Source: an uncultured Eubacteriales bacterium (GTDB lineage Bacteria > Bacillota > Clostridia > Oscillospirales > Acutalibacteraceae). Taken from it: DNA of 38,072 nucleotides. The translations under genes were made by a program, and so were the position numbers. Under the pieces are notes generated by a model, which worked only from the letters and a program-made list of their open reading frames with translations, ran no database searches and was not told the origin of the DNA. Shown here piece after piece: positions 1-38,072 of the stretch (position 1 is its first letter; the number at the start of each line of letters is the position of its first letter). The DNA lies in contig ONCY01000006.1 of NCBI GenBank assembly GCA_900316435.1, positions 1-38,072 of the forward strand. The letters run 5' to 3'.

Positions 1-1845
1 CTTGCCGTAAACAACGTTTGAGGTGATTGTGAGGATAGAAGTTGTCGGCTCGGAATTGCGGTAGGTGTGGTGCTCGCGCACCTTCTTCATAAACGCCTTA
101 AGCAGCCAGATAGCGATTTCATCGGCGCGCTCGTCGTCGTTGCCATAGCGCGGGAAGTCGCCCTCGATCTCGTAGTCCTCAATAAGTCCCTTGTCGTTGC
201 GGATAGCCTTTACTTTTGCGTACTTAATAGCGCTGAGTGAATCTACAACGTGCGAGAAGCCCGCGATACCCGTTGCGAAGGTGCGGCGGGTGTAGGTGTC
301 GATAAGCGCCATCTCCGCGGCTTCATAGTAGTACTTGTCGTGCATGTAGTGGATCAGGTTGAGGGTGTTTACATACAGCTCAACAAGCCAGCTCATCATG
401 GCGTTGAACTTGTGCATAACCTCGTCATAGTCGAGGTACTCGGAAGTTATCGGCGCTATTTCGGGGCCGATCTGCTCCATTGTTGTAATCTCCACGCCGC
501 CGTTGGGGGCAAAAATCAGGCACTTTGCAAGGTTTGCGCGCGCGCCGAAGAACTGGATTTCCTTACCGGTCTGAGTGGCGGAAACGCAGCAGCAAATGCT
601 GTAGTCGTCGCCCCACACAGGACGCATTACGCAGTCGTTTTCATACTGAATGGAAGAAGTGTTTACGGAAATTTTAGCCGCGTACTTTTTGAAGCTTTCG
701 GGTAATCTTGACGACCAGAGAACCGTAAGATTCGGCTCGGGAGCGGGTCCCATGTTTTCGAGGGTGTGCAGGAAACGGAAGTCGTTTTTTGTTACCATGT
801 GTCTGCCGTCCATGCCGATACCCGCCATTTCAAGCGTTACCCATACGGGATCGCCCGAGAACAGCTCGTTGTAGGACGGAATACGCGCGAATTTTACCAT
901 GCGGAATTTCAGAACGAGGTGGTCAATAAGCTCCTGAGCCTCGCTCTCGGTGATTCTGCCCTCCTCGAGGTCGCGGTTGATGTAGATATCAAGGAAGGTG
1001 GAGATTCTGCCGACGCTCATAGCGGCGCCGTTCTGGGTTTTAATAGCGGCAAGATAACCGAAGTACAGCCACTGAACAGCCTCCTTGGCAGTCGTTGCGG
1101 GATTTGAAATATCGTAGCCGTAGATTTCCGCCATTTTTTTTATGCCCTTGAGGGCGCGAATCTGCTCGGCGATTTCCTCTCTGAGGCGGATATGCTCCTC
1201 GCTCATATTTCTGCCGCCGCAGTAGAACAAGTCCTTTTCCTTCATCTTGGTGAGGTAGTCAATGCCGTAAAGGGCTACGCGGCGGTAGTCACCTACAATT
1301 CTTCCTCTGCCGTAAGTATCGGGCAGACCTGTGATAACGTGGCTGTGGCGCGCGCGGCGCATTTCGGGAGTATAAGCGTCAAAAACCGCCTGGTTATGGG
1401 TTTTGTGATATTCTGAAAAGATTTTTGTCAGCTCGGGATTCACCTGATAGCCGTAGGTTGAAGCCGCCTGCTCTGCCATCTTTATTCCGCCGTAGGGCAT
1501 AAACGCGCGCTTTAAGGGCTTGTCCGTCTGAAGTCCTACGATCTGCTCAAGCTCCTTCATGCTCTCGTCGATATATCCGGGGCCGTAGGATGTCAGCGAT
1601 GAAACGACTTCGGTTTCGCATTCAAGAACGCCGCCTCTTTTGCGCTCCTCTTTTTGAAGCTCCTGAAGGCGTCCCCAAAGCCTGTCGGTCGCCTCGGTAG
1701 GCGCTGCCAAAAAGCTTTCGTCGCCGTCGTACATGGTGTAGTTACTCTGAATGAACTCGCGGACGTTGATGTCCTCTTTCCATTTTCTGCCTGTAAAGCC
1801 TCTCCAGGCTACTTTTTTTACTTCTTCAGGAATCGTTACTAACAT
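1..1845 (-). CDS. pflB: Pyruvate formate-lyase (3' end outside window)
   Basis: Glycyl-radical enzyme converting pyruvate and CoA to formate and acetyl-CoA in anaerobic fermentation (family knowledge). The 615 visible codons are collinear with the PFL family. Three consecutive cysteines fall at residues 418-420, where the catalytic Cys pair of PFL sits, followed by SATQTGKEIQFFGARANL. The last ~140 residues, including the RVSGYAV-type glycyl-radical loop, lie beyond position 1, so the radical glycine cannot be checked. The ATG at 1845 is preceded by GGGAGGAG six bases upstream. The gene follows pflA after 28 bp on the same strand with no terminator between them, so the two are probably co-transcribed. 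Identity is very secure; only completeness is unknown. Confidence 0.97.
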   Translation of the reverse strand, partial: MLVTIPEEVKKVAWRGFTGRKWKEDINVREFIQSNYTMYDGDESFLAAPTEATDRLWGRLQELQKEERKRGGVLECETEVVSSLTSYGPGYIDESMKELEQIVGLQTDKPLKRAFMPYGGIKMAEQAASTYGYQVNPELTKIFSEYHKTHNQAVFDAYTPEMRRARHSHVITGLPDTYGRGRIVGDYRRVALYGIDYLTKMKEKDLFYCGGRNMSEEHIRLREEIAEQIRALKGIKKMAEIYGYDISNPATTAKEAVQWLYFGYLAAIKTQNGAAMSVGRISTFLDIYINRDLEEGRITESEAQELIDHLVLKFRMVKFARIPSYNELFSGDPVWVTLEMAGIGMDGRHMVTKNDFRFLHTLENMGPAPEPNLTVLWSSRLPESFKKYAAKISVNTSSIQYENDCVMRPVWGDDYSICCCVSATQTGKEIQFFGARANLAKCLIFAPNGGVEITTMEQIGPEIAPITSEYLDYDEVMHKFNAMMSWLVELYVNTLNLIHYMHDKYYYEAAEMALIDTYTRRTFATGIAGFSHVVDSLSAIKYAKVKAIRNDKGLIEDYEIEGDFPRYGNDDERADEIAIWLLKAFMKKVREHHTYRNSEPTTSILTITSNVVYGK

Positions 1846-1873
1846 CTTCTTCTCCTCCCATTATTGTATATCC

Positions 1874-2605
1874 TTAAATCTCGCCGCGCAGGATTCTTTC
1901 CGCGTTCTTTACGCGTTCGGCGCTTGGCGGCTGCGTGTTGTCAAGTGTATATGGAATGCCGAGCTCCTTCCATTTGTAAGCGCCCATTGAGTGGTACGGA
2001 AGCACCTCGATCTTTTCAACGTTGTCAAGCGTTTCAATAAAAGCTCTTGTGCGGCGCAGGTACTCGTCGCTGTCAGTGATGTCAGGCACAAGAACATGCC
2101 TTATCCAAACGGGCTTTTTAAGCTCGTTTAAGTATTGCAGCATGTCGAGAATATTATCATTTCCTCTCCCCGTAAGGCTTTTATGCTGCTCGTTGTCTAT
2201 GTGCTTTATGTCTACAAGAAACAGGTCAGTAAGCTCAGCGAGCAAATTAAATTTTAAAAGAAACGGCTCAGTTCGCTTAAACGGCTGCCCTGCTGTATCG
2301 ACGCAGGTATTTATTCCGCGCAGATTAGCCTTTTTAAAAAGGTCAAGCAAAAAGTCGATTTGCAGCAGCGGCTCTCCCCCACTGACGGTGATTCCGCCGT
2401 CGCTGCCCCAGTAGGAGCGGTAGCGCTCGGCTCTGTCCAAGAGCTCGTCTGAACTCATCTTTTTGCCCGCGTCCTTCCTCCATGTGTCGGCGTTGTGGCA
2501 GTAGCGACAGCGCATGTCGCAGCCCTGAACAAAAATCAAAAAGCGGACGCCCGGCCCGTCAACCGAGCCAAAACTTTCAAGGGAATGAATATTGCCTGTA
2601 ATCAT
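1874..2605 (-). CDS. pflA: Pyruvate formate-lyase activating enzyme (radical SAM)
   Basis: Radical SAM activase that installs the glycyl radical on pyruvate formate-lyase using S-adenosylmethionine and a [4Fe-4S] cluster. The cluster motif CDMRCRYC places cysteines at residues 29, 33 and 36, the same spacing and position as in known PflA. It is followed by the SGGEPLLQ SAM-binding segment. The length of 243 aa is normal. GAGGAT lies a few bases before the ATG at 2605. It is the first gene of the pflA-pflB pair; many genomes have the reverse order. A promoter is seen at 2653-2681, and a 12-bp palindrome at 2619-2630 lies in the leader. Confidence 0.96.
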   Translation of the reverse strand: MITGNIHSLESFGSVDGPGVRFLIFVQGCDMRCRYCHNADTWRKDAGKKMSSDELLDRAERYRSYWGSDGGITVSGGEPLLQIDFLLDLFKKANLRGINTCVDTAGQPFKRTEPFLLKFNLLAELTDLFLVDIKHIDNEQHKSLTGRGNDNILDMLQYLNELKKPVWIRHVLVPDITDSDEYLRRTRAFIETLDNVEKIEVLPYHSMGAYKWKELGIPYTLDNTQPPSAERVKNAERILRGEI

Positions 2606-2618
2606 ATCATCCTCAACA

Positions 2619-2630
2619 ACTATATATAGT
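2619..2630. promoter_or_regulatory. Palindrome in the pflA leader
   Basis: A perfect 12-bp palindrome, ACTATATATAGT, lies between the predicted pflA start of transcription and its ribosome binding site. It could be an operator for a redox or anaerobic regulator, but it does not match the Rex or FNR consensus I know, and it is AT-rich enough to arise by chance. Confidence 0.25.
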
Positions 2631-2652
2631 GTTTTATTATATGTCTACGCCT

Positions 2653-2681
2653 ATTATACACATAAAAAGCCGCCGGGTAAA
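2653..2681 (-). promoter_or_regulatory. Sigma-A-type promoter of pflA
   Basis: Read on the minus strand: a -35 box TTTACC (2676-2681), a 17-bp spacer and a perfect -10 box TATAAT (2653-2658), about 50 bp before the pflA ATG. The -35 box and half of the spacer lie inside the terminator hairpin of the upstream operon (2663-2692). Confidence 0.6.
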
Positions 2682-2692
2682 GCCCGACAGCT
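2663..2692 (-). terminator. Intrinsic terminator of the envelope operon (after licD-like gene)
   Basis: On the minus strand, AGCTGTCGGG and CCCGGCGGCT form a 10-bp stem (two G-T pairs) with a 5-base loop, followed directly by a T run. It lies 66 bp after the LicD stop codon. The same DNA carries the pflA promoter. Confidence 0.8.
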
Positions 2693-2758
2693 CAGTTTTT
2701 TTGCCAAAAAATGAATTTCGTAGGAAATGATATTTTATATTGATTTCCAAAGATTTTT

Positions 2759-3646
2759 TTAGGGTGTTTTTGTGTATTCGCTCCTGTGCGCGTCGTCGTA
2801 AACCTTGCACGGAGTATTGAGGTCAAGGTAAGCAATGTCGTGGTGCGGCACGCGCTGATCCTCGGGCGGAGGCGTCATGTAATCGCCGAACACAAGTCCG
2901 AGGTACTCCTTATAGCCCGAAGCTACGGGAAGCTCGATTCCCTCAAAGGTGACGTGGTCTATACCGTCGTAAATGCGCTTGGGGTACTTGACCTTCATCC
3001 AGTGCGGTCCCGAACAGAGCTCGGTCATGTATTGATTTTCCTCGCGCTTGTACTTTTTCATGTGCTTTTCCGCTGTGCGCCAAAGCTTTCTGCGTATTTT
3101 TTTGCCGCGGAAAATGCCCAGAAGAATCTTGCTGCCCAAGGCGATAACGCCGCCGTGATTTTCGGGTACGACCTGAGCCAAAAACAGCGAGTAAATAATC
3201 GTATGAAAGTACTGCATTTTACGGGCAAATTTCCCGTCAGGGCAAACGTCGAGCGGAAAAACGTCGATAACAAGTCCGTGCGGAATATCAACGTCGGTCT
3301 GGTTAGCCTTTACCATGGTGTAGTTGGTGTCGGTAACGGTTGCGAAGATATTGCCCGTAAACATGTGGTCGCCGGTTTTGAGCAGGCGGAACCTGCCGTC
3401 GGGATACTTTTCCTGCCAAAGCACGCAAAGCCGCTCATAGTCATCTCTGGGCAGCAGCACGTCAACGTCGTCATCCCAGGGGATAAAGCCGCCCGTACGG
3501 AGCGCACCGATAAGACCTCCTCCGATAAAATAAAAGGTCAGATTGTTTTCCTCGCAAAACTGCTTAAAAAACCTTAGCATATCAAGCTGAGCAAGCTGCA
3601 GCTCCCTGAGCTGCTCAGGAGTGAGCTTTACCAATTGTGTTTCCAT
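2759..3646 (-). CDS. LicD family phosphotransferase
   Basis: LicD proteins transfer phosphocholine or related phospho-groups to surface glycopolymers; the substrate here is unknown. The diagnostic nucleotidyltransferase-like core is complete: IGGGLIGALR followed by GGFIPWDDDVDV at residues ~41-63, with the Asp cluster that binds metal. At 295 aa it has family length. I place the start at ATG 3646 because GAGGTG lies just upstream; an in-frame GTG at 3652 overlaps that ribosome binding site. It begins 7 bp after the stop of the DUF1624 gene, whose stop codon overlaps this gene's Shine-Dalgarno, so translation is probably coupled. It is the last gene of the operon, before the terminator at 2663-2692. 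Confidence 0.88.
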   Translation of the reverse strand: METQLVKLTPEQLRELQLAQLDMLRFFKQFCEENNLTFYFIGGGLIGALRTGGFIPWDDDVDVLLPRDDYERLCVLWQEKYPDGRFRLLKTGDHMFTGNIFATVTDTNYTMVKANQTDVDIPHGLVIDVFPLDVCPDGKFARKMQYFHTIIYSLFLAQVVPENHGGVIALGSKILLGIFRGKKIRRKLWRTAEKHMKKYKREENQYMTELCSGPHWMKVKYPKRIYDGIDHVTFEGIELPVASGYKEYLGLVFGDYMTPPPEDQRVPHHDIAYLDLNTPCKVYDDAHRSEYTKTP

Positions 3647-3653
3647 ATTCACC

Positions 3654-4412
3654 TCAAATTCCGCCGAAAATCAAAAAGCAAACGCCCATGAGCAACGGCT
3701 GATGAATCAAATAAATCCAAAGCGTGTAACGCCCAATAAAATCAAGCACGGAAATTTTGATTTTGAAAAAACGCTCCCATTGCAGTACGCACACCGCTCT
3801 CCAAAGGAAAAATCCGCAAACAAACAGAAAAAGCCAGGCAAAAAGCGGAAAATAATCGGCGGAGAAAAAGTCGCTGTTATGTATTCCGAATGCGGCAAAA
3901 TAATTTGTGCGGTAAAGCGGATCGGGCAGCTCCAAAAGGCTTACGTCAAAAAAACCCACATATTGATTTGATACGCCGTAAAAAAACGCGAACAGCGCAA
4001 ACGATACCGCCGCTCCCGCAAAAGGATTGAGCTTTTCCAGCCATTTCCTTAACACCTGAGTCAAAATCATTGAACAGCCTATCAGGTTTAGAATTCCGAA
4101 AATGATTATCTGCTCCGGCATTATCAGCGCGGTAACCGCTGTAATAAGCAATCCGCAGGCGTTTATTATCAGTCCGCGCCGGTAAGCGTGACGCGAAAAA
4201 TTGAGCGATATGCCCGATATAAGAATAAACGAAATGCAGATATACCGCTCCCACATAACAACCCACGGTTGCAGCGCCCAGCTGTAGTTATCTCCGTATA
4301 CAACAAAAAAGTCGTACAGAAAATGAAACGCCAGCATATTGACAAGCGCCAGCCCGCGCAGCGCGTCTATCAGGCTGTAGCGGTTTCGGCTCACAGCTCC
4401 GAATCTCTCCAT
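3654..4412 (-). CDS. DUF1624 / HGSNAT-like membrane acyltransferase
   Basis: Integral membrane protein of 252 aa resembling the DUF1624 / heparan-alpha-glucosaminide N-acetyltransferase catalytic domain, which moves acyl groups across membranes onto sugars. It opens with the family signature RYSLIDALRGLALVNMLAFH, with the Asp and His expected for this fold. About seven hydrophobic segments follow, ending with an LIHQPLL segment. The start (ATG 4412) overlaps the end of the glycosyltransferase gene by 22 bp and has no good ribosome binding site, which suggests translational coupling. Sitting between a GT2 enzyme and LicD, it probably acylates a surface glycan. The fold is fairly sure; the substrate is inference. 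Confidence 0.78.
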   Translation of the reverse strand: MERFGAVSRNRYSLIDALRGLALVNMLAFHFLYDFFVVYGDNYSWALQPWVVMWERYICISFILISGISLNFSRHAYRRGLIINACGLLITAVTALIMPEQIIIFGILNLIGCSMILTQVLRKWLEKLNPFAGAAVSFALFAFFYGVSNQYVGFFDVSLLELPDPLYRTNYFAAFGIHNSDFFSADYFPLFAWLFLFVCGFFLWRAVCVLQWERFFKIKISVLDFIGRYTLWIYLIHQPLLMGVCFLIFGGI

Positions 4413-5476
4413 ACTATTCGGGTGTTTTCGTCGACCTTTTGTTTTACAAGCTCAATGCGCTCTTTTGCGCCGCTGTTTTTGATTTTGCGCTGCCAAAACG
4501 GGATCTGAATAAGCCCAACTATTGTGCCTATACCGTACGCAATATGAAGCAGCGGAAAAATAAGCGGAAGTAGCGCAAACTGCGGCTGAATATTTTTCAG
4601 CGTGCAACAGCTTACGGAGTTTACAAAGTCAAACATTCCGTAAAGAATAAGCAGTACAAAGAGCGCGAAAGTATGCCCGAAAGCCGCAAGTATGCCGCAC
4701 GTGGCGAGCATCATTACAAACAAGAACGGCGCAAAATGGAAATACGACAGGCAGCCCCTGCACTCGGACAGCGTCAAGCCTATCCACTTTCCGTTGCCGT
4801 ACTTTTGCTTTATCATGTGCTTTAAGGTGTTGCGCGAATGCTGATAAGAGATTATGTCGGGGCAGCAGCACATTTTATAGCCCGCCATGCGTATGCGGTA
4901 GTGGAACTCATTGTCCTCGGTGCGACCCAAATCCTCGTTAAAACCGCCGACCTTGGCGATCACCTCGCGGCGGTACGCGGCGTGGAACAGGCTGTCCATA
5001 TACTCCTTCTCGGTTGAGGGGCGGCGATAACCTGCAATCGACGAGCCGAAGAGCGAATCCTCTGCTGCAAGCAGAGTGAGCTTCCATGAGCTTACGTTTG
5101 AGCTTATGTTCGGGCGGCCGCCTCCGACAACATTCTCGCCCAAGCCGAGATTATATACATTGCGCGATACAAAATTGCGCGGAATGCGGGCGTGAGCGTC
5201 AACGCGGATTACCACGTCGCCCGTAAACACCATAAGCGCCTCGTTCCATGAGGACGCCTGATTCTTTTTCTGGCAGCGCACGATTTTTACATTGCGGAAG
5301 CCGTAATCGGTATTTTTAAAGTTCAGCATTTTTTCGTAGGTGCCGTCGTTTGACATGCTGTCAACAAACACCACCTCGATTTTGCTGTGAGGGTATTCCT
5401 GAAGCGCTATATCCCCAAATAAACCGTCAATCGCCTCAACCTCATTGTAGGCGATCATGCAAAGTGAAACTATCAT
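4391..5476 (-). CDS. Family 2 glycosyltransferase with C-terminal membrane helices
   Basis: GT-A fold glycosyltransferase of the ExoA-like GT2 type, expected to act at the inner face of the membrane on an exported glycan or glycolipid. The 361-aa protein starts with the nucleotide-binding segment VSLCMIAYNEVEAI, followed by VVFVDSMSNDGT and the metal-binding VIRVDAHARI (DxD-like). GRTEDNEFHYRIR is the typical acceptor/catalytic region. Three or four hydrophobic segments at ~250-330 anchor it. Its ATG overlaps the TGA of the DUF975 gene by 4 bp (ATGA). Donor and acceptor cannot be told from the sequence. Confidence 0.88.
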   Translation of the reverse strand: MIVSLCMIAYNEVEAIDGLFGDIALQEYPHSKIEVVFVDSMSNDGTYEKMLNFKNTDYGFRNVKIVRCQKKNQASSWNEALMVFTGDVVIRVDAHARIPRNFVSRNVYNLGLGENVVGGGRPNISSNVSSWKLTLLAAEDSLFGSSIAGYRRPSTEKEYMDSLFHAAYRREVIAKVGGFNEDLGRTEDNEFHYRIRMAGYKMCCCPDIISYQHSRNTLKHMIKQKYGNGKWIGLTLSECRGCLSYFHFAPFLFVMMLATCGILAAFGHTFALFVLLILYGMFDFVNSVSCCTLKNIQPQFALLPLIFPLLHIAYGIGTIVGLIQIPFWQRKIKNSGAKERIELVKQKVDENTRIVWRDSEL

Positions 5477-6261
5477 ACTACGCCTCCGCGTTTATCCATT
5501 GCAAAAAGCCATTTTGCGGACGTCAGCGCCGCAACCGAAAAATACGGAATGACATAAAGCGCCGGCACCACAAAAAAGCAAAGCGCAAACCAGCCTATAA
5601 AGCTGAACGCAAGCTTAAAAATATGCCTGAAATTTTTAAACGAGAAGCCGAGCATGGCAAACACGCCGTCCTTGACGCCGATATTGTCATTTAAAGCCTT
5701 AGCCATAAGCGGGAAATGCACAAACAGCATGAACACTAAAATTCTGATAAAAACGGTGACTACTCCTGCCAACACAATCAGAAACGTATCGATGTTCCAC
5801 GCGGGAGTCTGAGTGAACCACGAATGGAAAAACGCGTTCAGCCAGCCATTTAGATTAAGCGCACCCGAAACGACATAATATAGCATAAACAGCAGAAGAT
5901 TATACAGCACCGTTTTAAAATAGCGCCCCGCTCCCTTAAAGTAAAAAAACAAATCGGTTGACTCGCATTTCTTATTGAGCGCCGTGTTGGCGGCTGTTTT
6001 AATATAGCCGTTAAGAAGCGGCGAAAGGAAAAGTACGGCAAAAACATATGCCGATACAATCCCCACATACAGCGTCGAGCCGCTGTTATACGCTTCACCC
6101 GATTCGTAATTGATTGCTCCTGTCAGATGCAGCACAAGGTACTCAACATATTCAATTGTGAGAAATGTGAGTGCCGCAAAGCCAAGCGCGGCAATAAGCC
6201 TGCTCAAATTTCCCTTCATTGCATCGCGTGCCTGCTGCCGTATCATTTTTTCAGTTTTCAT
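5473..6261 (-). CDS. DUF975 family integral membrane protein
   Basis: A 262-aa multi-pass membrane protein. The N-terminus (MIRQQARDAMKGNLSRLI) fits the DUF975 pattern of a short amphipathic start with an A-R-x-x-(L/M)-K-G-N motif before the first helix, followed by about five hydrophobic segments. No enzymatic motif is visible and the function of DUF975 is unknown. An AAGGG-like ribosome binding site lies about 10 bases before ATG 6261; a second in-frame Met (residue 6) is a possible start. It overlaps the next gene (GT2) by 4 bp and follows the dipeptidase after 26 bp, so it belongs to the operon. Confidence 0.7.
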   Translation of the reverse strand: MKTEKMIRQQARDAMKGNLSRLIAALGFAALTFLTIEYVEYLVLHLTGAINYESGEAYNSGSTLYVGIVSAYVFAVLFLSPLLNGYIKTAANTALNKKCESTDLFFYFKGAGRYFKTVLYNLLLFMLYYVVSGALNLNGWLNAFFHSWFTQTPAWNIDTFLIVLAGVVTVFIRILVFMLFVHFPLMAKALNDNIGVKDGVFAMLGFSFKNFRHIFKLAFSFIGWFALCFFVVPALYVIPYFSVAALTSAKWLFAMDKRGGVV

Positions 6262-6287
6262 TTACATTATTCCCTTCCGTGGGCGTG

Positions 6288-7646
6288 TTACAGAGTATAC
6301 AGGCGGTACATCGCCTCAAGGCAAATCTGCGCGTGTTTAAAGAAGTTTTCCTTGTCAACGCTTTCGTCGGCGTTATGCATGTTAATGGGGTCGCCCTCAA
6401 AATGAGGTCCGAAGGCTACTCCCCTGCCGCCGAGCTTGCGCGCGTAGGTTCCGCCGCCCGTTGTGTACATTGTAGGCTTTTCGCCCGTAACGCTCTCATA
6501 CGCCGCGCTCAGCTCGCGTATAAGCGGAGAATCCGTTTCAACATACAGCGGCTTGTCGTGATGTATGACCTCGACATCAAGTCCGCTGTACTCAGCCACC
6601 GCCTTGAACTGGCGGATAACATAGTCGCCCTTTACTGTGACGGGATAGCGAATGTCAATATAAGCCTCGGCGGTGTCGCCCTCGATATGGACAATTCCGA
6701 GATTCACCGTCAGCTCACCAGAAACAGAATCGCTCATCTTAAGGCCGAGCGACCTGCCGTTTGTTTCGCAGTTGATTGCGTAGTCGATAAACGAGCACAG
6801 TGCACCGATATCGTGAACGTCATAAGCGTGAGTAATTAGGTCGATGAGCAGAGCAGCTGCGTTTTTGCCTTTTTGCGGCTCGCAGGCGTGCGAAGCCTTG
6901 CCTCTGCTTATTATCATAAGACCGTCAATGGTGTAATTGAACTCATAGTTGCCCTCGCCCGCGTCGGCAAGCCTCATAAGAAGCTGCTCGTCATAGCCCG
7001 AGGAGTCGAGCATTACATACGCCAAATCGGGAACCGCGTTTACCGCCTTGCCCGAATGGAACTGCGACAAAACCTTTGCCTCATTGAACGGAGTGCTTAC
7101 GTGCAAGTGAAGAATTCCCTTTTCCGCATAGCAAATACCATAGTCGCTGTCTGGCGTAAACGCCATATCGGGCAGCGGCTGTTTTTCAAAATAGCCATTC
7201 ATATCGCTCATGCCCGTTTCCTCGGCTGAGCCGAAAATAGCGCGGAGCGTGTTTTTGCCCGTTACGCCGTTTTCCTTAAGGGCGCGCAGGCAGTAAAGGT
7301 TAATAAGCGCGGCGCCCTTATCGTCGGCTATTCCCCTGCCGTAAAGTCTGCCGTCGCGCTCGGTAAGCGCAAACGGAATTACGCTCCAGTTGTTGCCCGC
7401 GGGCACAACGTCAACGTGTGAGAGTACGCCGCAAAGCTTGCCGCCCTCGCCAAGCTGCACATGTACGCTTTTGTCGGTAACAAGCTCATAGTCAAGGCCG
7501 AAATCCTGCGCGCGTTTTAGAATAAAAGCAAGTGCGCGCTCGCATTCCTCGTTCTTTTCCCTGTCGATTGACTCAATGCCCAGCAGGTATTCCAAATCCT
7601 TTAATAGTTCTTCCTTATATGCTAAAATCTTATCTCCGAATAACAT
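6288..7646 (-). CDS. M20 family dipeptidase, PepV-like
   Basis: Cytoplasmic zinc dipeptidase/carboxypeptidase of the M20A PepV type (452 aa, normal length). Visible metal and catalytic elements are LSHVDVVPAG (metal His and catalytic Asp), YGRGIADDKG (bridging Asp), and the SAEETGMSDM segment with the two glutamates. The C-terminal GGGTYARKL and GPHFEGDPINMHNADE hold the last ligand His. The start at ATG 7646 has GGAG seven bases upstream. It lies between the YfhO-like gene and DUF975, 79 bp and 26 bp away. A role in peptide or cell-wall peptide turnover is plausible, but its link to the glycan genes is only positional. Confidence 0.9.
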   Translation of the reverse strand: MLFGDKILAYKEELLKDLEYLLGIESIDREKNEECERALAFILKRAQDFGLDYELVTDKSVHVQLGEGGKLCGVLSHVDVVPAGNNWSVIPFALTERDGRLYGRGIADDKGAALINLYCLRALKENGVTGKNTLRAIFGSAEETGMSDMNGYFEKQPLPDMAFTPDSDYGICYAEKGILHLHVSTPFNEAKVLSQFHSGKAVNAVPDLAYVMLDSSGYDEQLLMRLADAGEGNYEFNYTIDGLMIISRGKASHACEPQKGKNAAALLIDLITHAYDVHDIGALCSFIDYAINCETNGRSLGLKMSDSVSGELTVNLGIVHIEGDTAEAYIDIRYPVTVKGDYVIRQFKAVAEYSGLDVEVIHHDKPLYVETDSPLIRELSAAYESVTGEKPTMYTTGGGTYARKLGGRGVAFGPHFEGDPINMHNADESVDKENFFKHAQICLEAMYRLYTL

Positions 7647-7725
7647 ATTTATCTCCTCTTTCCGCGAACGGTCGGTACGCCGTAGAATTACGGGGCGGGT
7701 AACGGGTTTGGTTTTGCCTTAAGTG

Positions 7726-10200
7726 TTATTGTTCTGATGTGATATTCTGCTGTTCGGCGTTCTTTTTCTTTTTGCGGACGCGGAACACAATAATTAACGT
7801 CATATAAATTACAAACGCGGCGGCGGCGCAAAGGCTTATTGCCGTGCCTGTTTTAAATCCGGGAGTATGGTAGGTAAACACAATACTGCTTTTGCCCTTG
7901 GGAACCTTTACAGCCATAAAGCCGTAATTCACCTTTTCAACATCAACGTTTTTGCCGTTGACCTTTGCCGAAAAGCCCTCGCTGTACGGTACGCTGAAAA
8001 ACAGCAGGGTTTCCTTGTTTGTGCTGTTGTCAAACTCAGCCTTAAAGCCGTTCTTTGTGTACTCAAACGACGAGCAGGACTTTGCCCTGAGCCTGTTTGC
8101 CTGCTCTTTAAGGACTCCCTTTCCGAATACATAGTCGTTGACTTCGCTCTTGAAGGTTTTGGGGTCGCTCCCGTAAAGCAGGTAATACGGCTTGTCAAAG
8201 TAGCCTGTGATATCCGAGTACTTCTTCATGCAGTCGCGTGAAAGCACCATTGCGTTGAGAATCGCCTCGCTGCGGTTAGATGTTCTTACACGCTCAAATT
8301 CTTCCTCGGTAACATATGAGTCGTAGGCAAAGCCCATCGGCACATAATTTTCATTTTCATAAATCTTGAAGTCGTTGCTGGTTTTTAAGTATTTCCAACC
8401 GGGCATCTTGGTGTTGCCGTCCTTATCCTCAAAGCACTCGTCAAGGTCGGGATTGTTGCTGTCGAGCATATCGTCGAAATAATACTTGCAGCTGAACAGC
8501 GTCCGCAAGCCGTAGGCGCTGAAATCGGGGCGCGAGGCTACGTCGCGGGTAATGCCCATTTTTTCATAAAACTGCATAATTGAGGTTGAAACCGAGCTTT
8601 GAAAGCAGTTCATGCTGGGAATCTTCCAGTACATCGAGGTGTTGTCAACAGCCTCGTAAAAGTCACTGCGCACATCCTCAAGGTCGTCAATATCAATCTT
8701 ATCGCGCGCGTTGACAATGTGAGATTTAATGCTGTCGGTTGTGCCGCTTACATAAACGCCGTGGCCGATTATTAGCAGTGACGAAAAAACAGCAACGCCC
8801 ATCGCGCATGAAATTATCGTCACCGCAAAACCGCGCTTGTGCCACATTTTTTTGTATATCAGCACAAACACTAACAGGCTTATCATAGCCATCAGCGCGT
8901 AAAGCCAGAACTTTTCAAATGAGCTTTGAACGCCTATGCTGAAAGTTTTATTGCCGTCTTCACCTTTGGTCAGCGGCATTACGCCGATAAGCAGCGTTGC
9001 TCCCATTGTAAGTCCTACGGACCATATGATCGCACGGTTCCAGTTTGCCTCTTTATCCTCTATCGCGCGGACAGAAGCCAGTGAGAATATCAGCACAGGC
9101 ATGTAGAACCAGCGCGCGTAATAAATTGAGCTGTTCATAAGCTGGAACATGCTGTTGAGTACGGGAATCATGGCGAACAACATAAGCAGGACAATCAGCT
9201 TTTTGATCCAGTCACGCTTTTTAAGCTGAAGATAGGCAATCACGCCTGTAACGCTTAAAAGCGGCAGCCAACCCGCCACAGACGCCCACTTGCAGTTTGA
9301 CTCCGGCGTAAATACAGGCATAGCCGGCAAATCAGCCGGGAACAAAAAGCTGAGGATAATCAGCCAGTACTTTTGCTCTCTTGCGTAAACAAGCGACTCC
9401 CAGCCGTTGGGCAGCGAGTCAAGCCTCGGGTTGCCCATAAGCCCTATCACGCTCGGCAAAAGCACAAACGCCGTTCCGCAAAAGCCGATAACAATTTCGG
9501 CGGCGAGCAAAAGCGTATCTTTGATTCGAAATTTGCAGGTCTTTGTCAGCATTATCATAAGATAATACATCACAAGGAAAAGCGCCTGACCTACAAAGAA
9601 ATAGTAGTTTACTACGCACGCCGCGAAAACCGCCACAGCGAAAACACCGCGCCTTCCGTCGTAAAGAAATGAGTCAAGCGCCGCCAAAAGCAGCGGAAAC
9701 ACGATCATCGGCTCATGGAAGTGGAAGAAAAACACGTTGTAGATCGAAAAGCCCGAAAACGCGTAAAGCAGTCCGCCGAGCACAGCCATGCTTTTATTGT
9801 GCACATACCGCTGTAAAAAGATATATGCCGCAGAAGCCGCGCAGGCAAACTTTAAAATCAAGAGCGGGCCGATTAAATTCGGAACTATTTCGTTGGGGAA
9901 CGGAATAGTCATCCAGAAAAACGGGCTGCCCATCATATAAAAGCTGAAGCTCGCAAGGCTGTCAGTTCCCAAGTCAGTCAGGTGGTTCCACCCCAGCTCG
10001 CCGTCGCGGACAAGTCCGTGCATCATTTGATAAAACGGGATTTCCTGAACGTTGAAATCGCCGTAGTAATAAAACACTCCGCCGTTGATAATTATAAACG
10101 GAACAAAAATCGCCGCCGCGGACAAAAGCGATATTAAAAATGTAATCAGCAAATAGTGGTCGTTCTTTTTGGGTTGTAAGCGTGAAATTCGTGCCGGCAT
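7726..10200 (-). CDS. YfhO family polytopic membrane protein
   Basis: Large membrane protein (825 aa from the chosen start) of the YfhO family, which in Bacillus and Listeria works with GT2 enzymes to add sugars to lipoteichoic or wall teichoic acids. About 12 hydrophobic segments fill the first ~530 residues, with the family-typical GGVFYYYGDFNVQEIPFYQ near residue 40. A soluble extracellular part and a final helix plus KKKK-rich tail follow. The start is ATG 10200, with GGAG 8 bases upstream. The open frame continues to an ATG at 10362, but that lies upstream of the predicted transcription start. It is the first gene of the envelope operon, driven by the promoter at 10366-10394. Confidence 0.87.
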   Translation of the reverse strand: MPARISRLQPKKNDHYLLITFLISLLSAAAIFVPFIIINGGVFYYYGDFNVQEIPFYQMMHGLVRDGELGWNHLTDLGTDSLASFSFYMMGSPFFWMTIPFPNEIVPNLIGPLLILKFACAASAAYIFLQRYVHNKSMAVLGGLLYAFSGFSIYNVFFFHFHEPMIVFPLLLAALDSFLYDGRRGVFAVAVFAACVVNYYFFVGQALFLVMYYLMIMLTKTCKFRIKDTLLLAAEIVIGFCGTAFVLLPSVIGLMGNPRLDSLPNGWESLVYAREQKYWLIILSFLFPADLPAMPVFTPESNCKWASVAGWLPLLSVTGVIAYLQLKKRDWIKKLIVLLMLFAMIPVLNSMFQLMNSSIYYARWFYMPVLIFSLASVRAIEDKEANWNRAIIWSVGLTMGATLLIGVMPLTKGEDGNKTFSIGVQSSFEKFWLYALMAMISLLVFVLIYKKMWHKRGFAVTIISCAMGVAVFSSLLIIGHGVYVSGTTDSIKSHIVNARDKIDIDDLEDVRSDFYEAVDNTSMYWKIPSMNCFQSSVSTSIMQFYEKMGITRDVASRPDFSAYGLRTLFSCKYYFDDMLDSNNPDLDECFEDKDGNTKMPGWKYLKTSNDFKIYENENYVPMGFAYDSYVTEEEFERVRTSNRSEAILNAMVLSRDCMKKYSDITGYFDKPYYLLYGSDPKTFKSEVNDYVFGKGVLKEQANRLRAKSCSSFEYTKNGFKAEFDNSTNKETLLFFSVPYSEGFSAKVNGKNVDVEKVNYGFMAVKVPKGKSSIVFTYHTPGFKTGTAISLCAAAAFVIYMTLIIVFRVRKKKKNAEQQNITSEQ

Positions 10201-10240
10201 CGGTAATCTCCGTTTCGGTATAACGCCGAATGATACTAAT

Positions 10241-10285
10241 TCCTGATAGAAAACAGGGCGCAAAGACTGTCCACTTTTTATCAGG
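10241..10285 (-). promoter_or_regulatory. Hairpin in the YfhO-gene leader
   Basis: CCTGATA and TATCAGG arms about 30 bases apart lie in the ~160-nt untranslated leader of the YfhO-like gene. There is no T run, so it is not a terminator. It could be a small RNA-level control element, or chance. Confidence 0.3.
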
Positions 10286-10365
10286 TATTTGTATAAGGGT
10301 GAAAATTGAGTGAAAAATCGCTCAAACCGGTTGCATATCAGCGTTAAACATGGTATATTCAATTT

Positions 10366-10394
10366 ATTATATCACATCAAAAGACAATTTGCAA
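10366..10394 (-). promoter_or_regulatory. Promoter of the envelope operon
   Basis: Minus strand: TTGCAA (10389-10394), 17-bp spacer, TATAAT (10366-10371). Transcription would start near 10359 and give a ~160-nt leader before ATG 10200. The hexamer TTGCAA is its own reverse complement and may also serve the divergent YfbR-like gene. Confidence 0.7.
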
Positions 10395-10416
10395 TTTATT
10401 TTACACATATTATATT
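10389..10416 (+). promoter_or_regulatory. Promoter of the YfbR-like gene
   Basis: TTGCAA (10389-10394), 16-bp spacer, TATATT (10411-10416), 24 bp before ATG 10441. The surrounding TATA-rich run offers other -10 registers (for example TATAAT at 10418-10423), so the exact box is uncertain. Confidence 0.45.
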
Positions 10417-10440
10417 ATATAATATAACGGAGCAAACGAC

Positions 10441-11028
10441 ATGAACCAATCGCATTTTTACGCAATGATCTCGCGGATGAAATACATAAACCGCTGGGGA
10501 TTAATGAATAATACAAAATATGAGAATATAAGCGAACACAGCCAGCAGGTCGCGGTGCTTGCGCACTGCCTTGTGCTTATTCACAATAAGCGCTTTGGAG
10601 GATCGCTTGACGCCGAGCGCGCCGCGCTTTTAGCAGTTTTCCACGACGCGACCGAGATTATTACGGGCGACATGCCCACACCAATAAAATACGCCAACCC
10701 ATCTATTCAAAAGGTGTACAAGCAGGTTGAAGACAGCGCCGCCGACAGACTGATTGATCTGCTTCCCGAGGATTTCCGCGATGAGTACCGCTTGATTTTA
10801 AAGCCGTCGTCCGACTCCGACCGCGAGCTTGAGGTCTTTGTAAAGGCTGCCGACCGCTTTTCGGCGCTTATAAAATGCATTGAGGAAATGCGGATGGGCA
10901 ACGACGAGTTTAAAATGGCAAAGGAAACAATTGAGCAGTCCATTCACAAAATGAAGCTTCCCGAAGCCGAGGTTTTCTTCGACGAGTTTCTGCCTTCGTT
11001 CAGTTTGGCGCTGGACGAGATTCAGTGA
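10441..11028 (+). CDS. yfbR: HD-domain 5'-deoxynucleotidase, YfbR-like
   Basis: Cytoplasmic metal-dependent phosphohydrolase of the YfbR family, removing phosphate from deoxyribonucleoside 5'-monophosphates (family knowledge). The 195-aa protein has the YfbR layout: MKYINRWGLM near the N-terminus, the metal-binding ISEHSQQVAVLAH (first His), AVFHDATEIITGDMPTPIKY (the HD pair plus the following Glu and Asp), and a late D in KAADRFSALIKC. GGAG lies 8 bases upstream of ATG 10441. It stands alone, divergent from the envelope operon, with 212 bp to the next gene. Confidence 0.92.
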   Translation: MNQSHFYAMISRMKYINRWGLMNNTKYENISEHSQQVAVLAHCLVLIHNKRFGGSLDAERAALLAVFHDATEIITGDMPTPIKYANPSIQKVYKQVEDSAADRLIDLLPEDFRDEYRLILKPSSDSDRELEVFVKAADRFSALIKCIEEMRMGNDEFKMAKETIEQSIHKMKLPEAEVFFDEFLPSFSLALDEIQ

Positions 11029-11128
11029 GTTTTTTGAAAAATCTCACATAACAGGCAAAAAAATAATGTCAAAATTTGTAACAGACAGCTTTTATAATTC
11101 TAACTTGGAATTATTCTTACTGATTATG

Positions 11129-11137
11129 TGTTATAAT
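11129..11137 (+). promoter_or_regulatory. Extended -10 promoter of the LCP gene
   Basis: TGTTATAAT, a TG-N-TATAAT extended -10 element, about 100 bp before the LCP start. No good -35 hexamer is seen at 16-18 bp, as expected for extended -10 promoters. The rest of 11029-11240 holds no gene. Confidence 0.45.
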
Positions 11138-11240
11138 AACTAAGATAGGCGTCTTGTTCATTCCGCGTATTAAGGCGCTTTACGGGTTATTAATGCAAGT
11201 ATATGAAAAGAATTTGTAATTCCTTTACAGGAGGATGATT

Positions 11241-12383
11241 ATGGCTAACAAACCAAACAGCGATAATCTGGTAGACATCAGCTCTAACACCCAGGTTATT
11301 AAGCTGTACAAAAAAAAGGGCCGCGCCATCCGCATTGTTTGCCTTGTGCTTTCCATAATCTTATTGATTACCGGCTCGGTGGCAATCGGCGCGTACACCT
11401 ATATAGTTACCCACTACAAATACGAGGGCAACTACACCTACATGAAGGACGAGGACCCCAACGATAATCCTCAGCCCAAAAAAGATGACGACACTCAGAA
11501 CGTCATCTACAAAAACAGCGATTTGCTGCAACATCCAAACGTTCTTAACATCATGCTGTTCGGCGAGGACAACAACCAGGGCGAAAAGTACGGCAGAACC
11601 GATACAATGATTCTTATGTCGATTGACACCGTACACAAAAAGCTTAAGCTCACCTCGTTCCAGCGCGATACTTACGTTTATATTCCGGGCTACGGATATA
11701 ACAAAATAAACGCTTCCTACACCTTAGGCGGCGCCACGCTTTCAATCAGGACAATACAGAGTAACTTCGGTATTAAAATTGACCGTTACGCGATTGTTGA
11801 CTTTGACAGCTTTAAGGACATTATCGACACCTTGGGCGGCGTTGAAATGGAAGTAACTCAGGACGAAATCGACTACATCAACTACCAGATGTACAAAAAC
11901 GATCAGTCAGACGGCAACCGCACCACAATCACCGAAAAGCCAGGATTAATCAGGCTCAACGGTCAAGAAGCCCTCTGGTACGCCAGAGACCGCGGCCTGA
12001 CAAAGGGCGAGGACGGCAACGAAATCGGCATTTCGGGCGACGACTGGGACAGAACAGCACGTCAGAGGAAGCTGCTTACCAAGATGGTAACCGACCTAAA
12101 GGGTGCAAGCTTCGGCCAGATTGTTGAGATTGTAGATACAATCGGCCCCAAGATTACAACCAACCTTAAGGTAGATGAAATCCTTAAGCTCTCTACAAAC
12201 GCGCTGACTTACATCGGCTATCAGATTGTTCAGAACTACGTTCCCAAGGAAGGTCTTTGGTACTACAACAAGCCCGAGGACGAATCATGGGATATCGCGG
12301 GCTCTTGCATTATCATTTCCGATTTGGAGGCTCAGCGTACCGCGCTTGCGGAATTTGTTTACGAGGACTTAATCAAGAAATAA
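11241..12383 (+). CDS. LytR-CpsA-Psr (LCP) family cell-wall glycopolymer ligase
   Basis: LCP enzymes attach teichoic acid or capsular glycopolymers from lipid carriers to peptidoglycan at the outer face of the membrane. The 380-aa protein has a short basic cytoplasmic segment, one transmembrane helix at ~22-48, then the LCP domain. Its hallmarks are MLFGEDNNQGEKYGRTDTMI, SFQRDTYVYIPG, NKINASYTLGG and LWYARDR, with the Arg and Asp residues that bind polyprenyl phosphate and metal. AGGAGG at 11229-11234 abuts an in-frame ATG at 11235 and lies 6 bases before ATG 11241, so I prefer 11241. It is monocistronic, with a strong terminator directly after the stop. Confidence 0.93.
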   Translation: MANKPNSDNLVDISSNTQVIKLYKKKGRAIRIVCLVLSIILLITGSVAIGAYTYIVTHYKYEGNYTYMKDEDPNDNPQPKKDDDTQNVIYKNSDLLQHPNVLNIMLFGEDNNQGEKYGRTDTMILMSIDTVHKKLKLTSFQRDTYVYIPGYGYNKINASYTLGGATLSIRTIQSNFGIKIDRYAIVDFDSFKDIIDTLGGVEMEVTQDEIDYINYQMYKNDQSDGNRTTITEKPGLIRLNGQEALWYARDRGLTKGEDGNEIGISGDDWDRTARQRKLLTKMVTDLKGASFGQIVEIVDTIGPKITTNLKVDEILKLSTNALTYIGYQIVQNYVPKEGLWYYNKPEDESWDIAGSCIIISDLEAQRTALAEFVYEDLIKK

Positions 12384-12389
12384 ACACTC

Positions 12390-12421
12390 AGCGGTCAGGC
12401 AAACGCCTGACCGCTTCTCTT
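12390..12421 (+). terminator. Intrinsic terminator of the LCP gene
   Basis: A perfect 11-bp stem (AGCGGTCAGGC / GCCTGACCGCT, 12390-12400 and 12405-12415) with an AAAC loop, followed by TCTCTTT. Confidence 0.85.
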
Positions 12422-12422
12422 T

Positions 12423-12510
12423 GGAACGTGACGTTCCATCCGGCGCGCCTTTTGAAAAATCAGTTTATCGGAACGTCGGTAAAACGGCGCGTCAAAACAT
12501 GGATGTTTTG
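12423..12510. repeat. Two short inverted repeats between convergent genes
   Basis: GGAACG-TGA-CGTTCC (12423-12437) and CAAAACAT-GG-ATGTTTTG (12493-12510) are both perfect. They lie in the gap between the convergent LCP and vWA genes. Neither has a T run on the minus strand, so they are not convincing terminators for the vWA gene. Confidence 0.4.
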
Positions 12511-12538
12511 GAAAGATTTTCTATAAACAACGTTATGC

Positions 12539-13213
12539 TTATCTTGAATAAAAGTCTTCCTCTATCGATCTGCTCCATGAAGGTTCAAGTGCTTTGCCGT
12601 TTCTCATGTTGCTTACGGCGGCGCACACCGACTCATAAACAACGCCTGTCCCCTTTTTGTCCGCTTTGTAGTTTACCGCATTATCCTTTGAAATGCCGAA
12701 GGTGCGCGCGGTTGCTATAGCGTCGATATTTGCGCCGATGAACAGGAACTCCCAGCCGTACTTTGATTTTTCATGCTCGATCATCTTCCTGATTCCACTG
12801 CCGCTGTAAAGCCTGCTTGCGTTTTCCATTCCGTCCGTGATAATAACAAACATGGTGCGATCTGGCACATCCTCTCTTCGGGCGTATTTGTGGATATTTG
12901 AGATATGATGAATGGATTTGCCTATTGCGTCGAGCAGAGCCGTGCAGCCGCGAACCGTGTAATCATCGTCCGTAAGCGGTTCGATTTTGTCAATGGGGAG
13001 CCTGTCGTGCAGGACAACGGTTTCATGGTCGAAGAGCACGGTTGAAACAAACGCTCTCCCCTTTTCCTTCTTCTGCTTTTCGAGCATTGAGTTGAATCCG
13101 CCGATAGTGTCGCTTTCAAGTCCGCCCATTGAACCGCTGCGGTCAAGAATGAACACCAGCTCGGTAATGTTGTTCTTTACATTTTTATTTGTTTTGGTGT
13201 TTGTCTTTTTCAT
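12539..13213 (-). CDS. von Willebrand factor A (vWA) domain protein
   Basis: A stand-alone 224-aa vWA domain with a complete metal-ion-dependent adhesion site: DRSGSMGG (DxSxS) at ~19-26, the Thr in RGCTALLDAIG, and the ITDGMEN Asp. There is no signal peptide or membrane helix, so it is likely cytoplasmic. Relatives are often linked to tellurite-resistance or MoxR-type AAA+ genes, but no such partner is nearby. GGAGG lies 8 bases before ATG 13213. The C-terminus (SWSRSIEEDFYSR) is tail-like. The function and partner protein are unknown; the fold is secure. Confidence 0.85.
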   Translation of the reverse strand: MKKTNTKTNKNVKNNITELVFILDRSGSMGGLESDTIGGFNSMLEKQKKEKGRAFVSTVLFDHETVVLHDRLPIDKIEPLTDDDYTVRGCTALLDAIGKSIHHISNIHKYARREDVPDRTMFVIITDGMENASRLYSGSGIRKMIEHEKSKYGWEFLFIGANIDAIATARTFGISKDNAVNYKADKKGTGVVYESVCAAVSNMRNGKALEPSWSRSIEEDFYSR

Positions 13214-13272
13214 AATTAAAACCTCCGTTTTTTATTGCAACTTTATCATACCACCTCCACGCGGGTATTTGG

Positions 13273-13289
13273 TCGCTTCAAAAGCGACA
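13273..13289. promoter_or_regulatory. Perfect hairpin in the vWA-gene leader
   Basis: GTCGCTT-CAA-AAGCGAC is a 7-bp perfect stem with a 3-base loop. It lies just downstream of the minus-strand vWA promoter, within its leader. It is an operator or RNA hairpin candidate; no T run directly follows on the minus strand. Confidence 0.35.
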
Positions 13290-13290
13290 T

Positions 13291-13318
13291 TTTATATTAC
13301 CGATAATATTGACAGCAA
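13291..13318 (-). promoter_or_regulatory. Promoter of the vWA gene
   Basis: Minus strand: TTGCTG (13313-13318), 16-bp spacer, TATAAA (13291-13296). The -35 box overlaps by two bases the -35 box of the divergent CDF promoter, so the two cannot easily be used at once. Confidence 0.4.
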
Positions 13319-13337
13319 AAATAATATATGATAGAAT
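13309..13337 (+). promoter_or_regulatory. Promoter of the CDF transporter leader
   Basis: Perfect -35 TTGACA (13309-13314), 17-bp spacer, -10 TAGAAT (13332-13337). Transcription would start near 13344, giving a ~188-nt leader before the CDF start codon. Confidence 0.75.
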
Positions 13338-13360
13338 ATCCGTACTGAACAGACCAAAGT

Positions 13361-13407
13361 TTATACTATTTTCAATTAAAACGCTTTAAAACTTGATAAT
13401 AGTATAA
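13361..13407. repeat. Short copy of a MITE-like inverted-repeat element
   Basis: The arms 13361-13375 and 13393-13407 match at 14 of 15 positions as an inverted repeat. The segment 13361-13392 is identical at 30 of 32 positions to the reverse complement of 22359-22390, the terminus of the full-length element at 22229-22390. This copy has lost the interior and lies in the leader of the CDF gene. I compared the bases by eye. Confidence 0.75.
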
Positions 13408-13486
13408 GGCTTGGAGTCGGGTCTTTATAGACAGCGAAAACTCGCGGGACAGCAACAATACTGTCCGCGGGTTCTTTTTTATTATT
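13408..13486 (+). promoter_or_regulatory. Structured leader with intrinsic terminator before the CDF gene
   Basis: Small hairpins (GTCT-TTAT-AGAC and GCGA-AAAC-TCGC) are followed by a large stem, 13443-13452 with 13461-13471 (one bulged G), and then TTCTTTTTT. This is a terminator about 50 bp before the CDF start and inside its transcript, the usual layout of riboswitch or attenuator control. The GCGA-AAAC-TCGC stem would compete with the terminator for bases 13442-13445. I do not recognise the aptamer class. Confidence 0.5.
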
Positions 13487-13531
13487 TACGGCATATACTT
13501 AAGACAAACTGCGGAAAACGGAGAATTGCCT

Positions 13532-14434
13532 ATGAACGAAAACAACGCTAAACACATTGCGACAAAGGTATCGCTTGTGGGAATGATCGCCAATATTTTT
13601 TTGACATTCTTTAAGCTGGCAGCGGGCTTTATTGCACATTCGGGCGCTATGATAAGCGACGCCGTACATTCGGCGTCAGACACATTCAGCGGACTAATTG
13701 TAATTATCGGTGTGCGCATGTCCTCAAAGGAATCCGACTCTGAACATCCGTACGGGCATGAGCGCTTTGAGTGCGTGGCTGAGATCATTCTTTCGATTGT
13801 GCTTTTCATAGCGGGCGGAACAATAGGCTTTGAGGCGGTAAAAAGCATAGTCAGCGGCGAATATCTGGATAATAAATTTGAGAACCCTCTGGCACTGATT
13901 GCCGCCGTGACCTCAATAGTCGTCAAAGAGGCGATGTTCTGGTACACCAAAATCAACGCAAAAATAATCAACTCACCGTCGCTCTCGGCCGAGGCGTGGC
14001 ACCACCGCAGCGACGCCCTATCCTCGGTAGGAGCGCTTATAGGCATAGGAGGCGCGGCTCTGGGCTTCCCTGTTCTTGAACCGATTGCAAGCATTATTAT
14101 CTGCCTGTTTATTTTCAAGGTCGCCTACGATATTTTCAAGGACGCTATCGACCGCATGGTTGACAGCTCCTGTGACGGAGAAACCGAAGGAAAAATGCGC
14201 TGCTGCGTTGAAGATGTTGACGGCGTTATCTGCATAGACCTTCTGCGCACCAGAATTTTCGGCAACAAGATATATGTCGATATTGAAATAGGCGTTGACG
14301 AAACGCTCAATCTTGCCGAAGCGCACGGCATAGCCGAAACAGTACACGACGCCGTTGAGGATAGCTTTCCTCAGGTCAAACATGTTATGGTACATGTCAA
14401 CCCTCAAAAAAATACCGAACCGAACACCGGCTGA
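13532..14434 (+). CDS. Cation diffusion facilitator (CDF) family metal transporter
   Basis: Membrane exporter of divalent metals (Zn, Co, Ni, Fe or Mn; the metal is not decided) in exchange for protons. The 300-aa protein has six hydrophobic segments with the metal site pairs HSASD (residues ~45-49) and HHRSDALSS (TM5), plus the HPYGHERFE loop. A C-terminal cytoplasmic dimerisation domain ends in VKHVMVHVNP. The ATG at 13532 has GGAG 8 bases upstream; a TTG at 13526 is a less likely start. The terminator-bearing leader suggests control by transcription attenuation. The gene's own terminator overlaps its stop codon. Confidence 0.94.
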   Translation: MNENNAKHIATKVSLVGMIANIFLTFFKLAAGFIAHSGAMISDAVHSASDTFSGLIVIIGVRMSSKESDSEHPYGHERFECVAEIILSIVLFIAGGTIGFEAVKSIVSGEYLDNKFENPLALIAAVTSIVVKEAMFWYTKINAKIINSPSLSAEAWHHRSDALSSVGALIGIGGAALGFPVLEPIASIIICLFIFKVAYDIFKDAIDRMVDSSCDGETEGKMRCCVEDVDGVICIDLLRTRIFGNKIYVDIEIGVDETLNLAEAHGIAETVHDAVEDSFPQVKHVMVHVNPQKNTEPNTG

Positions 14435-14457
14435 GCGTCGTGTTCGGTTTTTGTTTT
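14419..14457 (+). terminator. Terminator of the CDF gene, overlapping its stop
   Basis: ACCGAACAC (14419-14427) pairs perfectly with GTGTTCGGT (14440-14448), with a 12-base loop that contains the stop codon, followed by TTTTGTTTT. Confidence 0.8.
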
Positions 14458-14480
14458 GCTCCTCATTCATTTTTTAAAAA

Positions 14481-14492
14481 GTAATATATTAC
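14481..14492. promoter_or_regulatory. Palindrome upstream of the secreted-protein promoter
   Basis: GTAATATATTAC is a perfect 12-bp palindrome 20 bp before the -35 box. It is a possible operator, though chance is likely in such AT-rich sequence. Confidence 0.25.
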
Positions 14493-14511
14493 AGCAAAAG
14501 CAATATATTTG

Positions 14512-14541
14512 TTGACATATGTTGAAGTAATATGTTAAAAT
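14512..14541 (+). promoter_or_regulatory. Promoter of the secreted LRR protein operon
   Basis: TTGACA (14512-14517), 18-bp spacer, TAAAAT (14536-14541), 37 bp before ATG 14579. Confidence 0.7.
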
Positions 14542-14578
14542 ATCAATAATTATATTTGGTATAGACGGAGAAATAAAA

Positions 14579-17236
14579 ATGACTAAGAGATATGCAAAGC
14601 CCTTATGCGTTTTTCTTGCTTTAGTTATGCTGGCAGGAATATTTACCGCGGCACCGATAACGGTCAGCGCAGCTGATGAAAATCCCATAAGATTTACGGG
14701 AAAGTGCGGCACCGATGACAGCTCCGACGTTGAGTTCTTTTGCTACAAGGACAGCTCAATGGCTATTTTCGGAACAGCCGATATGCGCAATTATGAAGAA
14801 GCTCCAAGCGGCGCTTCAACAGCGCCCTGGTACGGCTATGATTTTGCAGCGCTTGGCTCGGGGACACTGTTTATGACAAAAATCGCCGTGGAGTACGGCG
14901 TTACCTCCATAGGTGATTACAGCTTCTTTATTAAAGATAATTACGAATACAAATCCTATATTCAGCTGTATAACGTCGATATTGCCAACACGGTTACATA
15001 TATAGGCAAATACGCGTTTTACAATCAGGTAATAGAGCACGTTGTTATTCCGCCCAGCGTAACGCATATCGGCGAAAACGCCTTTAAAAAGTGTTCACTA
15101 AAAGCAGACAGCGGCATTACATACTACGGCAATCCCTCCGAGCTCACATGGGATACTGACGGCGACGGACAAAGCGGCGACACAGAATTCTCATCACAAA
15201 CTACAGTACATATTTTAGATACCTATAGTTCGCGTGTGACGGAGTTTAACGAGCACTTTGCTTACAATAACATTAAATTCGTCGCCGACATGGACAACCC
15301 CTACTCGCAGGAAGGGCTTGCCATCAACAGGAATATCGCGGCTTACTACGGCTCGGTAAACAGCCATGTATTAGCGGGCGCCGCTCCGTTCATTATCGTA
15401 GGCAACTTCGGCGGCAAGAAAAAGTCCGTCACCTACGGCAGCAACGGATTTGCAAGCTGCGTTAAGCAGGGCAGCGATTACTATATCCTTACCAACAACG
15501 CAACAGGCGCGCTTAACAAAGCAACAATAATAAGCGGTGGAAAGGCAACAGGATACGAAACACCCGCAAGAAGCGATTTGGAGCTGAAAATCTCTCATAC
15601 ATACATTGGCACAAACACAGTTAAAATGACCTATACCCTTAAAAACAAGGGCGAAAATAAAATTAGCAATTTGGCTTTCGGCGGAACCGGCGATATAAAA
15701 ATAGGAGCGGATGACAAGGCGGCGATCGAACCGCTTACGGAAACCGTAAACAACGCTTCTACTCAAGTCGGATTCTACATGAAGTCAGGTCAGGCATACG
15801 ACAAAAGCGAAAGCGGCGACGACTACGCTACGCTCGGATTCATCGGCAAGAACGTCAGCAATGATGCCACCAAAGACGCCCGGTTCTTCTACGGAGAGGT
15901 TGCCGCCAACATAACCGAATCCGCGGTTGGCAGCAAAACTCTTGTACTTTTACCCGAACGTATATTTACGAAAAACGATTCCAAATCGCAGGAAACCGGC
16001 AGCTTCAATCAAGGCAAAGACTCGGGAATGTCATTTTACTGGGACGGAATCTCCCTTGCCAAAAACGAAACGGCTGTGCGCGAGGTTCTGTTCAGCGTTT
16101 ACGGCGCGACCGGCACTGACCACGGACAGGGGATGATTACGGAAAAAGAGGCTACCTTCCACACCGTTACATGGGAGAATTTCGACCACACCGTAATGCT
16201 GCAGCAGCTTGTAAAGCATGGTGACATTCCTCCCGCATATACAGGCGCCGAACCGATAAGGCCGCGCGACAAAGAATACACCTACACCTTCAGCGGCTGG
16301 GGCGAAAACAGCGGTGATCCGGTTACCGCGGACACAGTTATTACCGCGCAATATACTCCTCATGACCGACTGTTCAAGGGACACTCCCTTTCGCTCGAGG
16401 GCGACATCGGAGTATACTTCCTTTTAAACGTCACTCAGGAGCAGGTAACGAGCGGGCAAGGCGTAACCGTTACCTTTGACTGGTATTCAAGGCATTCCGA
16501 ATACAAGCTGAAAGCCAACGAGACAACCGAAATAAACGGCAGAACCTATTACAAAGCCCGCTGCAATGTTGCCGCCGCGGAAATGGCGTATAATATTCAC
16601 GCAAAAGCGTTTATCAACGGAGTTCTTCAGGACGAGACAAACGACTACAGCGTACGTCAGTACGGTGAAGACGTCATCAAATCCCCCGCCGGAACCTTTG
16701 AAAAGCAGGACAAGCTGGTATCGCTTGTCAAAGAAATGCTCAACTACGGCGCCAAGGCTCAGGTTGTGTTTGACAGGATCCCCGATAATCCCGCAAACGG
16801 AAATGTTACAGGCTACAGCATGAATACCGTTATCGCAAAAACAGTCAGCGACGCGATTAAAACCCCGGCAAGCGACATGAAATCAGGGACAAATGAATTG
16901 GGGCTGCAATATGTCGGTTCAAGTATCATTTATCTTACCGAAACAACGCTCAGGCACTACTATAAGGTGACAAACAGGAACACGTTCAACAGTATAAAGA
17001 GCAGCGCTAATTTTGAATACGGTGAAAAAGGCTCACTTATATATTTTGACAAAAAGAACATTGCATCCGATAAGCTGGACGAAGCGGCGGAATTTAAAAT
17101 CGGCGGCAAATCGTACTATTACTCTGCTCTGAACTATTGCGTAAAGGTGCTTGAAAGCAACGTTTCCACCAATGAAAAGAAGCTTGCTATAGCTGCTTAC
17201 TGGTACAATGACGCGGCAAACAAGTATTTTGGTTAA
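14579..17236 (+). CDS. Secreted BspA-like LRR protein with InlB_B-type repeat and C-terminal repeat module
   Basis: An 885-aa exported protein. A Sec signal peptide (MTKRYAKPLCVFLALVML..., cleavage probably after VSA near residue 31) is followed by a BspA-type leucine-rich-repeat stretch at ~110-170 (TVTYIGKYAFYN, PSVTHIGENAFKKC). A beta-rich middle part follows. A Listeria-Bacteroides (InlB_B-like) repeat lies near 523-600, ending in the FSGWGENSGDPVTADTVITAQY region. The last ~290 residues begin GHSLSLEGDIGVYFLLNVT, a module I associate with Ruminococcaceae surface proteins. There is no LPXTG, dockerin or SLH motif, so how it is held is unclear. GGAG lies 8 bases before the ATG. It is followed after 14 bp by the micropeptide gene. 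A role in adhesion or substrate binding is inference. Confidence 0.85.
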   Translation: MTKRYAKPLCVFLALVMLAGIFTAAPITVSAADENPIRFTGKCGTDDSSDVEFFCYKDSSMAIFGTADMRNYEEAPSGASTAPWYGYDFAALGSGTLFMTKIAVEYGVTSIGDYSFFIKDNYEYKSYIQLYNVDIANTVTYIGKYAFYNQVIEHVVIPPSVTHIGENAFKKCSLKADSGITYYGNPSELTWDTDGDGQSGDTEFSSQTTVHILDTYSSRVTEFNEHFAYNNIKFVADMDNPYSQEGLAINRNIAAYYGSVNSHVLAGAAPFIIVGNFGGKKKSVTYGSNGFASCVKQGSDYYILTNNATGALNKATIISGGKATGYETPARSDLELKISHTYIGTNTVKMTYTLKNKGENKISNLAFGGTGDIKIGADDKAAIEPLTETVNNASTQVGFYMKSGQAYDKSESGDDYATLGFIGKNVSNDATKDARFFYGEVAANITESAVGSKTLVLLPERIFTKNDSKSQETGSFNQGKDSGMSFYWDGISLAKNETAVREVLFSVYGATGTDHGQGMITEKEATFHTVTWENFDHTVMLQQLVKHGDIPPAYTGAEPIRPRDKEYTYTFSGWGENSGDPVTADTVITAQYTPHDRLFKGHSLSLEGDIGVYFLLNVTQEQVTSGQGVTVTFDWYSRHSEYKLKANETTEINGRTYYKARCNVAAAEMAYNIHAKAFINGVLQDETNDYSVRQYGEDVIKSPAGTFEKQDKLVSLVKEMLNYGAKAQVVFDRIPDNPANGNVTGYSMNTVIAKTVSDAIKTPASDMKSGTNELGLQYVGSSIIYLTETTLRHYYKVTNRNTFNSIKSSANFEYGEKGSLIYFDKKNIASDKLDEAAEFKIGGKSYYYSALNYCVKVLESNVSTNEKKLAIAAYWYNDAANKYFG

Positions 17237-17250
17237 CGGGAGGTAATGAT

Positions 17251-17370
17251 ATGTTTGCAGAAGAATATAAACGCACTGAACTGATCATTACAGAATTTGA
17301 CGCGGAAGACGTCATTACAACCTCGCGAATAAATGTACCGCTTGACGAATACGAAGGAACAGTGTTATAA
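17251..17370 (+). CDS. 39-codon acidic micropeptide, possible RiPP-type precursor
   Basis: A small open frame (MFAEEYKRTELIITEFDAED, then VITTSRINVPLDEYEGTVL) with a strong GGGAGG 8 bases before its ATG, 14 bp after the secreted-protein gene and 57 bp before a PqqD-like gene. The peptide is acidic with no cysteine. The segment E-L-I-I-T-E-F-D-A-E-D-V-I-T-T-S resembles short peptides I have seen in Ruminococcus-type genomes (memory, not a search). PqqD-like proteins bind the leader of ribosomal precursor peptides, so this peptide is the natural candidate partner. Alternatively it is only a short regulatory reading frame. Its last 10 codons contain a promoter-like sequence. Confidence 0.62.
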   Translation: MFAEEYKRTELIITEFDAEDVITTSRINVPLDEYEGTVL

Positions 17371-17371
17371 T
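17342..17371 (+). promoter_or_regulatory. Internal promoter for the pqqD-like gene
   Basis: TTGACG (17342-17347), 18-bp spacer, TATAAT (17366-17371), with a TG extended -10 (TGTTATAAT). It lies in the final codons and stop of the micropeptide, and gives the PqqD-like and nucleotidyltransferase genes a ~50-nt leader of their own. Confidence 0.55.
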
Positions 17372-17427
17372 ACAATAATAAACCCATGATACTTTGCTAT
17401 GAATTTGTATCGTTTAGGAGGCAAAAA

Positions 17428-17688
17428 ATGAAACTGAACCCTGACTTTATAAAACATACAATAGACGGACAGACTGTTTTGGTGCCAACCGCCGGCGCGC
17501 GGTTTCACGGCCTGGTGCAGGGCAATGACAGCGTTGCCGTTATTTTGGAATGTCTGGAGCACGACGTCACCGAGGAGGAAATCGTTGAGGAAATGTGCCG
17601 CAGGTTCAGCGGCGACCGCGCGGTAATCGCAGAGGACGTTGCCGACACGGTAAATCGGCTGAAAGCAATCGGTGCTATAAATGAATGA
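17428..17688 (+). CDS. PqqD-like RiPP recognition element protein
   Basis: An 86-aa protein matching the PqqD family: an N-terminal beta segment (HTIDGQTVLVPT, AGARFHGLVQGNDSVAVILECL) and a helix-turn-helix half (DVTEEEIVEEMCRRFSGDRAVIAEDVADTV...). In known RiPP pathways such domains bind the precursor leader peptide and present it to a modifying enzyme. AGGAGG lies 6 bases before ATG 17428; an in-frame ATG at 17386 has no ribosome binding site and adds unrelated residues. Its end overlaps the nucleotidyltransferase start by 8 bp, so the two are translationally coupled. No radical SAM maturase or protease of a classic RiPP set is next to it. Confidence 0.85.
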   Translation: MKLNPDFIKHTIDGQTVLVPTAGARFHGLVQGNDSVAVILECLEHDVTEEEIVEEMCRRFSGDRAVIAEDVADTVNRLKAIGAINE

Positions 17689-18838
17689 TTTGACAGAAGC
17701 AACTCGCACCATATCGACAAATGCCGCACGGGATTTAATATATCTTGCCTCCTGCGCGGTCAATAACGAAATACCGGACAAGCAAAAATGCGACGCTATG
17801 GATTTAGACGCTCTATTTAACTTTGCGCGGTACCATATTATGACTTCCATTGCAGCACACGCGCTTGAAAAGGTAACGGAACTCCCTCACTCCTTTGATC
17901 AGGCACAAAAAAAGGCTATCAGAAAGCTGTCGCTTTTCGATATTGAACGCATAAAAATATACGACGCTCTGGAACAAAACGGCGTGTGGTACCTTCCGCT
18001 GAAGGGAATCACGCTCAAATCCTGCTATCCAAAGTCATCAATGCGAGAAATGTCCGATAACGACATTCTTTGCGACAGCGGTAAAATGGATGTTGTAAAA
18101 ACTGTAATGGAGGGGCTCGGCTACTCCTGTGAGGTTTACGAGAAATTTCACCATGATGTATATTCCAAGCCGCCGACACTCGAATTTGAAATGCACCATA
18201 CCCTTTTCACTGACGACAGTTTGCCGGAATTTTCCAAGTATTTTTCCGATATAAGCAGCAAGCTGATAAATGACAGCGATAAAGGCTTTGCCCGTCATCT
18301 GTCAAGCGAGGATTTTTACATTTACATTCTTTGTCATATGTACAAGCACTACTGCTTCGCCGGAACAGGCTTGCGCTCGCTGCTGGATATTTATCTGTAT
18401 AACCGAAAATACCGTAGCGAAATGGATGAGGTCTATTTATCCTGTGAGTTAAAAAAACTGGAGCTTGACGATTTTGAACAGAAAGTGCGCCGACTCTCGG
18501 AAAAGGTATATACTTTGCGGGAACTCAACGACGAGGAACAGCGTGAGCTTGAATACTTTGAAAAATCGGGCGCAAACGGCACGGCAGAAAACCTGCATTA
18601 TAACAGTGTATCAATGGCGCTTGGCGGTGACGACAGCAATAAGTCAAAGCGTACATACATACTCAGACGAGTGTTCATTTCGGGTGACGAATTGAAAAGG
18701 CGGCATCCCACCGTATACAAACACAAAGTGCTGTATCCCCTGCTTTTTATATCCCGTCCAATCAAAGCGGCAGCACATCCCAAAAGAATCATTGACGAGG
18801 TAAAGCGCGTAAAGCGCTTTAAAATCAAAGAAAAATAA
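17681..18838 (+). CDS. PF14907-type uncharacterised nucleotidyltransferase
   Basis: A 385-aa protein of the 'uncharacterised nucleotidyltransferase' (NTP_transf_5) type. The signature LPLKGITLKSCYPKSSMREM followed by SDNDILCD (~104-132) holds the expected Lys, Arg and two Asp of the nucleotidyltransferase core. EFEMHHTLF follows at ~168, and a helical half contains YIYILCHMYKHY. Family members recur next to PqqD-like genes and in lasso-peptide and other peptide clusters, where they are suspected to modify peptides or proteins; the reaction is not established. The ATG at 17681 overlaps the PqqD-like gene. The basic tail (KRVKRFKIKEK) is disordered-looking. The operon ends at the bidirectional hairpin at 18843-18874. 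Confidence 0.82.
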   Translation: MNDLTEATRTISTNAARDLIYLASCAVNNEIPDKQKCDAMDLDALFNFARYHIMTSIAAHALEKVTELPHSFDQAQKKAIRKLSLFDIERIKIYDALEQNGVWYLPLKGITLKSCYPKSSMREMSDNDILCDSGKMDVVKTVMEGLGYSCEVYEKFHHDVYSKPPTLEFEMHHTLFTDDSLPEFSKYFSDISSKLINDSDKGFARHLSSEDFYIYILCHMYKHYCFAGTGLRSLLDIYLYNRKYRSEMDEVYLSCELKKLELDDFEQKVRRLSEKVYTLRELNDEEQRELEYFEKSGANGTAENLHYNSVSMALGGDDSNKSKRTYILRRVFISGDELKRRHPTVYKHKVLYPLLFISRPIKAAAHPKRIIDEVKRVKRFKIKEK

Positions 18839-18842
18839 GAAG

Positions 18843-18874
18843 CGGTTGTATCAAGGCTCTCCCTGATACAACCG
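18843..18874. terminator. Bidirectional terminator between convergent genes
   Basis: CGGTTGTATCA (18843-18853) pairs perfectly with TGATACAACCG (18864-18874). The plus strand continues TTTAAATCTT and the minus strand CTTCTTATTTTT. It serves both the nucleotidyltransferase operon and the spore-protein gene. Confidence 0.8.
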
Positions 18875-18891
18875 TTTAAATCTTGAAGTGA

Positions 18892-19086
18892 TTACTTCAT
18901 GCTGTTCTCGTAGGATTCAATCATTTTCTTAACCATCTGGCCGCCTACGGAGCCTGCCTGACGGCTGGTAAGGTCGCCGTTGTAACCCTGCTTAAGGTTA
19001 ACGCCTACTTCGTTGGCGCATTCCATCTTAAAGCGGTTCATTGCTTCCTTTGCCTCGGGAACATTGATCTGATTATTGTTTGACAT
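18892..19086 (-). CDS. Alpha/beta-type small acid-soluble spore protein
   Basis: A 64-aa SASP that coats and protects DNA in dormant spores and is degraded on germination. Family features are PEAKEAMNRFKMECANEVGV near the N-terminus, with the germination-protease site at the E-V/E-I-type position, and the highly conserved LTSRQAGSVGGQMVKKMI. GGAG lies 9 bases before ATG 19086. It stands alone between two convergent/divergent units and was probably transcribed by forespore sigma-G RNA polymerase, although I could not pick a convincing sigma-G promoter. Its leader has a stem-loop at 19116-19147. It shows that the organism makes, or recently made, endospores. Confidence 0.96.
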   Translation of the reverse strand: MSNNNQINVPEAKEAMNRFKMECANEVGVNLKQGYNGDLTSRQAGSVGGQMVKKMIESYENSMK

Positions 19087-19115
19087 TGTTCTTTCTCCTT
19101 AACTTATCTATCTCA

Positions 19116-19147
19116 AGCGGCGGATTGCCCTCGCAACTTTTCGCCGC
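19116..19147. promoter_or_regulatory. Stem-loop in the spore-protein leader
   Basis: GCGGCG and CGCCGC form an outer stem, and TTGC-CCTC-GCAA an inner stem, about 30-60 bases upstream of the SASP start codon. Such 5' hairpins can stabilise long-lived mRNAs; the function here is a guess. Confidence 0.35.
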
Positions 19148-19238
19148 AATAGTAGTGTTAGGAATTGTTCTGATTTTATGATTTGAAAAATCTGTAAAAA
19201 TGTTTTTACGCTTATATTAAAAATAATCAGGCGTTTTG

Positions 19239-19267
19239 TAGACAACATTTAGTTTTTCTGATATCAT
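19239..19267 (+). promoter_or_regulatory. Promoter of the radical SAM operon
   Basis: TAGACA (19239-19244), 17-bp spacer, TATCAT (19262-19267), 30 bp before ATG 19298. Both boxes differ from consensus at one position. Confidence 0.55.
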
Positions 19268-19297
19268 AAAAACAGATTGAAACGCGGAGGATTGCAT

Positions 19298-20176
19298 ATG
19301 CACTATGTGAAAGCAAAGAGTATCTTGTCATCTAAAAACGGAATGAATCTTTACCGTGGATGCTCGCATGGATGTATTTACTGCGATTCCCGAAGCACGT
19401 GTTACTGTATGAACCACGATTTTGAGGATATCGAGGTAAAGGAAAACGCACCTGAGCTGCTTGAGGATGCGCTGCGACGCAAAAGGAAGCGCTGTATGAT
19501 AGGAACTGGCTCTATGGGCGATCCGTATATTCCGTCGGAGATAAGTTTGGAATATACGCGAAAGGCATTGCTGATTATTGAAAAATACGGGTTTGGCGTC
19601 GCCTTACAGACTAAATCCGATCGCGTTCTAAGAGATTTGGATATTCTGACACGAATCAACAAAAAGTCCAAAGCTGTTGTTCAGATGACGCTGACAACGG
19701 CAGCTGAAACCCTGTGCAGAATCATTGAACCGAATGTCTGCACAACAAAAGACCGATTCAATGCACTTAAAATACTGCGCGACAACGGTATCCCCACCGT
19801 TGTTTGGCTGTGTCCGATTCTGCCCTACATCAACGATACGCGCGAAAATATTGAGGCAATTTTATCTATGTGCGTTGATGCTCGGGTTCGCGGAGTGATT
19901 TGCTTCGGAATGGGACTGACGCTTCGAGATGGTTGCCGCGAGTATTTCTATCGGCAGCTTGACAGGCATTTCCCCGGATTAAAGGAGCGCTATATCCGTA
20001 AATTCGGGAACCGTTACGAAATCCCGAGTCCACACAGCGGCGATCTGATGAGGCTGTTTCACCGCACCTGCGAGGAGAACGGAATTATGCATAATAACGA
20101 CGAGATATTCGCATATCTGCAGCGTTTTGAAGAAAAAACAAATTTTGAACAGCTCAGCTTGTGGGAGCTTAAATAA
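19298..20176 (+). CDS. SPL-type (COG1533) radical SAM protein
   Basis: A 292-aa radical SAM enzyme with the cluster motif CSHGCIYC (Cys 22, 26, 29), preceded by MNLYRG, as in the spore-photoproduct-lyase-like COG1533 group. GTGSMGDPYIPSE and LQTKSDRVLRD are further family segments. True spore photoproduct lyase has a different N-terminus and cluster context, so I do not call it splB. The chosen ATG 19298 has GGAGG 7 bases upstream; an in-frame TTG at 19277 precedes the ribosome binding site. It heads a three-gene unit with a tocopherol-cyclase-like protein (17 bp later) and endonuclease IV. The substrate is unknown; nucleic-acid repair or modification would suit the context. Confidence 0.85.
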   Translation: MHYVKAKSILSSKNGMNLYRGCSHGCIYCDSRSTCYCMNHDFEDIEVKENAPELLEDALRRKRKRCMIGTGSMGDPYIPSEISLEYTRKALLIIEKYGFGVALQTKSDRVLRDLDILTRINKKSKAVVQMTLTTAAETLCRIIEPNVCTTKDRFNALKILRDNGIPTVVWLCPILPYINDTRENIEAILSMCVDARVRGVICFGMGLTLRDGCREYFYRQLDRHFPGLKERYIRKFGNRYEIPSPHSGDLMRLFHRTCEENGIMHNNDEIFAYLQRFEEKTNFEQLSLWELK

Positions 20177-20193
20177 TCTATTAGAGGAAAAAC

Positions 20194-21333
20194 ATGAATA
20201 AGATCTTCAATAAACACGACATTGCACGGAACGCGTTTATGCTGCACGGTCCGCTGAGTCGCTGCGGTTACGACTGGTGGTGGCACAGTTTCACCGCCCA
20301 GGACGCTCAGACCGGCGAAGATAAGCCTTTCTTCATCGAGTTTTTTATATGCAATCCTGCGCTTGCGGAGGATAAGCCGGTGTTAGGGCAGCTTCCAAAA
20401 AACAAGGCAAACAAAAGACAGCCGTCTTACCTGATGGTCAAGGCGGGCTGCTGGGGCGCAAATCATTGTCAGCTCCATCGCTTTTTTTCTCTGAACAACG
20501 TGAGGATCCGTGAGAAAGCGCCTTACGAGGTCGAAGCAGAAGATTGTTATGCATGTGAGACCGCGCTCAGGGGCAGTATTTCAATAACGCCGCAGGAGGC
20601 AAAGGCACATCCCGAGTGGATGTGCGATTTTGGCGAGCTTTCATGGGATCTAACCGTTGACAAGCAGATAGCCTTCAATGTCGGCTACGGTGCCGGCAAG
20701 GTTTTCCGTGACATTGAGGCTTTTGCCATGTACTGGCATGCCGAGGGAATGAAAAGCACTTTTCGCGGTACAATCACCTTTAACGGCAGAAAATATACCG
20801 TTACACCCGAAAAAAGCTATGGCTACGCCGACAAAAACTGGGGCAGGGATTTTACCAGCCCTTGGGTTTGGCTCTCATCCAACTGCCTTAAAAGCAAAGT
20901 GACAGGAAAGGTACTCGAAAACAGCGTGTTCGATATAGGCGGCGGAAGACCGAAAATCTATTTTGTGCCGCTCGACAGACGTCTGCTCGGCGTTTTCTAT
21001 TACGAGGGTAAGGAGTACGACTTCAACTTCTCTCATTTATGGCTGAATGTAAAGACAAAATTCTCGTTTGAAGAACGAGATAACGAAGTATACTGGAACG
21101 TCAGGCAGGAAAACAAGTACGCCGTTATGGAAACTGAGATCACCTGCCAAAAGAAGGACATGCTGCTTGTCAACTACGAAGCTCCGGACGGTTCAAAAAA
21201 ACACAACAGCTTGTGGAACGGCGGCAACGGCGTCGGCACAGTTAAGCTCTACGACAAGCAAGACGGACATCTTTTATTGGTCGACGAAATCGAGGCGACT
21301 CACATTGGCTGTGAGTACGGAGAATACTGCTGA
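20194..21333 (+). CDS. Tocopherol-cyclase-like protein
   Basis: A 379-aa beta-rich soluble protein resembling the tocopherol-cyclase-like family (PF14249 type): an N-terminal CGYDWWWHSFTAQD segment, paired lipocalin-like halves, and the characteristic KSYGYADKNWGRDFTSPWVWLSSN near residue 208. Plant and cyanobacterial tocopherol cyclases close a chromanol ring, but Firmicutes make no tocopherol, so this is a relative of unknown activity. No signal peptide. GAGG lies before ATG 20194; the gene starts 17 bp after the radical SAM gene and ends 24 bp before endonuclease IV. The family assignment is fairly secure; the function is not known. Confidence 0.8.
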   Translation: MNKIFNKHDIARNAFMLHGPLSRCGYDWWWHSFTAQDAQTGEDKPFFIEFFICNPALAEDKPVLGQLPKNKANKRQPSYLMVKAGCWGANHCQLHRFFSLNNVRIREKAPYEVEAEDCYACETALRGSISITPQEAKAHPEWMCDFGELSWDLTVDKQIAFNVGYGAGKVFRDIEAFAMYWHAEGMKSTFRGTITFNGRKYTVTPEKSYGYADKNWGRDFTSPWVWLSSNCLKSKVTGKVLENSVFDIGGGRPKIYFVPLDRRLLGVFYYEGKEYDFNFSHLWLNVKTKFSFEERDNEVYWNVRQENKYAVMETEITCQKKDMLLVNYEAPDGSKKHNSLWNGGNGVGTVKLYDKQDGHLLLVDEIEATHIGCEYGEYC

Positions 21334-21357
21334 GCGGCACGATTTGGGGTGAAAAAA

Positions 21358-22227
21358 ATGATTTTTATAGGCAACCATGTTTCGGTTTCAAAGGGATATT
21401 TAACAATGGGAAAGCATGAGCAAAAGCTCGGCGGCGATACCTTCGCGTTTTTTCCGCGCAATCCTCGGGGCGGTAAATCAAAGTCCGTTTCTGCCGAGGA
21501 TATCGCGGCATTGCGGTGTTTTCTTGAGGAGAACAGTTTCGGAAAGTTAGTCGTGCACGGCGCGTACACTATGAATATCTGCGCGGCAAAGGAAGATATC
21601 CGCGCAAATTCACGCGAAATGCTTCACGATGATTTGCTGAAGCTGCAGGCTTTGCCCGGAAATTACTATAACTTCCACCCCGGCTGTCATGTCGGTCAGG
21701 GAATTGAAACAGGCATTGAGCAAATTGCGGAAACGCTCGCTCAGGTCATATACGAGGTGGAGCATGCAAGCGGAATGCCGCTGCAAAACAAGATCCTGCT
21801 CGAAACGATGGCAGGCAAAGGCAGCGAGGTCGGCAGTACATTTGAAGAGCTGAAAGCGATCCTCGACCTGACTGCGTCTTTAGGCGGCGAGGAGATTCGC
21901 GGCAAGCTGGGCATATGTATGGATACCTGTCACATCTGGGACGCGGGCTACGATATCGTGTCCGGGCTCGACGACGTTTTAGCTCGATTTGATGAAATCA
22001 TCGGACTTGAAAACCTCTGTGCTATTCACCTCAATGACAGCAAAAACGTCCTCGGATCGCACAAGGACAGACACGAACAGTTGGGCAAGGGCCTGATTGG
22101 CGCGGACGCGCTAAAGGCAGTCGTACGCCATCCCCTCCTTCAAAACTTACCGTTTATCCTTGAAACGCCGAACGACGACAACGGCTACATAGAAGAAATA
22201 CAAACCGTCCGTGAATGGATGAAATAA
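21358..22227 (+). CDS. nfo: Endonuclease IV (AP endonuclease, Nfo-like)
   Basis: TIM-barrel, tri-zinc AP endonuclease that cuts at abasic sites in base-excision repair. All zinc-binding segments are visible: GNHVS (His), VVHGAY (His), FHPGCH (His), ILLETMAGKG (Glu), CMDTCHIWDAGYD (Asp and His), IHLNDSKNVLGSHKDRHE (His, Asp and His) and FILETPND (Glu). At 289 aa it has normal length. I choose ATG 21358, preceded by GGGGTG; an upstream in-frame GTG at 21349 lies in that ribosome binding site. It is last in a unit with an SPL-type radical SAM enzyme. The palindromic repeat begins right after its stop. Confidence 0.95.
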   Translation: MIFIGNHVSVSKGYLTMGKHEQKLGGDTFAFFPRNPRGGKSKSVSAEDIAALRCFLEENSFGKLVVHGAYTMNICAAKEDIRANSREMLHDDLLKLQALPGNYYNFHPGCHVGQGIETGIEQIAETLAQVIYEVEHASGMPLQNKILLETMAGKGSEVGSTFEELKAILDLTASLGGEEIRGKLGICMDTCHIWDAGYDIVSGLDDVLARFDEIIGLENLCAIHLNDSKNVLGSHKDRHEQLGKGLIGADALKAVVRHPLLQNLPFILETPNDDNGYIEEIQTVREWMK

Positions 22228-22228
22228 T

Positions 22229-22390
22229 AATACTAATATCCAATAAAACACTTTAACATCTGTTGCGTTAAATTCCGAATAACTGCGTTGTCGTCCTCGG
22301 AATCCGTCAGGATTCCTACGTCCTCCGCCTTGTTCTACGAAATTTTCCGCTAACATCGGTTTTAAAGCGTTTTAATGGAAATTAGTATAA
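22229..22390. repeat. MITE-like palindromic element (~160 bp)
   Basis: Terminal inverted repeats 22230-22256 and 22362-22388 match at 24 of 27 positions. The centre holds a perfect hairpin, GGAATCC-GTCA-GGATTCC. A second partial inverted repeat lies between them (GTTGCGTTAAATTCCG against the complement of CGAAATTTTCCGCTAAC), so the whole element can fold as one long hairpin. It has no transposase. A spurious minus-strand frame runs through it. A shortened relative lies at 13361-13407. It resembles interspersed repeats I have seen in gut Clostridia (memory only). Confidence 0.78.
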
Positions 22391-22397
22391 AACTCAA

Positions 22398-22436
22398 GGG
22401 CGGCTCAAATACTCGGTTTCGAGTTTTGAGACGCCC
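22398..22436. terminator. Hairpin between endonuclease IV and the HdeD-like gene
   Basis: GGGCG-G-CTCAAATACTCG pairs with CGAGTTTTGAG-A-CGCCC around a GTTT loop, with one mismatch and one bulge. It lies between convergent genes. The T-rich tails on either side are weak, so termination is likely but not certain. Confidence 0.6.
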
Positions 22437-22483
22437 AATTATATTGCCTGATTTATTCCAACAGTCGCAATTTTAGGATCTTA

Positions 22484-22993
22484 TTATGGTTTTTTTGCAG
22501 CCGAGTTAAACAGCATGGCAAACCCGGTTTCCACAAAATAGAATCCGATAAGGAATCCGATGGAAACGGCAATCAGCGCCGGATGGAAGAAGGAATAGCA
22601 TCCGAGCAAAACCGCGAGGATACCGAAAATCAGCTGCAATATCCAAAGCTTTGAGCCTGTTTCTTTTGTCAGGGTCAACGCGGTGAATACCGAAACAATG
22701 CCCTGCAGTACAAACCAGCCCGCAGCAAGGTAAATCAATACGCCGTCTGTAAGAAGCATAAGTTTCGGGAAGAACAGCACGGCAATTGCAAAAATCATGC
22801 TTATAATGCTGAACACAAAGCCTGCGCCGTAACGCTTTTCACCTAAGCCTTTGATAATTCCGATTACGCCGTAAACCGCCACCAGAATCACGATAAAATA
22901 GCCTGCGTCTATAAAGGTTGTGAGCGGAGTGAACATGCACGAGAACCCGCACATTATCATTAATACCCCAAAAATAATCATTAACACTGTCAT
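22484..22993 (-). CDS. HdeD-like / DUF308 membrane protein
   Basis: A 169-aa protein made almost wholly of six hydrophobic segments in pairs, with small-residue-rich loops such as PLTTFIDAGYFIVI and FHPALIAVSIGFLIGFYFVETG, which fits the HdeD/DUF308 family. E. coli HdeD is linked to acid resistance; no mechanism is established for Firmicutes members. GAGGTA lies about 7 bases before ATG 22993. It is a single gene, converging on endonuclease IV, with a promoter about 240 bp upstream. Confidence 0.78.
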   Translation of the reverse strand: MTVLMIIFGVLMIMCGFSCMFTPLTTFIDAGYFIVILVAVYGVIGIIKGLGEKRYGAGFVFSIISMIFAIAVLFFPKLMLLTDGVLIYLAAGWFVLQGIVSVFTALTLTKETGSKLWILQLIFGILAVLLGCYSFFHPALIAVSIGFLIGFYFVETGFAMLFNSAAKKP

Positions 22994-23232
22994 AATTCTA
23001 CCTCATTTTCTACTTGTTTTATTTATTTGTTTGCCTCTCAATTTGAATAACAGCAGCAAAGCCGCCGCACACTGCGCCGACAAAACTATTCACAGCATGG
23101 AAACCTACAAGCCTATTGCCGATGATTTTTTGCCTGATCGCAATATAGTCAAACCGCTGCTTTCAGCTTGTTTTGTATCCTAACATAAACTGCACGCAAA
23201 GATGATAAACAAGCTATTATTCTTTCATCATA

Positions 23233-23261
23233 ATACTACCAGATTTTTTTGAAGATTGCAA
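23233..23261 (-). promoter_or_regulatory. Promoter of the HdeD-like gene
   Basis: Minus strand: TTGCAA (23256-23261), 17-bp spacer, TAGTAT (23233-23238). It would give a leader of ~230 nt. Confidence 0.45.
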
Positions 23262-23479
23262 TAGTTTTGATTAAAATATTCAAATTTCGGGACGAAAGGT
23301 CTTTATTTTTTGATAATGATGCTTTATAATAGAAAAGAGTCTTTCTGACTCGAAACTCAGAAAAACATTTTAATTGCTGAGTGTTGCAAATCAAACGCTG
23401 CTCAAAAACAATTCTGAACTACGCATTCAAAGATATTGCTTTTTTTGTTATTCAGAAATCATGTTAAGGACGGTATAAT
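23262..23479 (+). promoter_or_regulatory. Leader region of the antiporter gene, no coding sequence seen
   Basis: The whole gap 22994-23479 (486 bp) between the divergent HdeD-like and antiporter genes contains no supported gene. It holds a TATAAT at 23325-23330 without a good -35 box, a small stem GAGTC-TTTCT-GACTC (23337-23351) and a CTCAG...CTGAG pair (23356-23382). It may be a regulatory leader; no known riboswitch is recognised. Confidence 0.3.
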
Positions 23480-24745
23480 ATGAATCTTTATTTATTTGTA
23501 GCCATCATCGCGCTGGTGTGTTTGCTCGGCTTTTTTAACGAAAAAGTAACAAAGCTCACATATGAGATCTCACTGATGCTGTTCTCGGTCTTCGTCGGCG
23601 GAGCGGTACTTTTGACCGCCTCTGTTTTTGACGGGACTGACGCCGCAACGATGCTTAAACAAACGCAGCTCATAAATATCGAGAGCTTTTTGCTGGAGGG
23701 CGTTCTGTGCTTTATGCTTTTCGCAGGCTCATGCCACATGAAGCTGTCGGACTTCAAAGCTCAGGCGCGTCAGGTAACCGTGCTTGCCTTTGTCTGCACA
23801 CTGCTTGGTGCTGGGTTTTACGGAGCGCTCTTCTTTGGCGCGTCCGTTCTGCTGAATCTGAACCTTTCGCTGCCCGTATGCCTGATGTTCGGAAGTATTA
23901 TCGCGCCCACGGACCCGATCGCCGCAACAAGCATTTTAAGCAAATTCGGTCTGCCTAAGAATATTTCCTTTTTGATTCAGGGTGAATCTCTATTTAATGA
24001 CGGCGTCGGCGTTGCGCTTTTCGTCTGTTTTTCCGGCATAGCTACTGCGACTTCTTCGGAGGGCTTCTTTATTATTATGCTGAGAGAAATAATAGGCGCG
24101 GTATTGGTGGGAGCGGCGGCAACTGTACTGTGTTTTTTGCTGTTCCGCTTTACAAAAAGCAAAACGCTGGGGATATTCATCAGCCTGTTAGCGGTTTCGC
24201 TTTCCTATGCAGTGTGCGAAGCCTGCGGTTTTTCCGGAGCAATAGCTTCTGTTGTATGCGGTATTCTGTTCTCGGCGCTGCGCTCACGCTTTTCAAGGGA
24301 AGAACGCGAAGACGCCGAAACCTTTGATTCATTTTGGGAAACGCTTGATTCCCTTTTCAACTCCATCCTTTATGTTATGCTGGGCTTGTCGTTTGTGCGC
24401 ATCCTGCAGATGGAACACGTTATCATCCTCTCGCTTATTGCGATTGCGGCAAACCTCATCGCCCGCTTCTGCAGTCTTAGTATTTCGTCGCTGATAATGG
24501 GAAAGATACCCGACGGCTATGACAGATTGAATTTCGTCAAGCTGCTGACATGGGGCGGTCTGCGCGGAGGCCTGTCGGTAGCTCTTGCAATAAGCACTCA
24601 CGAAATGCTGCCGGATAAAACTTACTATATAATTATCGGCGGAACATACGCCATAGTTTTCTTCACGACTGTGATACAGGGGTTGACCATGAAGCCCGCT
24701 TATAACAGAATCAACGGTTCACTGAATCAACGCAAAACAAAATAA
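23480..24745 (+). CDS. CPA1-type Na+(K+)/H+ antiporter
   Basis: A 421-aa cation:proton antiporter of the NhaP/CPA1 family, used for pH and sodium homeostasis at the cell membrane. About 12 hydrophobic segments are visible. Signature elements are APTDPIAATSIL near residue 144 and the ion-binding QGESLFNDGVGVALFV near residue 168, with the Asn-Asp pair. WGGLRGGLSVALA lies in TM11 at ~364. There is no cytoplasmic TrkA/NTPase tail; the C-terminus is short and basic. An AAGGA site lies upstream of ATG 23480. The coupling ion cannot be read from the sequence. A hairpin terminator follows. Confidence 0.92.
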   Translation: MNLYLFVAIIALVCLLGFFNEKVTKLTYEISLMLFSVFVGGAVLLTASVFDGTDAATMLKQTQLINIESFLLEGVLCFMLFAGSCHMKLSDFKAQARQVTVLAFVCTLLGAGFYGALFFGASVLLNLNLSLPVCLMFGSIIAPTDPIAATSILSKFGLPKNISFLIQGESLFNDGVGVALFVCFSGIATATSSEGFFIIMLREIIGAVLVGAAATVLCFLLFRFTKSKTLGIFISLLAVSLSYAVCEACGFSGAIASVVCGILFSALRSRFSREEREDAETFDSFWETLDSLFNSILYVMLGLSFVRILQMEHVIILSLIAIAANLIARFCSLSISSLIMGKIPDGYDRLNFVKLLTWGGLRGGLSVALAISTHEMLPDKTYYIIIGGTYAIVFFTTVIQGLTMKPAYNRINGSLNQRKTK

Positions 24746-24757
24746 AAAACTCAAGAC

Positions 24758-24792
24758 AGCGCCGCGCTCAACCGACTGCGGCGCTTAATCTT
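24758..24792 (+). terminator. Terminator of the antiporter gene
   Basis: AGCGCCGC (24758-24765) pairs perfectly with GCGGCGCT (24778-24785), followed by TAATCTT, a weak T tract. Confidence 0.6.
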
Positions 24793-24886
24793 ATCTGTCT
24801 ATTACAGGAAACGGCGGCTTTGGTTGAAATAGTAAATTTTTTTAGAATTTTTAATAATAAACTATGAATAATATAGATACATTTAC

Positions 24887-24915
24887 TTGCAATTGTATTT
24901 GGGTTAGGGTATAAT
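24887..24915 (+). promoter_or_regulatory. Promoter of the NRPS operon
   Basis: TTGCAA (24887-24892), 17-bp spacer, perfect TATAAT (24910-24915), 39 bp before the NRPS ATG. It is the only good promoter seen before the five-gene cluster. Confidence 0.75.
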
Positions 24916-24916
24916 A

Positions 24917-24929
24917 TTGTTTGAAACAA
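24917..24929. promoter_or_regulatory. Palindrome over the NRPS transcription start (possible operator)
   Basis: TTGTTT-G-AAACAA is a perfect 6+1+6 inverted repeat one base after the -10 box, covering the expected +1 site near 24922. This is an ideal place for a repressor. The cognate regulator is not known. Confidence 0.45.
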
Positions 24930-24954
24930 CCTCTTTTTTGAAAGGAATGTTAGT

Positions 24955-27900
24955 ATGAGCGCAGTTATTGAAAAAATCATTTCCAACGTAAACCAATACC
25001 CCGATCATGTCGTAATCGTCGATCAGGGCGAAGGCAACTTCTTCACCTACAGCGGCTTTGACACCTACGCTCGCAAAATCGCCGCCAAGCTTCAAAGGCT
25101 CGGTGTAACGCGCAGAAGCTTTGTCACGATTGAGCTTCCGCGAAACAAGGAGTACATCGCCTCCATGTACGCGGTCTGGATGGTCGGAGCGGCGTTTGCT
25201 CCGCTCTCCCCTACGTACCCCGCTGAGCGTTTGGAGTATATCCGCAGCGACTGCGACGCAAAGGTTGTAATTGATGAAAAGTTCCTGCGCAATATTGAAA
25301 GCGAGGATCCGATTACCGATATCATACTGCCCGAGCCCCAAGATCCTTCGCTGCTGATTTACACCTCGGGCTCAACCGGAAAGCCCAAGGGCGTGCTGCA
25401 CTCACACGCAAGCATAAATGATTCTATAGTCAGATACTCAGATTACGCCAATCCTCCGCGCGGATTCCGCGCCGCTCTGGGCGCTCCGTTTACATTCGTG
25501 GCGTCTGTACAGGGCGTTTTCTCTCCGCTCTGTTCGTGCCTGACAGCTTATCTTATGCCGTATCAGGCAATGCGCGACCCTGTGCTTCTCGCCGACTATA
25601 TTTATGAAAACAAAATCAACCGCACCTTTATCAGCCCCAAAATGCTCAAGGTATTCAAGCCGAGGGGCGATTCGCTCAAGGTCGTATTCACAGGAAGCGA
25701 GCGTGTAAGCGACACCTACAGCGATGACTTTGAAATCATTGTCAGCTACGGCCAGACCGAGTCGGCAGGCGCGGTAATGATGTTCAAAATCGACAAAAAG
25801 TATCACAATACCCCAATAGGCAAACCGATAGGCGATATCCGCGTCCATATTCTTGACGAAAGCGGAAACGAGGCTGATGAAGGCGAGCTGTGCCTTGCGG
25901 GAATTTTTGCCGACTGTTACCTCAACCTGCCCGAACAGAGCGCAAAAACCTTTACCGACAACCCCTTTGCCGAAGAGGACGGCTATGACAAGCTCCCGAA
26001 AACCGGCGACATAGTAAAGCGCGGCGAGGGCGGCAACATAATCTATCTTAACCGCAGAGACTGGATGGTAAAAATCAACGGTCAGCGTGTAGAGCCGGGC
26101 GAAATTGAAACTATCATCAAGCAGGCTGACGGCGTGCTTGACGCGGCAATCAAGGACTTTAAAAATCAATACGGACAGGTATATCTTGTCGCTTATTATG
26201 TTGAAAAAGAGCCTGTATCGGCTGAGGATTTAAAAGAGGCTATCTCCCAAAAGCTTCCGCCCTATATGATTCCCGCTTTCTTTGTCAAGCTCGATAAGCT
26301 GCCCGTAAACGCCAACGGCAAGCTCGACCGCAGCGCACTCACACCACCCGAAGCAGGAAACTACAAAAATGAGTATATCGCACCCGAAACCGACATGCAA
26401 AAGGTGCTTTGCGAAGCGTTTGAACAGGTGCTCGGCATGGAGAACGTCGGCATTGACGATGATTTCTTCGCGCTGGGCGGCGACTCCATCAAGTGCGCTA
26501 TGGTATCTGAAAAATGCGGCGTTTATCACATTTCAACCGCCGACATATTTGCCGGAAAGACGCCGCGCATGATTGAGCGCCGGCTTATTCAAAAGGCTTC
26601 GGCAAAAAAACGTCCCGAAAAGAAAAACAAGGTCAGGGTTTATCCGCTTACTCCTTCCGAGCGCGGCATGTACCTTGAACAAAAGCTGAACGAGGACTCA
26701 ACCGTATACAACCTCAACATCGCCGCAATCATTAAGGGAGCCGATGCTGAGAAAATTAAATCCGCACTAACAAGCGTTTTTAAGGCTCACGAGGCGTTTA
26801 CCTCCTATTACGGAGAAGAAAACGGCCTGCCTGTGCGCTATTTGTCCGATAAGCTCCCCGACATCGAAGAAAAATCCGCCGCCTCACGCGAGGAGGTTAT
26901 TCGTCTTATCGACAACTACAATACTCCGTTTGATTTGAACGCCGCGATTCCCGTCAGACCTACTCTTTATTCGGTATCAGACGGCAGCGTAATTCTGCAT
27001 ATGGCTATTCACCACATCGCTTTCGACGGCGGTTCGGCAAAGACCTTTGTCAAAGAGCTGATTGACGCTCTCGAAGGCAAAGATGTTCCATCGGCTGAAA
27101 TCGACCTCAGCGACCTCTATATGGACAGCCTTGAAGAAAAATACGAAAGCGGAATGGCTTTTTATAAGGAGCTGTTTGCCGACGGCGTGCCTGTCAACGA
27201 AATGCCCGTCAAGGGCAAGCGCCCCAAGGTGCACCCGCTCTCGGATAAAGAAATCCGTTTCCTTTATGACAACGCTCAGCTCAAATCAATTGACAACACG
27301 GCGCGCCGCTTCGGCGTGACAGAGTTTGAGCTGATATTCTCCGCCGTTTCGATGACGCTGGGCAAATATACGGCGTCCGAGGACGTTGTGCTGGGCATTC
27401 CCACCAACATGCGCCCCAACGGCGCCGACAACGTAATCGGAATGTTTGTAAACACCGCGCCTGTACGCGTCAAGCCCAAACGCGATTTAGAAATCAGCGC
27501 CTTTATTAATTCCGTCAGCGAATCGGTGCGCAACGCGACCTACGGCTCTTCCCTTCCGTTTGAGGACGTTGTTGCCGAGTTCGTAAAGCAGCGCGACGAA
27601 TCGCGCAATCCGATTTTTGACGTCAGCGTAAACTTTATGTGGAACCCGCCCGCTTATGACAATAACGGTCTGAGCGTTGAGATGTACTCGCCCCTGCAGA
27701 AGATGAGCCGCGATATCGGTATAGTTATCCGCAAGGGAGCCGCAGGTCTGCAATTTATGATCCAATATTCCTCAGAGCTGTTTGAGGACGCTGTTATCGA
27801 GGGCTTTATTGAGCAGTTCAAGACCGCTCTCGCTATGCTTGGCAGCGGCGTCAAAACCGTAAGAGAAGCGTTGATTCTGCCCGAAAGCCAGCAGCAAATG

Positions 27901-30888
27901 CTTGAATGCTTCAAAACAGAAGCCAAAGCCGAGGTGCCCGTTACCTTATTGCATAAGCTGTTTGAAAAGAGCGCTGAGGAAAACGCCGAAAAAACCGCTC
28001 TGGTTGCCAAGGACGCCGTACTGAGCTACCGCGAGCTCAACGAGAGGGCGAATATCGTCGCGCATAATCTTATCAATAGAGGAATCACAGTCGGCGACAG
28101 CGTAGCGCTGCTGCTGCCAAGAGAGAGCTGCTTCTTCAGCTGTATGTTCGGCGTCAACAAGGCGGGAGCGGCGTTTATCCCCTGCGACCCGCAGTATCCT
28201 GCCGACAGAATCAATCATATTATCGAGGACAGTGAGGCCTCATTTATCATCACCACCAACGACAAGCTTTCCGATTACCCAGCGGAAAAGGCAATAGACG
28301 TAACCGATATTCTGACAGGAACCGATACCTCTGACCCCGACGTTGAAATGAGCGACCGCGAGCTAAGCTACATGATTTACACCTCGGGCTCCACAGGAAA
28401 GCCAAAGGGCGTAATGCTGCGCCACAAGGGCATATGCAACTATCTTATGCCGCACCCTGCAAACTCACACATTTACTTTATCAAAAACAATGTATCTTCT
28501 TATTTATCAGTAACCACCATATCGTTTGACATGTCCTTTAAGGAGCATACGGCGGCGTTCTGCAACGGAAAGACCTTGGTTTTTGCCGCCGAGGACGAAA
28601 TGAACGACCCGCGCGCGCTGGCTGCGCTTATGGAAAAATACAGCGTTGACTGCATAAACGCCACTCCGTCAAGACTGCAGCAGTACATGGAATACGCTCC
28701 GTTTAATTCGGCGCTGTCCAAATGCAGGCTGGTAATGTCGGGCGGCGAGGGATATCCGATTTCGCTGAGAGACGCAATAAGAAAATGCTCGCCCGACATA
28801 AAAATCATCAACACCTACGGTCCCACCGAAATCACCGTTTCCTGCAACGCGGCAGACCTTACAAACGCGGAATATGTCAGCGTAGGCAGACCGCTTCTCA
28901 ACTATGACGAGGTAATCGTTGACAAATTCGGCGATACCGCTCCTTACGGCGTCATCGGCGAGCTGTATATAGGCGGCGTCGGTGTGGCAAAGGGCTACAA
29001 AAACCTGCCCGACAAAACCGCCGCGGCGTTTGTTGAATATAACGGTCAGCGCATGTACCGCTCAGGCGACTACGCCAAGTGGGACAAGTACGGCAATGTG
29101 CTGATTTTAGGCAGACTTGACAATCAGGTTAAGCTCAGAGGCCTGAGAATTGAGCTGGGCGAAATTGAAGGCCTGATGGCTGAGCAGCCGCATATCAAAA
29201 AGGTCGCGGTTGTTATCCGCAAGCTCAACGGCCAGGACAACCTCTGCGCCTACTTCACCGCCGATGAGGAGATAAACATCGACGCGATGCGCGAGGAGCT
29301 GAAAAAGCACCTGACTCATTACATGGTTCCCACAGCTTACCTGCAAATGAACGAAATGCCGGTTACCGCCAACGGCAAAACCGACATTAAGCGTCTGCCC
29401 GAGCCTGTGCCCGTCAGTATGGGCGAGTATGTTGCTCCCGTCAACAAGACAGAGGAGTTCTTCTGCGAGTCATTCAGAAAGACGCTGAAGCTTGAGCGCG
29501 TCGGCGCAACGGATGATTTCTTTGAAATAGGCGGAACCTCACTTGTAGTTACCGCCGTGGTGCTCGACGCGTCGGAAAACGGATTCCCCATCACCTATGG
29601 CGACGTATTTAAATATACCACTCCGCGCGCGCTTGCCGAGCTGTTTAAAGACGGCGAGGTAAACGACACGGGCAAGCTGTTTGATTTTGAGGGCTACGAT
29701 TACACAAAGATAAACGAACTGCTTTCAAAAAATACCGTAGACGCCTTCCGAGCGGGAGAAAAACGTCCTCTCGGCAACATTATGATCACAGGCGCCGGCG
29801 GCTTTATGGGCGCGCATCTGCTGGCTGAATATCTGAAACGCGAAAACGGCAAAGCTTACTGCGTTATCCGCAAGGGCAAGTTCGGTACCGCAAGAGAACG
29901 CCTTGAAAACCTGATGTTCTACTACTTCGGCTCCGATTTGGAGAAAGAGTTTGCCGAGCGCGTAGAGGTGCTCAACGGCGACGTGACCGATTACAAATCA
30001 TTTGAGCCGCTTGAGAGCCTGCCGATTGACACGGTATTCAACTGCGCTGCAAATGTAAAGCACTTTTCAAACGGCACGGACATTGAGGATATCAATGTCG
30101 GCGGCGCGGTCAACTGCATTAAGCTCTGTCAGAAAATCGGCGCAAGAATGATCCACTTCTCCACGGTATCTGTATCGGGTACCACCGAAGATGTGTCAAA
30201 GCTCAGCCGCCGTGAGCTCGATGAGCAGACTCTCTATTTCGGCCAGAGCCTCGACAATAAATACACCTCATCAAAGCTGATGGGCGAGCGCGAGGTGTTA
30301 GCGGCTGCCGCCGACGGGCTTGACGCAAAGGTTATCCGCGTAGGCACACTTGCCGCGCGCGAATCCGACGGCGAATTCCAGATAAACTTCCTTACAAACA
30401 ACTTCATGGGACGTCTGCGCTCCTACAGTCTGCTGGGGTGCTTCCCGTATAATATGATTGAAAATCAGGTATGCATGGGGCCTATCGACCGTTCATGTGA
30501 GGCGTTTTTAAAGCTTGCCGCTACCCCCAAGGAGTGCTGCATGTTCAACGCCGTCAATAACCATACGCTTCCGCTTGGCGATATTATACGCCAGATGAAC
30601 GAAAACGGCAGCAGCATCCGCTTTGTCGAGTATGACGAGTTTGCCGCCGCTCTCCACGGGGCGCAAAAGGATCCCGATAAGGCAGCAATACTCTCAAGCA
30701 TGACGGCGTATATGAACACCGCTCACGGCAAAAAGATAACGGCGCTTCCGTTCTCCGCCCACTATACCACCCAGATACTTGCGCGCATGGGCTTCTTCTG
30801 GAACGCAAGCACCGAAAGATATGTAGATGACTTTATCAACGTTCTGCGCGGTTTCCTGTTCTTCCGCAAGGATAACCTGAAACGATAA
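24955..30888 (+). CDS. Two-module NRPS with reductive release: A-T-C-A-T-R
   Basis: Non-ribosomal peptide synthetase, 1977 aa. In order: adenylation A1 (LIYTSGSTGKPKG ~131, SYGQTESAG, GQRVEPGEIE, NANGKLDR); carrier T1 (ALGGDSI, Ser ~511); condensation C (HHIAFDG ~686); A2 (MIYTSGSTGKPKG ~1140, NTYGPTE, GRLDNQVKLRG); T2 (EIGGTSL, Ser ~1529); NAD(P)-dependent thioester reductase R (TGAGGFMGAH ~1609, FSTVSVSG, YTSSK ~1768). The organisation is that of pyrazinone/peptide-aldehyde synthetases such as AusA: two building blocks joined and released as an aldehyde. In A1 the FDxS-type A4 motif reads FVASVQ, so the Asp that binds the alpha-amino group is Val (~182), while A2 keeps it (FDMSFK, ~1192). 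No phosphopantetheinyl transferase lies nearby. AGGA precedes the ATG. First gene of the operon. Confidence 0.93.
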   Translation: MSAVIEKIISNVNQYPDHVVIVDQGEGNFFTYSGFDTYARKIAAKLQRLGVTRRSFVTIELPRNKEYIASMYAVWMVGAAFAPLSPTYPAERLEYIRSDCDAKVVIDEKFLRNIESEDPITDIILPEPQDPSLLIYTSGSTGKPKGVLHSHASINDSIVRYSDYANPPRGFRAALGAPFTFVASVQGVFSPLCSCLTAYLMPYQAMRDPVLLADYIYENKINRTFISPKMLKVFKPRGDSLKVVFTGSERVSDTYSDDFEIIVSYGQTESAGAVMMFKIDKKYHNTPIGKPIGDIRVHILDESGNEADEGELCLAGIFADCYLNLPEQSAKTFTDNPFAEEDGYDKLPKTGDIVKRGEGGNIIYLNRRDWMVKINGQRVEPGEIETIIKQADGVLDAAIKDFKNQYGQVYLVAYYVEKEPVSAEDLKEAISQKLPPYMIPAFFVKLDKLPVNANGKLDRSALTPPEAGNYKNEYIAPETDMQKVLCEAFEQVLGMENVGIDDDFFALGGDSIKCAMVSEKCGVYHISTADIFAGKTPRMIERRLIQKASAKKRPEKKNKVRVYPLTPSERGMYLEQKLNEDSTVYNLNIAAIIKGADAEKIKSALTSVFKAHEAFTSYYGEENGLPVRYLSDKLPDIEEKSAASREEVIRLIDNYNTPFDLNAAIPVRPTLYSVSDGSVILHMAIHHIAFDGGSAKTFVKELIDALEGKDVPSAEIDLSDLYMDSLEEKYESGMAFYKELFADGVPVNEMPVKGKRPKVHPLSDKEIRFLYDNAQLKSIDNTARRFGVTEFELIFSAVSMTLGKYTASEDVVLGIPTNMRPNGADNVIGMFVNTAPVRVKPKRDLEISAFINSVSESVRNATYGSSLPFEDVVAEFVKQRDESRNPIFDVSVNFMWNPPAYDNNGLSVEMYSPLQKMSRDIGIVIRKGAAGLQFMIQYSSELFEDAVIEGFIEQFKTALAMLGSGVKTVREALILPESQQQMLECFKTEAKAEVPVTLLHKLFEKSAEENAEKTALVAKDAVLSYRELNERANIVAHNLINRGITVGDSVALLLPRESCFFSCMFGVNKAGAAFIPCDPQYPADRINHIIEDSEASFIITTNDKLSDYPAEKAIDVTDILTGTDTSDPDVEMSDRELSYMIYTSGSTGKPKGVMLRHKGICNYLMPHPANSHIYFIKNNVSSYLSVTTISFDMSFKEHTAAFCNGKTLVFAAEDEMNDPRALAALMEKYSVDCINATPSRLQQYMEYAPFNSALSKCRLVMSGGEGYPISLRDAIRKCSPDIKIINTYGPTEITVSCNAADLTNAEYVSVGRPLLNYDEVIVDKFGDTAPYGVIGELYIGGVGVAKGYKNLPDKTAAAFVEYNGQRMYRSGDYAKWDKYGNVLILGRLDNQVKLRGLRIELGEIEGLMAEQPHIKKVAVVIRKLNGQDNLCAYFTADEEINIDAMREELKKHLTHYMVPTAYLQMNEMPVTANGKTDIKRLPEPVPVSMGEYVAPVNKTEEFFCESFRKTLKLERVGATDDFFEIGGTSLVVTAVVLDASENGFPITYGDVFKYTTPRALAELFKDGEVNDTGKLFDFEGYDYTKINELLSKNTVDAFRAGEKRPLGNIMITGAGGFMGAHLLAEYLKRENGKAYCVIRKGKFGTARERLENLMFYYFGSDLEKEFAERVEVLNGDVTDYKSFEPLESLPIDTVFNCAANVKHFSNGTDIEDINVGGAVNCIKLCQKIGARMIHFSTVSVSGTTEDVSKLSRRELDEQTLYFGQSLDNKYTSSKLMGEREVLAAAADGLDAKVIRVGTLAARESDGEFQINFLTNNFMGRLRSYSLLGCFPYNMIENQVCMGPIDRSCEAFLKLAATPKECCMFNAVNNHTLPLGDIIRQMNENGSSIRFVEYDEFAAALHGAQKDPDKAAILSSMTAYMNTAHGKKITALPFSAHYTTQILARMGFFWNASTERYVDDFINVLRGFLFFRKDNLKR

Positions 30889-30900
30889 GGGGGCAAAAAA

Positions 30901-32637
30901 ATGAAACGAAGCGGAATTCTTCTCAACGAAAAATACCGCAGTCTTCTTGTTGCGACTTTGGCAATGACTGCCTCCACCTACCTTGCAGGAATAGTAGACG
31001 GCATCATGGTAGGCAACATTTTAGGTACTGTCGAGCTGTATGCCGTTAACCTGACGGCATGTATCATCTTTCTACGCAGTATCCCCATAGCCATATCGAC
31101 CTACGGCGGCAACACGCTTTCGATTATCAGAAAAAGCAAGCGCGACCAAAAAGGCGCAGACACGGTATTTACCACATCTTTCTGGCTCGGCATACTCTCC
31201 ACAGTGGTCATTTCCGCTCTGGGTATAGCTTTTATTGTCCCCTCTGCAAATCTGCTCTCACAGGGGAACGATCAGATCACCGACCTGCTTATTCAATACC
31301 TTTTGCCGCTGTGGCTGCATACGCCGCTCGTCGCCGCAGTCAACCAAACGGCGGCTTATGCCCGTACCGACGGAATGCGCAAGCTGGCAACGGCGCTGCC
31401 CATAGTCGCCAATGTTATAAACCTGTCCTGCGATTATCTTTATATGGCCGTTTTCGGTTGGGGAATCGCGGGAGCAAGCTGGGCTACGCTTACAGGCTAC
31501 GCGGTCGGAACCGTTCTGACGCTGATATATTTCAAGTCCGGGAAGCGCACTGTTCACTTCACTAAGGAAGCGCTCAGCCGTCTAAAGGAGCTGGGCAAAA
31601 TCATCAGCATCGGTCTGCCCTCCGCGCTAATCTATGTGTGCAATTTCCTGCGCCTGTTCTTTACAAACGCAATTATCCTGTCCGCTACCGGCGTAGCGGG
31701 AGGAAAGATAGCGTCGGTTTCGTTCTCGCTCAACAGCCTTGCGTTTATCTTTGTTGAAGGGGCCTCGATGACGCTGCTCCCCATACTGGGCGCGCTTTAC
31801 GGTGAAAAGGACACCAACGGGCAAAAGCTCACGCTTCGGTACGGTATGCTCTTTACGCTTGGGCTCTCAACCATAGTGCTTATTATTTCCGAGCTGCTGC
31901 CAGTTCAGCTCGCGTCGCTTTACGGACTGACTGACCCGGCAATAACAGAAGTTTTTTCCGTCACATTCCGAATCTTCTCAATCAACGTGCCGATTCTTGC
32001 TGTCATATATGTCATGAGGTCGTTTTTCCAGGCGACAAATCAAAAGGGGCTTGCCAACCTTCTCGTTATGCTTGACGGCGTTATCACCATAATCCCGCTT
32101 ATGTACTGGTTCTCAAACTACGACATCTACTGGCTTTGGGTGTCATTCCCTGTTTCAAAGCTTTTAACGGTTATCATCACTTTTGCGGCAATGGTGATAA
32201 GCAAAAAGGTCAAGAAAAAGAAAAATCTCCTCGGCATCGAGGAGCAGGACGGCACCGCGCTGGACTTTTCCATCAAAAACGAGGTCTCCGAGGCAATCAA
32301 AGCAAGCGAGGAAGCAATGGCTTTCTGCAAAAAGCAGAATGTTCCGGAGAACGCGTGGAACGCGGTGGGCGTTGCGGTAGAGGAATTGTGCCACAATATA
32401 GCGGTATATGCAAAATCAGAATCATCAAGCATGGTCGATGTATGCGTGCGCGTGTTTGACGACAAGGTAAACGTGCGGCTCAGAGACAGCGGCCCCGAAT
32501 TTGACCCCACCGACTATATCGACAACAGCGGCAAAAAAATCACAGGACTTAAGCTTGTAAGGCTGCTCAGTTCCTTGGTCAACTACAACCGCATTCTCGG
32601 CTTTAACGTGACGAATGTAACCGTTTCTTATACATAA
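30901..32637 (+). CDS. MATE-family exporter fused to an RsbW-like HATPase domain
   Basis: A 578-aa fusion. Residues ~1-435 form a 12-helix MATE multidrug/toxin exporter (opening YRSLLVATLAMTASTYLAGI and DGIMVGNILG). After a Lys-rich linker, residues ~450-578 are a GHKL/HATPase_c_2 domain like the anti-sigma kinases RsbW and SpoIIAB, with an N-box (VAVEELCHNIAVYA, ~487-500), RDSGPEFDP (~525) and a glycine-poor lid (GKKITGLKLVRLL). It starts 12 bp after the NRPS with a GGGGG site, so it is the likely exporter of the product. The kinase-like domain could phosphorylate the STAS protein at the end of the operon. One continuous reading frame; no sign of frameshift. Confidence 0.88.
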   Translation: MKRSGILLNEKYRSLLVATLAMTASTYLAGIVDGIMVGNILGTVELYAVNLTACIIFLRSIPIAISTYGGNTLSIIRKSKRDQKGADTVFTTSFWLGILSTVVISALGIAFIVPSANLLSQGNDQITDLLIQYLLPLWLHTPLVAAVNQTAAYARTDGMRKLATALPIVANVINLSCDYLYMAVFGWGIAGASWATLTGYAVGTVLTLIYFKSGKRTVHFTKEALSRLKELGKIISIGLPSALIYVCNFLRLFFTNAIILSATGVAGGKIASVSFSLNSLAFIFVEGASMTLLPILGALYGEKDTNGQKLTLRYGMLFTLGLSTIVLIISELLPVQLASLYGLTDPAITEVFSVTFRIFSINVPILAVIYVMRSFFQATNQKGLANLLVMLDGVITIIPLMYWFSNYDIYWLWVSFPVSKLLTVIITFAAMVISKKVKKKKNLLGIEEQDGTALDFSIKNEVSEAIKASEEAMAFCKKQNVPENAWNAVGVAVEELCHNIAVYAKSESSSMVDVCVRVFDDKVNVRLRDSGPEFDPTDYIDNSGKKITGLKLVRLLSSLVNYNRILGFNVTNVTVSYT

Positions 32638-32641
32638 GATT

Positions 32642-34447
32642 ATGAAAAAACCAAAAACCGATTTTACTTTCAGGCGCCTTTCGCCCGACGCCGTAAAAAT
32701 GCTGCGCGAAACCGAAAGGCGCACAAATTTCATCTATACGCTCGTGTTAATGGCCGTTGATCTCGGCATAATACTGCACGCGCTTTTTCACGGGCATTCG
32801 GCTTTTATACGAGCTTTGTCAAACCTGCCTGTTTTTTTGACAACGGCGGCTATCATAGTAAACATCATCCTGCGCAAACGCACGCTGCCTGTTATCAAAT
32901 ATATCAACTTTGCGGTTATGCTGATTGCCGTTCTTGTTCTGTGTCTGGAACAGGATACGCTGTACATTTTGTTGTTTGTATTTCCTATCTTCATCAGTGT
33001 TTTTTACTTCAATCCACGCTATACCGTTATTACTTCGGCGGTTTCCTGGGTTATGCTTCAAATCGTGCTTTTCAACGGAATAAGCCTTAACGCCGCAAAA
33101 GTTGACGAGCTGTCGTATTCCGATGTTCCTTCGCTGATTTCAGACGCCTTTGACTTTTCAAAAATAAACGAGCTGTCGTTATGGGAATACAGGATCACTT
33201 CGCTTATTATCATCTCGGTTATTATGGGCGTGTGCGTGTATGTGTCCTTCAGCGGCAGAAGATTCTACCAAAAACAAGCTGAGCTTATCCGCAAAAACGC
33301 CTCCACTCAGATGGAGCTGAATTTAGCGCAGGGAATCCAAAAAGGAATTCTCGCGGGCAATTTTCCCGACACAAAATGCTGCGGCGTTTACGCCGACATG
33401 ACCCCTGCAGACGAGGTCGGCGGCGATTTTTACGACTGGTTCCCTGTTGATGAAACCCATCTGGCAATTGCGGTCGGCGACGTTTCGGGGCACGGCATAC
33501 CCGCTGCGATGTTTATGGCGCTGACAAAAACGCTTATCAAGGTGTATGCTCAGGGTAAGTTTTCACCCGAAAAGGTGCTGGAGCGCACAAACCGCTATCT
33601 GGTTCGGTCAAACCCCGAAAAGTTTTTTGTTACGGCATGGCTTGGGGTTCTGGATTTGTCTACAGGCAGCCTCTCGTACGCTAACGCGGGGCATAATTAT
33701 CCTGTCATCATCCGCGGCAACTCAGATCCCGAGTTTCTTAAGACAAAACCAAATTTCGTGCTTGGCAGGAAAAGGCTTGTAAAATATATGGAACACCGTG
33801 TAAAACTCACGCCCGGCGACAAGCTTGTTCTTTACACCGACGGCGTTACCGAAGCCAAGTCGCCCGAAGGCTTGTTTTTTGAGGACGACAGACTGCTCTC
33901 GGTTCTTAAGGCGGCGAAAAATATGAATCAAATTCAGATTGTGAAGGCTGTAAGAGAAAGCCTTGACGAGTTTGAGCACGGCACGGATCACTACGACGAC
34001 GCTACGATCCTCGCGCTGTATTATAAAGCAAAGCATACGCCGCCCGCACCCCAAAGCAAGGTGTTCCTTCTGAATAAAAACACCTTTGACGACGCCCTTG
34101 ACTATATAAAAGGATGCTGCGTCAAGGCTGGCTGCGACGACATGACGGTGAACAGTATAACGGTATCGTCATCGGAGATCCTTGCGAACATCGACTCTTA
34201 CGCCTATGAGGACGGCGGCGATGTTGAAATATTCTCAAAGTGCATACGCCGCCGAATGATAGTAGAGTTCAAGGACAGCGGCAGAGCCTTTAATCCGCTG
34301 CTTGTCAGCGAGCCCGACACAACGCTTAAGCTGAGCGAACGCAAGCCCGGAGGCTTGGGCGTTTTCATTGTGAAAAAGCTGATGACAGACGTAAGCTATG
34401 AGTACCGCGACGGTCACAATATTCTAAGAATCGAAAAGGAGTTTTAG
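32642..34447 (+). CDS. SpoIIE/RsbU-type PP2C phosphatase with N-terminal membrane region and C-terminal HATPase
   Basis: A 601-aa protein. Five or six hydrophobic segments fill ~35-200. A short helical linker (ELIRKNASTQMELNLAQGIQ) leads to a PPM serine phosphatase domain (~225-460) with all metal-site motifs: DEVGGDFYDW (~259), VGDVSGHGIPAAMF, YTDGVTEA and DDATILAL. The last ~130 residues are a second RsbW-like ATPase domain (EILANIDSYAY ~511, KDSGRAFNP ~543, KPGGLGVFIVKKL ~568) with a clear G2 box. In partner switching, such phosphatases dephosphorylate STAS proteins and HATPases rephosphorylate them. It starts 4 bp after the MATE-fusion stop without a good ribosome binding site, so it is translationally coupled. 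Confidence 0.9.
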   Translation: MKKPKTDFTFRRLSPDAVKMLRETERRTNFIYTLVLMAVDLGIILHALFHGHSAFIRALSNLPVFLTTAAIIVNIILRKRTLPVIKYINFAVMLIAVLVLCLEQDTLYILLFVFPIFISVFYFNPRYTVITSAVSWVMLQIVLFNGISLNAAKVDELSYSDVPSLISDAFDFSKINELSLWEYRITSLIIISVIMGVCVYVSFSGRRFYQKQAELIRKNASTQMELNLAQGIQKGILAGNFPDTKCCGVYADMTPADEVGGDFYDWFPVDETHLAIAVGDVSGHGIPAAMFMALTKTLIKVYAQGKFSPEKVLERTNRYLVRSNPEKFFVTAWLGVLDLSTGSLSYANAGHNYPVIIRGNSDPEFLKTKPNFVLGRKRLVKYMEHRVKLTPGDKLVLYTDGVTEAKSPEGLFFEDDRLLSVLKAAKNMNQIQIVKAVRESLDEFEHGTDHYDDATILALYYKAKHTPPAPQSKVFLLNKNTFDDALDYIKGCCVKAGCDDMTVNSITVSSSEILANIDSYAYEDGGDVEIFSKCIRRRMIVEFKDSGRAFNPLLVSEPDTTLKLSERKPGGLGVFIVKKLMTDVSYEYRDGHNILRIEKEF

Positions 34448-34456
34448 GAGGGATAT

Positions 34457-35629
34457 ATGAATCAGGTAAAAATATTGATAGCAGGCGATTTTCTCCCAAT
34501 GCCCTGCAACTACGAACTGTTTTCAAACGGAGATACCAGGGCGCTGTTCGGCGACAAGCTGTGCTCGCTTTTTGCCTCGGCGGACTGCCGCGTATGCAAT
34601 TTTGAGGGCTGCTTTACCGACAGCGACAGCCCGATTGAAAAGACGGGCCCAAATATCAAAGCGCCTGTATCCACAATCAGCGCCGTAAAAAAGCTCGGCA
34701 TAGATTACGCTACGCTCGGCAACACCCATTCAATGGACTACGGAAAGCAGGGCTATATTGACACCTGCAAAACGCTCAGCGACAACGGCATAGACTATTT
34801 CGGCTGGGGCGACAGCGCTTCCTCAATAAAAACCTGTCAGGAACTTTTAATAAACGGTATCAATATCACGCTATACAACGTTACCGAGCGGTTTGACAAC
34901 GCTCCCGGAGATGATTACCCGGGCGTAAACCTCTACGACGAATACCGCGTGTGCCGCGAGCTGAGCGGTCTTAAAGAACGGTGCGACTATTTAATCGTGT
35001 TCTATCACGGCGGAATTGAGGGCACCCATTACAACAGCGAAACAATGCGCAGACGGTTCCACCGAATGGCAGATAACGGCGCGGATATCGTTATATCACA
35101 GCACACCCACGCTATAGGAGAAGAGGAGTATTACAACGGAGCTTATTTCCTGTACGGTCAGGGCAATTTCTGCTTCCATTTCAGAAAGGATGTTACACCG
35201 CTTCTCAGCGAAGGTCTGGTGCTTGAGGCTGATTTTACAAAGGACGGCTTTACCGTAAAGCCGCACCGCGTACTGCGCACAGAACAGGGCTGCGTTTACG
35301 ACGAGGCTCAGGATTTAAGCGGTTTTTATGAACGCAGCAAAAAGCACAGCAAGCTGCTTGCTGGCGACGCTGAGGCAAAAGCTGAGTTTGAACAAAACTT
35401 CGGCAAGGACGCTAAAAACTGGCTGCTGCAGTTCCTTCTGACCTTCCGGGGAATTGATCCCGAGGTCGCCGAAAAGCGTAAGGAGCTGTCCCCCAAAGAA
35501 TTGTGCGATTATCTTCTCTCGCTTTATCCAAGGCCGTATTTAAATGCAATTTTGACATTTCTTCGCAACGAGGAACTCAACGAAATCGGACAACAGATCT
35601 TCAGCGATTTGCTGAAAGAAACAAAATAA
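34457..35629 (+). CDS. CapA family (poly-gamma-glutamate synthesis type) metallophosphatase-fold protein
   Basis: A 390-aa CapA/PgsA-like protein with a calcineurin-like fold: ILIAGDFLPM (metal Asp), CNFEGCFT, ATLGNTHSMDYG (Asn-His), FYHGGIEGTHYNS, ISQHTHAIGEEEYYNGAYFLYGQGNFCF. Known CapA proteins act at the membrane in capsule or poly-gamma-glutamate export, usually with an N-terminal helix; here there is no signal peptide or helix, so it is probably cytoplasmic. AGGAGG lies 5 bases before ATG 34457, 9 bp after the phosphatase gene. Its part in the cluster is unknown; a hydrolase or ligase acting on the NRPS product, or an editing enzyme, is speculation. Confidence 0.85.
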   Translation: MNQVKILIAGDFLPMPCNYELFSNGDTRALFGDKLCSLFASADCRVCNFEGCFTDSDSPIEKTGPNIKAPVSTISAVKKLGIDYATLGNTHSMDYGKQGYIDTCKTLSDNGIDYFGWGDSASSIKTCQELLINGINITLYNVTERFDNAPGDDYPGVNLYDEYRVCRELSGLKERCDYLIVFYHGGIEGTHYNSETMRRRFHRMADNGADIVISQHTHAIGEEEYYNGAYFLYGQGNFCFHFRKDVTPLLSEGLVLEADFTKDGFTVKPHRVLRTEQGCVYDEAQDLSGFYERSKKHSKLLAGDAEAKAEFEQNFGKDAKNWLLQFLLTFRGIDPEVAEKRKELSPKELCDYLLSLYPRPYLNAILTFLRNEELNEIGQQIFSDLLKETK

Positions 35630-35644
35630 AAAGGAGACACTACA

Positions 35645-35941
35645 ATGATTATTAAATGTTCTGAAAACAGCACAGGAGCGGTTATTGCGCCCGAGGGCAA
35701 GCTCGATCACGTCACAGTTGCCGAGTTTGAGGAAAAAGTAACGGAGCTTGGAGCAAGAAACGACTCTCTTACGCTCGATATGGCAGATGTGGAATACGTC
35801 AGCTCAGCGGCGCTCAGAGCAATTCTGAACGCAAACGACCTTATGGAAAACAAGGGCGGGCTAAAGCTTGTAAACGTCAACCAAAAAGTAATGGAAATTC
35901 TGAGGATTACGGGCTTTTCAGATTATCTTAATATTCAGTAA
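35645..35941 (+). CDS. STAS-domain anti-sigma factor antagonist
   Basis: A 98-aa single STAS domain of the SpoIIAA/RsbV type: IAPEGKLDHVTVAEFEEKV, LTLDMADVEYVSSAALRAIL, then GGLKLVNVNQKVMEIL and the C-terminal helix. The phosphorylatable serine is expected at Ser54 in VSSAAL; the residue before the pair is Val where SpoIIAA has Asp. AGGAG lies 8 bases before the ATG. It is the last gene of the NRPS operon, 15 bp after the CapA-like gene and before the terminator at 36027-36052. It is the natural substrate of the two HATPase domains and the phosphatase upstream. No sigma factor gene is in the window. Confidence 0.92.
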   Translation: MIIKCSENSTGAVIAPEGKLDHVTVAEFEEKVTELGARNDSLTLDMADVEYVSSAALRAILNANDLMENKGGLKLVNVNQKVMEILRITGFSDYLNIQ

Positions 35942-36026
35942 AACGTTCAAATGAGGCGGAGCCTGAGCGAATACCCCAAGCGTATTGTATCTGCAGCCAC
36001 CCGTATTTATACAAAGACTAACAAAC

Positions 36027-36052
36027 AGCAACAACGGGTTGCTTTTCATTTT
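36027..36052 (+). terminator. Terminator of the NRPS operon
   Basis: AGCAAC (36027-36032) and GTTGCT (36038-36043) with an AACGG loop, followed by TTTCATTTTG. A 6-bp stem with a T-rich tail is modest, but it is correctly placed between the STAS gene and the next promoter. Confidence 0.6.
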
Positions 36053-36062
36053 GTGGCGCATG

Positions 36063-36071
36063 TGCTACTAT
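36063..36071 (+). promoter_or_regulatory. Extended -10 promoter of the XRE regulator
   Basis: TGCTACTAT: a TG-N extended -10 element (36063-36071), with a weak TTTTCA about 17 bp upstream, 19 bp before ATG 36091. Confidence 0.45.
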
Positions 36072-36090
36072 TTAATCAGGAGGTGTTATT

Positions 36091-36855
36091 ATGGACACAA
36101 AAGACGTCTTATTTGAACTCAGAACAAAAAACGGTCTGTCGCAGGACGAGCTTGCCGAAAAGGTTTTTGTAACCCGTCAGGCGGTGTCGCGCTGGGAGAA
36201 CGGCGAAACAGTACCTAATACCGAAACGCTCAAGCTGCTGTCAAACCTGTTCAACGTTTCAATCAACACTCTGCTGGGCGCGCCGCGTCAGCTGATCTGC
36301 CAGTGCTGCGGAATGCCGCTCGAGGATGAGATAATCGGCAGAAACCGCGACGGAACGCTCAATGAGGACTATTGCAAGTGGTGCTATGCCGACGGAAACT
36401 ACACCTACAGCGACATGGACGACCTCATTAACGTCTGTATCCCCCACATGGTCAAAGAGGGCTTTTCCGAGGAGCAGGCGCGCGCGTATATGAAGGAAAT
36501 ACTGCCAAAACTCGACTACTGGAAAAAATACGAGGAGCTAAGCGACGACGGACAGTTTGAGAAATTCAAGCAAAAGCTGATTGAAGAAATCAACGCCCTT
36601 AACATCGAGGGCATGACAAAGGTTGAAAAGCTCAACGCGCTTGTCGGAAAGTACGTCAACCTTGAATACCCTCTTCCGAGCGGCGCTGCGGCAAAGTTTT
36701 TAAACGACGGCACAACCTATCTCGGCAATCAGCTTGAATCCGAGTTTGGAGGCGAGCGGTGCTTCGGCGTGCTTGCCAATATGGATTTTATCCTGATTTG
36801 CACCTACGGCACAGACGGTGCCGACCCCGAGCTTGTGCTCTACAAAAAAAGATAA
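36091..36855 (+). CDS. XRE-family regulator with zinc-ribbon domain
   Basis: A 254-aa protein. Residues ~5-65 are a Cro/CI-type helix-turn-helix (LRTKNGLSQDELAEKVFVTRQAVSRWENGETVPNTE...). Next comes a putative zinc-ribbon segment of the Zn_ribbon_12 type (CQCCGMPL at ~70, CKWCY at ~91, four cysteines). A helical and then alpha/beta C-terminal part of unknown role follows. AGGAGG lies 7 bases before ATG 36091. It is a single gene with its own promoter and terminator, just after the NRPS operon, and so is a possible but unproved local regulator. The domain combination is common in gut Clostridia. Confidence 0.85.
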   Translation: MDTKDVLFELRTKNGLSQDELAEKVFVTRQAVSRWENGETVPNTETLKLLSNLFNVSINTLLGAPRQLICQCCGMPLEDEIIGRNRDGTLNEDYCKWCYADGNYTYSDMDDLINVCIPHMVKEGFSEEQARAYMKEILPKLDYWKKYEELSDDGQFEKFKQKLIEEINALNIEGMTKVEKLNALVGKYVNLEYPLPSGAAAKFLNDGTTYLGNQLESEFGGERCFGVLANMDFILICTYGTDGADPELVLYKKR

Positions 36856-36865
36856 CATCTGATTC

Positions 36866-36907
36866 AATCAGGCGAGGAGCGATCCCGCCTGATTTTTGTT
36901 GCTTTTT
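36866..36907 (+). terminator. Terminator of the XRE regulator
   Basis: AATCAGGCG (36866-36874) pairs perfectly with CGCCTGATT (36886-36894), followed by TTTGTTGCTTTTTT. The end of the T tract supplies the -35 box of the next promoter. Confidence 0.85.
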
Positions 36908-36927
36908 TTATCAATGCGCTTTATAAT
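36899..36927 (+). promoter_or_regulatory. Promoter of the two-component system
   Basis: TTGCTT (36899-36904), 17-bp spacer, TATAAT (36922-36927), 20 bp before ATG 36948. The -35 box lies in the preceding terminator's T tract. Confidence 0.7.
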
Positions 36928-36947
36928 ATTTTTAAGGCGGTGATTGC

Positions 36948-37652
36948 ATGTTAAATAACCCTTATAACAAAATTCTGATAATCGACGACGACGTGGATTT
37001 GTCGTTCATAATATCCGATATGCTGGAAGACTACGGATACAAGGTAACCTGCGCCGAAACAGCCGACAATGCGTTTGAGCTGCTTGAGAGCAATACATAT
37101 CACCTGATTCTGCTCGACATAAACCTGCCCGGCTCCGACGGCTTTGAGATTTGCTCCGAGCTGAGAAGGACGTCAACCACTCCCGTAGTTTTTGCCAGCG
37201 CAAGAACAAGCGAAACCGACCGCGTAACAGGCTTTGATATAGGCGGAGACGATTATCTTCCGAAGCCCTATTCCATGAAGGAGCTGCTGTCGCGCGTAAA
37301 CGCGCTTATACGCCGCACCTACGGCTTTTCTCGGCAGGAGAGCATTGTGTCATTCGGCAGCATTTCGGTAAACCTTACCGCAAGAACCGTTACAAAAAAC
37401 GGCGCTGCCGTGTCATTATCGCTCAGGGAATTCGACCTGCTGTCATATCTTTGCCGCAACAAAAACAGAGCGATAGAAAAGGAAAAGCTTATTTCCGAGG
37501 TGTGGGGCGCGTTTTCAACGGTTGAGCCGTCAACGCTTACGGTGCATATCCGCTGGCTAAGAGAAAAGCTTGAGGACGACCCTGCTCATCCCGTATATAT
37601 TAAAACCAAGCACAGAGTAGGTTATATTTTGGAGGTGCCGAATGAAAAATAA
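36948..37652 (+). CDS. OmpR/PhoB-family response regulator
   Basis: A 234-aa transcription factor with an N-terminal receiver and a C-terminal winged helix. In the receiver, the acidic pocket is at Asp13-15 (IIDDDVD), the phosphoacceptor is Asp57 (LLDINLPGSDG) and the conserved Lys is in DYLPKPY. In the winged helix, LSLREFDLLSYLCRN, STVEPSTLTVHIRWLREKL and VYIKTKHRVGYIL are typical of OmpR DNA-binding domains. A GGCGG-type ribosome binding site precedes the ATG. Its last 11 bp overlap the histidine kinase gene, with which it pairs. The signal and targets are unknown. Confidence 0.94.
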   Translation: MLNNPYNKILIIDDDVDLSFIISDMLEDYGYKVTCAETADNAFELLESNTYHLILLDINLPGSDGFEICSELRRTSTTPVVFASARTSETDRVTGFDIGGDDYLPKPYSMKELLSRVNALIRRTYGFSRQESIVSFGSISVNLTARTVTKNGAAVSLSLREFDLLSYLCRNKNRAIEKEKLISEVWGAFSTVEPSTLTVHIRWLREKLEDDPAHPVYIKTKHRVGYILEVPNEK

Positions 37653-38072
37653 ACTTTTTATAGTAACCGCGGGCTTTGCGGCGGTTATTATAACAATAAC
37701 CTGTATCTTTTATTTTTCGGCGCCCTCAAACGACAATCAGGGCGAAAAATCAAGTCAGATTGTGGCGCTCAACGAAATAAGCCGCCTTGCCGAGTCAGGC
37801 GACACGGAGGCGGCTCAAGCCAAAATTGACGGGCTTCAAAACAGCATAAAATCTGCCGACGACGCCGTTCAAAACAACGATCAGGCGCTGCTTATTTGCG
37901 CTGTCTGCCTTGTGTTTCTGCTGGCGGTCACGCTGTATATATATTTTGCGGTGCTGCGCCCGTTCAACAAACTGAAAAGCTTTGCTGACAAAATCGCTCA
38001 GGGCAATTTTGACATTCCGCTCAAATACGAGCGCTCAAACTATTTCGGAAAATTCACCTGGGCTTTTGACAG
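37642..38072 (+). CDS. Sensor histidine kinase (5' part only)
   Basis: The frame opens at ATG 37642, with GGAGG six bases upstream inside the response-regulator gene, and runs off the window. The 143 visible codons show a first membrane helix (LFIVTAGFAAVIITITCIFY), a short ~80-residue extracytoplasmic segment rich in Asn, Asp and Gln with coiled-coil character, a second helix (ALLICAVCLVFLLAVTLYIY) and the start of a HAMP-like linker (LRPFNKLKSFADKIAQGNFD). The kinase core lies outside. The pairing with the OmpR-type regulator and this topology make a histidine kinase very likely. The short extracellular part suggests membrane or simple ligand sensing. Confidence 0.82.
   Translation, partial: MKNKLFIVTAGFAAVIITITCIFYFSAPSNDNQGEKSSQIVALNEISRLAESGDTEAAQAKIDGLQNSIKSADDAVQNNDQALLICAVCLVFLLAVTLYIYFAVLRPFNKLKSFADKIAQGNFDIPLKYERSNYFGKFTWAFD

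Follow-up and report, generated by a model that had tools for sequence, protein, structure and literature searches.

Gene content and flanking signals of the locus

The window analysed here is one whole contig (38,072 nt) of the genome of a rumen bacterium. It contains a row of five genes, all on the + strand and separated by gaps of 12, 4, 9 and 15 bp, a layout given by the first-pass annotation and reproduced exactly, with domain assignments that are matched by the Pfam search. The first gene (24955–30888) encodes an NRPS of 1977 residues with the domain order A-T-C-A-T-R. It is followed by a MATE exporter of 578 residues that carries a C-terminal HATPase_c_2 tail (30901–32637; MatE plus HATPase_c_2), a 601-residue protein composed of an N-terminal part, a PP2C (SpoIIE) domain and an intact HATPase_c_2 domain (32642–34447), a CapA/PGA_cap protein of 390 residues (34457–35629), and a STAS protein of 98 residues (35645–35941). 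Upstream of the row lies the sigma-70-like promoter proposed earlier, TTGCAA-17-TATAAT (24887–24915, + strand), which is the top-scoring match (10 of 12 positions) between 24000 and 38072; this region holds 22 sigma-70-like matches versus 12.7 (sd 3.2) in shuffled sequences. TGACA-like and TATAAT/TATGATA-like boxes are visible upstream of many CapA-bearing relatives in an alignment judged by eye and uncounted. The terminator, previously placed at 36027–36052, is the weak point of the observation: a scan finds a weak terminator-like stem of six pairs at 36027–36043 (+ strand), but the computed fold of 35995–36075 bypasses this stem, and its stability is not above chance (z −0.80; 38 of 200 shuffles equally stable).

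The Pfam content of the synthetase comprises two AMP-binding stretches, two PP-binding stretches, one Condensation domain and one NAD_binding_4 domain. The last of these, at residues 1611–1831, is the R domain in which the NRPS ends, and from an R domain of this family the predicted release product is an aldehyde (or alcohol). The top NCBIfam model is that of AusA (NF047350), which has the same A-T-C-A-T-R order; at 997.6 bits against a curated cut-off of 2500, the enzyme is not assigned as the aureusimine synthetase AusA itself. In the A1 domain, the Asp at position 235, a position and a meaning that we take from GrsA, is replaced by Val or Ile in all 44 distinct relatives. Formation of a pyrazinone requires a first residue with a free α-amine and, since A1 lacks the usual Asp, a pyrazinone is a doubtful product of this NRPS. 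From the earlier suggestion of a small peptide-derived aldehyde or a pyrazinone-like compound, the aldehyde is retained as a prediction.

The order NRPS > MATE > PP2C > CapA > STAS is confined, in the gene maps of relatives, to window-like loci. CapA belongs to this sub-clade only and was set aside as a core part; its match to the lasso-peptide epimerase MslH is weak (32.3 bits against a cut-off of 700).

Two kinds of HATPase domain

The PP2C domain retains two metal-binding Asp positions, in its GGDFYDW and GDVSGHG motifs, in 86 of 86 sequences, and three other positions in 83, 84 and 83 of the 86. The HATPase domain linked to it keeps N, D and the GG.G lid motif in 58 of 58 sequences each, and looks like a working kinase. 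The 601-residue protein is annotated here as an enzyme predicted both to phosphorylate and to dephosphorylate the STAS protein. Its nearest solved sequence is that of Rv1364c (3ke6), over a matched stretch of 32–297 of 376. The STAS serine, within YVSSAALR, is kept in 109 of the 109 distinct STAS sequences of these loci. For the STAS protein of the window, the nearest solved sequence is RsbV (6m36), and SpoIIAA (1th8) is also among the nearest. Stand-alone HATPases display GG.G in 30 of 40 cases overall, with 8 of the 40 located in ORFs longer than 220 residues; among short single-domain ORFs the motif is present in 29 of 32. Of the three short exceptions, two resemble pieces of exporter tails and one, which reads AGLG, is the HATPase linked to STAS at locus L150.

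The exporter matches MatE at 67.8 bits (Pfam cut-off 24.9), which places it in the MATE family. Its AlphaFold model has a mean pLDDT of 86.7 and a pTM of 0.78, and the top Foldseek match of this model is the MATE structure 6fhz (E 1.1e-14, TMt 0.86). The 50 Foldseek matches listed are MATE, MurJ and WzxE transporters, with one entry without a telling name; because they are transporters, the search is uninformative on the tail. When the tail is searched against the PDB, RsbW is retrieved at an E value of only 0.046, and the next matches are unrelated proteins. At the lid, the window's tail reads TGLKL, with the paired glycines gone. The same pair is missing in 111 of 112 MATE-fused HATPases (any G.G is found in 1 of the 112), and one of the two glycines is retained in 86 of 112. 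E, N and D of the remaining motifs are retained in 102, 89 and 106 of the 112 tails, and in some clades further motif residues are missing as well.

Judged by these motifs, the two HATPase domains of the operon are different in kind. With its lid pair lost, along with additional motif residues in some clades, the MATE tail looks like a receiver and not a normal kinase. The tail may nevertheless bind ATP, or even have a degree of kinase activity, given that E, N, D and a single lid glycine are mostly retained. Absence of a local STAS gene does not predict degeneracy of the tail: the shares of tails in which one of E, N, D and G is gone are alike with a STAS gene in the fetched locus (19 of 78) and without one (8 of 34).

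A degenerate HATPase-like domain (hhalign probability 97.8) is also found on SDF symporters, which are unrelated to MATE proteins. At locus L228, the SDF-linked domain adjoins STAS, NRPS-R, PP2C and HATPase genes, an arrangement that agrees with the reading of such domains as receivers on transporters. L228 and two further loci from other families of the order (L226 and L227) have an NRPS-R with PP2C, HATPase and STAS and are without a MATE-HATPase; at L226 and L227, a HATPase-tailed transporter was not seen among the neighbours tested. A model of the SDF fusion, built from two near-identical sequences, has a mean pLDDT of 35.1 and is useless.

Linkage of synthetase, exporter and switch genes

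Conservation was assessed in a sample from the genus, centred on R domains, with the domain content of each locus taken from a six-frame domain scan. Among 30 synthetases that contain a C domain and have at least 3 kb of sequence on each side, a MATE-HATPase lies within 3 kb of the NRPS in 27. Within 6 kb, STAS is present in 28 of 30, PP2C in 25 of 30, and a HATPase, alone or fused to PP2C, in 28 of 30; STAS, PP2C and MATE-HATPase occur together in 24 of 30. Outside the genus, switch genes are found at three of eight NRPS-R loci and a MATE-HATPase at none of the eight. The HATPase count in the genus and the three of eight outside it exclude the hits of L186 (21 bits, 435 residues) and L232 (16.5 bits, 633 residues), since both are weak and fall in long proteins that are probably histidine kinases of the ordinary kind. 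Switch genes are absent from all 14 control windows and from the three A-R enzymes that have no C domain (at least 2 kb on each side). Gene order varies: the 30 loci show 14 patterns of position and orientation, and the 27 that have a MATE-HATPase show 11, across four NRPS domain orders.

There are exceptions to the association. Three fully flanked loci lack the MATE-HATPase, of which L176 and L212 retain switch genes and L185 has none; L186 has the MATE-HATPase and lacks STAS and PP2C; and L169, whose shorter flank is 2.2 kb, has neither. Switch genes were not seen near L095 and L121–L129, where some contigs are short. In a more distant group, six MATE-HATPases (L251, L256, L257, L260–L262) have no NRPS or switch gene in the fetched stretch. 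L100 has a MATE-HATPase, a STAS and a PP2C-HATPase with no NRPS domain in 21.7 kb. The loci share descent, so the 30 do not amount to 30 independent events. The linkage of synthetase, exporter and switch is real. What is co-conserved is the synthetase, the exporter and a partner-switching set (a STAS with its serine, a PP2C with its metal ligands and a HATPase with intact motifs); the five-gene synteny first envisaged does not extend, beyond window-like loci, to gene order or to CapA.

The window has no sigma factor, as had been noted: Sigma70_r2 matches number 0 on the contig and 11 elsewhere in the genome. Of the 159 matches tabulated for 12 relatives, none of those listed lies within 10 kb of an NRPS R domain, and a linked sigma factor was discarded as the output of the switch, though an unlinked one may be its target. 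With none seen linked, the transporter itself is a plausible output, in line with the original proposal. The genome of Ruminococcus bromii has a total of two STAS matches, of which the first adjoins the NRPS and the second adjoins a HATPase and a sigma match, and two of the three HATPase_c_2 matches over the cut-off are in the NRPS locus. The PP2C genes of R. bromii are unlinked, as is a STAS/HATPase/PP2C group in Pseudobutyrivibrio ACV-2.

Known partner switches and a candidate switch on an exporter

Most of what is known of partner switching concerns the control of sigma factors. RsbU/RsbV/RsbW and SpoIIE/SpoIIAA/SpoIIAB share with the operon a STAS protein with its serine, a HATPase kinase and a PP2C phosphatase; the operon differs in that no linked sigma factor is seen and one of its HATPases forms the tail of an exporter, with its paired lid glycines lost. 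Rv1364c of Mycobacterium tuberculosis, the top PDB sequence match of the PP2C-HATPase, has PAS and STAS domains within the one polypeptide and has been assigned a role in sigma-factor regulation, and SiaC of Pseudomonas aeruginosa is a STAS-like phosphoprotein. In the SiaABCD system, as excerpted, the effector on which this switch partner acts is an enzyme, the diguanylate cyclase SiaD (PMC8457831), and not a transporter. Similar to the predicted PP2C-HATPase, SypE of Vibrio fischeri is described in the available text as a single protein that is both kinase and phosphatase of a STAS serine, and the target of its STAS partner SypA is not a known sigma factor (PMC8256260). The SypE/SypA system controls biofilm, and the available text mentions no transporter fusion (PMC8256260), whereas the operon has a MATE fusion. 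SspH, a regulator of antibiotic biosynthesis in Streptomyces, is likewise a HATPase-domain protein with an effect on biosynthetic gene clusters, and its N and D residues are required; in the excerpted account it is single-domain and pleiotropic, acts on biosynthetic gene expression and has no transporter fusion (PMC9137472).

Among the peptide-aldehyde clusters of gut Clostridia, the ruminopeptin (rup) NRPS of R. bromii has, as in the operon, a terminal R domain, and the rup products are described in a review excerpt as dipeptide aldehydes (PMC12327764). The sole R-domain match of the R. bromii genome lies behind the row HATPase > STAS > MATE-HATPase (L143), and we infer that L143 corresponds to the rup cluster of the literature; its NRPS is C-A-C-A-R, in contrast to the A-T-C-A-T-R of the window. 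Among the open PMC papers listed as matches, none was found to describe a partner switch linked to an NRPS or a fusion of MATE and HATPase, and the words "sigma" and "transport" are absent from the available text of a rumen gene-cluster survey (PMC8241843).

The recurrence of similar gene sets in many related gut bacteria suggests a switch that turns the exporter on or off. We give roughly even odds (about 0.5) to the reading that a small NRPS aldehyde is made and exported by the operon and is under post-translational control through coupling of a phosphoswitch to the exporter. The variable N-terminal part of the PP2C-HATPase would sense a signal, and the protein would set the phosphorylation of STAS accordingly, with the HATPase as kinase and PP2C as phosphatase. 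The degenerate tail of the MATE protein, no normal kinase, would still recognise STAS, and one form of STAS would bind the tail and thereby gate export. Phosphotransfer, STAS–tail binding, export gating and its sign are steps that we infer from sequence. The initial idea that the switch senses or controls production or export is strengthened by co-conservation with synthetase and exporter, and is qualified in that its HATPase domains are not equivalent.

A rather unlikely alternative is that the exporter is the sensor: transport or product binding would alter the tail, which, with PP2C and STAS, would signal to an unlinked anti-sigma factor or other regulator and so to transcription of the cluster. 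The retention of E, N and D in most tails is consistent with this, as are the 11 Sigma70_r2 matches, which could act in trans, and the unlinked switch genes of R. bromii and Pseudobutyrivibrio; the near-universal loss of the lid pair, the lack of nearby sigma matches among those listed for the 12 relatives, and the single R. bromii STAS besides the sigma-adjacent one argue against it. It is improbable that the switch controls the synthetase, or docks it at the membrane beside the exporter with the tail as a platform without gating. L226–L228 and L176, which combine switch and NRPS without a MATE-HATPase, fit such a role, but a tailed transporter reappears in the SDF symporter of L228, and L100 keeps switch and exporter with no NRPS domain. 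Joint inheritance without functional coupling is very unlikely: the loci are all from related Clostridia, clusters may move as blocks and Lachnospiraceae members nest among Ruminococcus ones, yet the linkage survives reshuffled order and several NRPS classes, the control windows are empty of switch genes, and tail and exporter form a single polypeptide.

More tentatively, phosphoswitch gating of the exporter may belong to a general class in which degenerate HATPases serve as STAS receivers on at least two unrelated transporters (MATE and SDF), with transport, not transcription, under direct control and NRPS-aldehyde operons as the main instance. If so, a transporter as receiver would add a new type of output to partner switching and account for the HATPase tails on exporters. 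According to the review excerpt, efforts to obtain the predicted rup products from cultures were unsuccessful (PMC12327764), and a switch that must be set before product leaves the cell is one possible reason. Such gating would also be relevant to the timing of the release of reactive peptide aldehydes by bacteria of the gut and rumen.

The operon and its linkage across genomes

The window is the entire contig C66 of a 2.09 Mb draft genome in 161 contigs and contains an operon of five same-strand genes (24955–35941) with intergenic gaps of 12, 4, 9, and 15 bp. As assigned by domain search, the genes encode, in order, an NRPS of architecture A-T-C-A-T-R, a MATE exporter with a C-terminal HATPase_c_2 tail (MATE-HATPase), a PP2C-HATPase_c_2 protein with an N-terminal part of ~270 residues ahead of PP2C, a CapA/PGA_cap protein, and a STAS protein. 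The row, domains, and spacing described in the first-pass annotation are sound, and the promoter it proposed is the best match in the region, with like boxes upstream of many relatives in an alignment read by eye; the terminator it proposed is weak by scanning and folding. The CapA-like protein (34457–35629) weakly matches the lasso-peptide epimerase MslH, and in three other loci (L176, L178, and L185) a CapA gene is placed upstream of the NRPS instead.

The named scan retrieved chiefly MAGs that carry the label Ruminococcus, Clostridiales, or Clostridia, a large number of them rumen-derived, and in the nearest relatives, searched with MATE-HATPase, NRPS genes adjoin the exporter. Because an exporter-based search yields a biased sample, genomes of the genus were searched with only the R domain, the NAD_binding_4-family terminal domain of the NRPS, which gave a match in 84 of 150 genomes. 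Over the whole order, at a stricter E-value, 9 of 245 genomes have a match, including the draft genome that holds the window. We retrieved 77 regions centred on the R domain, of which 69 come from the genus and 8 from outside it, and mapped their domains by profiles built from the loci. A C domain is present in 58 of the 69 genus NRPSs, and the 30 of these flanked by 3 kb or more on each side form the counting set.

In these 30 loci, MATE-HATPase lies within 3 kb of the NRPS in 27, and STAS (28), PP2C (25), and an RsbW-like HATPase, alone or PP2C-fused (28), lie within 6 kb. STAS, PP2C, and MATE-HATPase occur all together in 24 of 30. The exceptions include two loci with switch genes and no MATE-HATPase (L176 and L212), one with MATE-HATPase and neither STAS nor PP2C (L186), and one with neither exporter nor switch genes (L185). 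Gene position and orientation follow 14 patterns, and the synthetases are of types A-C-A-R (14), C-A-C-A-R (10), A-C-A-C-A-R (5), and C-A-R (1). No switch gene or MATE-HATPase accompanies the three A-R enzymes that lack a C domain and are flanked by 2 kb or more on each side. Of 14 control windows (19.6 kb each) taken from this genus, one contains a plain MATE, and none contains a match to STAS, PP2C, or HATPase. Among 80 exporter-found named loci, short contigs counted in, an NRPS domain is present in 75 and a switch gene in 61; these loci include Pseudobutyrivibrio ACV-2 (L095), Ruminococcus bromii 5AMG (L143), two Acetobacterium records, and one Anaerovorax record. NRPS, exporter, and switch are strongly associated, and the open papers searched contain no description of this association.

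Several loci depart from this arrangement. Of the five exporter-found loci that lack an NRPS domain, one is from Acetobacterium tundrae (L137), and there a single chain carrying HATPase_c_2 and then a weak GNAT-like match (11824–13212) adjoins MATE-HATPase. Locus L100 (9685–13718) carries STAS, MATE-HATPase, PP2C-HATPase, and STAS, with no NRPS domain across the 21.7 kb retrieved. In L226, L227, and L228, which belong to other families of the order, the NRPS-R genes are accompanied by PP2C, HATPase, and STAS and have no MATE-HATPase beside them.

Further copies, a second synthetase type, and the predicted product

A second copy of the module is found in the same draft genome (contig C157, 1–6430; L039); its DNA is 90 and 88% identical to that of the window and 99.9 and 98.2% identical to RUG074 (L070). 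This copy may originate from a sister species; the estimated contamination of the draft genome is 6.83%. A second NRPS type, A-T-C, lies beside PP2C and/or STAS in contig C47 of the same genome (L151) and in L057, L247, L252, and L258, the last four of which additionally encode a MATE-HATPase from a more distant family. A carboxylesterase is next after the NRPS in L151 and L057.

In 44 distinct relatives, the specificity code of the second A domain of the operon's NRPS is near-invariant, and the usual Asp at the 235 position of the first A domain (24955–26370 in the window) is replaced by V in 41 and I in 3. By the usual rules for A-domain codes, absence of this Asp would point to an acyl or other non-α-amino acid at position 1, and the first residue may thus not be an α-amino acid. 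Of the aldehyde and pyrazinone products put forward in the first-pass annotation, the former, as an acyl-aminoaldehyde, is therefore tentatively favored from sequence, and the pyrazinone appears less likely.

HATPase domains and switch motifs

In a joint alignment, all 58 PP2C-linked HATPases retain both the lid motif GG.G and the Asn of the N-box, and those in short single-domain ORFs retain GG.G in 29 of 32. In the exporter tails, an aligned G.G is found in 0 of 112, and any G.G in that stretch is found in only one (L111), so a local alignment shift cannot account for the lid-glycine loss. One of the two lid glycines is present in 86 of 112 tails, and the motif residues E, N, and D are present in 102, 89, and 106, respectively. 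Loss of one or more of these three residues and the G1 glycine is seen in 19 of 78 tails with STAS in the fetched locus and in 8 of 34 without, such that tail degeneracy, set against local STAS, favors neither reading. The STAS serine (the second S of YVSSAALR) is present in 109 of 109 sequences, and two aspartates of PP2C are invariant (86 of 86). In the PP2C-HATPases, the N-terminal part before PP2C varies greatly (45 to 611 residues, counted from the stop codon before it, with a 5TMR-LYT sensor domain in L176), as different input signals would predict.

A structure model of MATE-HATPase (41 sequences; mean pLDDT of 86.7) comprises a helical part followed by an α/β tail and matches MATE structures in Foldseek. 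Its low-confidence stretch, residues ~531–560, would correspond to the expected place of the lid.

Candidate targets of the switch

The first-pass annotation had reported no sigma factor in the window, and indeed Sigma70_r2 has no match on this contig or on C157 and C47 of the same genome. In 12 relatives, among the matches listed of 159, none lies within 10 kb of an R domain, and the nearest listed is ~10 kb away (genome G342). R. bromii has two STAS matches genome-wide, one at the NRPS and the other beside a HATPase and a sigma match; two of its three HATPase_c_2 matches over the cut-off are in the NRPS locus, and both PP2C genes lie on a different contig. These R. bromii counts treat genome entries G388 and G395 as one, given that their contig C35 and the contig of L143 match in length (174,684) and position. 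Pseudobutyrivibrio ACV-2 has its exporter and NRPS at a distance from a STAS/HATPase/PP2C group, so the switch would act in trans if the parts work together there.

A parallel fusion is observed on some SDF symporters, which carry a degenerate HATPase-like N-terminal domain. In L228, outside the genus, such a symporter (6435–8009) is in one row with STAS, an NRPS (C-A-R), PP2C, and HATPase. The same fusion is in row with MATE-HATPase and NRPS in L132 (903–2540) and L133, and near STAS, PP2C, and HATPase on contig C79 of the draft genome (L152, 5477–7093); partner-switch or NRPS genes are thus nearby in all four loci. L264 holds a fourth kind of SDF fusion. The N-terminal domain of the L228 symporter has no Pfam name at E up to 1, and our own HATPase profile matches this piece alone with an E of 2.5e-6. 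A profile of four SDF N termini compared with seven HATPases gives a probability of 97.8 and an E of 1.2e-12 for that single comparison. The ATP motifs of the SDF domain are mostly lost in the alignment; it looks as a receiver domain would, and any degenerate domain would look alike. Near relatives of the symporter in L152 occur in only 3 of 197 genomes of the order, the draft genome included, and this type of fusion is therefore rare at that reach.

The reading that fits the sequences best is a STAS-gated exporter, in which STAS would control gating through the degenerate HATPase tail.
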